A DNA stretch of 64,000 nucleotides from positions 7,907,001-7,971,000 of the forward strand of contig NC_019678.1 in NCBI RefSeq assembly GCF_000316665.1. Reading direction: 5' to 3'. The notes under the pieces were generated by a model. The model made no database searches and was not told the origin of the DNA. It saw nothing but the letters and a program-made list of their open reading frames with translations. This DNA is from Rivularia sp. PCC 7116 (lineage in GTDB: Bacteria; Cyanobacteriota; Cyanobacteriia; Cyanobacteriales; Nostocaceae). The position numbers and the translations under genes were made by a program. Numbering within the stretch: position 1 is the first letter of the stretch; each line of letters starts with the position of its first letter. Positions 1-64,000 of this stretch are shown in pieces.

Positions 1-1
1 T

Positions 2-391
2 TTACGCGCCATCGGAGAATATCCCCAAGCTGCCGATACTGCGGGAATTTCAGTTTCTAAGGTACGTTATTTAGCAGTAATAGCAAGTGGCTGTATTGCT
101 AGTTTGGGAGGAGCTTATTTGAGTTTGGTACAGATAAAATATTTTGCTGAAGGAATGACATCAGGAAAAGGATTTATTGCTATAGCTGCTTTAATTTTTG
201 GTAGATGGCATCCTATAGGAACTAGTTTCGCAAGCTTATTATTTGGAGCAACCGAAGCTTTACAGTTAAGAATACAGGCTTTAGGAGTGAACGTACCATA
301 TCAATTTTTAATTATGCTTCCCTACGTAGTTGCATTACTAGCTTTAATTGGTTTAGTTAGAAAATCTTCACCTCCGGCAGCTTTAAAATAA
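2..391 (+). CDS. ABC transporter permease, nucleoside/simple-sugar type (3' part)
   Basis: This is the C-terminal 129 residues of an inner-membrane permease; the reading frame is open from base 2, so the 5' end lies outside the window. The translated start (LRAIGEYPQAADTAGIS, then VRYLAV and LGGAYLSL) matches the conserved cytoplasmic EAA-like loop and the LGGAYLSL segment of BPD_transp_2 permeases that work with BmpA-type lipoproteins (NupQ/YufQ-like, nucleoside uptake). Hydrophobic segments follow (GFIAIAALIFG; FLIMLPYVVALLALIGLV) and the protein ends normally. The substrate is inferred from family resemblance only; partner genes would lie to the left. Confidence 0.8.
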   Translation, partial: LRAIGEYPQAADTAGISVSKVRYLAVIASGCIASLGGAYLSLVQIKYFAEGMTSGKGFIAIAALIFGRWHPIGTSFASLLFGATEALQLRIQALGVNVPYQFLIMLPYVVALLALIGLVRKSSPPAALK

Positions 392-392
392 A

Positions 393-422
393 ATATTGGG
401 AATAGGGCATTGGGAATTGGAA
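393..422. repeat. Short heptanucleotide-type repeat (STRR)
   Basis: TTGGGAATAGGG / CATTGGGAATTGG copies sit just after the permease stop. This is the short tandemly repeated repetitive sequence type common between genes of heterocystous cyanobacteria; it recurs in this window near 2685, 10288, 46508 and 53030. Confidence 0.6.
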
Positions 423-518
423 ATATAGCACTATCAAAATATCTTGGGACGTGAGAACCCCTGGTTTATAACCAGGGGATGAAACGGACAGGTAAAGTTT
501 TAACTTTCCGTGTTTCTT

Positions 519-932
519 TTATTTACTAGTTTGGTTCTCAATATACTTACGAATAACGTCGGTACTTACTTGTCCTGTAGTAGCTACAAAGTAACTAGGA
601 CTCCACAAAGTAGGTAATTTTTTTAACTGTGGATATTCCTTCCTTAGAATATTAGATGCTCTACCCTTAACCCACTTTGCAATTTGAGAAGCTGACTCAT
701 GTGGCGGTGAGTTGATAAACATATGTACATGATCTGGCATCACTTCAAGAGCGATTAATCTCCAGCCATGTTCTTTTACTAACTCAAAAATAATTTCCTG
801 TAGCCGCATAGCGATTTCATTAACTAATACTGCTTTACGTCTTTTTGGGACAAACACAAAGTGATAATTTATCGATGACACGGATTTTTCAGCCCTTCTG
901 TATTCATAATCTGACGCTGACAACTTAGCCAT
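519..932 (-). CDS. tnpA: IS200/IS605 transposase TnpA (Y1 HUH)
   Basis: A 137-residue single-strand DNA transposase, normal length for the family. The HUH motif is visible (MPDHVHMFI, near residues 65-73), and so is the catalytic tyrosine in VIRKYIENQ near the C-terminus. The early HFVFVPKRRK segment is also typical. It cuts and joins at the hairpin ends of the element using a 5'-phosphotyrosine. It diverges from tnpB across about 70 bp, the arrangement seen in IS605-type elements. No disruption is seen. Confidence 0.93.
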   Translation of the reverse strand: MAKLSASDYEYRRAEKSVSSINYHFVFVPKRRKAVLVNEIAMRLQEIIFELVKEHGWRLIALEVMPDHVHMFINSPPHESASQIAKWVKGRASNILRKEYPQLKKLPTLWSPSYFVATTGQVSTDVIRKYIENQTSK

Positions 933-1001
933 TTTATATCAGGGTTTTTTGTTGATTATTTATGTTGAATCAACTATATTAATAAACAAGGAGGTGGTCA
1001 A

Positions 1002-2414
1002 GTGTACAAAACAGTTCCAATAAAAGCAAAATTTACGGATGAAGAAAAAGCTTTCTGGGTAGATCAGTGTGAGCATTCAAACAGTTTATATAACTCTGCT
1101 ATTTATCTGGCACGCCAGAATCATTATGCAATGCTACTTGAAAGAAAGGCTAATACAACTTACTGGTGTGGAGATGAACTTAGAAGTGGTTGGAAAACTT
1201 ACAGATTAGAAACTAATTATTATCATTTAGATAAACAGCTTAAAACTTGCATTCACTACTTTTCATTGGCTGCACAAGCTGCACAACAAACATTAAAGTT
1301 AGTAGGAGAATCAATAACTAGTTACAATAAATTAGTGGATAAGTATTACTTAGGAGATGGCAGTAGGCCATCAATTCCCAAGTACAGAAAGTCTGGTGGT
1401 TTATTCGCAGTTACGTTCCCAAAACAAGCCTTGGCTTGTCATAATGGTTATATTTATCCCTCAATCAGTAAAGCAACAAAGCCTGAATTAATAACATCAA
1501 TTAAGCTTATTTTGCCCGAATTTATTAGCTTTGATTGGATTAAAGAAGTAATTATTCGTCCTAGTCGTGGAGAGTTTTGGGTTGATTGGGTGATAGACGA
1601 TGGTAAACAGCCAATTATAAATAATAAGAGTCTTAACTACAATCATGCAATTAGCATTGATCACGGTGTAAAGTTTTGGTTGTCAGCAGTTACTACCCTT
1701 GGTAAAAGTTTTATTGTTGAATCTCCACAGCTAAAAACTGCACTCCATAAATATCGAAATCAAGTACAGCAACATAAGAAAAACAAACCTAGTAGATACT
1801 GGGACAATTACCTTGATAGAATCACAGCAAAACGCAATTTACAAGTCAGAGATGCAGTAAATAAAGCCGCTAGGTTTATCATCAATAAATGCTTAAAAGA
1901 CGGTATCGGGAATTTAGTAATTGGTTGGAATGAGGGAAATAAAACCAACATTAATATTGGTAGAAACAATAATTATGAAGTTGTTTCAATGCCAACCAAA
2001 AGACTTATTGAGAGGTTAAGACAATTGTGTGAAGAATATGGTATTAGATTCCACATAACCACTGAGGAGTATACTTCTAAAGCTTCTTTTATTGATAATG
2101 ATGAATTACATCAATACGGTGCAAAACCCATAGAATGGAAGCCATCAGGTAAAAGAATTAGTAGAGATGTATACCGCACAAAAGACGGTTTATTGATTCA
2201 TGCAGATTTAAATGCAGCATCTAACATTCTACGAAAGGTTGCCGACCAGATTTTTATTAACTCCGGCATCGCAAAACTAGCTTTTGAAATAATTAAACGG
2301 GGTGCTTTGACACACCCCAAACGGTACGATATTTTTAGTAATCTAAAAAGGTCTTATCGCAAGCAAACAATGTCACGCAGTATGTCTTTAGACTACGGAG
2401 TGACAACTGCTTAG
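1002..2414 (+). CDS. tnpB: TnpB, RNA-guided nuclease of IS200/IS605 element
   Basis: A 470-residue OrfB/TnpB protein, ancestor-type of Cas12. The RuvC-like residues can be placed: Asp in SIDHGVKF, Glu in TTEEYTSKASF, and Asp in HADLNAASNILRK. The CxxC...CxxC zinc finger usual in many TnpB proteins is absent; the region between TEEYTSK and HADLN has a GKRISRDVYR stretch instead, as in the subfamily with a VIGxN motif. An AAGGAGGTGG ribosome site sits close before the ATG. An omega (guide) RNA would be expected to overlap the 3' end and the right hairpin at 2418-2439, but this was not demonstrated. Confidence 0.9.
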   Translation: MYKTVPIKAKFTDEEKAFWVDQCEHSNSLYNSAIYLARQNHYAMLLERKANTTYWCGDELRSGWKTYRLETNYYHLDKQLKTCIHYFSLAAQAAQQTLKLVGESITSYNKLVDKYYLGDGSRPSIPKYRKSGGLFAVTFPKQALACHNGYIYPSISKATKPELITSIKLILPEFISFDWIKEVIIRPSRGEFWVDWVIDDGKQPIINNKSLNYNHAISIDHGVKFWLSAVTTLGKSFIVESPQLKTALHKYRNQVQQHKKNKPSRYWDNYLDRITAKRNLQVRDAVNKAARFIINKCLKDGIGNLVIGWNEGNKTNINIGRNNNYEVVSMPTKRLIERLRQLCEEYGIRFHITTEEYTSKASFIDNDELHQYGAKPIEWKPSGKRISRDVYRTKDGLLIHADLNAASNILRKVADQIFINSGIAKLAFEIIKRGALTHPKRYDIFSNLKRSYRKQTMSRSMSLDYGVTTA

Positions 2415-2735
2415 AATCCCAGTTTTTTTCAAAGCTGGGAGATGTCAAAGATGTTCAACTTTACCCTTTCCCCTCTCCTTCACAAGGAGAGGGGTGCCCG
2501 GAGGGCGGGGTGAGGTAATAATGTATTCTACTCAACTGAAATTCGCTATAAATGATTAATACAAAATCTAAAAAACCCTATTTATTCGTTTTAAGATGAC
2601 TTTAACTTTCGCTTAAAAGTGGTGCGTGGTGCGTTACGCTCCGCGATAACACACCCTACTTTTAAATCAAAAAATTTAAATCGCCAATCACCCATTACCA
2701 ATGCCCCATGCCCAATGCCCCATGCCCAATTATTT
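2415..2735. repeat. Gene-free stretch made of three repeat types
   Basis: After the IS right end comes (a) a GC-rich palindromic repeat at 2462-2517 with CCCCTCTCCTT/AAGGAGAGGGG arms followed by GCGGGGTGAGG, found again at 7603-7652 and 10429-10479; (b) a REP-like unit at 2628-2659 (GGTGCGTTACGC...ACACACCCTAC), the same family as the tandem array at 49.6-50 kb; and (c) CCCATGCCCAATG heptad-type repeats at 2685-2731. No gene is seen. Confidence 0.65.
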
Positions 2736-5700
2736 TTACCACGGACTTCCAATTAAGGTAAAAGATGACCAATAATAGGGATGTGTGAATTTTCTGCTTC
2801 TCCCGGCTAAGGATGGAATGGGAATAATATTTTTTGATTGCGGTAGCTGTAATATTCCTTTTTCTAATGACATTTGCCCTTTAATCATGGCTATTTGGGT
2901 TTGTCTTAAGGCTTCGGCTTTGATTGGTGCTTGTTTCAACTGCTGGTAAAACTGCGTCATTAATCCTAAAGTGCCTTCGTCGCTGACATACCACAGGCTA
3001 CCTAATGCTGATTTTACGCCAGCTTGAACGGCTAATCCGGCAAAACCTAGTTCTGCTTCTTTGTCTCCTAATGCTGTTCGACAAGCACTTAAAGTTAATA
3101 ATTCTACTGGGGGATTATTCCATCCTAGTTTTCTGATTTCATCTAACCGCAATTTTTGGTTTGATAGTTGAATGTAGGAATTTTTCAGTTTTCCAGGGCG
3201 AAATTCTGCGTGGGTTGCGAGATGAATTATCCCAAAAGGCTGGTTTGAACGTTGGGATTTGAGGTTTTCTAAAGTAAAACTGTTGTTAAGGAAGGCTCTG
3301 CCTTTCCACTGTTTGGAAATAGTATTAATTTCTAAAGGTACGGCAGGTAGAGGATTTTGTTCGGTAAATTCTGAAGCTCCCATTGCTAAAACTTCGGCTT
3401 GTTTAATGTCAGCGTAGTTTGTATTGGCAAGGCTGAGACTGGGCATCAAACCCATGCTATATTTTTCTATTAGAAAACTATTACCATCATTTAATGCTGC
3501 TAGCGGTATCGAACGCAATCCTACATCTACAATAAAGCTTAAATTCTGAATTCCTTGAGTTTGCAATTCTGCTTCTATGGGAGCTATCACCCACTGGTAA
3601 AGTTGTTTTGATGGTTTTAAATAAGTTTTTGTGGTACTTTTTCGCGGATTGGAAACTTCACGCTGGAATTTTCGCGCTACTTTTAATAGGTTGCCACGGG
3701 TTGCGCTGCGTATCTGTTTGCGAATCGGTTTACCTTTGCCGGTAACGAGAAGTATTTCTAAAACATCACTATCTTTTTTGAAATTAGTTTTTGTATTTTT
3801 CAGTTTTGAGTCAAGCTCTAAATCAGAAGCAAGACTTGCCGGTACAAACATCGCATATACTAAAGCTGGTTTAATGCCAGTAGCTTTTTCAACAGAATTT
3901 AGGATATTTCTTGCTTCTACTAATCCTTTTAATGTTGGATCGATTTCTTTTCCCAAATAGTTTTTAAATGCATTGGTAAAGGAATCTTCCACTTTACCCA
4001 TCATTCTATCAATTTCGAGGCGACTGCTTTGATTGAATGTTCTATCTATTTTTAATAAAGGTGGTTCTCTAAATTCTGGCGGTTTGGGTAATTTCTGCCG
4101 ATAGTTTTCGGTTTCGGGGTTAATTTCGGGTTGTTGTTCGGAAATATTGACGCGAATTTCAGTAGGTGTGGAAACTGAAATTTTATCGCTAGCAACGATT
4201 GTAAAAGCATTTATGTTTCCCGTGTTGTTAGCATTGGGAATATATTCTAAACTATCTTCAGAAGTAATAATATCTCCAGCAGTAGCTTCGTTACCATTAA
4301 TTTTTAATGTTCCTTGTGGTGCAATATCATTAATTTTCAACTCGGTAATATCGTTATTTACATCAATAACTTGAGTGCCAATATCTGCTAGTTTAAAAGT
4401 AACAGGTTGATTTTCTGCGGTAATATTTAGAGCAGAATTTACCGTTACATCGGGAGGAGTGTTGGTAAAAGTAATGTTGATATTTCCTTGATTTTCTGTA
4501 CCGGGGTTAGGAAATTCAGTAGTAGGTGAAATGATATTAGTACCAGTATTAATTGCACCAGCGGTACCGTTAAGGCTGGCATCTCCGACAATAAACGGAA
4601 CATTTTCTCTAGTGCCATCGTGACGAATTTCTACAGAGCCAGATGAATCTTCTCCAACTGTAGCTATAGTGTTAGGAAAATTTAATTCTATTAATTTTAG
4701 TTCTCCTTCTCCTATATCAATCTCTTCTGGAAGTTTGAACCATTCTGGTATTTCTAATGCTCGGACAAAATTTTCTTCTTCTTCAATTCGATCTTCAGCG
4801 GACACATACAGCCCTCCCCTAACAGTACCATTATCGGCAATAATTTTGACATCTCCACCTCTACCCACGGGAGAATCTTCTTCTTCAAAATTGCTACTAT
4901 TAACGCTTCCAAAAAGAATATTTTGACCGGAATTAATATTTATATTACCAGCAGCAGCATTCTGAGCAGAAACACCATTTAGCTCAACAAAAGCCTCAAC
5001 ATCTGCAACATAAATATTACCATCTGCTGTTAAATTAATATTCCCCGCTATTCCATTATCAGATGTCGCAGATAAAACCACTCCCGAATTAATTGAACCA
5101 TTAACAATATCGCCGATTGCTTTTAAATTAACTTCTCCTCCAAAAGCATTATTAGGTGATGTAATAAAACCATTTACATCCACAGAAGATTTAATTTCGC
5201 TGACAAAAATATCGCCACCGGAATCAACATTAATTTTTCCTGCTGAAATATCATTTGCACTTCCTACAAATACTTTTGCATTAATACCATCTTCTATAAC
5301 AACATTGCCTTCAGCTTTTATATTGATGTCTCCAGCAGAAATTTGGTCAACATTTTCAAATGTAGTTGCTTCCGAACTAATACCTTCTCGTACAACAATA
5401 TTCCCACCAGCTTCGAGATTAATATTTCCTCCACCAACAAAATCCCCAGCGTTTATATCGACACTAGAATCAATCTCGGTTGCAGAAATATTACCTCCCG
5501 CATTCAGGTTTACTTCACCCCCAAATGCATCATTGACAAAAAATTCTTCCGAACTGTATTCAGTAAATATATTACCCGTAGTAATATTTCCTGGTGCGCT
5601 GATAATTACTCTACCAACTCTTCCAACACTTTCATCAAAACTGGTGATAATATCCCCATTAACTGTTACATTTGCTGGTGATGTAGCTGTACCTTGAACA

Positions 5701-7205
5701 GTAAAAGGTACATCATTAAAACCAGAGGGATAATTAAAAGTAGGCTCTTCAAGCTCGGCTACTCCAGCCCTTAAAATTAATGCAGCTTCACTCGCTAAAA
5801 TTTGAGCATCAGCAGAACAAGTTGATTGACATATATCAGAATCTAGGCTGGTAATTTCAATATCACCTTCTACTGTAATGCTACCTTTCGACTCAACTTT
5901 TAAAGCTGCTCCGACATAGCTACCAAAAGTAACATCTTCCTCAGAACTAATAATTGGGTCGTAAAGACTGATAAACTTACCACCATCACCCTGTAAATTC
6001 AGAATTGAAAATTTACCGCCACTAGCAAAGTGAGCATCGCCGGAAATTATGCCATTGCTAACTAAACTTAAATCACCACCGCTGACAAAAGGTGTTTTAT
6101 CCAAGTGATTCAAGGCTAAAATATCAATTTGGCGATCGCCTCTCAGATAAAAGTCTCCACCAGCAATTGCAATAAAGGGATTCGTCGCACTATCCCTTAC
6201 TCTTACCGTATCTTTAGCTAATAAAGTCAGGTTTTCTGTAGTTTGCAACTGACTCTCGAAAAAAGTTAGATTGCCATCTGCTGATAGCAAAGCATTTTCA
6301 GCATTTAAAGTTTTAACAGTCGCATCACCTTGATTCAGCGTCAAACCCGAACCTTTTAATTCAACTTCCCCGTTACTGTTGCGAACTAATTTTGTAACGC
6401 CGCTATTTCCCCCGGTAAGCATTTCCGGTAAGGAAGCAATCGTTAAATTCCCCGGTTGAGGAAGATTTTTAGCAGTAGAAATCGGTTCAATTTCCAAACT
6501 TAACAAATTCCCCGGTTGACTCAACCTCAGCAAATTTTTTCCGGGAACAGCGGATACAATTATATTCCCCGATGCTGCTTCTAAATTTCCCGTACTCGCA
6601 ACGCTGCCACCAAGCAAGCTTAAATTACCATTGTTTACATTAAGATTTCCAGCATTGATAATTGCTCCCGGCTGACTCATGGTAAAAGCAAAACTAATCG
6701 GTTTACCCGTCAGAATTGCATAATCGTTTTTACCAAAAGCATTTAACCAATTATTCCCGAATCCAATACCATTAGCAGTTGTCGCAGTAAAATCACCCGG
6801 TACATTTAAACTTGCATCGTTGCCAAATACAATTCCCGATGGATTCATCAAAAACAAATTTGAATTACCGCCGCTCACCTGTATCAAACCATTGATAACA
6901 GAAGGATTACCGCCAATTACCCGCCCAAAAATATTTTGAATTCCAGGATTGCTGAGAAAATTCGCAATCTGATTTTGACTTAATCCCAACTCTTGAAAAC
7001 TATGAAACAGATTGCTACCATCTTGAGAAAATTGCCCGCCAGTAATATCGAATCGATTACCATTATTATTAACTACAGTTCCCGTTTCATCTCTTGCGGG
7101 AATTACTGACTGCGCTTGTGCTTCGAGAATATTTACAAATAATACCGAGCTAAAAATTATCGGTAATATTGAGTTTAGAGTAGAGAAAATACTTATATGA
7201 CGCAT
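2736..7205 (-). CDS. Secreted haemagglutinin-type exoprotein fused to a CHAT protease domain
   Basis: A 1489-residue protein in three parts. Residues 1-32 form a signal peptide ending near EAQAQS. Residues 33-260 form a two-partner-secretion (TPS) haemagglutinin domain with SNLFHSFQE and NLFLMNPSGIVFGN. A long region of parallel beta-helix-like repeats follows (AGGNI, VNLNAGGNI and similar) to about residue 900. The C-terminal part, from about 1130, is a CHAT (caspase-like) domain with catalytic His in LATHAEF near 1328 and Cys in LSACRTALGD near 1374, then the usual GLAVQAGVKSALGSLW and HPYYWSSFTLIG tail. Export by a TpsB/ShlB-type outer-membrane partner is expected; none is in the window. 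The target of the protease is unknown. Similar FHA-CHAT fusions exist in other cyanobacteria. Confidence 0.88.
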   Translation of the reverse strand: MRHISIFSTLNSILPIIFSSVLFVNILEAQAQSVIPARDETGTVVNNNGNRFDITGGQFSQDGSNLFHSFQELGLSQNQIANFLSNPGIQNIFGRVIGGNPSVINGLIQVSGGNSNLFLMNPSGIVFGNDASLNVPGDFTATTANGIGFGNNWLNAFGKNDYAILTGKPISFAFTMSQPGAIINAGNLNVNNGNLSLLGGSVASTGNLEAASGNIIVSAVPGKNLLRLSQPGNLLSLEIEPISTAKNLPQPGNLTIASLPEMLTGGNSGVTKLVRNSNGEVELKGSGLTLNQGDATVKTLNAENALLSADGNLTFFESQLQTTENLTLLAKDTVRVRDSATNPFIAIAGGDFYLRGDRQIDILALNHLDKTPFVSGGDLSLVSNGIISGDAHFASGGKFSILNLQGDGGKFISLYDPIISSEEDVTFGSYVGAALKVESKGSITVEGDIEITSLDSDICQSTCSADAQILASEAALILRAGVAELEEPTFNYPSGFNDVPFTVQGTATSPANVTVNGDIITSFDESVGRVGRVIISAPGNITTGNIFTEYSSEEFFVNDAFGGEVNLNAGGNISATEIDSSVDINAGDFVGGGNINLEAGGNIVVREGISSEATTFENVDQISAGDINIKAEGNVVIEDGINAKVFVGSANDISAGKINVDSGGDIFVSEIKSSVDVNGFITSPNNAFGGEVNLKAIGDIVNGSINSGVVLSATSDNGIAGNINLTADGNIYVADVEAFVELNGVSAQNAAAGNININSGQNILFGSVNSSNFEEEDSPVGRGGDVKIIADNGTVRGGLYVSAEDRIEEEENFVRALEIPEWFKLPEEIDIGEGELKLIELNFPNTIATVGEDSSGSVEIRHDGTRENVPFIVGDASLNGTAGAINTGTNIISPTTEFPNPGTENQGNINITFTNTPPDVTVNSALNITAENQPVTFKLADIGTQVIDVNNDITELKINDIAPQGTLKINGNEATAGDIITSEDSLEYIPNANNTGNINAFTIVASDKISVSTPTEIRVNISEQQPEINPETENYRQKLPKPPEFREPPLLKIDRTFNQSSRLEIDRMMGKVEDSFTNAFKNYLGKEIDPTLKGLVEARNILNSVEKATGIKPALVYAMFVPASLASDLELDSKLKNTKTNFKKDSDVLEILLVTGKGKPIRKQIRSATRGNLLKVARKFQREVSNPRKSTTKTYLKPSKQLYQWVIAPIEAELQTQGIQNLSFIVDVGLRSIPLAALNDGNSFLIEKYSMGLMPSLSLANTNYADIKQAEVLAMGASEFTEQNPLPAVPLEINTISKQWKGRAFLNNSFTLENLKSQRSNQPFGIIHLATHAEFRPGKLKNSYIQLSNQKLRLDEIRKLGWNNPPVELLTLSACRTALGDKEAELGFAGLAVQAGVKSALGSLWYVSDEGTLGLMTQFYQQLKQAPIKAEALRQTQIAMIKGQMSLEKGILQLPQSKNIIPIPSLAGRSRKFTHPYYWSSFTLIGSPW

Positions 7206-7696
7206 TGATTTCTACACCAGAATAATAATTAATTTAAATAAAAATATGATTTACTGTTAATTAATAGCTAATAACTTTACTTATATTGTCATATTAAATA
7301 TTGAATGGCATCATCAAAACTTAAAAAAAATATCTAGTTCAGTATTAATATTTAGATATTGGGTTACCCTTCACTTAACTCGACCTATCTATCTTGTTAA
7401 ATACTTACACGCAGTTCGGCAAAAAAAATCATAAATAGCCTCAAGACTTAGTTAATAGTCATGTTATAACGATAGTTTTACAATTAAGGTCAATATTGAC
7501 TATCTCACTATTTAATAGTACGTAATTACACTTAAAATAAACCTGAAAATCTGAATTATTATTTATTTTCGATTTGCTTTCCTAGTTTTTACCGAATACA
7601 TTTTCCCCTCTCTCAAAACAAGGAGAGGGGTGCCGGTTGGGCGGGGTGAGGTTTCCTAATCCTATCTCGCTTTAACATTACCTGTCTCTATAAAAG
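7206..7696. other. Upstream region of the FHA-CHAT gene, plus GC-rich palindromic repeat
   Basis: About 390 AT-rich bases upstream of the exoprotein gene hold no convincing gene and no promoter that can be named with confidence. At 7603-7652 lies the second copy of the CCCCTCTC/GAGAGGGG palindromic repeat with its GGGCGGGGTGAGG tail. Confidence 0.5.
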
Positions 7697-7926
7697 GGAG
7701 CATCCCAATGCAGGAATAAATACTTTATCCGACACCCGCTTATGGGTGCGGCTACAAAAACAAAGCCCCTTCGGGTTCGCTAGTTTGGGGGACGGAAACC
7801 GACACCCCCAACTAGACTCACCACCTGCGTGGGCTATGAGAGTTTCTAAGCCCACGCAGGTGGGCTTCGTAGTATTAGCCCCAGGCTTATAGCCTGCGGG
7901 CTTTTTGCCGCCATTGGGATGCTCCC
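7697..7926. mobile_element. MITE-like element with 14-bp terminal inverted repeats and target duplication
   Basis: The ends are exact inverted repeats: GGAGCATCCCAATG at 7697-7710 and CATTGGGATGCTCC at 7912-7925. CTATAAAAG stands directly outside on both sides (7688-7696 and 7927-7935), as expected for a 9-bp target-site duplication. Inside is a strong hairpin with perfect 15-bp arms (CCACCTGCGTGGGCT at 7821-7835 and its complement at 7849-7863). No coding sequence is present. The size (about 230 bp), the repeats and the duplication fit a non-autonomous DNA transposon moved by a transposase elsewhere in the genome. Confidence 0.75.
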
Positions 7927-8035
7927 CTATAAAAGCTATTTTCTCTGCGCTCTCTGCGGTTTTTTATAGGAAAACTTCTACCGGGAGGGGAGTAGTCTAT
8001 TAAAATCAAATCTTTGAAAAAGGAATATTGTAGCT

Positions 8036-10285
8036 ATGTGGAAAATATTAAAAAACAAAGTTTGGCAGTGGAGTAGTGTATTAATCGCCGCTCCTAGCGT
8101 GACTTTACTTGTAATGTTGGTGCGTTTGAGTGGACTTTTGCAAATGTTGGAATTAGCAGCATACGACCAACTTTTTATATTGCGAAACTCAGAAAAACAA
8201 GATGAGCGTATTGTCATCGTAGAAATTGACGAAGAAGCGATAAGAAAATTAGAATACCCGATTCCCGATCGTAAGCTAGCTCAAATTTTGCAAAAAATAA
8301 AACAACATCAACCCCGTGCGATTGGACTCGATTTTTACCGAGATAAGCCAGTTGGTAAAGGTTATGATTCGTTAGCTAAGGTATTTGAATCTACACCCAA
8401 TTTGGTAGGAGTACAAAAAGTAGCTGGAAGTATTGATAGTGCGACAGTTAATCCACCACCAATATTAAAAGAATTAGATAGAGTCGGAGCAAATGATTTT
8501 CCTTTGGATGCAGATGGTAAAATCCGTCGCGGCTTTTTTTACTTAGCAGATAAAGATGGCAATCAAATATTTAGCTTTTCATTTAAACTTGCTTATCTTT
8601 ATTTGAATGCTATGAATATTTACGTTGGATTAGCTCCCCCGGATAATCAATTAATCCAAGTTGGTAAAGTTGTATTTACACCTTTTGGAAGCAATGATGG
8701 TGGTTATGTTCGCACTCCAGATGGTGATTATCAGGTTTTATTAAACTATCGCGGTGATATCGAAAAATTTCAGAGCGTATCTGTAATAGATGTTTTAGAA
8801 AATCGGGTTCCCAAAGACTTGATGAAAAATCGGATTGTACTTATCGGTGCGACTGCATCAAGTTTAAAAGATTTATTTTATACGCCCTACAGCGCAAATT
8901 TGTTTAGGAATATTCGCCGAATGGCAGGAGTTACGGTTCATGCTAACGCTATTAGTCAAATATTAGATGCCGAATTGAGCGATCGCCCTTTAATAAAAAC
9001 CTGGAACGAGGAGTTTGAATGGTTATGGACTTTTAGCTGGTCTTTAGTTGGAGCTATTTTAATATGGCTGTTGCGTTCGAGCAAGCGCAAGATATTACCT
9101 CTTGTAAGTCTTGTATTGGCAGGTTTTTGTCTGCTTAGCATTAGCTATCTGACTTTCCTTTACGGTTGGTGGATTCCCGTTATTCCGCCGATGCTAGGAT
9201 TATTCGGTTCTGCGGTTGGTGTTACTGCTTTTCTGGCTCAAAGCGCTAGTAAAATTCGTAAAACTTTTGGGCGCTATTTGAATGATGAAGTTGTTGCCAA
9301 CTTGCTCGAAAGTCCTGAAGGTTTAAAATTAGGAGGGCAGCGTCGTAATATTACAATTTTTACTTCTGACTTACGTGGATTTACAGCTACTTCGGAAAGA
9401 TTACCAGCCGAAGAAGTAATCAAAATTATCAATCTCTATTTGGGATATATGGCGGATGTAATTACCGAATACCAAGGGACAATTGATGAATTTATGGGAG
9501 ATGGTATTTTAGTGCTTTTTGGGGCACCTACAGCCAGGGAAGATGATGCCACCAGAGCAATTGCTTGTGCTGTGGCGATGCAGCAAGCAATGGAACCAGT
9601 CAATCAAAAAATAAAAGAAATGGGATTGCCTAAATTGGAAATGGGCATCGGTATAAATACCGGGGAAGTTGTAGTGGGAAATATTGGTTCGGAGAAACGT
9701 ACTAAGTATGGAATTGTTGGCAAGCAGGTTAATTTAACTTATCGGATTGAATCTTATACCGTCGGCGGACAAATCTTTATTTCTGAATCTACTTTAAAAC
9801 AAGTCGAGCCGATTGTAAAAATTATCGGAGAGCGACAAGTTAAGCCAAAAGGAGTCCAGCAACCGATAACCATTTATGAAGTTGGCGGCATTGCTGGGGA
9901 TTACAATCTTTATTTGAAGCAAGAAGAGGAACTATTTGTAAAATTATCGCAACCAATAATGTTTGAATATGCAGTGTTAGATGGTAAAGATATTAGCGAT
10001 ACTCTTCAAATCGCAAAACTAATTCAACTTTCCGAAAATGCCGCAGAAGTATGCATTAAGGTAAATTCAGATGAAGTAATTTCGATTCCCCAGCCGTTAA
10101 CCAATATGAAAATGAATTTATTGGTATCTATAAATGGTGCAGAAAAAAGTGGAGATATTTACGCCAAAGTCTTAGAAAAACCAGCAGCATCAAAAAATAG
10201 TTTTTACATTCGTTTTACTAATAAGCCACCTGAAGTTGAAGCATATCTTGATTCAATCTATAAGTCGATGAAAAAGGATAAATAG
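8036..10285 (+). CDS. CHASE2-domain adenylate cyclase
   Basis: A 749-residue membrane receptor cyclase. A first membrane helix near residues 15-35 is followed by an extracytoplasmic CHASE2 sensor domain (about 40-320; [20 protein letters not shown] and a [21 protein letters not shown] segment). Three membrane helices follow (about 330-405), then a class III nucleotide cyclase domain with metal-binding Asp in FTSDLRGFT (near 441) and MGDGI (near 484), and [20 protein letters not shown]-terminal extension of about 130 residues (from about 615) resembles a PilZ-like fold weakly. AAAAGGAAT precedes the ATG. The MscS-type channel at 15.6 kb carries a cyclic-nucleotide domain and may be a target of its cAMP. 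The signal sensed is unknown. Confidence 0.9.
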
Positions 10286-10659
10286 ATAATTGGGAATTGG
10301 GCATTGGGAATTGGGCATTGGGCATTGGGTATTGGGAATTGGGCATTGGGCATGGGGCATTGGGCATGGGAAATGTAATTTGATATATAGTGGTTTGTCG
10401 TTGGGTGCAATATACGAAACTACTTCCTTCCCCCTCTCCTTAATAAGGAGAGGGGTGCCCGTTAGGGCGGGGTGAGGTTCAATCTCTGTGGGTTTGATTC
10501 CACAAGTCTCATTGTTTTTACTTCAACAGGAACGTCAGAACCAACCACCACAAAGATTTTAGTTTTCAGATGTGTTTCGTCGGTTATCGAGACTTTTGGG
10601 TCAAAAACGCCATTCAATTACCTCTCCCTCACTCCTTCACTCTCTCACTCCCTCACTCT
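10286..10659. repeat. STRR array, palindromic repeat and CTC-rich tract
   Basis: 10288-10370 is a run of about eleven TTGGGAA / TTGGGCA heptads. 10429-10479 is the third copy of the CCCCTCTCC/GGAGAGGGG palindromic repeat with a GGGCGGGGTGAGG tail. 10621-10660 is a pyrimidine-rich run of CTCACTCC-type units. Short open frames across this stretch are products of the repeats, not genes. Confidence 0.7.
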
Positions 10660-12144
10660 TTATATGCGACTCGATCCTTCTGGAGTCAGATGTAATTCTG
10701 GTTCTCCATGACCTTCTGTAGGTTCTTTGAGGAAAAAGGCACAAAGACTAGCCACAATCAGAGCTACTACTCCTAACATTTGGAAAAAGAATTGATCTCC
10801 TCCTCCACCCTCTGGAAGCAAACTATAGATAGTCAGATATGCCACTGCTCCGACATTTCCGTAAGCCCCTACATAACCTGCTATTTGACCAGTAACGCGA
10901 TGTTTTACTAAAGGGACAATAGCGTAAGTCGCACCTTCAGTCGCCATTACAAAGAAAGAGGCACACATCGTCATAATCACGATTAAAGGGAGAGCTATTT
11001 TACCCAAACTGCTAAAGATTAAATAACCAATTCCCGTACCAGCTAGGGTTATAGCTAGCGTCCATTTACGGCTACCAATTTTGTCAGACAGCAAACCGCC
11101 TCCTGGACGAGCAAGCAGGTTCATAAAGGCATAGGTTCCCGCAATTGCCCCCGCCAATGCTGTAGCTAAACCAAAAGTTGTCTCAAAGAAAGTTGGCAGC
11201 ATCGAAACTACTGCTAATTCCGAACCGAAACTAGCGATGTAAGCCAGTTCTAACAGAGCAACTTGAGAAAACTGATAGCGGTCTGCTGCTGGGTACTTTT
11301 TCGCACCTGTCATTAAAGCTTTATTAGCTTTAAAGATATTGAATGTCTGAAACAAATATAGAGCTACCAAAGCAGCAAAAATCAGATACATCGTACCTGT
11401 TCCGAACAGCCCTACTTTTTGCAAACGCCAAGCAATTACACCTAAAATTCCTACTAAAGGAACGTTCATCGCCAGCAAAAACCAGAAGTCTTTTTTACTA
11501 GTTACCTCTAATCCGGCACTGCTTTCAGGTCGCTGGTACACCTTGCCTGGAGGTGTATCTTGAACATTGAAGAAATAGAATGCTCCATATAGTGCAGCCA
11601 AAATTCCTGTAGAAGCGATCGCCAGTCTCCAGTTAAGTTGGCTCGCAGTTAAACCAGCTGTTATCGTAGCAATAGTCGGCAGAGTAAATGCTGATGCAGC
11701 CGAGCCAAAGTTACCCCAGCCACCATATATCCCCTCGGCTAATCCGATTTCTTCAGAATTAAACCACTCTGCAACCATACGAATTCCAATCACAAACCCG
11801 CAACCAACAATACTCAAAGCTAAACGGCTAATTACCAATTGGGTAAAGTTTTGAGCAAGTGCAAAGGTAATACAGGGTATAGCTGCATATATCAGCAAGC
11901 AAGAATAGGTAATCCGTGGTCCCAACCGGTCGAGAAGCATCCCTATAATAATCCGTGCGGGAACCGTAAGAGCAACATTACAAATAGCAATGGTTCTAAT
12001 TTGTGCAGGCTCTAAACCAAATTCCGTCTTTATCGCTGTCGCAAAAGGAGCAAAATTAAACCAGACTACAAAGCTTAAGAAAAAAGCAAACCAAGTCAAG
12101 TGTAAAATGCGATAGCGACCGCTAAAGGAAAAAATTCCAGACAT
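10660..12144 (-). CDS. nrtP: Nitrate/nitrite permease, NNP family of MFS
   Basis: A 494-residue, twelve-helix inner-membrane transporter for nitrate and nitrite, full length for cyanobacterial NrtP. The family signature GGWGNFGSAASAF lies at residues 141-153, and the second copy VGAYGNVGAVAYL in the C-terminal half. The MFS motif MLLDRLGPR is near 69-77. NrtP replaces the ABC-type NrtABCD system in some filamentous and marine strains. No nitrate or nitrite reductase gene is adjacent, which is unusual because nrtP often sits in a nir operon. The upstream NtcA-type promoter predicts activation under nitrogen limitation and repression by ammonium. Confidence 0.92.
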   Translation of the reverse strand: MSGIFSFSGRYRILHLTWFAFFLSFVVWFNFAPFATAIKTEFGLEPAQIRTIAICNVALTVPARIIIGMLLDRLGPRITYSCLLIYAAIPCITFALAQNFTQLVISRLALSIVGCGFVIGIRMVAEWFNSEEIGLAEGIYGGWGNFGSAASAFTLPTIATITAGLTASQLNWRLAIASTGILAALYGAFYFFNVQDTPPGKVYQRPESSAGLEVTSKKDFWFLLAMNVPLVGILGVIAWRLQKVGLFGTGTMYLIFAALVALYLFQTFNIFKANKALMTGAKKYPAADRYQFSQVALLELAYIASFGSELAVVSMLPTFFETTFGLATALAGAIAGTYAFMNLLARPGGGLLSDKIGSRKWTLAITLAGTGIGYLIFSSLGKIALPLIVIMTMCASFFVMATEGATYAIVPLVKHRVTGQIAGYVGAYGNVGAVAYLTIYSLLPEGGGGDQFFFQMLGVVALIVASLCAFFLKEPTEGHGEPELHLTPEGSSRI

Positions 12145-12215
12145 AGATAATTACTACTATAAAGGTTGTGAACTGCTGACACTAATTCCGTTTAAGGTTA
12201 TTCAATCTGGTGTAA

Positions 12216-12258
12216 ATAATATGACGAGGCGCTTCAAATACATTGTAACAAAATTTAC
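12216..12258 (-). promoter_or_regulatory. NtcA-activated promoter of nrtP
   Basis: On the minus strand GTA-N8-TAC (GTAAATTTTGTTAC, 12258-12245) is followed after 23 bases by TATTAT (12221-12216), a TAN3T-type -10 box. This is the canonical class II NtcA layout (GTAN8TAC-N22/23-TAN3T). It lies about 70 bp before the nrtP ATG and points at it, which agrees with nitrogen control of nitrate uptake. Confidence 0.8.
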
Positions 12259-12764
12259 CGTATCGCTACTTGTAGCTGTTTGAATGATTTTTTGGAATCC
12301 TATCGATGCAAAAACAGGATTTAAGCAATATTTAGAGCAATATTTAAATAATAAATTTATTTTCGACACAAGAATTTTGAGAATGGTGCTGCTGCTGTGA
12401 GCATGTAGTAAGCAGTTACGAGATGTAACCTAAAAAAATAAAGAGATAGATGACCTCTAATTAGCAATTTAGAAATAGTATAAATACTTAAAAAGATATT
12501 AATTAGTATATTTTATTTAAAGATAACTAAGTATAAAATTGTTGATAAATAGGTTAATCGAATTTATGATTATTTGAAAAAATGATACAGATGTTTTAGT
12601 AAATCATCTTTACGAAATTATTAATCATTATTTAAGGAAAATAAATAAATTCAATCCCAATCTAATAAATCATAGTGTTATAAAAAGAGGATTGATAAAT
12701 TACTATTTTATTTAGTAGATTTAAATCAATCAGATAATAAATGATAAAAAGCGAGGATATAACC
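12259..12764. other. AT-rich intergenic region
   Basis: About 500 bases of very AT-rich DNA between the nrtP promoter and a small secreted-peptide gene. No gene, RNA or clear repeat was recognised. It should contain the promoter of the small gene at 12765. Confidence 0.4.
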
Positions 12765-12941
12765 ATGCAAGCAATCAAAATTAAACTATCAATTTTAGTG
12801 GGCGTATCCATGCTACTTTTAATGCCAAGTGTAGCTACAGCCAATAATAATTCAGCAGAAGAATCTATTAATTCTCAATCTTCATCCCTTATTTCTAGTT
12901 CTTCGTGCGGACGTGGTGATAGGTGTAGACCTCCTGCTTAA
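12765..12941 (+). CDS. Small secreted peptide with CGRGDRC C-terminus
   Basis: A 58-residue predicted protein starting at MQAIKIKLS; a GAGGA ribosome site lies about 8 bases upstream, which favours this ATG over the one at 12741. A basic N-terminus and hydrophobic stretch (LSILVGVSMLLLMPSVATA) form a clear signal peptide. The mature part is about 35 residues, Ser/Asn-rich, and ends CGRGDRCRPPA. The two cysteines could close a seven-residue loop around an Arg-Gly-Asp tripeptide. I do not recognise a family. It stands alone between divergent neighbours. Function unknown; reality as a gene rests on the signal peptide and ribosome site. Confidence 0.6.
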   Translation: MQAIKIKLSILVGVSMLLLMPSVATANNNSAEESINSQSSSLISSSSCGRGDRCRPPA

Positions 12942-13291
12942 TGGATATTTGAGGCTACTTTACTAATTTATAAATTTACAACTAGTCAATCATCCCCAGG
13001 TAGTTTTATCCGCCTGCGGGATATTTTTTTTGATAGCTAAAGCCGCATTTCCCCGTTTTTGGTTTCCTAAGCTGCTAGGCATTTAACTTATATATTTATT
13101 TGGCATTGATTAACGGCTACAACCCTTGTCCCTTCTTCCCTTTTCCTTCTTCCTTCTTCCAAGAGTATTGTGCATTTCTAATGCACAACAGCTTATTCCC
13201 TTATGTTAGTTTATCTCTACATCTGGGAACTCTATAAATATTACCTTGGCAGACTCATCGAGCTAGTCAAATAGTTATTAGAGAAAAATAA
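12942..13291. other. Intergenic region with pyrimidine-rich heptads
   Basis: About 350 bases before the second exoprotein gene. A CTTCTTCCC-type pyrimidine run occupies 13126-13162. The stretch GTGCATTTCTAATGCAC at 13170-13186 is a small perfect dyad (GTGCATT/AATGCAC) of unknown role. No gene is seen. Confidence 0.4.
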
Positions 13292-15532
13292 ATGCGCGAT
13301 CTCCACTATATATTATTAGCTTTATCAGTCACCTTTTTACTTTTACCAGTTTCAGAAGTTGAAGCACAGTTAATACCTGATAATACTTTAGGAAAAGAAA
13401 ATTCTCTAGTTAATCCCGTTAATTCAGTTCAAAGGATTGATGGCGGTACGATTCGTGGCTCTAACTTATTTCATAGTTTTCAAGAATTCAATATTGGTAG
13501 TGGTAAGAGCGCTTACTTCAGCAATCCGGGTAATATCGAAAATATTCTGACTCGCGTTACGGGAAAAAATTCCTCCCTAATTTTGGGAAAGTTAGGAGTA
13601 TTGGGTAATGCTAATTTATTCCTAATTAATCCTAATGGAATTATTTTTGGTGAGAATGCCCAATTAGATATTAATGGTTCATTTGTTGGCTCTACAGCAG
13701 ATAATATTAAATTTGCTGATGGCAGAGAATTTAATGCAGTTAACCCCTCAGCGAATCCGATTTTGACTATAAATGTTCCTTTGGGTTTGCAATATAAAGG
13801 TAATGGCGGAAATATTGAAGTGCGCGGTACAGCAACATCGAATTTAAAAGTACCAGATAAAAAATCCTTAGCCCTAGCAGGCGGAAATATTAAATTTGAT
13901 GGTGGGAAACTAACTGCACCAGCAGGCGGAATTGATTTATTTGCAGTCACTAACGGTGAAGTTTCTTTAGTTAATAGTAACGGACGAATAAATTTAAAAA
14001 CCCCTTTAGGTATTGAGTACGGTGATATTGAGTTTTTGAATGCCTCTAATATCGATGCCAGCGGAAACAGTGGAGGTTCTATTCAGGTACGAGGTAGAAA
14101 TATAAGCCTGAAAGGAAACTCAATTATTTCTACAAATACTGATGGAGATGGCTTTGGAAAAACATTAAATATTACAGCTACAGAATTACTTAAAATAAGT
14201 GCAAGCGATTTATTCGCGGATGTCCAAGACAACGCAACTGGAACTGGTGGCGATTTAGTTGTTAATAGCAAAAACTTGATAGTTACTGATGGAAGTATTC
14301 TATCGAGTAGCACTTTTGGTTTGGGTAATAGTGGTAATCTAACTATTAAAACAATTAACTTGCAAGTAGACAATGCAGGCAGAATTGATGTTACAACTTA
14401 TGACTTTGGTAATGGTGGTAATTTAACTATTGAAACAGCTAACTTGCAAGTATACGATGGGGCACAAATTACTGCGATCGCTTTTGGAAAAGGAAATGCT
14501 GGTAATATGGAGATTAAAGCCAATTTAGTAGAATTGGTTGGTTTTAGGCAATCGAGTGATATACCTCTTAAAAGTGGATTGTTTGCCAACGCTCTTCAAG
14601 AAAACGGGCAAGGTGGGAATTTAAATGTAACAGCTAATCGGTTAGTTATCCGCGATGGAGCAACTATCAACGCTAGTAATTTTCTCAGCTTCGATCCCGA
14701 TAATCTTCTAGGTAGAGCTGGTACCGGTGCAGCAGGAAACATTGATATCAATTCGCCATTTGTTCTATTAGAAAATCAAGGCATAATTACAGCAAACGTC
14801 AATGCTGGAGACAAAGGTAATATCAATATTCAATCCCAAAACTTGCAGCTACGAAAAGGAAGTGTCATTTCAACTAACGCAAAAAACAGTGCAGATGGTG
14901 GAAATATAAACATTGACACAAATACTTTAGTCGCATTAGAAAACAGCGATATTGCCGCTAATTCAGAAGGAAGTTTCGGAGGTAGAGTAATTATCAATGC
15001 TAAAGGTATTTTGGGTACCCAGTTTCAACAGCAACTTACTCCGCAAAGCGATATTACTGCAACTTCTTCTTTAGGAGCTTCTTTTAGTGGTGTAGTAGAC
15101 ATTAACACCATCGCCGTAGATCCCAACTCCGGATTAATCGAATTACCCCAAACCCTTACTGACTCCAGCCAAAAAATCAAAGCTGGATGTGATGCAACTG
15201 CGGGAAACAACTTTGTTGTCAGCCCCAGAGGTGGTTTACCACAAAGCCCCGATGACTTATTTAATGGCAGCACAATATATACAGAATTAAATGATGTAAT
15301 ACCAATACAAGATATAGCTTCTGATATTAACGATCGCAATCATCAAAATTATCGCAATCGCTTGTCAAGCGTTGAGAATAAACATAAAAATCAAAATAAA
15401 AATCAAATTGTAGAAGCTACCGGATGGGTAGTTGATGGTAAGGGTGATGTGGTATTAGTTGCAAAAATGCCCCAACACAGCCAAAAGTCTCCCAAAATTA
15501 ATTCAGCTTCTTGTAACGATTTTTCTTCTTAA
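13292..15532 (+). CDS. Haemagglutinin-type exoprotein (TPS domain, beta-helix)
   Basis: A 746-residue secreted protein. Residues 1-25 are a signal peptide ending EVEAQ. The TPS haemagglutinin domain follows, with SNLFHSFQEFNIG, NLFLINPNGIIFGENA and a GNIEVRGTA segment, to about 260. Repeats of the SGNLTIKT / GGNLTIET / GNINIDT type build a beta-helix to about 600. The C-terminal part (from about 620; KAGCDATAGNNFVVSPRGGLP and VEATGWVVDGKGDVVLVA) is a tail shared by many cyanobacterial proteins of this class. It lacks the CHAT domain of its paralogue at 2.7 kb. A TpsB-type outer-membrane transporter is needed and is not in the window. The role may be adhesion or sheath structure; this is not provable here. 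Confidence 0.87.
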   Translation: MRDLHYILLALSVTFLLLPVSEVEAQLIPDNTLGKENSLVNPVNSVQRIDGGTIRGSNLFHSFQEFNIGSGKSAYFSNPGNIENILTRVTGKNSSLILGKLGVLGNANLFLINPNGIIFGENAQLDINGSFVGSTADNIKFADGREFNAVNPSANPILTINVPLGLQYKGNGGNIEVRGTATSNLKVPDKKSLALAGGNIKFDGGKLTAPAGGIDLFAVTNGEVSLVNSNGRINLKTPLGIEYGDIEFLNASNIDASGNSGGSIQVRGRNISLKGNSIISTNTDGDGFGKTLNITATELLKISASDLFADVQDNATGTGGDLVVNSKNLIVTDGSILSSSTFGLGNSGNLTIKTINLQVDNAGRIDVTTYDFGNGGNLTIETANLQVYDGAQITAIAFGKGNAGNMEIKANLVELVGFRQSSDIPLKSGLFANALQENGQGGNLNVTANRLVIRDGATINASNFLSFDPDNLLGRAGTGAAGNIDINSPFVLLENQGIITANVNAGDKGNINIQSQNLQLRKGSVISTNAKNSADGGNINIDTNTLVALENSDIAANSEGSFGGRVIINAKGILGTQFQQQLTPQSDITATSSLGASFSGVVDINTIAVDPNSGLIELPQTLTDSSQKIKAGCDATAGNNFVVSPRGGLPQSPDDLFNGSTIYTELNDVIPIQDIASDINDRNHQNYRNRLSSVENKHKNQNKNQIVEATGWVVDGKGDVVLVAKMPQHSQKSPKINSASCNDFSS

Positions 15533-15584
15533 CTGTTTCCTCGCTTGGGCTGCACCTCCAAAACATCTATATACAAAAAATATT

Positions 15585-17027
15585 TCAAAGATCGAAAACT
15601 TTCTTCAAACGCTTGCGAACCCAAACTACCGGATTAATATCATCTTCCGACTCATCAATTAAACCCATTTCTCGCAATTGCTGCTGACGGGAAGTTAATT
15701 CTTCTTGATGCTTCGCTAACTCGTTAACTATTTCTTCCGCCAATTCCGGATTACCTTTTAAAAGTTTTTCAAAACCTTGATTATTAATCACAAATAAAGT
15801 TGTATCTTCTAAAGCTTTAACTGTCGCCGTGCGGGGAATTGCTAACATTAAAGCTAACTCTCCGAAAAATTGTGCTTTTCCTAGAGTTGTTAGATGTTTA
15901 TTGATTTTTGAAACAAAAACTTCCACTTTACCAGATAAAATAATATAAAAAGCATCCCCTGGATCATTTTCTTTAAATAATATTTCTGACTCTTTTATTT
16001 GCTGACGATATCCAATCTCTAATAATTTGCGTAAATCTAGGTCGTTAAAATTTTGAAAATATATAACCTGCCGTAATAAAGTTCTTAAAGATATTTTTTT
16101 TTGCTGAGTTTCAAATTTGTTATATTGAGAATATAAAGAAAAACTCTTTTCATTTACATATCGATTTGTAACAAAATAAATGCCCTGGCGGCGTAAATTG
16201 TATTCGATAGCATAATTTAAAATACTTCTAACATGATTTTTATCCTGAATTTGATTTATCCATACTCTCAAATCAAAATCTAAATAACCATTAGCAAAAC
16301 CGTTAAAAATTACCTGCGGGGGATTATCTTTAGCGACTAATGGCTCCATGTAAGCCGCATCAAGTAAAATTTCAGTAACTATTAATGGGTCATTTCCGTA
16401 TTCTATATTTATTGAAAGACAAATTTGTACATTACTATCGTTGTAAGTACAATTAAGAATAGGTTTTTGCACCAATTCGCTATTAGGAATAATTAAACTA
16501 CTACCATCAAGAGTTTGGATAACAGTAGAACGTAAAGTAATTTTTTTAACTCTTCCTTGTAAGGTTTTAAATTCTTCTGATATCCATAATTCAATAATAT
16601 CGCCAACTTTAATAGAACGTTCAACTAATAGAGTTAACCCGCTGATAAAGTTCGCAGTTATATTCTGAATACCGAAGCCAAGCCCAATACCTAAACCACC
16701 GGCTAATACAGCTAGAGAAGCTAAATTAAAACCCGTACTTTCCAGAACAATTAGAAAACCTAACGAGCCAAAAATATAGGTAAATATTGTTGCAAGAGCT
16801 TCTCTGTTACCTTCATCTATGCCAAAATTTATAAGTAATTTATTTTTGAGTAAATTATAAAGAATTCGACAAAAAATAATAACTACTACAAATGAAAAAA
16901 CTAGCTGTAGTAGCGATGCGAAGGATATGGAAGTTTCTCCAATTTTTAAAACAGGTTTCTCCAAAATTTGAGATAGCTCTAATAATATTTTCTCTATAAA
17001 TATTCTCATACTTGTTTCAGCCCGCAT
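15585..17027 (-). CDS. MscS-type channel with C-terminal cyclic-nucleotide-binding domain
   Basis: A 480-residue inner-membrane channel. Helices lie near residues 30-130, including the pore-lining type segment SLAVLAGGLGIGLGFGIQNITANFISGL. The MscS beta domain follows (VGDIIEL, GRVKKITLRSTVIQTLDGSSLIIPNSEL). A cNMP-binding domain occupies about 325-445 with a canonical phosphate-binding cassette (FGELALMLAIPRTATV, near 386-401), so it should bind cAMP or cGMP. A start at the second Met (MRIFIEK, 17009) is more likely, because the longer N-terminus is read from a GC-rich palindrome CCCGCCTATGCGGGC. It converges with the exoprotein gene, 52 bp apart. The adenylate cyclase at 8 kb may supply its ligand. 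Confidence 0.9.
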   Translation of the reverse strand: MRAETSMRIFIEKILLELSQILEKPVLKIGETSISFASLLQLVFSFVVVIIFCRILYNLLKNKLLINFGIDEGNREALATIFTYIFGSLGFLIVLESTGFNLASLAVLAGGLGIGLGFGIQNITANFISGLTLLVERSIKVGDIIELWISEEFKTLQGRVKKITLRSTVIQTLDGSSLIIPNSELVQKPILNCTYNDSNVQICLSINIEYGNDPLIVTEILLDAAYMEPLVAKDNPPQVIFNGFANGYLDFDLRVWINQIQDKNHVRSILNYAIEYNLRRQGIYFVTNRYVNEKSFSLYSQYNKFETQQKKISLRTLLRQVIYFQNFNDLDLRKLLEIGYRQQIKESEILFKENDPGDAFYIILSGKVEVFVSKINKHLTTLGKAQFFGELALMLAIPRTATVKALEDTTLFVINNQGFEKLLKGNPELAEEIVNELAKHQEELTSRQQQLREMGLIDESEDDINPVVWVRKRLKKVFDL

Positions 17028-17061
17028 AGGCGGGCATGTTGGTAGTAGATTTAATCTATTA

Positions 17062-18252
17062 TCAGAAACTTATAACTTCTAAAGTATCAATAATATATTT
17101 AGCTGCTTCCACAAAAACCTCATCCATATTTTGAAATTTATCGGGATGAATTAACGATTGTAACTGATTAAAAGTTTTTGTGTCATCAATACCATCACCA
17201 CTAAAACCGCTTTCCAATACCGCTGTATATTTATGCTCGATATCCAAGAAATCAGCGGCTTTCTGCAAATATTTCTTTTCCTCAATCGAGATTTCTCCAT
17301 CTACAGCAGACATTTCATAGCAAAAACTCATCATTAATATTTTTTCCGATTCCGATAAAGATTTCGCGAGTTTTAACCATTCTTGAGGATGTTGATAAAT
17401 ACCAGTTTGCGGTACTTTATTGACTAAAGTTTCCATAATTTCCCGCATTTGCCTGTTTTTATGAGGAATTAAACGCTTAATAGTCTTTGCTAACAATTTC
17501 TTTTCAGCTTCTTCCTGCATTCCATCAGCTTCAATCACACCCCAAGTGATGATAAGTAAAACAGTTAAGAAAATTAAAGTATCGTTAATATCGGTTTTAA
17601 CAAATTTTTTATCTGTCAAACTAGATAATAACTCTACAGCATCTAAGCTGACAAAACGCAAATTTAAATGGCTAAAATTTGGCGGAGAAATAAAATCTTG
17701 TAACTCATTCCAAGCCGATTGTTCAACTTTTTTTCCACTATACCAAGCTTCTAATACTTCTGTATATTTAGTTGATACTTTTAGAGCATTTCCTGCCGCT
17801 TTTAAATATTCTTTTTCGCTATCATCAATATGTCCATCTACCGCCGACATTTCGTAAGAAAAATTCATCAACAAAGTTCTTTCTTGTTGTGATAGACTAG
17901 CCGTCAACTTTAACCATTCAGAAGGATTCTGGTATACCGCATTTTCTCGGTTGCCATCAATTAATTGTTGAATTAATACTGTTACATCACCTTTTGATGG
18001 AATTAATTGATCGATAGTTTTTTCTAATAACTGTGTTTCCGATTCTGTCACTACCCCATCAGCAAACATAACTCCAAAAGTCATGGTGATTAATGATGCT
18101 AAAAACATCAATTCGGGAGTTACTTGCTTATGATGTAATTTTCGTTTTGTCAAACGGGATAATAACTCAACAGCTTCGGAACTAACTAATTTAGCATCAG
18201 AATTTACTGCTTGTTTTCCGACTATATTTGAGTCAAATATTACTGTATTCAT
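17062..18252 (-). CDS. Duplicated TerB-like domain protein
   Basis: A 396-residue soluble protein built from two similar halves (about 25-200 and 215-390). Each half carries a TerB/tellurite-resistance-like helical domain with the pattern FADGVVTESE or EADGMQEEAE and then FSYEMSAVDGHIDDSEKEYL or FCYEMSAVDGEISIEEKKYL; the acidic loops are the expected metal-binding type. The start at MNTVIFDSN is chosen because GAGGAAG stands 8 bases before it and an upstream ATG would overlap the divergent transporter gene. Only 18 bp separate the two divergent starts. TerB-like proteins often accompany export or stress systems; its role beside the RiPP cluster is not known. Confidence 0.8.
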   Translation of the reverse strand: MNTVIFDSNIVGKQAVNSDAKLVSSEAVELLSRLTKRKLHHKQVTPELMFLASLITMTFGVMFADGVVTESETQLLEKTIDQLIPSKGDVTVLIQQLIDGNRENAVYQNPSEWLKLTASLSQQERTLLMNFSYEMSAVDGHIDDSEKEYLKAAGNALKVSTKYTEVLEAWYSGKKVEQSAWNELQDFISPPNFSHLNLRFVSLDAVELLSSLTDKKFVKTDINDTLIFLTVLLIITWGVIEADGMQEEAEKKLLAKTIKRLIPHKNRQMREIMETLVNKVPQTGIYQHPQEWLKLAKSLSESEKILMMSFCYEMSAVDGEISIEEKKYLQKAADFLDIEHKYTAVLESGFSGDGIDDTKTFNQLQSLIHPDKFQNMDEVFVEAAKYIIDTLEVISF

Positions 18253-18270
18253 ATACTTAACTTCCTCAAA

Positions 18271-21066
18271 ATGAACATTGATAAGAACGCACCCAAAAAT
18301 GAATTTATTTTTAAAGCCAATCAACCGTTGCTTTTAGACGATCCTTCTGTAGTTTGGATGATTGAATCGGGAACTGTAGCGCTGTTTGCAGTTGTAATAC
18401 AGGATGGGATACCAGTAAGCGAACGTCGTTATCTTTTCAGTTGCAATCCTACAGAGGCATTATTTGCCATCGATTCTACTAAGGTTAAATCGATAGTTAC
18501 ATCAAACGATAACAATGACCATCCGAAAAAATACGGGATATTGGCTGTTGCTATCGAGGAAGCATCTTTAACTCAAATCCTTCAAGACGACTTTGAAGCT
18601 TTGAGAAGTAACGATTCGACTCGACTAATACCAAAATCTGCAGGAAAAGAATTTATTCAACTAGCAGAAACTTGGATTGAGAAATTTTCGATTTTCCCTG
18701 GTGTCGTTAATGCTTCAAGCATTTTTGATACTTCGGTTGCATACACTTGGGATGATGCCTCAGTTTTGCATACTTGGGAAAGGGTTTCAGAAAAATTAGG
18801 ACATTTGCACAGAGATTTTCTGCGCTATTTTGAGAAATTAGAACAAGATGAAAGCCAAGAAAAGCTTGCTCAATTTCAAGCAAGAGAACAGCTTAATCGT
18901 CGAGTTACCGAGACTTCATTAAGGGAACTAGCTTCCATATTTAAGACTAAAAGTCAAGGGTTTATTCAAGAAGACAGCGAGCTATTAATGGCTGCTGGTG
19001 CAGTGGGAAGAACTTTAGGAATTACGATTCGACCTCCCGTAAAGTCAGAAGACTTAAACCGCGTTAAAGAACCGATTGAGGCTATCGCAAGGGCTTCTCG
19101 GATTCGGATGCGTCGCGTCATCCTAACCCCTAATTGGTGGAAGAAAGATGCTGGTCCCCTGATAGGTTACGTTGGCGAGGAAAAACGTCCTGTAGCTTTA
19201 TTACCTGCTAGCAGCGGTAATTACGATATCTTCGATCCGAAAATCTGCAAACGAATTCCTTTAGAAAAGTTTATTGAAAATGAAGAATTAGAACCTGTAG
19301 CTTATATGTTTTATCGGTCTTTACCCGAGAAAGCATCTAAAGCCATAGAACTGATTAAATTTGCAGTTAGAGGTAGGCTTAAAGATTTAGCTGTAGTAAT
19401 TATTGCAGGTGTTATTGGTACCTTATTGGGTATGCTAACTCCCCAAGCTACCAGTATTATTATTGATAAAGCCATTCCCGATGCCGACCGGGGGTTATTA
19501 GTGCAAATTAGTTTTGGTTTGTTAGCAGCAAGCTTTGGTACTGCTGTATTTCAACTAACACAAAGCTTTGCTTCATTAAGATTGGAAAGCAGTTCGGACG
19601 CTACCACTCAAGCTGCTGTTTGGGATAAATTATTAACCTTGCGAATGTCGTTTTTTCGCGCTTATTCTATTGGGGATTTGCAATCGCGAGTTTCAGCGAT
19701 TAGTCAGATGCGTCAGTATCTGAGCAGCAGCACGTTACAAACTATTTTTACCAGCTTCTTTTCCCTACTAAATTTAGCTTTGTTGTTTTACTACAATTCC
19801 CGCTTGGCTTTGGTAGCAATAGGTGTAGCAGTTGTCTCAATAATTATTACTAGTATTTCTGGTATTATCACTCGACGCAAGCTGCGTCCTTTAGAAGAAA
19901 TACAAGGGGATATTTCCGGTTTGATGGTGCAGTTAATTGGTGGGGTTTCTAAATTAAGAATTTCAGGAGCAGAAAATAGGGCTTTTGCTCACTGGTCTAA
20001 GAAATACACCAAACAGCTAAAGTTAATGTTAAGCAGTCAATTGATAGAAGATTTGGTTGGCTTATTTAATATCTTAATTCCCACCATTGCTTCCATAATT
20101 ATTTTTGCTTTATCAGCTAACTTAATGTTCGGGGCAAATACACAGAATCCTCAAGCTTCTCCACCTTTAACTGCTGGAACTTTCTTAGCATTTAATTCTG
20201 CTTTTGGAACTTTTATGGGTGGTGTTGTAGGTTTAAGTAATACAATTATTTCTATTTTAGAAGTAATCGTTTTATGGGGTCGTGCAAAACCAATTCTGAT
20301 AGCTACCTCTGAGATAGATTTGAGTAAAGCTGACCCAGGAAAACTAACTGGTACAGTAGAGTTAGAACATATATCTTTTCGCTATCGAGAAGACGGTCCT
20401 TTGATTTTGAATGATGTAAATATCAAAGCAGCAGAAGGAGAATTTATTGCATTTGTTGGGCCGAGCGGTAGCGGTAAATCTACTATTATCCGCTTGCTGC
20501 TAGGATTTGATACACCGGAAGTAGGTACAGTTTATTATGATGGTCAAGACTTATCCGGATTGGATATATCGGCAGTCCGTCGTCAATTAGGCGTAGTATT
20601 GCAAAACGGAAGAATTAGCAGCGCTTCAATATTTGAAAATATCTCTGGTGGTGCTTTAATTACTATGGATGAAGCCTGGGAAGCCGCTCGAATGGCAGGA
20701 TTTGCCGAAGATATTGAAGGAATGCCAATGGGGATGCATACTGTAATATCCGAAGGTGGTACCAATCTTTCTGGAGGACAACGGCAACGTTTGTTAATCG
20801 CTCGTTCTTTGGTATTAAAGCCCAAAATTTTGATTTTTGATGAGGCAACTAGTGCTTTAGATAACCGCACCCAAGCAATTGTAAGTGAAAGTTTAGACCA
20901 GCTACAGGTGACACGCATCGTAATTGCTCACCGTCTGAGTACTATCCGCAATGCAGACCGCATTTATGTAATTGAAGCTGGGAGAGTAATGCAACAGGGA
21001 AACTTCGAGCAACTTTCACAACAGGAAGGTCTATTTGCAAGTTTGATGGCTAGGCAAATGGCTTAA
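18271..21066 (+). CDS. NHLM-type bacteriocin ABC transporter (no peptidase domain)
   Basis: A 931-residue fused permease-ATPase of the NHLM microcin type (second ABC component). The N-terminal 350 residues hold the sensor-like domain of this family (LLLDDPSVVWMIESGTVALFAV). Six membrane helices span about 365-640. The ATPase has Walker A GPSGSGKST near 729, signature LSGGQRQR near 832, Walker B ILIFDEATSALD and the H-loop AHRLST. NHLM transporters export RiPPs with Nif11 or nitrile-hydratase-like leaders together with a C39-peptidase ABC protein and an HlyD adaptor, both present at 37-41 kb. It precedes lanM by 128 bp and is probably co-transcribed. Its promoter must overlap the start of the divergent TerB gene. 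Confidence 0.9.
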   Translation: MNIDKNAPKNEFIFKANQPLLLDDPSVVWMIESGTVALFAVVIQDGIPVSERRYLFSCNPTEALFAIDSTKVKSIVTSNDNNDHPKKYGILAVAIEEASLTQILQDDFEALRSNDSTRLIPKSAGKEFIQLAETWIEKFSIFPGVVNASSIFDTSVAYTWDDASVLHTWERVSEKLGHLHRDFLRYFEKLEQDESQEKLAQFQAREQLNRRVTETSLRELASIFKTKSQGFIQEDSELLMAAGAVGRTLGITIRPPVKSEDLNRVKEPIEAIARASRIRMRRVILTPNWWKKDAGPLIGYVGEEKRPVALLPASSGNYDIFDPKICKRIPLEKFIENEELEPVAYMFYRSLPEKASKAIELIKFAVRGRLKDLAVVIIAGVIGTLLGMLTPQATSIIIDKAIPDADRGLLVQISFGLLAASFGTAVFQLTQSFASLRLESSSDATTQAAVWDKLLTLRMSFFRAYSIGDLQSRVSAISQMRQYLSSSTLQTIFTSFFSLLNLALLFYYNSRLALVAIGVAVVSIIITSISGIITRRKLRPLEEIQGDISGLMVQLIGGVSKLRISGAENRAFAHWSKKYTKQLKLMLSSQLIEDLVGLFNILIPTIASIIIFALSANLMFGANTQNPQASPPLTAGTFLAFNSAFGTFMGGVVGLSNTIISILEVIVLWGRAKPILIATSEIDLSKADPGKLTGTVELEHISFRYREDGPLILNDVNIKAAEGEFIAFVGPSGSGKSTIIRLLLGFDTPEVGTVYYDGQDLSGLDISAVRRQLGVVLQNGRISSASIFENISGGALITMDEAWEAARMAGFAEDIEGMPMGMHTVISEGGTNLSGGQRQRLLIARSLVLKPKILIFDEATSALDNRTQAIVSESLDQLQVTRIVIAHRLSTIRNADRIYVIEAGRVMQQGNFEQLSQQEGLFASLMARQMA

Positions 21067-21194
21067 TGATAAATACTTAAGAATCTAAGATTTTAGGGGT
21101 AAGTACAGAAAAATCAATTTTAAGCGTTACTTTGACTAAACTTCTGGGAACAATCAAGGAGTATGCTTTCCAACTATTGAATTAACCAGACGCA

Positions 21195-24100
21195 ATGTTA
21201 GCAACTGAACCCCTGAAACTGGATTCTTACTTACGTACTTTAGTCAATAAAGCAAGTTATTTAACGGAGCGTCTCAATCAAGATGTTGTTCCTACTGTCT
21301 CAAAATCCGATGAATCCACAATAAATTCTCATCTGGAATTTTGGTGTCAAGTTCTTGCTAAAGGTAATAAAGAACAGTTTCAACGGCGTTTAGCTGCTGA
21401 TAAATTAGATATAGATAAATTGCATACTCTCTTAGGAGAAGTTGAATATCCTCAGTCTCAACCTCTACCTGCTTGGGGGCAGACTTTAAAATTAGTTCTG
21501 CAAGCCGCCCAAAAACCCTTGAATACAGAATTATCTGACTTTTCATCAGAAAACCCAATTCCCTTTGAACCGTTTTATCAACCTTTTATACAAGTTGCTC
21601 AAAATCAACTTTTATCTCGCGTAGATTTAGATATACTCGGTGAAGACGCGCAAAAAACTTTATGGATAAGTTTACTAGATCGTTTAAGAAATATTGCCAT
21701 TAAAACACTGTTTACAGAATTTGCAGAATTTCGTTCTTCGGGAAATTCCCTAAAAGATTTTTTCTTAATTCAATTGCAAGGCAAAAATAGCCAGGAAAAA
21801 TATCATGCCTTTTTGAAGCATTTATTTCAAGATGGCTTACTTGGTTTATTTGAAAAATATCCAGTTTTGGCAAAGCTGTTAGCTACTGCGATTGATTATT
21901 GGGTAGATGCAACTGTAGAGTTTATTAATCGTCTGAGAACAGATTTGCCAGCAATTGAAAAACTATTTTCACCAGACACAGCCTTGCAAAAGGTAGTTGA
22001 ACTAAAAGCTAATTTATCTGATTTGCACAATCAAGGGCGCTCTGCAACTGCTTTAACTTTTGATACGGGTTTGAAATTAGTATATAAACCCAAAGACGTA
22101 GAAATGGAATTGGCTTATAACAAAATAATTTCCTGGTGTAACGAAAATGGCAGTCCTTTACCTTTAAAAACTTTTACCGTTTTATCTCAAGCCAAATATG
22201 GATGGGTGGAATTTGTATATCAAGATGATTGTCCCGACGAAGCCGCAGCAGAACGTTACTATCAAAGAGCGGGAATGATTCTAGCTATAATGCATTTGCT
22301 TTTAGCAACCGACTGTCACCACGAAAACTTAATTGCTAGTGGAGAACATCCAGTACTAATAGATTTAGAAACATTATTGACTCATCAGACAACAAAATCT
22401 CACGATTCAAACTCCGAAATTCCTCAATCTGCATTCGATATACTCGACAAACAATTAGAAAAATCTCTGATTCGGACAATGCTACTCCCTCAAAAGGGTT
22501 TAATCGCAAAAGATTCTGTTGAAATTGATTTGAGTGGATTCGGAGGAGTCGAAGAATATAAAAGTGCTATGCCGAAGCTACGGTATGTTAATACCGATGG
22601 CATGAATATTGCTTATGAAATTATTAGTATTGAAAGTCATGCTAATGTTCCCAAAGTCAATGGAGTAAATTTATCTCCTCTTTCTTATGTGGAAAGTTTG
22701 GTGACTGGCTTTGAGCAAATGTATCGCTTCCTTAAGAACCAAAAACAGGCTTTATTAAAACCAGGTAGCCCTTTAATGGAACTAGCCAATCAAAAGGTGC
22801 GCTATGTTTTTCGAGCAACTCACATTTACCATTCTATTATCCAAGATAGCTATTCTCCAGAATACTTAGATTCAGGGATAAAACGTAGTTTAGCCTTAGA
22901 AGTATTAGCCCGCGCTTTCGTTGTTAACGAAGCAATGTTAAATAGAATCAGCATTTTAAATGCAGAGCGTCAAGCTGCCGAAGATGGTGATATTCCTTTT
23001 TTTGCGGTAAATACCAGCGAATCTAATTTACCTTTACCAACCCAAGAAGTTGTAACGGATTTATTTATCCAACCAAGTTTTACAGCAGCTATCAATCAAC
23101 TTGAAAATTTGAATCAAACTAATTTAGCTCAGCAAGTTGCTGTAATTCGAGGGACTTTTGCGGCTCGGTATACTAAAGAACCTGCACTATCTGCAAATTC
23201 TGTGGCTGTAAATTTCAAGGAAAATCTGAAAGAAGATGTCATAGCTCCCGATATTTTTGTAGAGCAAGCAATTACTTTAGCAAACGAACTGAAGCAGACA
23301 GCAACCTTTGGTGAAGACGGTAGCGTTGCTTGGTTGGGTTTAGGCTACAGAACTACAACCGAAGGTTTTCTTTTTCAGCCTTTAGGTTCAAATTTATACG
23401 ATGGCAATTGCGGTATAGCTTTATTTTTGGCAGCTTTAGCAAAAATTACTCAAGACTCACAATGGAGCAATTTAGCATCCCATTCTCTACAACCTCTTTT
23501 ACAAATACACAAAACAGAGTCATCAGAAAGACTAGCGAGATTTACCAGAAAGATGGGCATTGGTGGAGCAACGGGTTTAGCTTCAATTGCTTATACTTTA
23601 GTGCATACCAGTAAGTTGTTAGCAGACAACAATTTATTGACAACCGCTAAAAATATAGCTTTATTAATTACTCCAGAATCAATTGCCTCAGAAAAATATT
23701 TTGATATTACTAGAGGTGTCGCAGGAGCGATTTTAGGTCTTTTAGCGGTTTATAAAACTAACCCCGAAGATAAAAGACTATTAGATTTAGCTATTAACTG
23801 TGGCGAGCATTTGCTAAAACAGCAAATATCTATAAACGAGTACAAAACTTGGAAAACCTGGAATGGAATTGCTTTGACAGGCTTTTCCCAAGGTGCGGGC
23901 GGAATCGCTTATGCTTTATTAAATCTGTGTAAAATCACCGCACGAGAAGAATTTTTGCAAGCAGCTAAAGAAGCGATCGCTTATGAAAAAAGCTGTTTTT
24001 GTGAAGAAGCTGGTAACTGGCAAGATTTGCGTACAGAAAATAATCAGTATCAAGTTAGCTGGGCGCATGGTGCTGCCGGTATTGCCTTAGCGCGTATAAA

Positions 24101-24458
24101 TAGCTTATCTATACTCAACACTCCAGAAATCATTGCAGAAATTAATACAGCTTTAGAAACTACCCAAAAATGCGGGATTTCGACTGTAGATAATCTAGCT
24201 TGGGGTAACTTTGGACGCATCGAAACTTTACTAGTTGCCGCTCAAGTTCTTAACCGTCCGGAATTATTACAAATAGCTCGCAACTCAAGTATAAAATTAG
24301 TCGAGCAAGCCCGAGAAAAAGGCGGTTTTAGGCTTTATTCTAATATACTAAGTCCAGTATTTAACCCAGCATTTTTACACGGTACCAGCGGTATTGGCTA
24401 TCAATTATTACGTTTAGCATATCCAGAATTACCATCTATTTTGAGTTTTGAATTTTAA
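21195..24458 (+). CDS. lanM: Class II lanthipeptide synthetase LanM with a degenerate cyclase domain
   Basis: A 1087-residue LanM protein. The N-terminal dehydratase (about 150-620) is intact: Lys298 in VYKPK, DxHxxN as Asp373-His375-Asn378, Asp390 in LIDLETL, and Arg540-Thr542-Tyr545 of the elimination site. It should phosphorylate Ser/Thr and eliminate phosphate to give Dha/Dhb. The C-terminal LanC-like domain (about 730-1087) keeps its toroid repeats (LYDGNCGIALFL, FLHGTSGIGYQLLRL) but has lost its chemistry. The first zinc Cys is Ala957 (SWAHGAAGI for SWCHGAPGI), the Cys-His pair is Ala1002-Trp1003 (LAWGNFG for LCHGDLG), and the conserved His is Gln899 (GFSQGAGG for GFSHGAAG). Thioether ring formation is therefore not expected, which agrees with the Cys-free core peptides at 26-29 kb. 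Confidence 0.92.
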   Translation: MLATEPLKLDSYLRTLVNKASYLTERLNQDVVPTVSKSDESTINSHLEFWCQVLAKGNKEQFQRRLAADKLDIDKLHTLLGEVEYPQSQPLPAWGQTLKLVLQAAQKPLNTELSDFSSENPIPFEPFYQPFIQVAQNQLLSRVDLDILGEDAQKTLWISLLDRLRNIAIKTLFTEFAEFRSSGNSLKDFFLIQLQGKNSQEKYHAFLKHLFQDGLLGLFEKYPVLAKLLATAIDYWVDATVEFINRLRTDLPAIEKLFSPDTALQKVVELKANLSDLHNQGRSATALTFDTGLKLVYKPKDVEMELAYNKIISWCNENGSPLPLKTFTVLSQAKYGWVEFVYQDDCPDEAAAERYYQRAGMILAIMHLLLATDCHHENLIASGEHPVLIDLETLLTHQTTKSHDSNSEIPQSAFDILDKQLEKSLIRTMLLPQKGLIAKDSVEIDLSGFGGVEEYKSAMPKLRYVNTDGMNIAYEIISIESHANVPKVNGVNLSPLSYVESLVTGFEQMYRFLKNQKQALLKPGSPLMELANQKVRYVFRATHIYHSIIQDSYSPEYLDSGIKRSLALEVLARAFVVNEAMLNRISILNAERQAAEDGDIPFFAVNTSESNLPLPTQEVVTDLFIQPSFTAAINQLENLNQTNLAQQVAVIRGTFAARYTKEPALSANSVAVNFKENLKEDVIAPDIFVEQAITLANELKQTATFGEDGSVAWLGLGYRTTTEGFLFQPLGSNLYDGNCGIALFLAALAKITQDSQWSNLASHSLQPLLQIHKTESSERLARFTRKMGIGGATGLASIAYTLVHTSKLLADNNLLTTAKNIALLITPESIASEKYFDITRGVAGAILGLLAVYKTNPEDKRLLDLAINCGEHLLKQQISINEYKTWKTWNGIALTGFSQGAGGIAYALLNLCKITAREEFLQAAKEAIAYEKSCFCEEAGNWQDLRTENNQYQVSWAHGAAGIALARINSLSILNTPEIIAEINTALETTQKCGISTVDNLAWGNFGRIETLLVAAQVLNRPELLQIARNSSIKLVEQAREKGGFRLYSNILSPVFNPAFLHGTSGIGYQLLRLAYPELPSILSFEF

Positions 24459-24469
24459 TAAATAATAGG

Positions 24470-24504
24470 TAAGGCACTACCGTAAATTGCGGAATAGTGC
24501 CTTA
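24470..24504 (+). terminator. Hairpin after lanM
   Basis: TAAGGCACTA at 24470-24479 pairs with TAGTGCCTTA at 24495-24504 (10-bp perfect stem), and the loop holds a CCG/CGG mini-stem. It stands 12 bases after the lanM stop. The following T-run is weak, so termination is inferred from position. Confidence 0.55.
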
Positions 24505-24673
24505 TCGTTCAAGCTAGCAAAATTAAAAATTAAAACATTTCTAATTAGATAGAACTAACGATTGCATTTCATTCAATTTGACAGGTGTATAGAAAAAATA
24601 TTCATATTATTCTACCCCCTCTACCTTCTCTCCCCCCTCACTCAATCTACAACTAAAATATAAATATTCTCCA
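24505..24673. other. Short convergent intergenic region
   Basis: A pyrimidine-rich run (CCCCCTCTACCTTCTCTCCCCCC-type, 24615-24640) lies between the convergent lanM and FkbM genes. Nothing else was recognised. Confidence 0.35.
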
Positions 24674-25642
24674 TTAGAACAGCTTTAGGTAATTTTGATA
24701 AGAGATATACTCACTATTACCTTCTTTTTGAATCGGTGGAGTTAAATAATTCAGAAATAACTCTAAATCTTCAGTTAATATATTTTTTTCTGCTGCTATT
24801 TGAATAAGTTCAACAGCACAATCAGGTAAACAAAATATTTCCATCAAACTTGCTAACTTTAATATTTTTAACTTATTCCATTTGTTAGCGGATTCCTTTG
24901 TTTCTAATTCATTCACAGCATCTCGTAAGTATAGAGCCTGTGCCCATAAAACCTGTCCTTGCTTGGTATTTCCCAGCTGTGAAATCATCGGCAAAGGTAA
25001 AGCTTTTCTGGCATGTCGATATGTTGCCAAATCAAAAAGACGAAATCCCAAAGAATTTAAAAATAAATCGATGTGACTGAAAGTTGGCTGATTGCGAATA
25101 GATTCATGAAATAATACTTCTATACTTAATCCTAGGACGGATTCATTTAAACAACTAACCGCACCTTTTAAGACATCTAATTCACTTCCTTCAACATCCA
25201 ACTTAATAAAATCAATTTCATCAATTTTATTATCAGCCACAAAAGAATCTAAATCTACAGTTTCTATATCCAGAGTTTTTACTACTTCCATCATCTCTAA
25301 ATTATCATGGGGGAAGCGCTTCAGAAAATTTTTATTTCCTGGGTAAAAACCTGATGAACCTCCCCACTGACAAAATGAAAATGTCCGCTTTTCTCTTTTT
25401 TCACCTAAAGCTACTGCATAAAATTTACTGTTTCGATTTGGTTGCTGATTCAGGCGATCGCACTCTTCTTTGTCAGGCTCAAACCCAATTTTATAGACTT
25501 GTTCCCCATATGATTGCCAGTGATGTTCAAAACCTCCTCTTGCTCCTATATCCATAACTAAAAGAGGATTTTTGGAAAATGTTTTTTTATTAACTAAAAA
25601 TTCAGTCATTGTCGGCTGGTAATTGATATGTTTCAGTGCCAT
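24674..25642 (-). CDS. FkbM-family methyltransferase
   Basis: A 322-residue SAM-dependent methyltransferase. Motif I reads LLVMDIGARGGFEHHW near residues 28-43, the acidic loop GFEPDKEE follows, and the family motif DEIDFIKLDVEGSELDVLKGA is near 140-160. FkbM enzymes methylate hydroxyl or amide groups, and members occur in RiPP clusters such as that of landornamide. Position next to the precursor genes on the same strand suggests peptide tailoring. About 80 residues beyond the usual core make a helical C-terminal extension. The substrate is inferred only. Confidence 0.88.
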   Translation of the reverse strand: MALKHINYQPTMTEFLVNKKTFSKNPLLVMDIGARGGFEHHWQSYGEQVYKIGFEPDKEECDRLNQQPNRNSKFYAVALGEKREKRTFSFCQWGGSSGFYPGNKNFLKRFPHDNLEMMEVVKTLDIETVDLDSFVADNKIDEIDFIKLDVEGSELDVLKGAVSCLNESVLGLSIEVLFHESIRNQPTFSHIDLFLNSLGFRLFDLATYRHARKALPLPMISQLGNTKQGQVLWAQALYLRDAVNELETKESANKWNKLKILKLASLMEIFCLPDCAVELIQIAAEKNILTEDLELFLNYLTPPIQKEGNSEYISYQNYLKLF

Positions 25643-25984
25643 AATTAGTATTTATTGGTAGGACTTTTATTTAGAGTTATATGATTTAACGGTCATTATT
25701 GTCATTACAAATCAAAACAAGACTTACTTTCAGCAAAATTTCGATATTTGTAATGACAATAAAGCAATAATTGCGTACTAACTTCTAGATATTAATTTAC
25801 TAGATGGGGTACAGATATTTTTTTCAGGATGACGATATAAATCACCGTAAATGTTTAGATATTCAATTTATTCTGAGGTAAATTTACCCTTTCGCATACA
25901 TTTAATTGCAGCATCAATTGCTTAGATTAAATAGCAAATATAAACTGTCTAACTTATAAAAATAGAGTTAGGCAATTTATTTAT
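25643..25984. repeat. Gene-free stretch with a 17-bp perfect inverted repeat
   Basis: Arms TTATTGTCATTACAAAT (25696-25712) and ATTTGTAATGACAATAA (25746-25762) are perfect complements across a 33-base loop, upstream of the methyltransferase gene. This could be an operator, a transcript-processing hairpin or the remnant of a small element. No gene is seen. Confidence 0.6.
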
Positions 25985-26128
25985 TGTGAAATTAAAGCCA
26001 TGCTTTGCTCCTAAATATACAACCGCTTGACGGTCATTTTCTGCCTGCGTTGCTTGAGCTAGTTCTTCTTGAATTTGATTATCCTATCCAACTTTATCTA
26101 AAAATTGATTTACTGCTTAAATACTCAT
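25985..26128 (-). pseudogene. Broken sixth Nif11-type precursor peptide gene
   Basis: Read on the minus strand from 26128, the translation is MSI-stop-AVNQFLDKV, a second stop two codons later, then IQEELAQATQAENDRQAV and LGAKHGFNF. This is the leader of the neighbouring precursors with GAA changed to TAA at codon 4 and another stop at codon 15. The sequence stops matching after the GFNF segment, so the GG cleavage site and the core are gone. It is a decayed tandem copy. Confidence 0.85.
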
Positions 26129-26294
26129 TATTTTCAACTCCAACTAATTTCTAACTAGTTATTTAATCCTTTTTATTTCCTTCTCCAAACTGTTGGAGAG
26201 AGGATGAGAGTATGTCTTGAGCTAAGTTTGTTATTAACTTATTAAGCCTTAGCTAAAAGCTTATACCATTTCTTTATAAAGATGCGCCTAATTT

Positions 26295-26348
26295 AGCCCC
26301 TGAAGAGGGGCTTCGTTTGTCTAGCCCCACTCTTCCAGAGTGAGGGCT
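26295..26348 (-). terminator. Double hairpin after the precursor array
   Basis: Two stem-loops lie downstream of the last intact precursor gene: AGCCCCT/AGGGGCT (26295-26301 and 26306-26312, 4-base loop) and AGCCCCACTCT/AGAGTGAGGGCT (26323-26333 and 26337-26348, one bulge). They may end transcription of the precursor genes or protect the 3' end of the mRNA. Confidence 0.5.
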
Positions 26349-26376
26349 TTTAGCGCAGCCTCATACAGAATTGGTA

Positions 26377-26709
26377 TTACCATTTCGCTGTGGGCAATTT
26401 GGGAAATGTGGGTAGTGTGGGGATGTGAGGAAATATTACGGTAGTAATTGGTACTATCGTGGCTTTTGCACCACCAGCCACAGCTTCTAATTCTTCTTCA
26501 TTCAATTCACCAGATTCAATAGCAGCTTTTTGACGTTTTTCAATTTCAGTCATTAGTTCATCGCCAGTGAACTCAAAGCCATGTTTTGCTCCTAAATCTA
26601 CAACCGCTTGACGGTCATTTTCTGCCTGCATTGCTTGGGCTAATTCTTCTTGAATTTTGCTTTCTTGTGCAACTTTATCTAAGAATTTATTTACTGCTTC
26701 GATACTCAT
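26377..26709 (-). CDS. Nif11-leader RiPP precursor 1 (Cys-free core, ends AKW)
   Basis: A 110-residue precursor: an 80-residue Nif11-type leader (MSIEAVNKFLDKVAQES, AENDRQAVVDLGAKHGFEF, ELNEEELEAVAGG) and a 30-residue core after the Gly-Gly cleavage site. The core begins AKATIVPITT, is rich in Pro and Thr (PHIPTLPTFPKLPT) and ends AKW. It has seven Thr, five Pro and no Cys or Ser, so dehydration and Pro hydroxylation are possible but lanthionine rings are not. Its leader is nearly identical to those of precursors 2 and 3. Confidence 0.9.
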   Translation of the reverse strand: MSIEAVNKFLDKVAQESKIQEELAQAMQAENDRQAVVDLGAKHGFEFTGDELMTEIEKRQKAAIESGELNEEELEAVAGGAKATIVPITTVIFPHIPTLPTFPKLPTAKW

Positions 26710-26858
26710 TGTTGTTACCTATTCTAATTTTTGTAATTAAAGATTTAGTCAATTCAATATCAAAATTTTACCCATTCTCTATTGAGTTTCTGTTGAGAAA
26801 AGAGAAATGGAATAAAGTTGTAATATTGTATTAAGTCAGATTTACTTGCCTACAATAC

Positions 26859-27185
26859 TTACCACTTTACTTTTTTGGCTATTGTTACAACAACGGGGGC
26901 GGTAGCAGTAACAATCGGTACAATCGTCGTAAATGTAGGAGTTGCTCCACCAGCAACAGCTTCTAGTTCTTCTTCACTTAGTTCGCCGGAATCAGCAGCA
27001 GCTTTTTGGCGTTTTTCAATTTCATTCATCAGCTCGTCGCCAGTGAAGTTAAAACCATGCTTTGCTCCTAATTCCACAACCGCTTGACGGTCGTTTTCAG
27101 CCTGCATTGCTTGAACTAATTCTTCTTGAATATTGCTATCTTTAGCAACTTTTTCTAAGAATTGATTTACTGCTTCGATACTCAT
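26859..27185 (-). CDS. Nif11-leader RiPP precursor 2 (Cys-free core, ends VKW)
   Basis: A 108-residue precursor from the Met of MSIEAVNQFLEKV; a 13-residue in-frame extension upstream has no leader similarity and was not used. The leader is again exactly 80 residues, ending ELSEEELEAVAGG. The 28-residue core begins ATPTFTTIVPIV, is rich in Thr and Val, has no Cys and ends KKVKW. It is the best candidate here for multiple Thr dehydration. It lies 150 bp from precursor 1 and 123 bp from precursor 3. Confidence 0.88.
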   Translation of the reverse strand: MSIEAVNQFLEKVAKDSNIQEELVQAMQAENDRQAVVELGAKHGFNFTGDELMNEIEKRQKAAADSGELSEEELEAVAGGATPTFTTIVPIVTATAPVVVTIAKKVKW

Positions 27186-27308
27186 TTTTATTAACTCTAA
27201 CTGATTATTTGATTCTGCAAACATCCCTCTCCAATACTTATGAAGAGGGGATGAGAGCGAGTTTCGGCTTGAATCTATAATTAAGTGACTAAGCCTTATC
27301 TAAAAACC

Positions 27309-27623
27309 TTACCACTTGGCTTTATTGATTGCTGCTATCGCTATAGGAGCAAGTGCGCCAATGAGTGGTATTATGGGAAACGCTCCACCAGCAACAGCTT
27401 CAAGTTCTTCTTCACTCAATTCACCAGACTCAGCAGCAGCTTTTTGACGTTTTTCAATTTCAGTGACTAGTTCGTCACCAGTGAACTCAAAGCCGTGTTT
27501 TGCTCCTAAATCTACAACCGCTTGACGGTCATTTTCTGCCTGCATTGCTTGAGCTAATTCTTCTTGAATTGTGCTGTCTTGTGCAACTTTATCTAAGAAT
27601 TTATTTACTGCTTCAATACTCAT
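27309..27623 (-). CDS. Nif11-leader RiPP precursor 3 (core without Cys, Ser or Thr)
   Basis: A 104-residue precursor with the standard 80-residue leader ending EEELEAVAGG and a short 24-residue core that begins AFPIIPLIGALAP and ends NKAKW. The core has no Cys, Ser or Thr at all, so LanM has nothing to dehydrate. It is strongly hydrophobic (Ile, Ala, Pro, Leu). Either it is exported with other modifications or acts unmodified. The leader DNA is almost identical to that of precursor 1, pointing to recent duplication with core replacement. Confidence 0.88.
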   Translation of the reverse strand: MSIEAVNKFLDKVAQDSTIQEELAQAMQAENDRQAVVDLGAKHGFEFTGDELVTEIEKRQKAAAESGELSEEELEAVAGGAFPIIPLIGALAPIAIAAINKAKW

Positions 27624-28002
27624 TGTTGTTACCCTATGCGATTGCTGTCATTAAAGATTTTGTTTGAGTTGGCGCTTTTGTGTTACATCGAATTGATTGT
27701 ATTTCGCCGAACTTCGTATCCTATACTATGTTCTTTTTTGGTGGCAATTAACAGTGTATTTACTTATTTTGTATATTGGCAAAAAAGTAAATATTTTCAG
27801 ACTAACCATTCTACTTTTGGAGGGTTGATTATGTATTCAATGGTTAGACTTGAGGAATACCATGCCAATCAATTGAACATAGCCCTTTTCCCTTGAGTGC
27901 ATATATGTTCTCAAGCTACCTACACTAATCAAATAAAGATGCCGAGGAGAGAACTCATCCTTAAAAGCTCAGAATTATAAGCAAAAAGCCAAGTTTAATA
28001 GC
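27624..28002. other. Spacer between the two precursor subgroups
   Basis: About 380 bases upstream of precursor 3. An 86-codon plus-strand open frame here has no visible similarity, signal peptide or coding bias and is not called. A promoter for precursors 3-1 is expected here. No repeat was recognised. Confidence 0.4.
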
Positions 28003-28332
28003 TTACCACTTAGCTTTAGCAATAACACCTCCAGTTATACCAGCAGTCATGGCAATTCCTCCTGCCACGAAAAAGGTTGTAGCTGGGGTAGCACCACCTG
28101 CAACAGCTTCGAGTTCTTCTTCACTCAGCTCACCCGCATCAGCAGCAGCCTGTTGGCGTTTTTCGATTTCCTGCATTAGCTCATCACCAGTGAAATCATA
28201 GCCTTTGTTATTAGCCAACTCTGTTACAGCTTGACGATCGTTTTCAGATTGCATCGCTTTTGCTAGTTCTTCTTGCAGTTGGGCATCTTCTGCAACTTTG
28301 GTCAAAAATTGATTGACTGCTTCTACACTCAT
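28003..28332 (-). CDS. Nif11-leader RiPP precursor 4 (Cys-free core, ends AKW)
   Basis: A 109-residue precursor from MSVEAVNQFLTKV; AAAGG lies about 10 bases upstream, and the 16 extra codons before it are not leader-like. The 80-residue leader differs from precursors 1-3 (EDAQLQEELAKAMQSENDRQAVTELANNKGYDF) and ends EEELEAVAGG. The 29-residue core begins ATPATTFFVAGG, is Gly- and Thr-rich, has no Cys and ends AKAKW. A second AGG inside the core could be misread as a cleavage site; the conserved leader length argues for the first. Confidence 0.88.
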   Translation of the reverse strand: MSVEAVNQFLTKVAEDAQLQEELAKAMQSENDRQAVTELANNKGYDFTGDELMQEIEKRQQAAADAGELSEEELEAVAGGATPATTFFVAGGIAMTAGITGGVIAKAKW

Positions 28333-28452
28333 GAATGATAACCTTTGTAAATGAACTAAATGCCAATATTGATTTTGCAAAAGTGAAGCTTTTTACTTTA
28401 TATGCAGCCATATATTTGTAGTAGTGAATAGGCTGAACTATAAAGAATTAAG

Positions 28453-28782
28453 TTACCACTTTGCATAGCGTTTTATTACTGCTCCGCCAATTGCGCCACT
28501 TGCTCCCATAATAGTGACGACAAGCGCTCCTGCTGGGGTAGCACCACCTGCAACTGCTTCGAGTTCTTCTTCACTTAGTTCCCCAGAATCGATAATAGCC
28601 TGTTGACGGTTCTTAATTTCCTCCCAGAGTTCATCTGATGTGAACTGAAAGCCTTCTTGTGCAGCTAAATCGGTAACAGCTTGACGGTCATTTTCAGATT
28701 CAATCGCTTTCACCAATTTTTGTTGTAACTCTGGATCTTCTGAAACTTTTTCAAAAAATTGGTTAACTGTTTGGGTACTCAT
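28453..28782 (-). CDS. Nif11-leader RiPP precursor 5 (Cys-free core, ends AKW)
   Basis: A 109-residue precursor from MSTQTVNQFFEKV; the nine upstream codons are outside the family pattern. The leader is 80 residues and the most diverged of the five (EDPELQQKLVKAIESENDRQAVTDLAAQEGFQF, WEEIKNRQQ) but ends in the same ELSEEELEAVAGG. The 29-residue core begins ATPAGALVVTIMGASG, has one Ser and two Thr, no Cys, and ends KRYAKW. It is probably the first gene of the minus-strand array, its promoter lying in 28783-29146. Confidence 0.87.
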   Translation of the reverse strand: MSTQTVNQFFEKVSEDPELQQKLVKAIESENDRQAVTDLAAQEGFQFTSDELWEEIKNRQQAIIDSGELSEEELEAVAGGATPAGALVVTIMGASGAIGGAVIKRYAKW

Positions 28783-29146
28783 AATTACTATTAACTTTTC
28801 TGTGTACAAAGACGGTAATCAAATCCTGTCCGCTATTTCTACCACTTGATGAATAACAGCAGGATTACATATATCATCATACAAAGCTCTACACCACAAA
28901 GAGCAACAGTATATTTACTTAGGTTGTATCTATGTAAATCCCGCTGCTAAAATTTTATGTAAAGTAAAAAATAAGTAATTACCACAGTTGCCAATTATTG
29001 TTTTAATTTGAACAATTAGTATTGTTACGTAATTATCATTTCAAGAAATATAAAAACTATAAATTTGACACAGTAATTTTTTATTTACATTACTTCCGTA
29101 CAATACCGGAAACAACAATTCTGTTAGTACATATACAGGAGTTTGA
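28783..29146. promoter_or_regulatory. Divergent control region between precursor array and enzyme operon
   Basis: About 360 bases separate the first precursor gene (minus) from the five-gene operon (plus), so both promoters should be here. For the operon, TTGACA at 29065-29070 is a clear -35-like box; the matching -10 (ATTACT, 29089-29094) is poor. ACAGGAG stands 7 bases before the operon's first ATG. No operator was recognised. Confidence 0.4.
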
Positions 29147-30616
29147 ATGAACAATGCTATTTCTTTCAGTCAAGGCTCGCAGATTCGACCGTTTAACGTT
29201 AACGACAGAGTATGTCTGGCTATTCAACCCTTTATTCAGGAAGTACTCAATCGCTTTGTAGAATGCCAAAATTTAGGTGAGTCTATCAAAGCATCAGTAG
29301 AAAATCATCAGGAGATTGTTGAACAAGCCTTTGAGATAGATAACCATAAGATTGAAGAAAGCTTTACCTTAAAACAAGAATTTCTCTTTCCGGAAGAAAA
29401 CCCTTTATTGTTCATATCCTATGATAATCCCAGCTTTCTACCTTTCCTAAATAAAAAAGGGGTGCAATCAATTAAAGATGAATCCATTTTGCCTGATATT
29501 CATCAATTACTTTATTCTATTGGTCAATCTAAATTCACTTATCAGCAAATTAAGCAGCAAATTAGCGAGCCAATGGTAGATTTGCTGGATAAATTGATTA
29601 AATCCAGCGTTGTTAAAGAAAAACCTGCTGTAGACATAGGAGTTCCTTTAAATACTCCCGGAGTATTTCGATTGCAGCACGCATCGGTATTGTATAGGAC
29701 TAAAACAACAGGTATATTAGTTGACCCACATTTGCATTCCAACTATGGTATTCCAGGATTAAAATCTGATATTAATCGCGCTCAATTGGAAGGTTTAGTT
29801 GATGGTATTTTAATTTCTCATCCTCACTACGATCATTGGCACTATCCTACCTTGATGATGTTTGCGAAGGAAACGCCAATATTTGTGCCGAAAGTGCCTC
29901 GTGCTTCTATTATGTGCGAAGATATGGCAGGACGACTAAAAAGTTTAGGATTTACCAATGTGATTGCAGTTGATTGGTATTCCGAACCGATTAGAATCGG
30001 GGATATTAATATTAATGTTTTACCTTTTTATGGAGAACAAGCTTTAGTACCAGAATTTGATAAGCCCAAATATCCTGAATTAAGAAATTGGGGTAATACC
30101 TATTTAATTGATACTGAATTTTATAAGTCATGGCTGTTAATTGATGCTGGACAAGAACCCAATGGTTCCATGATAGAAGTAGCTGAATACGTGAAAAATA
30201 GTTTCGGTTCTATTGATTTGCTTATCAGTAATTTTCAGCCACTATCCTATAACTCTATTGGTACGAATTTATCTGGATGGGGAATTGATATTGTGGCAAA
30301 TTTACTTAGCAATCCTCAAATATTTTCTGTTACGAACAAACCTGAAGGAGCCTATATTGCTTTGTTAGGACCAAAAGGTGTGGCAGAAGTTTGTAATATA
30401 GTCAATGCTTCTTATTGTTTTCCTTATGCAGATAGTTGGGCAGAAGCTGGAAAATCAGGAATGCACGATGAAGAATTAATTCCTCAAGTTCAAGCTGAAT
30501 TACAAAAAATTGGCTGTTCTACTAAAGTTATTCCTTGGAAAATTGGCGATGGTTATGTAACTCGTAATGTTACGGAATGGAATCTAGAAGCTGGTAATTG
30601 GTATATGAATAATTGA
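29147..30616 (+). CDS. Metallo-beta-lactamase-fold protein 1 of the RiPP operon
   Basis: A 489-residue protein, first of a five-gene plus-strand operon. After a helical N-terminal part (about 1-170) comes a metallo-beta-lactamase fold: FRLQHASVLYRTKTTGILVDPH, the metal motif ISHPHYDHWH (HxHxDH, near residue 224), and WLLIDAGQEPNG with the later metal Asp. It resembles UlaG-like and sialic-acid-hydroxylase-like members rather than hydrolytic lactamases. Some MBL-fold proteins with a di-iron site hydroxylate peptides or carrier-bound amino acids. Peptide tailoring is inferred from context only. Gap to the next gene is 64 bp. Confidence 0.75.
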   Translation: MNNAISFSQGSQIRPFNVNDRVCLAIQPFIQEVLNRFVECQNLGESIKASVENHQEIVEQAFEIDNHKIEESFTLKQEFLFPEENPLLFISYDNPSFLPFLNKKGVQSIKDESILPDIHQLLYSIGQSKFTYQQIKQQISEPMVDLLDKLIKSSVVKEKPAVDIGVPLNTPGVFRLQHASVLYRTKTTGILVDPHLHSNYGIPGLKSDINRAQLEGLVDGILISHPHYDHWHYPTLMMFAKETPIFVPKVPRASIMCEDMAGRLKSLGFTNVIAVDWYSEPIRIGDININVLPFYGEQALVPEFDKPKYPELRNWGNTYLIDTEFYKSWLLIDAGQEPNGSMIEVAEYVKNSFGSIDLLISNFQPLSYNSIGTNLSGWGIDIVANLLSNPQIFSVTNKPEGAYIALLGPKGVAEVCNIVNASYCFPYADSWAEAGKSGMHDEELIPQVQAELQKIGCSTKVIPWKIGDGYVTRNVTEWNLEAGNWYMNN

Positions 30617-30680
30617 TTTATATTTAGTTACTAATTACCAATTCCCTCTTTTCACAAAAATTGTAAATATTCAAAGGAAA

Positions 30681-31301
30681 ATGATATCTTCAATTCAAAC
30701 ACAAAAAAAATGTTATTCACAGCGAAAAGATGCCTTTTCTAATGAATATTTAGAATTTTTAAAGAAAGATATTCTTAATAGTCCTTATTTAGCAGCCAGT
30801 CAACTAAGTGACGGATTTGTGGAAACTCAAGGTTTTTCTGTTGTATTTAAACGCTCAACAATAGCTGAAGTGGAAAAAAAACTTCCATATTTTAAACCTT
30901 ATTTAGATACAGCTTTAAAATCTAGCTGTAATGCGTTTTATTTAAATCCTCTGATTTTGAATAGCGATACTTACGTAGAACCTCATGTAGATTGCAGTAT
31001 ATCTGAGTATGGCATGGAAATGGTGATGCCAAATTTAGTTAGCGTACTGTATGTTCAAGTTCCCTCGGATTTAAAAGGAGGTGAATTAGTATTACAGCAA
31101 AGCGAAGAACAGGTATGGCAAATTACCCCTCAAATCAATACATTACTTTATTTTCTGGGTTGGATAACGCATTCTGTAAATCGAGTCGAGAGTTCTCATA
31201 AACGGATAAGTTTAATTTGCGAGCAATATAATTTAAGCGAATCTCGATTAAATAAAATACCTGATTTTGAAATCAAGTCTGGAAAAGACAGTGGAAAATA
31301 A
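30681..31301 (+). CDS. 2-oxoglutarate/Fe(II) oxygenase, prolyl-hydroxylase-like
   Basis: A 206-residue enzyme with the facial triad of the family: His102-x-Asp104 (VEPHVDCS) and His164 (WITHSVNRVESS), followed by Lys174-Arg175, the position that binds the 2-oxoglutarate carboxylate. The GGELVLQQ strand between them is typical of P4Hc/prolyl-4-hydroxylase-like members. In a cluster whose precursor 1 core has five prolines and precursors 2 and 3 also carry prolines, hydroxylation of core residues is a natural guess. The gene starts after AAAGGAAA and ends 41 bp before the next gene. Confidence 0.82.
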   Translation: MISSIQTQKKCYSQRKDAFSNEYLEFLKKDILNSPYLAASQLSDGFVETQGFSVVFKRSTIAEVEKKLPYFKPYLDTALKSSCNAFYLNPLILNSDTYVEPHVDCSISEYGMEMVMPNLVSVLYVQVPSDLKGGELVLQQSEEQVWQITPQINTLLYFLGWITHSVNRVESSHKRISLICEQYNLSESRLNKIPDFEIKSGKDSGK

Positions 31302-31342
31302 AAATTAGCTTTGAACAATTTTAAATAAAATGCGAAATAATT

Positions 31343-32443
31343 ATGATAGTAACTAATTCTCTGACAGATTATTTAAGTTTATTAAACTCTTTTGTGCCAA
31401 GGGAGTTAATTGCAGAGTCAGAATGGAGAAAATTCAATCACATAGGAAATATTTTACCAAGTGCGCTGACGACTTTTTTCGGATTTGAATCTCGTTTGGG
31501 AATTCCAGAAGCACATGGTGATTTTCTCATTTGTGCTGATGCTCACGAAGCAGGGCGTAGGGTATTAGCTGCTAATAGTTATGATATTGATTTACCTACT
31601 GAATTATTGCACCATCCTGTATGGATGAATATCCGCAAATTTAGTACTAATTGGGAAAGTGAGGCATCACCTCTTTACGACAAAATTACCAATGTCTGGC
31701 TAGAATTTGATGTTGGAAATGAAACAAAAGATTTACCAGTTCCGAGTTGCTTTTTTGGACCAAAAAACCTTTATAATACACCTGCTGTAGATTCAGAACA
31801 TCCATATAAATGGATATGGGAAAATGCTTTACCGCTGTTGTTAGGAAGAAGCTTTCCAAAATCCGTCGAAAACAATATTGTAAAATGTTTTGCGGCATTA
31901 CCAGAAAATGCTTATGTTTTCCAAGTTGGGTTAATGTTGGCAAGAGAATGGGATGGTGTCAGGCTTTGTATTCGTAATATTTCACCTGAGAAAATTATCG
32001 ATTATTTAAAGAGTTTAGATTGGCAAGGAGATTTGAATAATTTACAACTACAGTTAAATAATATTTCGCCATTAGTTGACCGTATTGATTTAGATATTGA
32101 TGTTACCGAAGGTCTCGGTGATAAAATTGGTTTAGAATGTTATTTAAACAAACAGCCACAATTTGAAAAACGCTGGAGTTTGTTTTTAGATAATTTATTA
32201 TTAAAAGGATTGTGTTTTCCTAAAAAGCAACAAGCTTTATTGACATATCCAGGATATATTCAAGAAAAAATGAATCCTTCTTTATGGCCTTTAAGTTTAC
32301 GAAAAATTTCTAAAATATTAGGTGATAGTTATGAATGGGTCATATTTAAAGGCATTCATCACATTAAACTGAATTACTGCGATGCAGAAATCAAGGAAGC
32401 TAAAGCTTATTTATACGTTAGTCGAAGTTTGATTAGAGGTTGA
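31343..32443 (+). CDS. Unrecognised 366-residue protein of the RiPP operon
   Basis: I do not recognise this family. The protein is soluble (no signal, no membrane helix) and appears mixed alpha/beta. Segments that look structured are AHGDFLICADAHEAGRRVLA (about 55-75), VFQVGLMLAREWDGVRLCIRNIS, IDLDIDVTEGLGDKIGLECYL and FKGIHHIKLNYCDAEIKEAKAYLYV at the C-terminus. The repeated pattern of long strands ending in a conserved acidic or basic residue could suit a barrel, for example an ABBA-type prenyltransferase, but no signature proves it. It is co-directional and tightly spaced within the operon, so a role in peptide tailoring is likely. Confidence 0.7.
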   Translation: MIVTNSLTDYLSLLNSFVPRELIAESEWRKFNHIGNILPSALTTFFGFESRLGIPEAHGDFLICADAHEAGRRVLAANSYDIDLPTELLHHPVWMNIRKFSTNWESEASPLYDKITNVWLEFDVGNETKDLPVPSCFFGPKNLYNTPAVDSEHPYKWIWENALPLLLGRSFPKSVENNIVKCFAALPENAYVFQVGLMLAREWDGVRLCIRNISPEKIIDYLKSLDWQGDLNNLQLQLNNISPLVDRIDLDIDVTEGLGDKIGLECYLNKQPQFEKRWSLFLDNLLLKGLCFPKKQQALLTYPGYIQEKMNPSLWPLSLRKISKILGDSYEWVIFKGIHHIKLNYCDAEIKEAKAYLYVSRSLIRG

Positions 32444-32507
32444 TGAATATTAAATATATCAATCATGTCAAAAAAATAGGTAATTTAATAGTTATTATCA
32501 GAATATT

Positions 32508-34319
32508 ATGTTAGTTTCGGAAATCTTACGATTTTTACCAGATTCTTTAGAATGGATGGTTTTATTTGATTTACCAGCTATTCAAAAGTTGACAAATCTA
32601 TCCACCATTAAGGCAATGTATCACCTTCCGGAGGATATAGATTTAGAGCCTCATAGTCATATTGTTTTGACTAGCGCCGGACGTTTTTTAGCTTTTCAAA
32701 ATCAGCTAAAATTAGTAGAGGCTATTTCTCAAGAAGAGTTATCGGTTGAACTTACATCTTCTTTAGCCAATCGCTTTCAAAATCGTTTGAAATTAGTCCC
32801 GGTAGATGAATCACACTGCTTAGGTTTGGGAGAACAACCTCCTTTTTCACCAGTTATATTGCATCTCAGACTTGAAAATGATTTGGGTAGAGCGACAGCA
32901 ATTTTTGAACGCGAACCTTCTTTTGAACATTATGAATTGTTGCGAGCTGTAGGTGTGAAATTTACGGGAGGTGAATTAAAAGACGATTATTATTTAGCGC
33001 GTTTTCAAAATCGTTTGCCCGTACATATTCACGCTGGGATTCTATCTCATTTTAGCCGCACTGCACACTGCAATATATTTTTCTTCCAGCATGGAAATAT
33101 TGATAATGCTTTAGAAGATGGTTTATTGAAAGCTTCTCAAGTCAGGATAAATTGGACAAAGCAGCAATGCTTGCAAAGTTTAACGCAATTAGCAACTATT
33201 TCCTGCGAAAAAACTCTGAGTATGACTTGTCAACCACCTGCACCCCAAAAACCCTTTGCTTATGGTGATTTAGTGCCTTTAGGATTTGTTCTCAAGGCAC
33301 TAAATGAGGTGGATACAAAAGAAAATTCAGAACTTGATACTGCTAAACAAAAATTGCAGCAATTCTTATTAAATCAGCAACAAGATCAGCTATGGGCATT
33401 TCATACACAGCGATTGATTACCGCTACAGATTCATCATTGGTGCTATTAGGATTGGATAAACCCGAATCTGTAGAAGCTCTGGAGAGATTTTCTGATGGT
33501 GAGGGAGGATATTATCCCCAACTGTGGTCAAAATATCAAGAACCGGGTAAAATGCTGCTGGATGAAAGTTGCAGTCATTGGTGTCAACCTGATTATGCAA
33601 CTACCTGCTTAGTTCGATGGCTGCGGAATTCGGCAGGTTTGGAAACTAAAACCGATTTGGAATATTTAGCTGATGGCTTCTCTCAACGTGCGGGTTTATA
33701 TTTTGCCAACCCTTACTTAGTAGACTGGATGCTTGCAGAAGCAATTCGCGAAGATAAAAATGCTGCCACTTTACGAGAGAGATTGCTTGTAGAGATAATC
33801 GCAAGTATGAATGAGGATTTCTCTTTCGGTAAATACGATGTGGCATTATCTACCGCACTAGGTATTTTAACTTTGGCAGCTTTAGGAGTTAGCGATCGCA
33901 CTATTTGCGCTGCTCAATTAAGATTGTTGGAATTAATCGGTGAGAAGTCGTCTATTTCGATTCCTTTCTATTCTACTTTATGTCATGATTCAGAACTAAA
34001 TTCCCAGGAAAAATTGGCATTACAGTTAAACGAAACGTTTACTAGAAGTAAGGATGGACAAAAACAAATTCGTAGCATAAACGGACAACTTCACAGTATT
34101 TCTCTTTATCTCGATACCCATGAGATGATTACTACAGCAATATGTGCTTTAGCTTTAGATCGAAATAGCGATTTAAATAAATGGCAGGTTAATAGAAATT
34201 CAAGCAATAGTAATTATAGTAATTCTTGCCATCCTCGCTATCAGTGTAAAACTCATTCGCAGTATATAGCAAAGTTTGCTTTGCCACCTTATCTAAAAAA
34301 ATGTGCTGTAAGTCTATAG
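32508..34319 (+). CDS. Terpene-cyclase-like alpha/alpha toroid protein of the RiPP operon
   Basis: A 603-residue protein. The N-terminal 240 residues are not recognised. From about 250 the sequence shows repeats like those of the squalene-cyclase/prenyltransferase alpha-toroid superfamily: QLWAFHTQRLITATDSSLVLLGL, WCQPDYATTCLVRWLR, FGKYDVALSTALGILTLAALG and SLYLDTHEMITTAICALAL. No DxDD or DxxDD-type catalytic motif is visible, so it is probably not an active terpene cyclase. LanC cyclases share the same general toroid architecture, so this protein could take over a ring-forming or binding role lost by LanM; that is speculation. Most substitutions expected of a normal enzyme family are unknown to me. 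Confidence 0.65.
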   Translation: MLVSEILRFLPDSLEWMVLFDLPAIQKLTNLSTIKAMYHLPEDIDLEPHSHIVLTSAGRFLAFQNQLKLVEAISQEELSVELTSSLANRFQNRLKLVPVDESHCLGLGEQPPFSPVILHLRLENDLGRATAIFEREPSFEHYELLRAVGVKFTGGELKDDYYLARFQNRLPVHIHAGILSHFSRTAHCNIFFFQHGNIDNALEDGLLKASQVRINWTKQQCLQSLTQLATISCEKTLSMTCQPPAPQKPFAYGDLVPLGFVLKALNEVDTKENSELDTAKQKLQQFLLNQQQDQLWAFHTQRLITATDSSLVLLGLDKPESVEALERFSDGEGGYYPQLWSKYQEPGKMLLDESCSHWCQPDYATTCLVRWLRNSAGLETKTDLEYLADGFSQRAGLYFANPYLVDWMLAEAIREDKNAATLRERLLVEIIASMNEDFSFGKYDVALSTALGILTLAALGVSDRTICAAQLRLLELIGEKSSISIPFYSTLCHDSELNSQEKLALQLNETFTRSKDGQKQIRSINGQLHSISLYLDTHEMITTAICALALDRNSDLNKWQVNRNSSNSNYSNSCHPRYQCKTHSQYIAKFALPPYLKKCAVSL

Positions 34320-34466
34320 ATTTGAGGTGAAATTAATATTGCTGGGACAAAATTATCTATAGATAAGGAACAGTTTGAAGGAAAAATTATGCATAACCAT
34401 AGTGATAATTTTGTTTATCGTAATTTTCCTTTATTTTACTAATGATGTATAGAGAAAATAAAAAAA

Positions 34467-35939
34467 ATGCAAATTCATATGATTGGACATGCATCCATTT
34501 TTGTAAAAACTCAGGATGCTAAAATTTTGATGGACCCAGTTTTATGGGACCCTTTTTGCGAAGGATTAAATGAAACTTGTCCTAAACGAGAATTAATTCC
34601 GGAAAAACTACCTGAATTTGATTTTCTGGTTATTTCTCATCAACATTTAGACCATTTCGATCTGCGTTCCCTTGCTTATCTTCCTAAAAACATTGATGTT
34701 TTAGTTCCTAAAGACGCTCTTATTATCGATAGCTTGCGTCAACTGGGTTATTCTAATATCTACCCATTAAAAGAATTTCAAAAAGTCAGAATCGGTTCTA
34801 CTACATTGATGACTACTCGTTCCGAAGTCAGAGTACCAGAATTTGGCATGGTATTCGCTGATGATTCGGGGGTATTTTGGAATACTGTAGATACATATTT
34901 TGCTCCTCCAACAATTCAAGCCGTGAAGGCAATTTATCCCCAAATAGACTTTTTATTAGCTACTTGGCATATTAGCTTAGAAAATAAGTATCAGCAGAAT
35001 AAAAATACTGAGTTTCCGTTTGAATTATACGGACAATTAATGAATTTGATTCAATTAGTTGAACCACAAGCTATTGCTCCCGGCGCGCAAGGTTGGAAAT
35101 ATATTAACGAAGCAGCATGGCAAAATCAAATAGTTTTCCCGCTCACAAGAGAGCGTTTTTGCCACGATATCAAACAAGTTTTACCCGATATAAATAATAA
35201 TATTTTTGTTTTAGACCCCGGTGATATCCTAACATTAGAACGAGGAGATTATAATTTAGAATCAGCAGGGTGCGATTATGTCAAAACAATTGTTGATGAT
35301 AGAGAATGTTTGGAATTTGCACCAGTAAAAGTAGGGGCGAATTTAATCGATCCTAATTCAGATAGACATGATATTGACTTGATGCAACAGACAATACATC
35401 AAGCTTTACGGGTAGATTTATGCGATTTTATTAAAGAATATCAGCATAATCTATTTTTGAATAACCAACGCTGGCAGGTTATTTATCAATTAGAAATTAC
35501 CTATCCGGAAATCACCGAGACATACCATATTGATTTCTCGAATTCAAAAATTAAAATAAAAGAAGGGCGCAATCCTTTAGCTAATTTATTTACCTATATT
35601 ACCGCATCTAGTTTGTACAATTTGATTAATAAAAAAATAGATTGGGATTATCTTTACTGTAGTGGGGAATATCGTAATTTTCATAAAGTCTATTCTCTAG
35701 CTAAGTTAGGTATTTTAACTCCAGCAGAAGATACCTTATTAGATCCAATTTCCATAAAATACTCTTCTGAATATGTCGCCGGAGAACATATAAAAACAGA
35801 ACTATCAAAAATTATGGAAACTCACGATATATCTATACCCAATAATTCAAACATAGAAGAAAAATCTAGTACCATGTTGAATTTAGGTAATATATTAATA
35901 AAAATGAAAAAAAATCAAAAAGAGTCAACTATATCTTAA
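34467..35939 (+). CDS. Metallo-beta-lactamase-fold protein 2 of the RiPP operon
   Basis: A 490-residue protein starting directly in an MBL fold: MQIHMIGHASIFVKTQDAK, DPVLWDPF, the metal motif ISHQHLDHFDLRSL (HxHxDH near residue 57) and later VFADDSGVFWNTVDTY. The layout and the long C-terminal part (about 280-460; NPLANLFTYITASSLYNLINKKIDWDYLY) recall the non-Rieske part of CMP-N-acetylneuraminate hydroxylase-like proteins. It is last in the operon, 147 bp after the toroid protein, and converges with the metalloprotease gene 25 bp away. Whether it oxidises or hydrolyses the peptide is unknown. Confidence 0.72.
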   Translation: MQIHMIGHASIFVKTQDAKILMDPVLWDPFCEGLNETCPKRELIPEKLPEFDFLVISHQHLDHFDLRSLAYLPKNIDVLVPKDALIIDSLRQLGYSNIYPLKEFQKVRIGSTTLMTTRSEVRVPEFGMVFADDSGVFWNTVDTYFAPPTIQAVKAIYPQIDFLLATWHISLENKYQQNKNTEFPFELYGQLMNLIQLVEPQAIAPGAQGWKYINEAAWQNQIVFPLTRERFCHDIKQVLPDINNNIFVLDPGDILTLERGDYNLESAGCDYVKTIVDDRECLEFAPVKVGANLIDPNSDRHDIDLMQQTIHQALRVDLCDFIKEYQHNLFLNNQRWQVIYQLEITYPEITETYHIDFSNSKIKIKEGRNPLANLFTYITASSLYNLINKKIDWDYLYCSGEYRNFHKVYSLAKLGILTPAEDTLLDPISIKYSSEYVAGEHIKTELSKIMETHDISIPNNSNIEEKSSTMLNLGNILIKMKKNQKESTIS

Positions 35940-35964
35940 TTTATCTACTTTCCGTGAGTTTTGT

Positions 35965-37116
35965 TTAGCTAATACATATTTTATCTTGCTGTATTCTACT
36001 TATAGCTTGATGAATCTTAGCTGCAATATCGTCTGAAGCTAATTCTTCCAATGTTAGCTGGCAAAGAGCAGCTAACATTATTGCACCATCTATTTTATTA
36101 ACTTGCTCTGTTTCAAAACTTTTCAGATTTCGCGATGCATTGTAAACGAGTTTTTGTAATATCTCAAAACTTGTTTCAGATAAATTATTACGATAATTCT
36201 CTAATCTGCCACCTTGACGATAGTTGGGGAATGATTCCAAACCCATAAAATTCAAAAACCAATCATCTCGATAGTTACCAGCCGCCGAAACAATTCCTCG
36301 ATAGTCAGCAATGAATTCATCTAACAAATTATTTCGCATCGAACCAAATAAACGTTTAGTCAGATAATGGGTACATTCATGTTCCAAACGAATAGTTAAT
36401 GAAAGATTTTGCCATTCCGTTGCGGATAAACCTAGCTTTTCTGCTGAAACATTACTGTAACAGCTTTGGCTTAATATAATAAATCTATCTTGATAAAGCT
36501 GTTTGCGAGGAATGAGCTGACGAAACTCAATATTCCAATCAGTTTCTGTACTATTGGGGTTATTCGCTTGCCATTCTTGCCGATATTGATGAATTCTATC
36601 CCAATTATTAAAGCCACCTACCATACAAGCTCCCATCGAAGCAGGGATATCTTTGGGTTCGTTACGCATTGTTAATGCTTGCACTAAAGAGACGAAATCC
36701 AAACGGTTATCTGTAATGATTACAGGTATCTCTCCAGCTATACTCGGGTGTATTCTTAGCTGTAATTTTTCTGGTGCCCGCAATAACAAACCAGGATTTT
36801 TATCAATGCAATCAGCCACTATACCTTTACGAGTTGCAGCTTGATAAGCAGATGTTTGAGAGATTCCTGGCGATATCGGGAAACGCAACTGCACGAGCTT
36901 TTCTTTTAAAGTTTGAAAAACACCTTTACTTGTTGCTTCCGAGGCATAACTTTTCCAAGTATTGACATGAGCTTCGGATGCAAGTGGAAAATTAATTGCT
37001 TTAGACAAACAAGAATAATCAAAAACATTTTTGTTATAAGCTAATAGTTCTGCAACTTCTACACTATTAGCTCCATAACTGACAAGTATGTTAGCTCTTA
37101 AGTCTTGTAATTCCAT
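35965..37116 (-). CDS. Putative zinc metalloprotease with HECTH motif
   Basis: A 383-residue soluble protein. The motif RLEHECTHYLTKRLFG (near 244-248) is an HExxH zinc-binding signature, and LLDEFIADYRGI about 25 residues later supplies a plausible third ligand Glu. The rest is mostly helical and not recognised. Proteins of this kind (DUF7005-like, by recollection) occur beside cyanobacterial RiPP genes. It could trim leaders or C-termini, or act on imported peptide. It lies 62 bp from the C39-ABC transporter and reads with it, so it is likely last in that operon. Confidence 0.65.
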   Translation of the reverse strand: MELQDLRANILVSYGANSVEVAELLAYNKNVFDYSCLSKAINFPLASEAHVNTWKSYASEATSKGVFQTLKEKLVQLRFPISPGISQTSAYQAATRKGIVADCIDKNPGLLLRAPEKLQLRIHPSIAGEIPVIITDNRLDFVSLVQALTMRNEPKDIPASMGACMVGGFNNWDRIHQYRQEWQANNPNSTETDWNIEFRQLIPRKQLYQDRFIILSQSCYSNVSAEKLGLSATEWQNLSLTIRLEHECTHYLTKRLFGSMRNNLLDEFIADYRGIVSAAGNYRDDWFLNFMGLESFPNYRQGGRLENYRNNLSETSFEILQKLVYNASRNLKSFETEQVNKIDGAIMLAALCQLTLEELASDDIAAKIHQAISRIQQDKICIS

Positions 37117-37178
37117 ACATTTATATTAGTAAAAAAAATAATAATTTTGAGTATTTTCAAGCTAGTTGAGACTATACT

Positions 37179-39389
37179 TTAAGCAGGTGTAGCTTGCCCT
37201 TCCGAACGAATTAAATTAGCATAATAACCTTCCATTGCCCATAATTCTTCATGAGTTCCACGCTGTACTATCTTGCCTTTATCCATAACAATAATTTCAT
37301 CACAATCTCTAATAGTGCTTAAACGGTGAGCAACAATAATACAAGTACATCCCCGGCGGCGGATATTTTGGTCAATAATTTTTTCGGATTCACTATCTAA
37401 AGCGCTAGTAGCTTCATCCATGACTAAAATGGAAGGGTTGTTTACCAATGCACGAGCAATTTCTAACCTTTGTCTTTGTCCCCCACTTAAATTTGCTGCT
37501 CCTTCCATCAATTCACCATTATAAGCACCCGGTAATGCCATTACAACATCATTAATAGCGGCATCTAAACAAGCTTTAACTAACTGTCCATCAGGAATTG
37601 TTGCATCCCATAAAGTTAAATTTTCTCTTACCGTTCCTCCAAAAAGTAAAATATCTTGCTCAATATATGCCAATGAATTAGTAATAATTGAAAGAGGAAT
37701 AGACGAACGGAGTTCTCCATCAAAAAGAATTTCTCCTTCCCAAGGCTGATAAAGACCTGTAATAATTTTTGCAACCGTGGATTTACCAGAACCACTACCA
37801 CCAACTAAAGCAACTCTTTGTCCCGGTCTTAAACTTAAGTTAAAATCTTCAATTAAAGCTGCTTCTACACGACTATAGCCAAAAGATATATTTTTTAATT
37901 CTACTTGACCTTTGAGGCGATATGTAGTTTGCGGTCTCAGTTGTCTTGGTTCTGATGAAGTAACATTCTGTAATTGAGAATCTATTGGATTATCTAAAAC
38001 GTCGTCAAGACGGTTAATATCTCCTTCTAATTCCTGCAAATCTCCTGCAAAAGAAACTAAAGTATTTACTGGTTCTTGGAAACTATCCATCAAGCTTTGA
38101 AATGCCACTAGCATCCCAATACTAATATAACCATCCATTACTCTAAAACCTCCAATAACTAATATCAACATTGAAGTTAAAGAAGTTAATAATGGAGGTA
38201 AAATTCCTAAAGTTTGATTGGAAACTGCTAACTCTTGTTGTGAATTAATACCCTTAGCATAGTAACCAGCCCATCGAGCAAAGAAATCTGATTCTAATGC
38301 TCCTGCTTTAATAGTTTCCATGCCTTGCAATCCGGCAATTTCTGTACCTGCTACTTTACCCAAATCTTGAGCTAATTTCATATTCGCGTCTACGCGCTGA
38401 CGAGATACCAATTGCAAAGTAAAAATATTAACAGCAGCAAAAAATATGCCGATTAAAGTTAAAATCCAGTCATAAGAAAACATAACAATGGCATAAAAAA
38501 CTAGCATGACTGTATCGATAGCAGTACTTGCTAATCTCCCAGAAAGAACATCCGCTACTTTCTCATTTAAACTAACTCTATTGCTAATTTCACCTGCAAA
38601 TCGTTGAGCATAGAAACTTGATGGCAATCTTAAAATATGCCAAAAGAAACGACTCGTCATACCTACAGATAATTTAATTTTTAGCTGACGCAAATAGCGT
38701 TTTTGTAAAAAAGTTAAAGCAACCTGAAGAATCCCTGCAAGTCCCATAGCAATCAGTAACGGTCGTAACCAATCCGACCTTTGTTCTATGATGATACTGT
38801 CTACAAAAATTTGATTGAAAACAGGTATTGCTAATCCAGGAATTACAAGTAAAAATCCGGCAATTACACAGTATATAAGTGCAGCAACTGAACTTTTTAA
38901 TCTATCAATTAGAGAAAATACTAAATTTGGCTTTCGTCCTCCTTTTTTAAATTCTTCACCTGGTTCAAAAACTAAAACTACGCCAGTATAAGCCTCATCA
39001 AATTCTTGTAAAGATACATTTCGGGGACCTGTTGCTGGATCGTTTAAGTAAACTCGTTTGTTAACAAAACCTTCTACTACTAAAAAATGGTTAAAGTTCC
39101 AAAAAACAATGTATGGTGGCTTAATCTCTAATAAGCTATCAAGTTCTCTTTTATAACCTTTAGCTTTCATCCCATATCGTCTGGCAGCTTTAAGAACATT
39201 AGAAGCTTTACTACCATCGCGGGATACCCCACACTCTTGTCGTAATTCCGGCAATGGCACAATGCGACGATAATAACCGAGGATTATTCCTAAAGCTGCC
39301 GCACCACATTCTACCGCTTCCATTTGTAGCAATGTAGGAGTTTTGAATCGCTTTTTTGCAAGATTTGGTTTGGCTTCAGTTTTGGTCAT
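37179..39389 (-). CDS. NHLM-type ABC transporter with C39 leader peptidase (PCAT)
   Basis: A 736-residue inner-membrane exporter. The N-terminal C39 peptidase has catalytic Cys28 (LLQMEAVECGAAAL), His101 (NFNHFLVVEG) and Asp117 (LNDPATG), so it can cut after the double Gly of the Nif11 leaders. Six membrane helices occupy about 165-460. The ATPase has Walker A GGSGSGKST, signature LSGGQRQRLEIARAL, Walker B ILVMDEATSALD and AHRLST. With the HlyD adaptor upstream and the peptidase-less ABC protein at 18.3 kb it makes the full NHLM export set. All five precursors share the matching AVAGG site. Confidence 0.94.
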   Translation of the reverse strand: MTKTEAKPNLAKKRFKTPTLLQMEAVECGAAALGIILGYYRRIVPLPELRQECGVSRDGSKASNVLKAARRYGMKAKGYKRELDSLLEIKPPYIVFWNFNHFLVVEGFVNKRVYLNDPATGPRNVSLQEFDEAYTGVVLVFEPGEEFKKGGRKPNLVFSLIDRLKSSVAALIYCVIAGFLLVIPGLAIPVFNQIFVDSIIIEQRSDWLRPLLIAMGLAGILQVALTFLQKRYLRQLKIKLSVGMTSRFFWHILRLPSSFYAQRFAGEISNRVSLNEKVADVLSGRLASTAIDTVMLVFYAIVMFSYDWILTLIGIFFAAVNIFTLQLVSRQRVDANMKLAQDLGKVAGTEIAGLQGMETIKAGALESDFFARWAGYYAKGINSQQELAVSNQTLGILPPLLTSLTSMLILVIGGFRVMDGYISIGMLVAFQSLMDSFQEPVNTLVSFAGDLQELEGDINRLDDVLDNPIDSQLQNVTSSEPRQLRPQTTYRLKGQVELKNISFGYSRVEAALIEDFNLSLRPGQRVALVGGSGSGKSTVAKIITGLYQPWEGEILFDGELRSSIPLSIITNSLAYIEQDILLFGGTVRENLTLWDATIPDGQLVKACLDAAINDVVMALPGAYNGELMEGAANLSGGQRQRLEIARALVNNPSILVMDEATSALDSESEKIIDQNIRRRGCTCIIVAHRLSTIRDCDEIIVMDKGKIVQRGTHEELWAMEGYYANLIRSEGQATPA

Positions 39390-39518
39390 AGAATTTGAGA
39401 TTTGTGTTGGGAAAATTATTTGTCAAAAAAAGCTAAATTAATGCAGAGTTTTTGTAGAAAATTATTGGCAGAAGTCCTAGATAACAGATTTTTTATAAAA
39501 CTTTGATATTTACAGTAA

Positions 39519-41123
39519 TTATTTCAAACCAGTCCAATCTCTTAATATTGGTAATACAAAAGTTATTGGTGCCCGTTGTTCAATTTTGACACGAGTATTA
39601 GTAGTAGTTCCTTGTGAAATTGTTAATTTCGGTCCTTTAGAAGATGACCAACGATAACCGCTAAAAGTTGAATCATCAGTTTGCAACTCTGCTAAAATAG
39701 CAATTCTTGGTTCACCAGCAGTCAACTTATTTACTAATTCTTGATTTCCTAATTCTAAGGCTGCTCCTTGTGGAGTAATTGGAAAAGGAGAAACTGAAAC
39801 AATTTTACCGATGATACCTCCAAATCTTTCTCTTTTGACCATATCAGGAGTAACTTGAATTTCCATTCCTGGCTGTATTTTTTTTCCATCTTTTACAGGA
39901 AAATAAGTCACAGCGAGCATTTTTCCCGTCGCACCATTATTATTAATGCTAGCAATAGTAGTTCCCGGATTAATAACTTGTCCGGCAGTCGCAGTTATTT
40001 CTAAAATACATCCAGAACGTGCGCTCACAATTGTACTGTTGTCGGCAACTTTTTGTTCTAATTGAGCAATTGCTCGCTCAACTTCCTTTATTTGATTGAG
40101 TTTACTATTTCTTGTTTCCAAATTTTCTTGATCTAAACGTTTGGTTTTAGTTTCAATTTGTTGTAACTGAGTTTCCAGTTGAGAAATAGTATTTAAGTTG
40201 TTAAGATATCTCTGTTCTATTTGTGTTTGTTTAACTTTTAATCCTTTAAGTTGAACTTGAATTTCGCTAATGCTATTGAGGTTAGATAAATACTGCTGTT
40301 GCGATTGAGTTTCTCTCAAGTCTAGCTGTTTTAATTCTGCTTGTAAAACCGCAACTTGCTGTTGCGCTTCACGGAATTGCTGTTCTACTTGTAATACTGT
40401 ATCGGCTGCAATCGCTCCCTCTTTTAACAACTGTCGTCGTTTTGTCAATCTTTCTTGCTGTATAGGAATTAAAGCTCGTGCATCCTCTAATCGTTTTTGT
40501 AGGCTAATTCGCTGCTGTTTAATCGCATTAGATGACTTAGTTTTCAGAGATGGTGTCACAGCTTCTTGTCTTTGCAATCGCTGTTGTAAACTTTGACGTT
40601 GTTGAGAAATAGATACTAAATCTTGATTTTTAAGTATCGGTGAAAGTTCTCGCGCTACTTTCAAACGTTGTAGTAAACTATCTCTTTCTGAAACTAATAC
40701 TTCTTTTTCTAATTTAGTACGTTGACGTTGTAGCGCGAAGCTATCGGTTTGTTGCGTTAACAATTGCGCTCGTTTGGTGCGTTGTTGTTCTAGTTGTTGC
40801 TTTAGTTCTTTGGGATCGATTGTTGCTAAGATTTGACCTTTCTCGACACATTCACCATTACGTATGTCAACTGATGTTAATTGTCCTGCAATCTGAGATT
40901 GAAGCTGTACTACTTGTCTTGGATTAATCAGGACTCCGGGAGCGTTTTCTGTAATCGGAATGCGTCCAAAAACACTCCAAACCAAAGCCGAAAACACAAA
41001 AACACCTAAAGTACCTAGCGGTAGCCAATCTCTAGGATTTACTACCTGCATTAGTTGATCCAAACGTTCTGGAGAAGATAGTCTCTCTAAAGATTCCTTT
41101 CTAAATAGTTTTTCATGTTCCAT
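39519..41123 (-). CDS. HlyD-type membrane fusion protein of the NHLM export system
   Basis: A 534-residue adaptor. One membrane helix lies near residues 36-52 (LGTLGVFVFSALVWSVFG). Lipoyl/HlyD segments flank a very long coiled coil: GQLTSVDIRNGECVEKGQILATIDP near 95 and SGCILEITATAGQVINPGTTIASI near 375. The coiled coil between them (about 115-360) is full of Gln-Leu-Gln heptads. It bridges the inner-membrane ABC transporter to an outer-membrane channel of the TolC type, which is not in the window. It is first in the minus-strand export operon, 129 bp before the transporter gene. Confidence 0.92.
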   Translation of the reverse strand: MEHEKLFRKESLERLSSPERLDQLMQVVNPRDWLPLGTLGVFVFSALVWSVFGRIPITENAPGVLINPRQVVQLQSQIAGQLTSVDIRNGECVEKGQILATIDPKELKQQLEQQRTKRAQLLTQQTDSFALQRQRTKLEKEVLVSERDSLLQRLKVARELSPILKNQDLVSISQQRQSLQQRLQRQEAVTPSLKTKSSNAIKQQRISLQKRLEDARALIPIQQERLTKRRQLLKEGAIAADTVLQVEQQFREAQQQVAVLQAELKQLDLRETQSQQQYLSNLNSISEIQVQLKGLKVKQTQIEQRYLNNLNTISQLETQLQQIETKTKRLDQENLETRNSKLNQIKEVERAIAQLEQKVADNSTIVSARSGCILEITATAGQVINPGTTIASINNNGATGKMLAVTYFPVKDGKKIQPGMEIQVTPDMVKRERFGGIIGKIVSVSPFPITPQGAALELGNQELVNKLTAGEPRIAILAELQTDDSTFSGYRWSSSKGPKLTISQGTTTNTRVKIEQRAPITFVLPILRDWTGLK

Positions 41124-41462
41124 GGAACAAATACCTATGTAAAGATACTGACTTATTATGTAGTTTTTAATCTGAATATATTATTCCCGTTTGAGCAATA
41201 AAAATTACAATAGGTATTTGAATTTGAAGCTGTTTTATTTTCTTACATAAAATAAAAAATCCTCTACGGATAACTGATCGTTAACAGCTTATGTTCAGCT
41301 CGTAAAAAGAGCCATTTTGAATTTAAACCTTAATAACTGAGAGTTTGAGATTAACTTTGGGAATATTAGATATAGGAGGTAGTGCGATTGAAGCAATACC
41401 TGCTAACCATCAAACTACAAACACAAACGGGCAAATAATATTAATTTAGAAGAGCTTTGCCA
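41124..41462. promoter_or_regulatory. Divergent promoter region between export operon and DUF928 gene
   Basis: About 340 AT-rich bases should contain promoters for the HlyD/PCAT operon (minus) and the DUF928 gene (plus). No box or operator stood out well enough to name. Confidence 0.35.
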
Positions 41463-42239
41463 ATGACTTGGATTAAAAAAAAATTATATCTGGCTGCAAT
41501 TCCCCTATCGATTGGGATATCTATAGCTGCGGCTGTTTCAGTAAGAGCGAATGCTCCGAATGTATTTGCAGCTACGCCAAAGAATCGTACATTAATTAGC
41601 CAGAGCTTTACCCCACCAAATCGAGAAGGAAAAAGTCCTGTGACTGCTGGAGCGGCAACTCGCGGTGGTTGTGACACAAAACAGAACCTTGTAACTCCTT
41701 TAATGCCTAAAGAGAAATTAGGATTAACTTTTGACGAAAGACCTACATTTTACTGGCATACATCTAAATCCAATGCCGAAACAGCTGAATTTTTGTTATT
41801 GGATGACAATGATGATTTAGTTTACGAGGCTAATGTAAATCTTCCCAAAAAACCAGGAATATTTGCATTTACCCTTCCTCCGGAAGCTCCGGGTTTAAAG
41901 ACTAATAAGCAGTATCACTGGTATCTTTCGGTTAACTGTAGCTCTGAAGAAACAGATGATATTGTAACAGTTGAAGGTTGGGTTGAAAGAACTAAACCTA
42001 ATTTAGCTACCTGGATAAAGTTAAATAAATCAACACCAAAATATCGTTCTAAAATTTATGCAGATGCTAGTATTTGGCACGAAGCTATTACTAATGTAGC
42101 TCAACAACGCTGTATTGCTCCTTATGATTCTACTATGGTGCTTTATTGGAATCAATTATTAACTTCAGTCGGTTTAAAAGAGCTAGTTTCAGAATCTATA
42201 ACCAATGTATGCGAAGTTAAAAATGATGATAATAAATAA
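41463..42239 (+). CDS. Exported DUF928-domain protein
   Basis: A 258-residue protein from MTWIKKKLYL; a TTG two codons upstream is not needed. A signal peptide (about 1-32, LAAIPLSIGISIAAAVSVRANA) leads into a DUF928 domain with PLMPKEKLGLTFDERPTFYWHTS, and the closing WHEAITNVAQQRC...WNQLLTSVGL helix. DUF928 proteins are found almost only in cyanobacteria and often lie near CHAT, TPR and haemagglutinin genes, as here (TPR-CHAT 1.2 kb downstream). Their function is unknown. It is probably extracytoplasmic. Confidence 0.88.
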   Translation: MTWIKKKLYLAAIPLSIGISIAAAVSVRANAPNVFAATPKNRTLISQSFTPPNREGKSPVTAGAATRGGCDTKQNLVTPLMPKEKLGLTFDERPTFYWHTSKSNAETAEFLLLDDNDDLVYEANVNLPKKPGIFAFTLPPEAPGLKTNKQYHWYLSVNCSSEETDDIVTVEGWVERTKPNLATWIKLNKSTPKYRSKIYADASIWHEAITNVAQQRCIAPYDSTMVLYWNQLLTSVGLKELVSESITNVCEVKNDDNK

Positions 42240-42310
42240 AAAAATCTAATCATTTTTTCATCGCCTTCATTTTACAATAAAATACTTTAAATACTAGTTT
42301 CTATAATTGC

Positions 42311-42334
42311 TCTCTCGACTTTTAAGTCGAGAGA
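42311..42334 (+). terminator. Palindrome after the DUF928 gene
   Basis: TCTCTCGACTT and AAGTCGAGAGA form an 11-bp perfect stem with a 2-base loop (42311-42321 and 42324-42334), about 70 bases after the DUF928 stop. Only a weak T-run follows. It could be a terminator or a palindromic intergenic repeat. Confidence 0.45.
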
Positions 42335-42489
42335 GTTCTAAATCAATATTTCAAAAAGTGATTTGAAACGATATAAATTCCTATTTTTAAGATAATATTT
42401 ACGACATTTTAATTCTAAGCAATATACTAAATTATTGAAATACAGAAAAACTATAAAACTAATCTAATGCCAAGCATTAATAAATACTG

Positions 42490-43308
42490 ATGACAAAACT
42501 ACTATTTTTAGGTTCTGGTTGTGCTTTCACTGTTGGTACGGATAACTATCAATCAAATATGCTTTTGATTACCGATACTGGAAAAAAATTCTTAATTGAT
42601 TGTGGTTCAGATATCAGATATTCTTTGTATCGGCAAGGCTTTTCCTATCTTGATATTACCGATATTTATATTAGTCATATTCATGCAGATCATGTTGGTG
42701 GGCTTGAATATATTGGTTTCAGTTCTAAATTCGATCCACGATGCCAAAAGCCAAGGCTGTATACAGATAAAGAAATAATGCATAACCTCTGGAATAACTC
42801 ACTATCTGGGGGAATGAAATATATAGAAAATGAAATAGTTACCTTGGAAGATTTTTTTAAGCCTATAGAAATAGATGAAGATAAAGCTTTTTACTGGGAA
42901 AACATAAAATTTAACTCAATTAAAGTCATTCATGTAAATTCTGCTTCTGTTGTAACACCTAGCTACGGTTTATTCTTTGAAATCAATGGGATAAAAGTAT
43001 TCCTAACAACAGATACACAAATGCACTGGAATTCTTTGGGAAAACTTTACCAACAAGCAGATATTATTTTTCAAGATTGCGAAACTGCAAAATTTCCTAG
43101 CGGAGTTCATGCCCATTACCAAGAATTATTAGATTTACCATTATCTATAAAAAATAAAATGTGGCTTTATCACTATCAACCAGGTAAACTGCCGGATGCC
43201 AAAAAGGATGGTTTTTGTGGCTTTGTACAAAGAGGGCAAGAATTCGATTTCTCATCATCAATATTCGCAGAAAATAACTTTACAGCGATTAATTCAACTT
43301 TTGTTTAG
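42490..43308 (+). CDS. RNase Z-like metallo-beta-lactamase-fold hydrolase
   Basis: A 272-residue MBL-fold protein. It begins KLLFLGSGCAFTVGTDNYQSNMLL, then FLIDCGSDIRYSL, and the metal motif ISHIHADHVGGLE (HxHxDH, near 61-66), followed by FLTTDTQMHW with the bridging Asp and late YHYQPG. This layout matches the RNase Z / cyclic-nucleotide phosphodiesterase branch. It lacks tRNase-specific arm features that I could identify, and the genome will have its own RNase Z, so a phosphodiesterase or small-molecule role is plausible. It stands between DUF928 and TPR-CHAT genes on the same strand. Confidence 0.8.
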   Translation: MTKLLFLGSGCAFTVGTDNYQSNMLLITDTGKKFLIDCGSDIRYSLYRQGFSYLDITDIYISHIHADHVGGLEYIGFSSKFDPRCQKPRLYTDKEIMHNLWNNSLSGGMKYIENEIVTLEDFFKPIEIDEDKAFYWENIKFNSIKVIHVNSASVVTPSYGLFFEINGIKVFLTTDTQMHWNSLGKLYQQADIIFQDCETAKFPSGVHAHYQELLDLPLSIKNKMWLYHYQPGKLPDAKKDGFCGFVQRGQEFDFSSSIFAENNFTAINSTFV

Positions 43309-43415
43309 CTGCAATTAACTGATACGTATAGCAAAAACTAGCCGCAATTAATAAATAATATTACAACTTTAATTCATCAATACTGATAGCATCTACCAAA
43401 ATATTTGTAGTTTTC

Positions 43416-46079
43416 ATGAGATATTACTATTTGAAATTAAAAAAGATTTTAACAAATAAAATTATATTTATTTGGATTAGAGGATTATTAGCTTTTTTAG
43501 TTACTATTACCATATTTAATAAAAGTTTTTATTCAAATTCATTTTTATCGAGTGCGGTTGCATCTACCCCGAAATATAGTTATCCACTCAAATACGCTAA
43601 ATACGATCAAATATTGCCAGCATCAAACAATGTTGCTGATTCCCCAGACTTATTAACGCAAGCCGGTAAACAATATTATCAAAACCAGCAATTTAATCAG
43701 GCAATTGCAAAATGGCAGCAGGCACGTGAAATACTGATTTCCAAAGGTGATAATATAAATGAAGCGATAGTACTCGGTAACTTAGCACAAGCATACCAAA
43801 AATTGGGGAAAATCACCGCAGCAAAAAAGGCGATCGCTAAAAGTATTGAGATTTTATCTTCCTCTCAAAAACACCATCAAAACCTCTTAGCTAATACTTT
43901 TAATATTCAAGGAAGTTTGCTGTTATCGGAAGGTAAATCTGAAGATGCATTAGTTGTTTGGCAGCGTGCAAAAAATATATACGAAACAGTTGGAGATAAA
44001 AACGGACTAACTCGCTGTTTGCTCAATCAAACTCAAGCTTACACTCAATTAGGAATGCATACTCGGGCGCTAAATACTTTAGAAGAAGTTAATCAAAACC
44101 TAAAACTGCAACCCGATTCTGCTTTGAAAATTGTCAGTTTGCTCCAGAAAGGAGATGCTTTGAGACTGACAGGAAACCTTAAAGATTCCCAAAAAGCACT
44201 ACAGCAAAGTTTGGCTATTGCTCAAAAACTTAATTCCGATACCAATATAGACAAAATTCTTTTGGCTTTGGGTAACACCTCTCGTTTTGAAAAAAAAACT
44301 GAAGAGGCTTTGAAATATTACCAGCAAGCCATCGATAAATCAAAATCCCCTGGGATAAAACTTCAAGCACGGTTGAATAAATTACGGCTTTTAATAGATA
44401 CTCAAAAATTATCAAAAGCTAGAGCATTAGCAACGCAAATACAGCCTCAATTGGCAAGCATACCACCTAGTAGAACATCGGTATATGCATTAGTTAACTA
44501 TGTGCAAAGTATTGAGCATTTAGAAGGTAACAAAATATTCAACAATCAAAAAGCTGCAAATAAGATAGCGGCAAAAGTTGCTAAAGCGGCTCGGCAAGCC
44601 GAAATTTTAGGAGACGATAGAGCGCAGTCTTATGCACTTGGTTACTTAGGACATATTTACGAACAGACTCAGCAGTTAAAACCAGCAAAAACATTAACCC
44701 AAAAAGCATTAATTCTGGCACAAACAAGTAATGCTCCCGACATTACTTATCGCTGGCAATGGCAATTAGGAAGATTACTAAAAAAGCAAAGTAACTTTGT
44801 AGAAGCAATTTCGGCATATGACGGTGCTGTTGCAACTCTTGATTCAATCCGCAATGAATTGGTTGCCAGCAATCTCGATATTCAGTTTTCGTTTCGTGAA
44901 AGCGTTGAACCCGTTTATCGAGAATTTGTAAGTTTATTGTTAACTCCAGAAATGGGAGAGACAAGTCAAGAAAAGCTTAAAAAAGCACGTCAGGTAATTG
45001 AATCTCTACAAATCGCAGAACTAGATAACTTCTTTCACGAGCCTTGTTTGAAAGCAAATCCGACTCAAGTCGATAGAATTGATACCCAAGCGGCAGTTAT
45101 TTATCCAATTATTTTAGAAAACCGTCTGGAAACAATTGTTTCTTTACCAAAGCAACCTTTACGACACTATACTACAGCTATTTCCGAAAACGAACTAGAA
45201 AAAATGGTGCAGAAAATGCGCCGAGCTATCAGACGTAATTTCCTTAAAAAACAACACTTTGCTATCTGTCAGGAAATCTATAATCTACTTGTTAAACCAT
45301 TAGAAACAGATTTAGCAGCTTCGGAGATTAAAACTTTAACATTTGTTCTAGATGGTTCCTTGAAAAATGTGCCATTAGCCGCTTTACATGATGGAAAGCA
45401 ATATTTAATAGAAAAATACAATCTTGCTTTAGCTCCAGGAATGCAGTTGCTAGATCCTCAACCTTTAGCGAGTCAAAAAATGCAAGTTTTAATTGGAGCT
45501 TTAAGCGAAGGAAGACAAGGTTTTGTACCCTTACCTGGTGTTAAAAATGAAGTCGAAAAGATTAATACTGAAATTTCAACTCAAGTACTTCTCAATCAAA
45601 AGTTTACTAGCAAAGCTTTACAAAAACAAATTAGTCAAACTCCTTTTCCTATCATACATTTAGCAACTCACGGCGAATTTAGTTCTGAAGCTGAAGACAC
45701 ATTTGTTCTGACTTGGGATAACCGTTTAAATGTAAAAGAGTTAGGCAATATTCTTCAAAGTAGAGAACAGAGTACTACTAATCCCATCGAATTATTAGTT
45801 CTTAGTGCTTGTAAAACAGCTAGCGGTGACAAACGCGCTCCTTTGGGCTTAGCTGGTGTAGCCGTGCGCTCTGGGGCACGCAGCACCATAGCCAGTTTAT
45901 GGGCAGTGGATGATGAAGCAACTTCTCAGATGATGGTAGATTTTTACGAACAAATAAATCAGCCTGGAGTCACTAAGGCAGAAGCTTTACGTAAGGCTCA
46001 AATCAAAACTTTGCAACAATCTAAGTTTAGACACCCCTATTACTGGGCAGCTTTTGTTTTAGTTGGTAATTGGCTGTAA
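43416..46079 (+). CDS. TPR-repeat protein with CHAT protease domain
   Basis: An 887-residue protein. One hydrophobic segment near residues 15-40 suggests membrane anchoring or export. TPR repeats run from about 75 to 470 (QYYQNQQFNQAIAKWQQA, NLAQAYQKLGKITAAKKAI, ALKYYQQAID). The C-terminal CHAT domain (about 580-887) carries catalytic His in LATHGEF near 750 and Cys in LSACKTASGD near 797, with the usual GLAGVAVRSGARSTIASLWAV and HPYYWAAFVLVG ending. It is a caspase-like cysteine protease fused to a protein-binding array. Its CHAT resembles that of the exoprotein at 2.7 kb. Target unknown. Confidence 0.9.
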   Translation: MRYYYLKLKKILTNKIIFIWIRGLLAFLVTITIFNKSFYSNSFLSSAVASTPKYSYPLKYAKYDQILPASNNVADSPDLLTQAGKQYYQNQQFNQAIAKWQQAREILISKGDNINEAIVLGNLAQAYQKLGKITAAKKAIAKSIEILSSSQKHHQNLLANTFNIQGSLLLSEGKSEDALVVWQRAKNIYETVGDKNGLTRCLLNQTQAYTQLGMHTRALNTLEEVNQNLKLQPDSALKIVSLLQKGDALRLTGNLKDSQKALQQSLAIAQKLNSDTNIDKILLALGNTSRFEKKTEEALKYYQQAIDKSKSPGIKLQARLNKLRLLIDTQKLSKARALATQIQPQLASIPPSRTSVYALVNYVQSIEHLEGNKIFNNQKAANKIAAKVAKAARQAEILGDDRAQSYALGYLGHIYEQTQQLKPAKTLTQKALILAQTSNAPDITYRWQWQLGRLLKKQSNFVEAISAYDGAVATLDSIRNELVASNLDIQFSFRESVEPVYREFVSLLLTPEMGETSQEKLKKARQVIESLQIAELDNFFHEPCLKANPTQVDRIDTQAAVIYPIILENRLETIVSLPKQPLRHYTTAISENELEKMVQKMRRAIRRNFLKKQHFAICQEIYNLLVKPLETDLAASEIKTLTFVLDGSLKNVPLAALHDGKQYLIEKYNLALAPGMQLLDPQPLASQKMQVLIGALSEGRQGFVPLPGVKNEVEKINTEISTQVLLNQKFTSKALQKQISQTPFPIIHLATHGEFSSEAEDTFVLTWDNRLNVKELGNILQSREQSTTNPIELLVLSACKTASGDKRAPLGLAGVAVRSGARSTIASLWAVDDEATSQMMVDFYEQINQPGVTKAEALRKAQIKTLQQSKFRHPYYWAAFVLVGNWL

Positions 46080-46180
46080 TAATTGGTAATTGGTAATTGG
46101 TATTACTCTTTCAACGTTTGCTATTAACAGTATTTTTATTTCGGCTAATTAGTATGGTTATTGGTAATCGCTTAATAATC

Positions 46181-46342
46181 ATGCAGAAACAAGAAACTTT
46201 AGCTCAATTAATTTGTCGTACTGTATTAGAGTTTGAACAGCGCCAAGCAAAAGTAGCACAAGATAAACTTCGAGAGTATACATCAGAATCGGCTATTATT
46301 GATACATCTAACCAAACTATATCTAAACAAAAATCAGCATAA
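46181..46342 (+). CDS. Small hypothetical protein
   Basis: A possible 53-residue protein starting MQKQETLAQLICRTVLEFEQRQ; a longer reading from 46097 includes codons read through an STRR and looks artificial. The chain is helical and charged, with no signal or motif. It lies 100 bp after the TPR-CHAT gene on the same strand. I do not recognise it, and it may not be real. Confidence 0.35.
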   Translation: MQKQETLAQLICRTVLEFEQRQAKVAQDKLREYTSESAIIDTSNQTISKQKSA

Positions 46343-46438
46343 TTTATAGTTTTATTAGTAACTTGTAGAATCAAGATTGTAATTTTAAATTCAATATATA
46401 GTTATTGTTTAATACGTACAGAAAATGTGATAATTCAG

Positions 46439-46470
46439 AAACCCGGTTTTTTTCAAAAAGCTGGGTTTTT
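46439..46470. terminator. Bidirectional hairpin before the nifK fragment
   Basis: AAACCCGG and CTGGGTTTTT form a stem with one G-T pair across a T/A-rich loop, with T-runs on both sides. It separates the plus-strand CHAT region from the minus-strand nif fragment. Confidence 0.55.
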
Positions 46471-46507
46471 ACTATATATATAAATCCGCTTCGAGTATTG
46501 AACAAAT

Positions 46508-46541
46508 CCAATTACCCATTACCAATTACCAATTACCAATT
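46508..46541. repeat. STRR (CCAATTA heptads) next to the nifK break
   Basis: About four ATTACCA / ACCAATT units lie within 15 bp of the point where nifK similarity ends. A related TTGGTAA run lies at 46080-46105. The repeats belong to the interrupting DNA, not to nifK. Confidence 0.6.
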
Positions 46542-46554
46542 TTCGACTTGATAG

Positions 46555-47847
46555 TCAGCACATTAGAGAACGCATGTGCCACAAGTCTTTTCCAGGCCAG
46601 AAGGTTGCACCTTTACCGTAATCGCTGCTAGCACATAACTCTTCGATTTCAGCTTTAAACTCATTGTTAGAGTTGTGAACTAAAACGTGAACGGGTTCAG
46701 CACCTAGTTCCATCAAGAAGCTGGTCATACCGTATACTAAATCGGGGTCGCCGTAGATAGCAAAGCGCTTACCGTGTAACCAAGCGTGAGAGTCAGTCAT
46801 AGCGTCAACTGCACGTCCGCGCTCTTCTTCTAACTCTTGAGGAATGGGCTTACCAGTTAATTCACTGAGCTTCATTAAGAACTCATCAGTTCCGCGAATA
46901 CCCCAAGGGCGAACAACTGATGTGGGTTGCTTCCACTCTTTCTCCATATATTCGCGAGTCTTAGGAGTAGAATGTGCTTGCAAGCAAAGTGTAGCTTCAG
47001 CGTTGCAAGAATCAGCAGCATCTTCCAATTTTGTACCCTTGGGATACATGTTGAATTTACCATCGTTAGGTGCATCAACGTAATCGGAGTTGTCAGCTAA
47101 TAAGGTATAGTCAATACCCATTAACTTAGCAATACGCTTAACTTCGCGTAAGTTGCCAACATAGGTATCAAAACCAGGGATGATATTGATTTTACCGTTG
47201 GTTTTATCTTTCTTCTTACCTTGAGTAAGGTTTAAAAGAATACCCTTCATCATATTATCGTAGCCGGTAATATGAGAACCTACGAAGCTAGGGGTGTGAG
47301 CGAAAGGTACGGGTAAATCTTCAGGAATGCCACCTTCATTTTTAGCATTACCGATAAATGAACCCAAGTCATCACCGATTACCTCAGCCATACAGGTTGT
47401 GGAAACGGCAATCATTTTAGGACTGTATAGCTTGTAAGCATTAGTCAAGCCATCAATCATATTCTTCAAACCACCGAATACCGCAGCATCTTCAGTCATT
47501 GAAGAAGAAACAGCAGAGAAAGGCTCTTTAAAGTGGCGGGTTAAGTGGGTACGGAAGTAAGCAACGCATCCCTGAGAACCTTGCACGAAGGGAAGAGTTC
47601 CTTCAAAACCAGCAGCAGCGTAAATAGCTCCTAAAGGCTGACAACCTTTTGCTGGGTTAACGGTTAAAGCTTCGCGAGCGAAGTTCTTTTCACGATATTC
47701 CCAAGACTTAGTCCATTCTGCAACTTTCTTAACTTCTTCGGGATCGTGTCCGCCTTCAAACTTTTTCTTGCCTTCAAAAAGCTCTTGATATTCCGGGTTG
47801 TGGAATAAATCAACGTGGTCTTTAATTTTATCGGGATTCTGTGGCAT
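46555..47847 (-). CDS. nifK: Nitrogenase MoFe protein beta subunit NifK, 3' end missing
   Basis: The first 428 or so codons of nifK; cyanobacterial NifK has about 512. P-cluster cysteines Cys69 (AKGCQPLGA), Cys94 (GSQGCVAYF) and Cys152 ([11 protein letters not shown]) are in place, and the sequence is undamaged through [11 protein letters not shown]. There it leaves the family pattern (…RSLMFTEPVDF… expected), adds one foreign Cys codon and stops. About 85 residues of the C-terminal domain are missing and are not found anywhere to the left. Clean breakage in an otherwise perfect gene, in DNA that also has the nifD element, suggests a developmental excision element inside nifK; insertion or inversion damage is the alternative. 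It follows nifD after 98 bp. Confidence 0.93.
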
Positions 47848-47945
47848 GTGTGTTCTCCAAGCTTGCTGGTAAATAAAAATTAGTGGTTTGATTGGGAGGA
47901 TAGGGAATAAGAACAGATTTTCCTATTCCCTTTAATCCTTAATCC

Positions 47946-48108
47946 CTAAGCAGCTGCTTTAGCTTTTGCAGCTTGAGTAGTAGCAGCAGGTTCTTCATTC
48001 TTCCAAGGGGTTCCAATCAATTTCCAGGAAGGATTGTTGATTGCTAAATCCATGTCACGAGCGAAGATAGCGAAGCCATCATAACCGTGATAAGGTCCGG
48101 AGTAATCC
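47946..48108 (-). CDS. nifD: NifD, C-terminal fragment downstream of the excision site
   Basis: The last 54 codons of nitrogenase alpha subunit: [20 protein letters not shown], then [20 protein letters not shown] and an Ala-Lys-rich tail ending KAKAAA. The frame is joined at the GGATTACTCCGG site to foreign sequence that carries xisA. In Anabaena PCC 7120 the same codons form the border of the 11-kb nifD element. The first ~430 codons, including the FeMo-cofactor Cys, are not in the window and must lie beyond base 64000. Confidence 0.95.
48097..48108 (-). other. nifD-element recombination site (direct-repeat copy)
   Basis: GGATTACTCCGG on the minus strand contains the exact 11-bp GGATTACTCCG repeat at which the nifD element of heterocystous cyanobacteria is excised. 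It overlaps the codons for Asp-Tyr-Ser-Gly of NifD. The partner copy should lie beyond the right end of the window. Recombination between the two would restore nifD. Confidence 0.93.
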
Positions 48109-48153
48109 TTTTTATGGTTTTTTCTTAATCTATATAAAAATGTTTTTTACAAC

Positions 48154-48174
48154 CAATGTTAATCTGAAACATTG
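48154..48174. promoter_or_regulatory. Dyad in the xisA upstream region
   Basis: CAATGTT-N7-AACATTG, a perfect 7-bp inverted repeat, lies midway between the recombination site and the xisA start. It may be an operator or a recombinase arm site. No GTAN8TAC NtcA site was found in this 174-bp interval. Confidence 0.45.
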
Positions 48175-48282
48175 TTTGTTTATGACATATTTAATTATGA
48201 CTTTGTTGTAGTCTAAATCTAACTATGCATCTCCAGGATTAAAGTTTTAATAAATATTGATTTTAGAGTTGAATGTTAATAT

Positions 48283-49560
48283 ATGAAAGAAAATATATTG
48301 TCAGAACTAGATAAAGTAAATCAGCGCTTAAAAGCAGCAAAGACAAAGGTAACAATTAGGGAATCAAATGGCAGTTTACAGTTACGCGCTACTTTGCCAA
48401 TTAAACCAGGAGATAAAAATACGAGAGGAACGGGAAGAAAACAATATAATATCAGTTTAAATATTCCAGCGAATTTAGATGGTTTAAAAACAGCCGAAGA
48501 AGAAGCGCAGGAATTAGGAAAATTAATTGCTAGAAAAAGCTTTGCATGGAACGATAAATATTTGGGTAAAGAAGTCTCAAAAGATTTTAAAACTATAGGT
48601 GAACTATTAGAAAAATTTGAAGCAGAATATTTTAAAACCCATAAACGCACTACAAAAAGCGAACACACTTTTTATTATTATTTTACTCGAACCAAGCGAT
48701 ATACTAATTCTCAAGATTTAGCGATCGCCGAAAATCTGATCGACTCAATTGAAAAAATCGATAAAGAATGGGCAAGATATAATGCAGCCAGAGCGATATC
48801 TGCATTTTGCCAAACTTTTAAAATTGATATCGATTTATCAAAATATTCCAAAATGCCGGAACATAATTCCCGCAAGATACCCACCGACGCAGAGATATCT
48901 ACAGGCTTTACCAAATTTGCAGATTATCTTGATACAAGAGGAAAACAAGTAAATAAAAATGTCAAAGATAGCTGGCAACTATGGCGCTGGATATACGGAA
49001 TGCTTTCAGTGTATGGTTTGCGTCCGCGAGAACTATTTATCAATCCCAATATTGAATGGTGGTTGAGCGAACAAAATGCAGATATGACATGGAAGGTAGA
49101 CAGAAATTGCAAGACGGGAGAAAGAGAAGCATTACCTTTATATAAGCAGTGGATTACAGATTTTGATTTAAGAAACCCTAAATATGCAAAAATGCTCGTA
49201 GATGCAGTTAACAAAAAAGATAAAAATAATCACGCACAGATAACTGCATTAACCCAAAGAGTTAGTTGGTGGTTTCGCAAAATCGCATTAGACTTTAAAC
49301 CCTACGATTTACGTCATGCTTGGGCTATTCGAGCGCATATTCTTGGGGTTCCCATCAAAGCAGCAGCAGACAATTTAGGTCATAGCGTCCAGGTGCATAC
49401 TCAAACTTATCAGCGTTGGTTTTCCTTGGATATGCGAAAGTTAGCAATTGATAATGCTTTGAATAAGAAGAGTGAAGTTGAGGTGATTAAGGAAGATAAT
49501 CAAAGATTGAGATTAGAGGTTGAGAAGTTGAGGATGGAGAAAGTTTATAGTAATTTGTAG
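48283..49560 (+). CDS. xisA: XisA, tyrosine recombinase excising the nifD element
   Basis: A 425-residue site-specific recombinase. Catalytic positions are Arg247 (YGLRPRE), Tyr341-x-x-Arg344 (KPYDLRHAW), His367 (NLGHS) and nucleophile Tyr376 (HTQTYQRW). Tyr341 replaces the usual His of the RHRY tetrad, the feature I recall for XisA and XisC. The C-terminus (398-425) is a short coiled coil. The gene starts 174 bp from the nifD repeat and reads away from it, as in Anabaena PCC 7120, where xisA lies at the nifK-proximal end. It acts in differentiating heterocysts to restore nifD. Confidence 0.95.
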   Translation: MKENILSELDKVNQRLKAAKTKVTIRESNGSLQLRATLPIKPGDKNTRGTGRKQYNISLNIPANLDGLKTAEEEAQELGKLIARKSFAWNDKYLGKEVSKDFKTIGELLEKFEAEYFKTHKRTTKSEHTFYYYFTRTKRYTNSQDLAIAENLIDSIEKIDKEWARYNAARAISAFCQTFKIDIDLSKYSKMPEHNSRKIPTDAEISTGFTKFADYLDTRGKQVNKNVKDSWQLWRWIYGMLSVYGLRPRELFINPNIEWWLSEQNADMTWKVDRNCKTGEREALPLYKQWITDFDLRNPKYAKMLVDAVNKKDKNNHAQITALTQRVSWWFRKIALDFKPYDLRHAWAIRAHILGVPIKAAADNLGHSVQVHTQTYQRWFSLDMRKLAIDNALNKKSEVEVIKEDNQRLRLEVEKLRMEKVYSNL

Positions 49561-50047
49561 GGTGCGTTATCGCGAACGCTCAACTCACCAAATTAGTTGT
49601 ATTTTGTTATTAAGAAGGTGCGTTGTACTCCGTGACAACAGCACCCTACATTAGCTACATATATTAAGTATTTTTAGAGATAAGATTAAAACTTGTAGGG
49701 TGTGTTGTCGCTTTAGCGCAACGCACCGAATTTATTTTATTATTAGAAAGGTGCGTTGCACTCCGTGACAACAGCACCCTACGTTAATTGTATATATCAA
49801 GTATTTATATTTAGAAATAAGATTAAAACTTGTAGGGTGTATTGTCGCTTTAGCGCAACGCACCGAATTTGTTTTGTGATTAAAAAGGTACGTTGCACTC
49901 CGTGACAACAGCACCCTTGTATATATCAAGTATTTATATTTAGAAATAAGATTAAAAATTGTAGGGTGTGTAGTCGCTTTAGCGCAACGCACCGAATTTA
50001 TTTTATTATTAGAAAGGTGCGTTGCACTCGGTGACAGCACACCCTAC
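49557..50047. repeat. Tandem array of four REP/BIME-like units
   Basis: Four copies with a period of 129-138 bp begin GTAGGGTG at 49557, 49695, 49832 and 49961. Each has GTAGGGTGTGTTGTCGC...GCGCAACGCACC, a short AT-rich spacer, then GGTGCGTTGCACTCCGTGAC...CACCCTAC, so head and tail are inverted copies of each other. The linker TATTTATATTTAGAAATAAG also repeats. This is the layout of bacterial interspersed mosaic elements made of REPs. It directly abuts a REP-associated transposase relic. Single units lie at 2628, 50717 and 56190. Confidence 0.85.
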
Positions 50048-50048
50048 A

Positions 50049-50601
50049 TCATATATCCCAGGTGTCTTCAGGTACTGGAATATTCCCATCACTAGTCCAA
50101 TCTGGTGGATAAATATCTTGTTTAATAAAACGGTGAATACTTGAAAAAGACCATTGTTGAGGTAATTTACAAAGTTGATGTTTTACAGGATTGTAATGTA
50201 TATAATCGCAATGGTTCGCAAAATCGATTTCATTTCTAATTAAGTGTTCCCAAAAACGACGTTGCCATAAATTAGCTTCTCTACGTTTTTTTCTGGAACG
50301 AGATATTTTAAAGTTTATTCCTAACTGATTTCCATAATATTTAGTTACAAAACGTTTAATTAGAAGCATTCTTATTGAAAAATTACTATCATCTTTCGGT
50401 AGAGTTAATATACAGTGAAAATGTTCGGGTAGCAAAATAAAAGCATCTATATCAAAAGGAAATTTTTTTCTGACGTGGGTAAAAGCGTGACGTAAAGCAT
50501 AACGTCACTATATCGGTACAAAGCCAAGGCTGTCTTTTATATGTTACTTGGGTAATAAAGTATGTAGCACCATCTATATAAGGTCTGCGATAATTAGGCA
50601 T
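50049..50601 (-). pseudogene. REP-associated tyrosine transposase (RAYT), frameshifted
   Basis: From ATG at 50601 the minus strand reads MPNYRRPYIDGATYFITQVT, then loses frame near 50505, and resumes as LRHAFTHVRKKFPFDIDAF, ILLPEHFHCILTLPKDD and on to FWEHLIRNEIDFANHCDYIHYNPVKH. This is a full-length RAYT (IS200-like Y1 HUH; HFH motif and Tyr of YIHYNP visible) split by one single-base shift. RAYTs are single-copy host-like transposases that mobilise REP palindromes. The tandem REPs next door are its expected substrate. As written it cannot make a whole protein unless the shift is a sequencing error or is programmed. Confidence 0.85.
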
Positions 50602-50919
50602 AAATTAAACAAGATTTCTTATGTTTGTTTAGAATGCCCATATTGATTGAATAGATTGCTATATATTGGATTTGTTTACAACATATTTATAATCTGTTAG
50701 TGCTTTATAATTATTTGGTGCGTTGCACTCCGTGACAACACACCCTAGAGGATTAACGTTAAATCTAAATACTTTTAACCTTTTTTTCAACATCTAACCA
50801 TTGCGTTACCCAGCATGAAATACATGAACTATCGCGATTTCCCCCATCTTGACGGCAAAGACAATCGATGGGTAAATGAACTCGTGTAATGCTGAATACG
50901 AAAAAAAGGGATTTGATTT
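50602..50919. repeat. Gene-free stretch with one REP unit
   Basis: A single REP-like unit (GGTGCGTTGCACTC...ACACCCTAG) lies at 50717-50748. The remaining bases hold no recognised gene; the promoter of the DUF2780 gene should be in the last 150 bp. Confidence 0.5.
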
Positions 50920-51318
50920 ATGGAACTCGTTCAACAATTGGTAGGAAATCTTGGAGTACAAGAAGACCAAGCAAAGGGTGGTGCTGGTTTAATATTAAAG
51001 CTTGCTCAAGATAAGCTCGGTGGTGGTGAATTCGCTCAACTTGCCTCAGCTATTCCCGGTTCTGATGTATTGTTAGGTTCTGCACCTTCGGAAGATGCTG
51101 GTACTGGAATGATGGGTGCTTTGGGTGGTATGGCTGCTGGAATGATGGGCGGTGGTCAAGGTTCTAATTTAGGTAGTTTAATGAGTTTGGCTGGTGGTTT
51201 CCAAAAGTTGGGAATGAGTGGAGATATGGTAACTAAGTTCTTTCCTGTAATTCTTAATTTTGTGCAGCAGAAAGGTGGTGCTGATGTCGCTGGTCTTTTA
51301 TCGAAAGCTCTACAGTAA
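50920..51318 (+). CDS. DUF2780-type protein
   Basis: A 132-residue protein of the DUF2780 (VcgC/VcgE-like) type. The N-terminal LVQQLVGNLGVQEDQAKGGAGLIL and LAQDKLGGGEFAQLASAIPGSD segments match it well. A Gly/Met-rich linker (GMMGALGGMAAGMMGGGQG) follows, then LAGGFQKLGMSGDMVTKFFPVILNF at the end. The function is unknown. No signal peptide. It stands alone between the RAYT relic and a hydrolase gene. Confidence 0.82.
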   Translation: MELVQQLVGNLGVQEDQAKGGAGLILKLAQDKLGGGEFAQLASAIPGSDVLLGSAPSEDAGTGMMGALGGMAAGMMGGGQGSNLGSLMSLAGGFQKLGMSGDMVTKFFPVILNFVQQKGGADVAGLLSKALQ

Positions 51319-51432
51319 TTACATTTTTTAAGGTTTTTCGCAACTGTGGTTGTCTAATTATTTTTATGATTAATTGTTAGACAACCATATATTTTTATAG
51401 TGTTTTGTTTAAGCTTATCAAATTTTACAATT

Positions 51433-52212
51433 ATGGAAATTAATACTACCCGCGTTCAAATTCCCAACAATGATTTATTAATCGATGCTTGTTTAGCTCA
51501 ACCGGAAGGTAATGATAAAAGAAGTGCTGTAATTGTTTTTCAAGAAATTTTTGGTGTTAACAATAATATTCGAGACATTACCGAATTAATAGCTAAACAA
51601 GGATATGTTGCAATTGCTCCAGCGATGTATCAACGCATTGCTCCCGGTTTTGAATTTGGGTTTAGTGAGGAAGATGCTGGGTTTAGTCAAGAAGCTTACC
51701 GTTTGGGTTTGGAATATTATCAACAGGTAAAATATCAGGAGATTTTCAGCGATATTCAAGCGACAATTGCTTATTTAAAGAGTTTATCTAATGTGAAAAC
51801 CGATTCTATTGGTTGTATTGGTTTTTGTTTTGGTGGTCATGTTGCTTATATGGCTGCAACTTTGCCAGATATTAAAGCAACTGCTTCTTTTTATGGTGGT
51901 GGAATTACTCAACCTAGTTATGGTGAAGAAATTCCGACTGTGAATCGTACTTCTGAAATCAATGGTACTATTTATACGTTTTTCGGTACTAATGATTCAT
52001 TCATTTCCCAGGAAGATAACCAGAAAATAGAAACGGAATTAAAAAAGCATAATATTAATCATCGTGTATTTAGATATGATGCTGGACATGGATTTTTTGC
52101 AGGATTTTTTGTTGATAAATATCCATTTTTAGCACAAAACCCAAATGTAAATAGACAAGCTGCTATTGATGCTTGGAATCATGTTTTGAAATTGTTTGAA
52201 AACAACTTGTAA
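51433..52212 (+). CDS. Dienelactone hydrolase family protein
   Basis: A 259-residue alpha/beta hydrolase starting MEINTTRVQIPN; eleven upstream codons are rejected because homologues start here. The Cys nucleophile lies in GCIGFCFGGHVAYMAA (near 131), with Asp in FGTNDSFI and His in DAGHGFF completing the triad. VIVFQEIFGVNNNIRDITE near residue 40 is the typical early segment with the active-site Glu. It probably hydrolyses small esters or lactones. Substrate not known. It is part of the nifD-element cargo. Confidence 0.88.
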   Translation: MEINTTRVQIPNNDLLIDACLAQPEGNDKRSAVIVFQEIFGVNNNIRDITELIAKQGYVAIAPAMYQRIAPGFEFGFSEEDAGFSQEAYRLGLEYYQQVKYQEIFSDIQATIAYLKSLSNVKTDSIGCIGFCFGGHVAYMAATLPDIKATASFYGGGITQPSYGEEIPTVNRTSEINGTIYTFFGTNDSFISQEDNQKIETELKKHNINHRVFRYDAGHGFFAGFFVDKYPFLAQNPNVNRQAAIDAWNHVLKLFENNL

Positions 52213-52320
52213 AATTTTAAAAAGTATGATTACATAAAATATATTTTAATAGTTATAGAATTGGCTTTTATGATTTCATGCTTCTCGATTATCACAGATA
52301 TTTGGTGGAATTAGTTTTGC

Positions 52321-52461
52321 TTGGCTATTTCTTTAAGTGTATCCTCTGATAATCCAGCATTAAGACTGTATCAGCGTAATGGTTTTGAAGTTGTAAATCA
52401 ATCCGATAATTCAGTCATCATGAAAAAAAAAGTTAAAATAGCTCTCTTTTTTAATAGATAA
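52321..52461 (+). pseudogene. C-terminal relic of a GNAT acetyltransferase
   Basis: The frame reads [21 protein letters not shown] and continues [17 protein letters not shown] to a stop at 52461. [17 protein letters not shown] is the unmistakable last acetyl-CoA-binding part of GNAT enzymes. No start or upstream GNAT region remains; a stop (TAG, 52312) and frame loss precede it. It is a decayed fragment. Confidence 0.75.
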
Positions 52462-52561
52462 ATAATTCAATTGCTTATAGCATATAAATCGAGTTTCTGA
52501 ATCAATAATGAGTATGCTGAAACTCTATTTGTATATTATTAATTGAGTAATTTATCTGAAT

Positions 52562-53020
52562 ATGGAAACTAATCGTTCATTGACAAAACAAATACAGTTT
52601 TTATTTGAGCAAAATACTATTGTTCGCAATCTGGAAAAAGTTCAAAACTTTATTGTTATTTCCTTATGTATTGGTTTATTTTGCGTAATGTTAATTCGAT
52701 TGGGTGAAATGTTCTTTTCTCTGCTAAAACCTTTGAATTTTCAAGCTATTACTTCTGATATTTTATCTATTTTAATTTTAGTTGAGTTATTTAGACTTTT
52801 AATTGTTTACCTCCAAGAACAACGTATTTCAATTGGTTCAGCAGTAGAAGTTTCTTTAGTTTCAGCTTTACGAGAAGTACTTTTAGAAGGAGTTGTCGCA
52901 ATTCCTTTAGATAAACTTTTGGGAATCAGTGTTTTCTTAATTGTTTTAGGTGGACTTTTGTGGTTGCGAGCATCAATGTTTGAGCGATTTAATTCAGTCA
53001 ATTTTGATGCTCATTCTTAA
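52562..53020 (+). CDS. PsiE-like membrane protein
   Basis: A 152-residue protein with four hydrophobic helices (about 28-50, 62-85, 88-105 and 118-140). It matches the phosphate-starvation-inducible PsiE family (LILVELFRLLIVYLQEQRISIGSAVEVSLVSALREVLLEG). The role is unknown; induction by phosphate stress is known for the E. coli member only. No Pho box was searched convincingly. Confidence 0.8.
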   Translation: METNRSLTKQIQFLFEQNTIVRNLEKVQNFIVISLCIGLFCVMLIRLGEMFFSLLKPLNFQAITSDILSILILVELFRLLIVYLQEQRISIGSAVEVSLVSALREVLLEGVVAIPLDKLLGISVFLIVLGGLLWLRASMFERFNSVNFDAHS

Positions 53021-53025
53021 GGTAA

Positions 53026-53077
53026 TAGGTTATAGGTCAAAGGTCTAAAAATGACCTATTACCTATTACCTATTACC
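53026..53077. repeat. STRR with inverted halves between convergent genes
   Basis: TAATAGGTTATAGGTCA on one side and four TGACCTATTACCTATTACC units on the other form an imperfect hairpin between psiE-like and sod genes. It may act as a bidirectional terminator. Confidence 0.6.
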
Positions 53078-53079
53078 TA

Positions 53080-53811
53080 TTACGCAAATTTCTTTGCTGC
53101 ATCAAATCTTGTATTTACTTCATCCCAATTAATCGTATTCCACCAAGCTTCTAAATAATCCTTACGACGGTTTTGGTAATTGAGATAATATGCGTGTTCC
53201 CAAACATCGTTCCCCATGACGGGATATTTTCCTTGACTAAAAGGACTATCTTGGTTAGCGGTACTCATCACCTCTAATTTGCCATCTTTATTAAATACCA
53301 ACCAAGCCCAACCGCTACCAAAGCGTTTTGCTCCGGCTTGGTTAAACTGATTTTTCATCTCAGAAAAACTGCCAAAATTATCCTTGATAGCATTTGCGAT
53401 CGCACCGGTGGGTTCCCCTCCACCATCGGGTTTCATGATTTCCCAAAACATCGAGTGATTGACGTGCCCACCACCATTATTTCTGATAGTGTTGCGAATA
53501 TCTTGTGGTACGCTATCAAGATTTCCCAATAATTCTTCTACACTTTGCTGCTTGAGTTTTGGATACTTTCCTAAAGCTGCATTCAAGTTTTTCACGTAAC
53601 CAGCATGGTGCTTATCGTGATGAAACTTCATTGTTTTAGCATCAATATGAGGTTCCAACCCATTGTAATCGTAAGGCAAAGGAGGTAATTTGATATCGCC
53701 AGAGCCACTTTGAGCAACTTTCTGGTTATCTGCTAACGCACAACTTTCTAAAGCAAACGTACTTACACCAACCCCAAGTAAATATAAGAAATGCCGACGT
53801 TTTAAAGTCAT
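53080..53811 (-). CDS. sodA: Exported manganese superoxide dismutase
   Basis: A 243-residue SOD with an N-terminal export signal ([20 protein letters not shown]) whose LESC fits a lipobox, so it may be a membrane-anchored lipoprotein. Metal ligands are His64 (FHHDKHH), His119 ([11 protein letters not shown]), Asp202 and His206 ([12 protein letters not shown]). GGGHVNHS and [10 protein letters not shown] are Mn-type rather than Fe-type. It converts superoxide to peroxide at the membrane or in the periplasm. A membrane-bound Mn-SOD is known from Anabaena. Its presence on the nifD element is surprising. Confidence 0.92.
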
Positions 53812-54300
53812 AATATTGATATTGACCGTAATTATTTAATTCTTATTCTCGTAGATTTCGGGTACAAATTGAACTATATAGAAATGATTTTCGAGTGTTT
53901 CTGCGCCAGGTACAAGCGGTAGCGTGCTTAAAATTGAAACCACTCTTTTGACAACCACCTCGGAATAAATTCCAAGGCTCATATCCAAAGTACGTTAAAA
54001 CGCACTAAAACCCTTGCCCAGTCTGATTTATCAGACTTTGTATATTAGCCTGAGAATTTATGAATACGGCGGTTGTTGAAAATGGTGCAAGATGTACGTT
54101 AAAACGCACTAAAACCATACCTAGTCATCTGTTTTTAACTCAAAAGCTTCCTTAGCTTTACTAATATTTGTGAACTGACTATAAGGCATAATCGCTCTAT
54201 TCCTCTGCAAGTCTACACTTATAGTAAATCAACAGTCTCGAAATTCGTTTACTCAAATTTTGGTAATTTGGTAGCATGAACAAAGTGGACGAGTTCATTC
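53812..54300. repeat. Gene-free stretch with a 23-bp direct repeat
   Basis: The same 23 bases (GTACGTTAAAACGCACTAAA plus ACC) occur at 53990-54012 and 54094-54116, 104 bp apart. Each copy contains TTAAAACGCAC, like the tail of the REP family. A TCTGATTTATCAGA dyad stands at 54023-54036. No gene is seen; promoters of sodA and the gene at 54301 should be here. Confidence 0.5.
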
Positions 54301-54897
54301 ATGGAACTGCATTTAATCATGGCAAAGCGTAAGAAAAACAATCTGAAGTGGATTAAGGAAACGCTTGAACTACAACCCGATCATCATTGGGAATCTCCAC
54401 CAGAACATAAAATATTTGTCGCGGGTAGGGGGGCTGTTCGCTTCAATGTTCCTCACGATTGGCATTTTGAACCCAAGGAAAATTCATTTCGATTTTGCGA
54501 TAAAAAACCACCGGATGATGATTGTGGTTTAGAAGTATCTTACAATCATTTACCCGAAAGAGACTGGAGTTTATTTCCATTAAAACGTACTTTGAAGAAG
54601 ATTATTGAAGATGACAGTCGCAATCCTTTTGAAGTTGGTGAAGTTGTCACTGTAAAGCGTCAAACTGCCAGAATTGTTTGGGTGGAGATGAAATTTATTG
54701 ATACTCAAGAAGAACCACGAGAAGCATATTCGCGAACCTGTATTGCTATCGGTTCAAATATTCAATGTTTAATTACCTATGAATTTTGGGCAGATCAAGC
54801 AGAACAATTAACACCCGTATGGGATGAAGTTATTCGCAGTCTGACTTTAGGATTGTACATTCGCGATCCCAGAACTGGTTTAGCTTTTCCAGATTGA
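54301..54897 (+). CDS. Conserved hypothetical protein, Mog1/DcrB-like fold suggested
   Basis: A 198-residue soluble protein; the start may instead be MAKRKKNNLKW at 54319. The central part (FVAGRGAVRFNVPHDWHFEPK ... GLEVSYNHLP ... YSRTCIAIGSNIQCLITYEFWADQAEQLTPVWDEVIRSLTLG) has the pattern of Mog1/PsbP/DcrB-like domains, with the terminal helix typical of that fold. No catalytic motif is visible. I do not know a function. It is followed after 47 bp by the reductase-like gene on the same strand. Confidence 0.75.
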   Translation: MELHLIMAKRKKNNLKWIKETLELQPDHHWESPPEHKIFVAGRGAVRFNVPHDWHFEPKENSFRFCDKKPPDDDCGLEVSYNHLPERDWSLFPLKRTLKKIIEDDSRNPFEVGEVVTVKRQTARIVWVEMKFIDTQEEPREAYSRTCIAIGSNIQCLITYEFWADQAEQLTPVWDEVIRSLTLGLYIRDPRTGLAFPD

Positions 54898-54944
54898 ATT
54901 GATATTTTTCTGTAGTAATCCATCAAATAAATTAAAACTTAATT

Positions 54945-55469
54945 ATGCGAAAACTTAAATATTACGTTGCTTGCAGTGTTGATGGATTTATTGCTCGGAA
55001 AGACGGTTCATTTAATGATTTTGTCTTTGAAGGAGAAGTCGTAAATGATTATATCGAGTCTTTTAAACTATTTGATATCGTTTTGATGGGAAGAAAAACT
55101 TATGAGGTGGGATTAACCGAAGGAAAAACTAATCCTTATCCGATGATGAAAAGTTATGTGTTTTCTCGTTCCATGAAAGAAAGTCCCGATGAGAATGTAG
55201 AGCTTGTTTCGGAGAATGCAGGTGAATTGGTAAAAAGGTTAAAGAATGAAACAGGAAAAGATATTTATTTATGTGGTGGTGCGAATTTAGCCACGACGTT
55301 GTTTGCTGAAAATTTGATTGACGAAATTATTTTAAAAATAAATCCTTTTGTTATGGGTTCGGGTATTCCGCTGTTTGGGGAAGTTATTAAACCAACTGCG
55401 TTAAAACTTACCGATAGCAAGATTTATGAAAGTGGTGTTTTATTAGTTAGTTATCAGGTTCAGAGTTGA
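54945..55469 (+). CDS. Dihydrofolate reductase / RibD C-terminal family protein
   Basis: A 174-residue protein. KLKYYVACSVDGFIARKDGS at the start, IVLMGRKTYEVG near 48 and DIYLCGGANLATTLFAENLIDEIILKINPFVMGSGIPLF near 105-145 are the classic RibD-C/DHFR-like NADPH-binding pattern. It probably reduces a pyrimidine- or pterin-like substrate, but many members have unknown roles. Confidence 0.87.
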   Translation: MRKLKYYVACSVDGFIARKDGSFNDFVFEGEVVNDYIESFKLFDIVLMGRKTYEVGLTEGKTNPYPMMKSYVFSRSMKESPDENVELVSENAGELVKRLKNETGKDIYLCGGANLATTLFAENLIDEIILKINPFVMGSGIPLFGEVIKPTALKLTDSKIYESGVLLVSYQVQS

Positions 55470-55551
55470 ACTATTAAAGAAAGTCAAGCGGACATGATAT
55501 GAAGTATTAAAGTTTTATTTAAAATGTTCTATCGTGTAGGAATGTTTGGGA

Positions 55552-56175
55552 TTAATCTTCAAGAAGCATTTCGATATATTTTGTTGAAAGTTCGTCTGTA
55601 TTTGAAGTGAATTCGACATTAATATATTTAAATCCCAACTGCTCAACCGATTCCATCATTCTTTTGTTGTACAAAAGAGTACGTTGAAGAAATTTTTCAA
55701 TTAAATACTTTTCATCTTCACCTACATTGTCAAAATTACTTTGATTGTAAATTCTATTTTGAAAAAGTTGCTCGCTACCTGTCAGCCAAATTGCTTTAAC
55801 TCCCTTTTCACGAACTAAATTCTCTACCAATCCCGGATATATTGCAGAACCTTCTAAAATCAGATGTTCTCCAGAACAAACAATATTCTCAACCTGGGGT
55901 AAAACATTTTTTTCATAATGAGATATTACATCTACAAAAAGAGCTTCAAGGGAAAGATTTTTATAATGTTCTACAACGTGTTCTGGAATAAACCTTTTGT
56001 TTGGTTGTATCCAAGGTTTTCCGGGATGACGAGCAAGTTTATCTGTAGAAAGATAATTCCAATTAAGTTTTGCAGCTAAAGATTGAGCAAGAGTTGATTT
56101 TCCAGCATGAGACGAACCACCGATTAGGATTACTCTTGTTTCATTGCTGAATTTTAATTTATTCATAAATATCAC
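55552..56175 (-). CDS. P-loop kinase-like protein (2-phosphoglycerate kinase-like)
   Basis: A 207-residue P-loop protein; the start may be the Met of MNKLKFS three codons in. Walker A is GGSSHAGKSTLAQSLA (near 19-34), and a kinase-type second motif DKLARHPGKPWIQ follows. LILEGSAIYPGLVENL and KAIWLTGSEQLFQNRI are like small-molecule kinases of the 2-phosphoglycerate kinase and AAA_33 groups. The substrate is unknown. Confidence 0.72.
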   Translation of the reverse strand: MIFMNKLKFSNETRVILIGGSSHAGKSTLAQSLAAKLNWNYLSTDKLARHPGKPWIQPNKRFIPEHVVEHYKNLSLEALFVDVISHYEKNVLPQVENIVCSGEHLILEGSAIYPGLVENLVREKGVKAIWLTGSEQLFQNRIYNQSNFDNVGEDEKYLIEKFLQRTLLYNKRMMESVEQLGFKYINVEFTSNTDELSTKYIEMLLED

Positions 56176-56189
56176 TGTTTTCTCTTCCT

Positions 56190-56224
56190 GTAGGGTGTGT
56201 TATAAACGTTAGTTTTAACGCACC
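56190..56224. repeat. Single REP-like unit
   Basis: GTAGGGTGTGTTATAAACG followed by TTTTAACGCACC, the same family as the tandem array at 49.6 kb, lies between divergent genes. Confidence 0.65.
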
Positions 56225-56285
56225 ACTCAGGGTTTGCAGTGTTTTGCTACTAAATATGATTAGATTTCCACGGATATAAACAAAT

Positions 56286-56897
56286 ATGGAAAGACCTAAA
56301 TTAAAAAATATCTCCTCAGCAGAAGAATTCAAAAATTGGTATTGGTTAAAAGAAGAATTAATTGCTTACTGTCGCGAAGTCGGAATTAAAATCACCGGTG
56401 GCAAGTTTGAAATTGCAGAGCGAATTATTAATTATCTAAATACTGGTGAAACTGAAACCAATAAAAAACCAGATAAATCAATTAAAAAACCTAATTCAAA
56501 GTTTGATTGGAAAAATGAACAATTAACTGTTGATACGGTAATCACAGATAATTATAAAAATAATTCTAATGTCAGAAGATTTTTTACCGAGCGGGTAGGT
56601 GCAAAATTCAGTTTTTCCATTGATTTAATGCAGTGGATGAAAGATAACGTCGGTAAAACTCTGAGTGATGCAGTTGTAGAATGGCATCGATTGCAAGAAT
56701 TAAAGAAAAACCCAAATTATCAATCTGTAATTCCAGCACATAACCAATACAATCAATATATTAGAGATTTTTTAGCCGATAACCCCGATAAATCAATCAA
56801 GGATGCTAGAAAATACTGGAAATTGAAGCGTTTACTTCCAGGCGATCGCCAATATTCAAAATCAGATTTGTTGTTGAGTGAAGATTGCAAAAAATAA
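56286..56897 (+). CDS. SAP-domain protein with DUF6434
   Basis: A 203-residue protein. The N-terminal part (NWYWLKEELIAYCREVGIKITGGKFEIAERIINYLNTG, about 17-52) is a SAP-like DNA-binding helix pair. The C-terminal part (from about 75: FDWKNEQLTVDTVITDNYKNNSNVRRFF, FSIDLMQWMKDNVGKTLSDAVVEW, RDFLADNPDKSIKDARKYWKLKR) matches DUF6434. Such proteins are scattered among bacteria, often on mobile DNA. It may bind DNA. It converges with the next gene 6 bp away. Confidence 0.75.
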   Translation: MERPKLKNISSAEEFKNWYWLKEELIAYCREVGIKITGGKFEIAERIINYLNTGETETNKKPDKSIKKPNSKFDWKNEQLTVDTVITDNYKNNSNVRRFFTERVGAKFSFSIDLMQWMKDNVGKTLSDAVVEWHRLQELKKNPNYQSVIPAHNQYNQYIRDFLADNPDKSIKDARKYWKLKRLLPGDRQYSKSDLLLSEDCKK

Positions 56898-56903
56898 ACT
56901 AAA

Positions 56904-58034
56904 CTATCTACCCGAAATCAACAAAAGCGCTTCAGAACGCAATCTTTTATCTACCCAATCTAATTCTTCGGGATTATCTAAGGCTGCATCTGCCAATATT
57001 TGAGGTAAGTTGAAAAACCATTCTGAATGTTCTTTTCCCGAATATCCAACCACAACCATTAAAGCTTTACTATTCCTCCGAGTGATTTGGGCTAAAGTAT
57101 TCCATTGTTCGGAAGCAGGTTGAGAGTTACAAAAATCAATAATCGATGCTACCAATTGTTCGGCTTCTTTAACTTCTTTTCTACCGAAATAGTTAAGATT
57201 TTCTACAGCCACAAATAATTGCTCGCTCAAAAATTCTACTGTCTCCTGATTTGTGGTTGGATTGAAAATTACATTGTCTGAAAAAATTGTATAGTCTTGT
57301 TTCGCTTCCGAATTATCTATCTCAAAACTTGGCTCATTATCGAAAATATCTTCATATACAACCTCTTGACTTTGATTTTCTAAATATTCATCGCTCTGTA
57401 CAACTTTCGCACTAGATACTTGAATATCCTCTGTTTCTTGATTCTGAGATTCAACATTCAAGCGTCCTTCTTTCAACGCTTGTCGCAATTCCAATGCTTC
57501 TGCGATTATCTGTTGAGCAGTCAACCCTTCCTCATCCATCATTTTTTGCAAAGCAACACCAACTGCTTGGTCGTGGATTGGAGGTACCTGACAGTATCTG
57601 AGACCGTTTTTAGTTCTTCGCCAAATTGATGGTTTTTCTACCTTGATTGGCTTGGGTTTGCGCTGCTGTTTAATTAATTCGCGTACCTTTTTCTGAGTGA
57701 TGTAGCCGATATCAAGAAGTTGCTCAATTACGGCAGCATATTTCTTGCTTTGGTTGGATAGCAAAAATAAAGTATTGGGTTCAATCTCGGCTAAATCTGA
57801 GGGTGAGAATTTTTCAAAGGTTTTAGCGAGTTTGAGATATTTCTTGTCTTCCTTTTCCCAACCCCATTCTTTAATCAGTTGTTTATATGCTTTGCGAGAT
57901 AATTCTAGTTTCTGCTTGGCTATGTAGAAAGCATTCTCCAGAATATTTTGAGTTGCTTCACCCAAATTTTGGGCACAGTTTGAAGTTTGTAGTGATGTTG
58001 CGATCGCGGAGCGTGTCTGAAAGACATTTGCCAT
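56904..58034 (-). CDS. Unrecognised 376-residue protein, mobile-element type
   Basis: I do not recognise a named family. The protein is acidic in the middle and helical at both ends; a KQQRKPKPIKVEKPSIWRRTKNGLRYCQVPPIHDQAVGVALQKMMDEEGLTAQQIIAEAL segment near 125-185 looks like a basic linker followed by a helix-turn-helix-like region. No signal or membrane part. Large proteins of this style are often seen on cyanobacterial plasmids and integrated elements, which fits its position in nifD-element cargo. Function unknown. Confidence 0.65.
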   Translation of the reverse strand: MANVFQTRSAIATSLQTSNCAQNLGEATQNILENAFYIAKQKLELSRKAYKQLIKEWGWEKEDKKYLKLAKTFEKFSPSDLAEIEPNTLFLLSNQSKKYAAVIEQLLDIGYITQKKVRELIKQQRKPKPIKVEKPSIWRRTKNGLRYCQVPPIHDQAVGVALQKMMDEEGLTAQQIIAEALELRQALKEGRLNVESQNQETEDIQVSSAKVVQSDEYLENQSQEVVYEDIFDNEPSFEIDNSEAKQDYTIFSDNVIFNPTTNQETVEFLSEQLFVAVENLNYFGRKEVKEAEQLVASIIDFCNSQPASEQWNTLAQITRRNSKALMVVVGYSGKEHSEWFFNLPQILADAALDNPEELDWVDKRLRSEALLLISGR

Positions 58035-58117
58035 GATAGATTCCCCTGAAATATTGAAGCGGACGAGTAATTAGCAATTTTTGAGGCTGATTAACGGAAG
58101 TTGATATCTAAAATTCG

Positions 58118-58321
58118 TTAGATATATCTCGGTGGAAATTTTCCGTCCAAGCACCAATCTCGGTACATCTTGGTTTCAGGGGAATCTACTACTGCACTTT
58201 GTTCGATTGCAGTATCGCTTTGTTCTTCTGAAAATCGTAAGAAAATAAGCTGATTATCAACATTACAGGTTAACTGTAGTGGACAAAGGGTCTTGGATTG
58301 TACTATACTTGAATCCAACAT
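58118..58321 (-). CDS. Small hypothetical protein upstream of the 376-residue protein
   Basis: A 67-residue acidic protein (MLDSSIVQSKTL...MYRDWCLDGKFPPRYI) ending 83 bp before the next gene on the same strand. AGAGAATTT lies before the start. The conserved-looking PPRYI tail and absence of an opposing frame support it weakly. No family recognised. Confidence 0.45.
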   Translation of the reverse strand: MLDSSIVQSKTLCPLQLTCNVDNQLIFLRFSEEQSDTAIEQSAVVDSPETKMYRDWCLDGKFPPRYI

Positions 58322-58523
58322 AATATATTAAATTCTCCACAGAGAGGATTTATCAGAAGCAGACGTATTGATTCTTGATCGGAATTACGTCTGTTTTTAT
58401 TTTATCCTTTTTTGGTACAAAATTAAAAGTACTACGTCATAACACGCTTAGTCAAGTAGTTTTTCAAGTTACGTAGTTTTGTGTAATGTTAAAATATCGT
58501 TTAGGAGAAGAACGAATGTTGGT

Positions 58524-58964
58524 ATGGCAAAAGCAAAAGACCCCGGAATAATATTGGATGATGCAACGGTAGATACTCCGCTACCAGATGTAGAATCATT
58601 TCGAGTAACTTACAAAGAAAGAATTTTTCGTTGTAGAGAGTCTATATCTAAGGGTCGCACATACTTTTACATAGAAAGAAGCCATAGAAAGAAAAAGCTT
58701 CATCAATTTATTTGTAAGCCGGGAGAGTTGAATGCTGTTTTAATAAGGGAAGCGGCTGAAGAATTGCTTGTTGAAATTGAAAAACGCGAAGCAGAATATC
58801 AAGCAAAGCAAAAAACAGAAAAAGACCTTCGTACTTTGATTATGGAGTTGCAAGCAGAAATAGCAAGTTTGAGTGAGAAAGTGGATACTTTGGTAGCTCG
58901 GCAGGAAAAATTGAATATAGTAGTCAATGACCAAGAGTATATTGATAGCAAGAAAGCTTCGTAA
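58524..58964 (+). CDS. Hypothetical protein with C-terminal coiled coil
   Basis: A 146-residue protein from MAKAKDPGIILDDATV; an earlier ATG at 58479 adds 15 codons without support, and a GGAGAAGAACG ribosome site at 58503 suits neither perfectly. Residues 25-75 look like a small basic beta domain (RVTYKERIFRCRESISKGRTYFYIERSHRKKK). Residues 80-135 are a long coiled coil (EAAEELLVEIEKREAEYQ ... LQAEIASLSEKVDTLVARQ). This recalls plasmid-type DNA-binding proteins. The promoter region carries TACGTCATAAC and TTACGTAG repeats. Confidence 0.6.
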   Translation: MAKAKDPGIILDDATVDTPLPDVESFRVTYKERIFRCRESISKGRTYFYIERSHRKKKLHQFICKPGELNAVLIREAAEELLVEIEKREAEYQAKQKTEKDLRTLIMELQAEIASLSEKVDTLVARQEKLNIVVNDQEYIDSKKAS

Positions 58965-59315
58965 TGAAATAGAAAATAATTTAAACCTCTCTAATTTTTA
59001 ACAGATATTATTTCCAGTAATTAAGAATTACCAATTACCCTTCGGGTTCACCACTTGCTACAACGGAGCGCCATTTGCTACAACGCGGGGAACCCGCGCA
59101 ACGCAATGACTTGGGAACCTCCGCAACGCAGTGGTTCACCAATTACCAAACAAAAAATCAACTATTGATAATTATTTTATAAATTTGGGTATCTTCAAAC
59201 TATAGAGTTTTGTTTTTAAAGATGTCAATCAATGCTTCCTAAATTTGGATTGCTATAGGCTTAATATTATGTATTGCCGAATTTATTAAACCGGAGGGTT
59301 TGGATTACATTTATT
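58965..59315. repeat. Gene-free stretch with intergenic repeats
   Basis: AATTACCAATTACC units at 59027-59040 and 59148-59158 flank a GC-rich block with two CAACGCAGTGG/CAACGCAATGAC-like units, of the type common in Nostocales spacers. No gene is seen. Confidence 0.5.
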
Positions 59316-59480
59316 ATGGGTTTAAGCGCTTTAATAGTAGCATTTTTTTGGTCACATCTATCAATCCCTTTACAAATTGCTGCGTAGATAGGCGGACAAC
59401 TTGTTATCTGGCAAGTTATTAATTTATTAATTCTTATAAACAATTTATTTTTTAATAGAGATGCAGATTCTCAGGATTGA
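59316..59480 (+). pseudogene. Short membrane-protein frame with an internal stop
   Basis: From ATG at 59316 the frame reads MGLSALIVAFFWSHLSIPLQIAA, TAG stop, then IGGQLVIWQVINLLILINNLFFNRDADSQD and a TGA. Two hydrophobic segments interrupted by one stop look like a small decayed membrane protein, but no family is recognised and chance cannot be excluded. Confidence 0.3.
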
Positions 59481-59799
59481 TTATAAAGGTAGAGCCTTTT
59501 AACTTGATTGGACATGACACACTTAGCATGATTTGAAAATTCCCGGTTAGCTTAAGCAGGACAATTTCTTGCTTGTTTATTACTTGCTTAGACTTGATGT
59601 TGAACTTATAAAGGCGGTCTCAAATTCTTGCGAGGAAATTGGGGAACCGCTTTTATTATTTCTATAAAGAGTATACAATAAATGCATTGATTTTATGATG
59701 CTGTTTTGTAAAAAAATATTTTATACATACATATCTAAAGGTATTAGTTTTAACTAAACAGTTCGTATTTTCAGTAGTACTGTATATATAAGTAAGAAC
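59481..59799. other. Upstream region of the XRE regulator, with a hairpin
   Basis: AAGGCGGT (59611-59618) and ACCGCTT (59646-59652), with one bulged G, followed by TTTATTATTTCT, look like a factor-independent terminator, possibly of a small RNA or of the decayed frame upstream. AGTACTGTATATATAA at 59775-59790 is a candidate -10/operator region of the regulator gene. Confidence 0.4.
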
Positions 59800-60081
59800 G
59801 TGATTCGTTGGAAATTAAGTGAATTAATGGCTCGGCATCGAATAAAGGGAAAAGAGCTTGCCAATTATTTAGGTATAAGTGCTAACTCTGTGTCAGCTTT
59901 GAAAAGAGCCGAGTTAATGCCAGAAATTGGTGGTGAAAGATGGGAGCAAATTTGTGAAGCTATCAATGAGTTATCTTGTCTAAATGAAAAATGTACTCCT
60001 TTCGATTTAGTTGAGTATGTTCCGAGCAAAGATGAATCAACTAAAAAATACGATTCATCATCTAGGATATCGGCAGTGTAA
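59800..60081 (+). CDS. XRE-family transcriptional regulator
   Basis: A 93-residue DNA-binding protein starting at GTG. The Cro/C1-type helix-turn-helix is residues 8-55 (LMARHRIKGKELANYLGISANSVSALKRAELMPEIGGERWEQICEAIN). The C-terminus is short and polar. Such small HTH_26-type repressors often govern mobile elements; it may control element genes. AAGTAAG lies just before the start. A terminator shared with the EF-G gene follows. Confidence 0.88.
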   Translation: MIRWKLSELMARHRIKGKELANYLGISANSVSALKRAELMPEIGGERWEQICEAINELSCLNEKCTPFDLVEYVPSKDESTKKYDSSSRISAV

Positions 60082-60158
60082 ATTTTTTTAGTAATTACGT
60101 TTGCATTTATTTAACTGTAGATTTAAATCATTAACAATAAGCAGTTTTCAAACAGATA

Positions 60159-60198
60159 AAAAATTCCCGACTGACTATAATGTCAATCGGGAATTTTT
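60159..60198. terminator. Bidirectional terminator between the XRE and EF-G genes
   Basis: AAAAATTCCCGA (60159-60170) and TCGGGAATTTTT (60187-60198) form a perfect 12-bp stem with A/T runs on each side, between two convergent genes. Confidence 0.88.
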
Positions 60199-60232
60199 AA
60201 CTAAAAGCTAAAAACGGTTCGCAATTTACGAT

Positions 60233-62320
60233 TTACTTCTTCACAGCTTCGCGTTCTTTAACTTCCTTAATCACTTCATCAGCCACGTTTCTAGGACATG
60301 GTGCGTAGTGGTCGAATTCCATTGAGAACTGACCGCGACCGGATGTCATGGTACGTAAATCGCCGATGTAACCAAACATTTCGCTTAGGGGAACCTCTGC
60401 TTTGATGCGAACCCCGGTAGCACCTGGATCTTGGGATTTAATCATTCCACGACGACGGTTTAAGTCACCAATTACGTCACCAACGTGGTCGTCTGGGGTG
60501 AATACGTCTACGTTCATTACCGGCTCAAGTAATTGAGGACCAGCTTTAGGAATCGATTGACGATAACCAGATTTCGCTGCAATTTCAAACGCGATCGCAC
60601 TGGAGTCAACTGGGTGGAAAGCACCGTCAGTTAAGGTGAATTTCACGTCAACTAAGGGGAATCCAGCTAACACACCTTTGTCAATACTGCTTTCAAAACC
60701 CTTTTGTACCGCAGGCCAAAATTCTCTAGGTACGTTACCACCAGTTACTTTGGACTGGAACTCAAAGCCAGCACCGGGTTCGGCTGGTTCGATTGTATAA
60801 TCAATTCTACCGAATTGACCGGAACCACCGGATTGCTTCTTGTGGGTGTAGCTGTCGTTGATTGGCTTGGTGATAGATTCGCGATAAGCAACCTGTGGCT
60901 TACCAACTTCCACTTCTACACCGTGAGTCCGCTTCAGAATATCAACCTTAATATCAAGGTGTAATTCTCCCATTCCTTTAATAATCATTTCACCGCTTTC
61001 TTGGTCGGTTTCAACTTGGAATGAGGGGTCTTCCTGAACCATTTTGCTCAAAGCCATACCCAATTTCTCGGAACTACCTTTTTTGGTTGGAGTTACCGAG
61101 ATAGAAATTACTGGGTCTGGGAACACCATTGGTTCCAAGGTTGCGGGCTGTTTGGGGTCGCACAAAGTATGTCCGGTTTGGACGTTCTTCATACCCACAA
61201 TCGCGACAATATCACCAGCTTGAGCCGAATTAATTTCTTCGCGGGAATCGGCGTGCATTTCTACAAGACGGCTAACACGCTCGGTTTTACCAGTATAGGT
61301 GTTGAGGATTGTTTCACCTTTTGATAAAGTACCCGAATATATCCGAGTAAAGGTCAAAGCACCGAAGCGGTCATCCATGATTTTGAATGCTAGCGCTCTT
61401 AATGGCTTTTCTGGGTCAACAACAGCGAATTCGCCGGTTTCATTACCTTCAAGGTCAACTTCTGGCTGAGGCTTAACTTCTTTAGGATTAGGTAAGTAAT
61501 CAACAACAGCATCAAGTACTAGTTGCACCCCTTTATTCTTAAAGGAAGAACCGCAATAAGTGGGGAAGAATGCTAATTCTCTGGTACCTTGGCGGATACA
61601 GCGCTTCAAATCATCAATGGAAACCTCTTCACCTTCGAGGTATTTTTCCATCAACGCATCATCTTGCTCTACAGCCATTTCAACAAGCTGTTCGCGCCAA
61701 GTTTCCACATCATCCTTCATATCCTCGGGAACATCCTTAAGCTCGTAATTCATTGGATCTCCGGAATCATCCCAAATCCAAGCTTTACGAGTTAGCAAGT
61801 CAACAACACCAGTGAACTCGCTTTCAGTACCGATAGGTAACACCATTACCAACGGCTTAGCAGCAAGAACATTATCCACCTGCTTGACAACACGGTAGAA
61901 ATCTGCTCCTATCCGGTCAAGCTTGTTTACGTAAATAATTCTTGCAACTTTAGAATCGTTAGCATAGCGCCAATTTGTTTCCGATTGGGGTTCCACACCA
62001 CCAGAGCCACAAAAAACGCCGATTCCGCCATCGAGAACCTTGAGAGAACGATATACCTCAATAGTGAAATCAACGTGCCCAGGGGTATCGATGATATTCA
62101 ATTGATGGTCGTTCCAGAAGCAGCTAGTAGCAGCGGATTGAATCGTAATACCGCGCTCCTGCTCCTGATCCATGAAGTCCGTTGTCGCTGCACCTTCATG
62201 AACCTCACCGATTTTGTGGATTTTACCAGTAAGCTTCAGAATTCTTTCAGTTGTGGTTGTTTTTCCTGCATCAACGTGAGCGAAGATGCCGATATTTCGA
62301 TAACGAGTGAGGTCTTTCAT
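60233..62320 (-). CDS. Elongation factor G, cyanobacterial second type
   Basis: A 695-residue translational GTPase of full length. G1 is [18 protein letters not shown] (near 10-28), G3 is [20 protein letters not shown]4 is [12 protein letters not shown], and the domain IV loop and C-terminal [23 protein letters not shown] are typical. The start [19 protein letters not shown] and [17 protein letters not shown] resemble the second EF-G paralogue of cyanobacteria (Synechocystis Sll1098-like), not the str-operon copy. No ribosomal-protein genes are adjacent, as expected for that paralogue. Finding such a gene between nifD fragments is odd unless the element has captured it or it ends before here. 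Confidence 0.9.
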
Positions 62321-62685
62321 ATTTGCTATATAACTTGGTGCTAGAACGGTCGGTGACTACACTTAAGTAATACTCAAGGGGAATCGGCATTGGTTTTAAA
62401 AGTCAGCACGGGCTGGAACTATACCATCACAGACATTTTATGTCTTCCTGCTGATGGCGACTATACCATTTGTTAAGTAATTATAAATTATTTATATGAC
62501 ATGATGAAACAGTTCTCAGTAGTGGTAGCCGACTTTTCCACGGAGGAAACACGAATAGGGGAGGGGGAGAGGGGGAGATAGGGGGAGTAGGGGAGGATAT
62601 AATCAATATTGATTAAGTATTTATGCTTATTATTTCATGCCTGTTGAGATACAAACCTTTGTGTATTGAAGCAATTTTTCATGGT
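62321..62685. other. Upstream region of EF-G, with a G-run tract
   Basis: The EF-G promoter should lie at 62321-62480. At 62558-62596 is a plus-strand run with five blocks of four or five G separated by A/GA/ATA, able in principle to form a G-quadruplex. No gene is seen. Confidence 0.5.
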
Positions 62686-62850
62686 ATGTCAAGTCAAAAT
62701 TTTCTAGAGCGCTACAAAGCTGGTGAATGCGAACGGGTTTGGCAAGAGTTGAAATATTTGGGTGAGATTCGCGAGCAATCTGTGAAAGATGAAGTTCTTG
62801 AAGTTGCTCGGGAGGTGATGAAGCGAGTGGATTACAATTTTCAATTTTAA
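62686..62850 (+). CDS. Small protein, possible partner of the SMI1/KNR4 gene
   Basis: A 54-residue protein from MSSQNFLERYKAGECERVWQEL, ending MKRVDYNFQF. The FLERYKAGECERVWQELxxLG pattern is found at the N-terminus of larger bacterial proteins; here only this first part exists. The extra 21 codons from 62623 are not used. It lies 62 bp before an SMI1/KNR4-family gene. Function unknown; it may be a truncated copy. Confidence 0.55.
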   Translation: MSSQNFLERYKAGECERVWQELKYLGEIREQSVKDEVLEVAREVMKRVDYNFQF

Positions 62851-62912
62851 TTTTATCGCAAATAATTTAATAGCAACAAGTAACTAATTTCTTTCAATTC
62901 TCAGATTATCCA

Positions 62913-63413
62913 ATGATTTCTAGTATTAATGAGTTAAAAACAAGGTTATTAACGAGTAATGTTGTGAATAATGAATATGGATTTCGTGGATGCAAAGTTA
63001 GCGAAATTGAAACTATTGAGGCAAAATACGGAACTTTACCATATGTATACAAGCAAATTCTCTTTTTAGCTGGACATCGAGCAGGAACTTTGATTAGCAA
63101 TGGAGAGTTTGAGTTTTACATTGATGAAGTTCTTCAATTAAATGAACGAGTGTTTCAAGATAGAGAAGAAGGAATACAAGAAGGAGAAAAACCTATCAGT
63201 CTGCCTAAAAATGTTTTCTTTTGTTTTTGTAGATATGATAATAGACCAAATTTCATATTAGCTAATGGGGAAAAAGACTGTCCTGTTTATGTATATGATT
63301 ACGAAGGTGGGAATAATGAAACAATTCAAGAATTATACAAATCTATTTGGGAATGGATTGAGGATTTAGTTGAAGACGCTGCACATTGGGTAAATGTTCG
63401 TAAAAACCGCTAA
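62913..63413 (+). CDS. SMI1/KNR4 family protein (immunity-type)
   Basis: A 166-residue SUKH-superfamily protein: SEIETIEAKYGTLPYVYKQILFLAGHRAG near 30-60, VFFCFCRYDNRPNFILANGEKDCPVYVYDYEGG near 105-135 and IWEWIEDLVEDA. SUKH proteins commonly protect against contact-dependent or polymorphic toxins, and many stand without a toxin. No toxin gene is visible next to it. Gene direction and spacing suggest co-transcription with 62686 and 63441. Confidence 0.82.
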   Translation: MISSINELKTRLLTSNVVNNEYGFRGCKVSEIETIEAKYGTLPYVYKQILFLAGHRAGTLISNGEFEFYIDEVLQLNERVFQDREEGIQEGEKPISLPKNVFFCFCRYDNRPNFILANGEKDCPVYVYDYEGGNNETIQELYKSIWEWIEDLVEDAAHWVNVRKNR

Positions 63414-63440
63414 ATCTAATTTTTTTAATACATTTTAATT

Positions 63441-63896
63441 ATGACCAATTATTCACAAGTCAAAGGAATAATAAAAAAAGGTTACGGTGTCGCATCGGGT
63501 AAAGGTGGAGATAAACGCTTCCCCAACGGAACAATTGAAATGCAGAAGCCTTTTTTTAAGAAATTGGGACTTGATTTAGAACCGTATTTTTCTGGAACGC
63601 TAAATATTTCCATATCTCCCCATCAATATTCTGTTAAACAAGCTAAATATACTTTTAAAAATCTCAAATGGGCAGAAAATGAACCAGCAGAAGACTTTTC
63701 GTTTTTTGATTGTAGAATTAATCTCAAAAACGGTGAAATCAAAGAAGGATTGATTTATTATCCCCATCCAGATACAAAACCCGAACATTTTCAAGCCGCG
63801 GATATTTTAGAGATTATTACTTTTAAAATTGATGATTTAAACTACGAGGATGAAGTGATTTTAGAAGTTGATAGTCAGCAGATTGAGATTAGTTGA
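63441..63896 (+). CDS. Protein resembling CTP-dependent riboflavin kinase fold
   Basis: A 151-residue protein. The opening VKGIIKKGYGVASGKGGDKRFPNGTIEMQKPFFKKLGLDLEPYFSGTLNISIS follows the pattern of archaeal CTP-dependent riboflavin kinases (GxVxSGxG...GTLNV). Key kinase residues cannot be confirmed by eye, and the rest (FDCRINLKNGEIKEGLIYYPHPDTKPEHFQAADILEIITFKI) is more general. Riboflavin kinase activity is not claimed. It lies 27 bp after the SMI1/KNR4 gene on the same strand. Confidence 0.6.
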   Translation: MTNYSQVKGIIKKGYGVASGKGGDKRFPNGTIEMQKPFFKKLGLDLEPYFSGTLNISISPHQYSVKQAKYTFKNLKWAENEPAEDFSFFDCRINLKNGEIKEGLIYYPHPDTKPEHFQAADILEIITFKIDDLNYEDEVILEVDSQQIEIS

Positions 63897-64000
63897 ATTA
63901 AATTGCGTTTAAATAAATTAATCATCTTCAAATATTAGACGTAAACTAAATATTTGACAATTATGGTGCGTCACGGTATCCGGTTAATTGATAACCTCCA
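63897..64000. other. Window end, possible REP start
   Basis: GGTGCGTCACGG near 63964 looks like the beginning of another REP-like unit cut by the window end. No gene is seen in these 104 bases. Confidence 0.3.

Follow-up and report, generated by a model that had tools for sequence, protein, structure and literature searches.

Nif11-leader lanthipeptides carrying a prenylated tryptophan, linked to the enzyme MppC, have been published (PMC12715784, PMC11791876). According to the accessible parts of these reports, the mpp cluster of Moorena (MppE, MppM, MppC and MppD) combines a Nif11 leader, a LanM and an ABBA-type Trp prenyltransferase, as does the locus described here on present predictions. 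The core of MppE, however, comprises seven residues with a Cys, a lanthionine and a prenylated Trp that is not the last residue, whereas our locus has long, Cys-free, W-ended cores and additionally CmlA-like and 2OG enzymes. The non-terminal acceptor of MppE counts against the terminal one that we propose below. Two other systems come close in the available text of their sources. NctPC, in which an ABBA prenyltransferase is fused to an MstE-like cyclase, is reported to place a C20 chain onto a peptide Trp and cyclise it (review PMC13290415); the same pairing of activities is predicted for our locus. PalQ prenylates a conserved C-terminal Trp, a feature also seen here, in the NHLP precursor PalX; it belongs to the isoprene-synthase superfamily rather than the ABBA fold, and the text available for PMC10853753 makes no mention of a LanM.

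Dehydration without ring closure has precedents too. LanM-type enzymes with a zinc-less cyclase domain that only dehydrate, LanMbC/CcaM of the dehydrazoles, are described in the accessible portion of PMC10676384. Like the LanM of our locus, they have a DUF4135 dehydratase and a cyclase domain devoid of zinc ligands, and they yield dehydroamino acids without lanthionine, the outcome predicted here; they are, however, azole-dependent, work with a YcaO and have a class III-type cyclase domain. Haft 2010 (PMC2887384, seen in part) expected Cys-less, LanM-linked NHLP precursors to remain dehydrated. Crocagins, in the available part of PMC10070186, undergo RiPP chemistry at the Tyr-Trp of their core, comparable with the Trp chemistry predicted for our locus but performed by different enzymes. 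Elements of these systems recur in a locus of Rivularia sp. PCC 7116, whose five short peptides we consider likely to be precursors of ribosomal peptide–terpenoid hybrids, in which the terminal Trp is prenylated and the attached chain cyclised and oxidised.

Five Nif11 precursors and their gene neighborhood

The window, the 64,000-nucleotide stretch that was analysed, contains five Nif11 precursors, each recovered as an ORF call, by Pfam Nif11 (E 2.2e-13 to 1.6e-14) and by TIGR03798 (above cut-off in all five), together with a decayed sixth leader:

26377-26709 (-), Nif11 precursor 1, core AKATIVPITTVIFPHIPTLPTFPKLPTAKW
26859-27185 (-), Nif11 precursor 2, core ATPTFTTIVPIVTATAPVVVTIAKKVKW
27309-27623 (-), Nif11 precursor 3, core AFPIIPLIGALAPIAIAAINKAKW
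28003-28332 (-), Nif11 precursor 4, core ATPATTFFVAGGIAMTAGITGGVIAKAKW
28453-28782 (-), Nif11 precursor 5, core ATPAGALVVTIMGASGAIGGAVIKRYAKW
~25949-26128 (-), sixth Nif11 leader, decayed, with internal stops and without a core

The leader up to its AVAGG end measures 80 residues in all five precursors. The cores, of 30, 28, 24, 29 and 29 residues in precursors 1-5, are hydrophobic, contain no Cys and terminate in AKW or VKW. The ORFs and family matches thus bear out the initial annotation, which had described five precursors whose leaders are 80 residues long and whose cores have 24-30 residues, lack Cys and end in (A/V)KW. Its term "invariant" applies to the length of the leaders and not to their sequence, as full-length identity to precursor 1 is 49-79%. 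Precursor 3 (27309-27623), with a core devoid of Ser, Thr and Cys, offers no substrate to a dehydratase, which speaks against the pathway proposed here. With leaders ending in Gly-Gly and NHLM/C39 export genes nearby, the peptides classify as Nif11-leader RiPPs (N11P). The surrounding genes are as follows:

18271-21066 (+), second subunit of an NHLM export ABC transporter (TIGR03797)
21195-24458 (+), LanM, dehydratase motifs intact, zinc ligands of the cyclase lost (SWAHG, LAWG)
24674-25642 (-), FkbM-type methyltransferase
29147-30616 (+), MBL-fold oxygenase-like protein 1 (MBL1), CmlA-like, with HxHxDH and Glu297
30681-31301 (+), 2OG-Fe(II) oxygenase (PF13640), PKHD/PiuC-like
31343-32443 (+), predicted ABBA-fold prenyltransferase of 366 residues, MppC-like
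32508-34319 (+), toroid protein with a predicted class II terpene cyclase domain (SHC/MstE-like) at residues ~207-556
34467-35939 (+), MBL-fold protein 2 (MBL2), a weaker CmlA-like match
35965-37116 (-), DUF7005 protein (PF22541), with an HExxH noticed by eye
37179-39389 (-), ABC transporter with a C39 peptidase (leader cleavage and export)
39519-41123 (-), HlyD-type membrane fusion protein

Conservation of the C-terminal tryptophan

Homologous clusters were located using MBL1 and the toroid as anchors. Of 243 genomes from the order, MBL1 matched 20, eight strongly (E < 1e-110, own genome counted), and the toroid matched 9. Scanning genome contigs with the toroid alignment yielded 18 named loci, including Nostocales HT-58-2, Cylindrospermum, Chamaesiphon, Chrysosporum, Oscillatoria, Prochloron, Hyella and Pseudanabaena, as well as two Chloroflexota MAGs (Anaerolineae, Anaerolineales) and a Rubrobacteraceae MAG that carries a fragment. 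Cylindrospermum sp. FACHB-282 and Chamaesiphon polymorphus are among the carriers. These loci, the regions G024, G041, G064 and G090 and the window supplied a set of 46 precursors, after removal of duplicates and of two leader fragments (L055 at -2, window at 25949). G024 and L070 are one genome and were treated as such, and matching ORFs were counted once for G024/L070, G094/L061, G107/L058, G044/L066 and G162/L065. Among the named loci, no precursors were found in L057, L060, L063, L069, L071 and L072.

The KW ending singled out by the initial annotation is kept among orthologues: including the window's five, 41 of the 46 precursor ORFs end in W and 35 in KW (36/41 and 30/41 without them). 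Nif11-type precursors end in W in 35 of 39 cases and in KW in 34. The NHLP type, assigned by family match for L067 and one ORF of L065 and by resemblance for the other five, ends in W in six of seven (SMW, SLW, GGW, GGW, NGW, DKW), with KW in just one. As NHLP-type ends thus mostly have W without Lys, Trp is the essential, conserved element of the dipeptide, strongly accompanied by Lys among Nif11-type precursors. Of the 16 precursor-bearing genomes, 15 have one or more precursors ending in W, the exception being Prochloron (L066), with a lone ORF lacking a core. Five of the 46 do not end in W, which counts against the reading proposed here: G024 28071 (QKK), L056 6541 (KFM), L061 19652 (KAK, with an incomplete leader), L066 120 (IKN, without a core) and L070 14984 (SLV). 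Another complete cluster, L151, adds one KW precursor (G429) outside the 46.

As a control, we collected 62 distinct Nif11 C-termini from 30 loci and 29 stretches chosen among the TIGR03798 matches listed for the 243 genomes. Only six end in W and none in KW; control L081 is the same ORF as L066 of the cluster set, leaving 61 independent controls. Fisher tests of the cluster set, including the window's five, against the control gave p of ~8e-18 for W and ~5e-19 for KW, values that are only indicative because the sequences are related and non-independent. Tandem paralogues could inherit a shared ending, yet the conservation in homologous clusters, as read from the sequences, exceeds what such descent provides. 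The tail is kept across genera, leader types and two phyla. A modification site, one of the two functions suggested by the initial annotation, is the most likely meaning of this conserved ending.

LanM, predicted terpenoid enzymes and oxygenases

The window LanM matches PF13575 with 425 bits and TIGR03897 with 908 bits, identifying a lanthipeptide dehydratase domain. The motifs LSDxH, YKP, DxHxxN, DxE and RxxFRxT, whose residues presumably serve the kinase and lyase reactions, are kept in all 15 LanM sequences inspected. At the three positions that we take to be the zinc ligands, placed from NisC-type enzymes, the window reads SWAHG and LAWG, so that all three are changed. The first Cys is lost and Trp occupies the third ligand position in 11 of the 12 LanM sequences with this region aligned, while several relatives retain the middle Cys (LCWG). 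Among the 15, complete ligands occur solely in L067, from Anaerolineae, where the first site has its Cys and the second reads CC. Outside this set, the mpp-like LanM also retains them (WC and CC), unlike that of the window. Three LanM (L058, L060, G090) stop at 657-664 residues with no cyclase domain, and that of L065 is truncated in it. The initial annotation's "degenerate" LanM has therefore lost its cyclase zinc site, but with kinase/lyase motifs kept throughout the family it is not simply dead.

Scarcity of core Cys accompanies the loss of this zinc site. Because the core regular expression left two Trp-ended ORFs (L064, L067) unparsed, cores are counted out of 39 and ends out of 46. A single Cys occurs in three of the 39 parsed Trp-ended cores, the window's included (L055, L059, L061), and adding the unparsed NHLP core of L067 brings the Trp-ended ORFs with core Cys to 4 of 41. 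Only one of the 39 (window 27309) lacks both Ser and Thr. Cores with Cys thus do exist behind the same leader type, a finding that the initial annotation had named as one that would count against it, and the absence of Cys is a tendency and not a defining trait. In the window itself, none of the five cores provides a Cys for the thioether rings of a class II lanthipeptide.

The prenyltransferase and the toroid were recognised through predicted structure. By this measure, the window contains an MppC homologue with a predicted ABBA fold, as in mpp, and beside it a predicted class II terpene cyclase, as in NctPC. The toroid fold was assigned by VIA-align on a moderate-confidence model, and the cyclase reading covers residues ~207-556, not the N-terminal ~200; its candidate acid, Asp308 in a TDS motif, is invariant in 16/16 sequences. 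Neither profile retrieved a significant PDB chain by sequence, which weighs against a terpenoid assignment, and Pfam and NCBIfam recognised neither an MppC-like prenyltransferase nor an SHC-like cyclase in the window. The absence of a prenyl diphosphate synthase among the window ORFs scanned with Pfam counts in the same direction. For the 366-residue protein, a phospho-lyase (HopA1-like) was rejected, with no search support, nothing in Pfam and a fold that says ABBA. For the toroid, a sugar-enzyme type gave a lower Z, and a partial ABBA barrel in the N-terminal part was negative in profile comparison (probability 0.1%). The mpp-like homologue of the prenyltransferase is 39% identical, and the mpp-like cyclase shares one motif; the MppD-like protein, unlike the window toroid, is fused to an amine-oxidase-like domain. 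NctPC, likened here by the description in its source, is one fused protein, whereas the window and the relatives listed encode prenyltransferase and cyclase as two ORFs.

The two genes occur together in 15 of the 18 named loci, compared with 12 for LanM, 9 for MBL1 and 8 for 2OG (several contigs are short), which marks them as the conserved core. Some relatives are incomplete: in L062 the toroid frame ends prematurely, and L066 has a split prenyltransferase. In L069 a toroid is present and no prenyltransferase was found, an observation that disfavors a joint function at Trp. Thirteen further loci have a prenyltransferase relative and no full toroid. Five of these (L148, L152, L154, L158, L159) contain 11 precursors with a Gly-Gly-type leader end, of which one ends in W and two, from L159, in Tyr; L150 has a weak Nif11-like ORF without such a leader end. 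L148 is taken to be the mpp cluster from the length and core of its precursor. The five precursors of L152, a locus with LanM and no toroid, have no Trp anywhere, so the prenyltransferase family is not strictly tied to Trp, again a point against Trp prenylation. With one W-ended precursor among 11, terminal Trp tracks the prenyltransferase-toroid pair and not the whole prenyltransferase family, which weakens a simple one-enzyme rule and fits a site for two enzymes.

With E-values of 1.4e-13 and 2.5e-10, the MBL1 profile matches CmlA and 8a90, a non-heme diiron monooxygenase, respectively; both have the MBL fold, HxHxDH and an extra Glu. Residues H225, H227, D229, H230 and E297 of MBL1 are invariant in 10/10 sequences, and Glu297 aligns with the special carboxylate of CmlA, where Glu is replaced by Asp in chain 5kil, which we take to be the E377D mutant of CmlA. 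On its sequence, MBL1 would therefore be of the CmlA type. Known CmlA-type enzymes act on carrier-bound amino acids, while the CmlA-like proteins here sit in a RiPP cluster. MBL2 matches CmlA at 3e-7, and the 2OG protein matches the PKHD hydroxylase PiuC at 2e-4. FkbM and the 2OG oxygenase share one reading frame in G024 and G090, and in some relatives the prenyltransferase carries a second, fused 2OG domain. An ADH-like reductase, possibly LanJ-like, recurs in relatives and is absent among the window ORFs scanned.

A proposed pathway and its alternatives

From the observed gene content, and from predicted folds, homology and conservation, we infer every chemical step, the acceptor residue, the chain length, the step order and the biological role of the proposed hybrids. 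The Nif11 leader would recruit the enzymes. The MppC-like prenyltransferase would attach a prenyl chain to the indole of the last Trp, and the cyclase domain of the adjoining gene would protonate this chain and fold it into rings; action at Trp would account for cores that vary freely except at their last residues. In an independent step, LanM would use its dehydratase half to convert core Ser/Thr to dehydroamino acids without lanthionine closure. The CmlA-like MBL proteins and 2OG enzymes would oxidise thereafter, FkbM may methylate, and the C39/ABC/HlyD exporter would cleave after Gly-Gly and secrete the product, probably a membrane-active peptide.

Crocagins have a C-terminal Trp in a very short core. 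An unlikely alternative modelled on them is that the CmlA-like and 2OG enzymes beta-hydroxylate the terminal Trp on the way to a pyrroloindoline while prenyltransferase and toroid act elsewhere. Two CmlA-like proteins and one 2OG enzyme in the cluster, the second 2OG domain of some relatives and the Trp C-beta hydroxylation described for crocagin in the accessible part of PMC10070186 would suit it, but the oxygenases are the variable part of these clusters (MBL1 9/18, 2OG 8/18, with several contigs short), and the constant part is the prenyltransferase-toroid pair (15/18). In addition, L065 has W-ended precursors and no oxygenase was found on its contig of just 7.3 kb.

Marginally less probable still, KW might stay unmodified, docking an enzyme or exporter or anchoring a hydrophobic cationic peptide at the membrane interface. 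This would agree with the hydrophobic cores, with Lys preceding Trp in 34 of 39 Nif11-type members and with the reading of a C-terminal motif by RiPP enzymes (the ARMD motif, from a source seen in part). However, members ending in GW, LW, MW or SW retain Trp alone, and a relative of a Trp prenyltransferase lies within the cluster. That the peptides are ordinary class II lanthipeptides whose cyclase is drifting, with KW inherited by paralogy, is very improbable, and for the window already contradicted by its Cys-free cores: the 908-bit LanM match, the single core Cys of three relatives and L067, with zinc ligands and a Cys core, are outweighed by zinc-ligand loss in nearly all relatives inspected and by a tail that outlasts changes of genus, leader type and phylum.

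Returning to terpenylation of the terminal Trp, the initial annotation's view that no described product class has this combination was too strong, given MppC, PalQ/PalX and NctPC in the sources available to us, and Haft 2010, which foresaw Cys-less dehydrated NHLP peptides. Trp prenylation followed by terpene cyclisation, as reported for NctPC in the accessible text, already provides a precedent for products of this kind. What our locus adds is a conserved terminal Trp accompanied by two unfused enzymes, a LanM confined to dehydration and the presence of CmlA-like proteins among RiPP genes; we did not recognise this exact combination as described in the open-access literature surveyed, as far as the available text of its sources goes. 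With slightly less than even confidence, we suggest a distinct RiPP class of linear, lanthionine-free dehydropeptides whose C-terminal Trp is capped by a cyclised, oxidised terpene. Its makers would be a LanM that only dehydrates, an MppC-like prenyltransferase, a class II terpene cyclase that stands alone and acts on a peptide, and diiron oxygenases of the CmlA-like type that were drawn into ribosomal peptide pathways from carrier-protein chemistry.

The analysis turns a two-residue tail into a testable prediction of product chemistry and provides a search rule, a C-terminal Trp beside an MppC-like prenyltransferase and an SHC-like cyclase. If the proposal is true, there is a possible reason for the loss of the LanM cyclase in such clusters, and long, genetically encoded peptides could have one fixed end that bears a polycyclic terpene and a core otherwise free to vary, an arrangement attractive for engineering.

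Further enzymes at toroid-bearing loci

Two loci in other genomes that combine the prenyltransferase with the toroid, the protein with a class II terpene cyclase domain, also encode a radical SAM C-methyltransferase, accompanied by YcaO and SagB in L067 and by a PoyD epimerase in L056. The NHLP-type precursors of both loci have W as their C-terminal residue, and L067 also contains a peptide-arginase-like protein, its match being below the family cut-off. In the toroid locus L069, a geranylgeranyl-reductase-like flavoprotein (match just below the cut-off) adjoins the toroid, near which YcaO and a radical SAM C-methyltransferase, resembled by a second ORF, were also found; a search of this locus for a prenyltransferase returned none.

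A medium-chain dehydrogenase-like protein recurs in L060, L063, L064, L067 and L068, assigned by a PF08240 match in all four loci scanned (L060, L063, L067 and L068) and by resemblance only in L064. It could possibly reduce dehydroamino acids or the terpene.

Prenyltransferase relatives without a full toroid

At L159 (9820-10519), an MppC-like prenyltransferase and a LanM (SWAQG/LCWG) adjoin two Nif11 precursors with a C-terminal Tyr (AYCY, DDFY), and this locus is perhaps a Tyr counterpart. L152 encodes a LanM and a prenyltransferase relative with no toroid; none of its five precursors contains Trp, while four have a single Tyr. The MppD-like protein of L148 (10225-12405), probably the mpp cluster judging from precursor length and core, fuses an amine-oxidase domain to a squalene-hopene-cyclase-like domain. 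The Rivularia genome (contig C1) itself holds two further relatives:

C1:5999473-6000513, prenyltransferase relative, no toroid nearby
C1:6931064-6932272, prenyltransferase relative, no toroid nearby

Surroundings of the cluster and the split nifK

Window 25949-26128, sixth copy of the Nif11 leader, decayed and lacking a core
Window 42490-43308, gene for an MBL protein with a match to Pfam Anti-Pycsar Apyc1
Window 46555-47847, minus strand, truncated nifK ending after ~430 residues
C1:7868651-7868860 (locus L169), C-terminal part of nifK

The MBL protein gene lies a short distance past the exporter genes and adjoins a TPR-CHAT protein gene. Other nitrogenase-type matches are fragmented too.

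The two nifK pieces are separated by ~84.7 kb, and the far one adjoins a gene for a serine recombinase (with Resolvase, Recombinase and Zn-ribbon). The RiPP cluster is thus enclosed in a nifK-interrupting element. Excision of interrupting elements in heterocysts has known precedent, and by analogy this element may perhaps be excised there as well.
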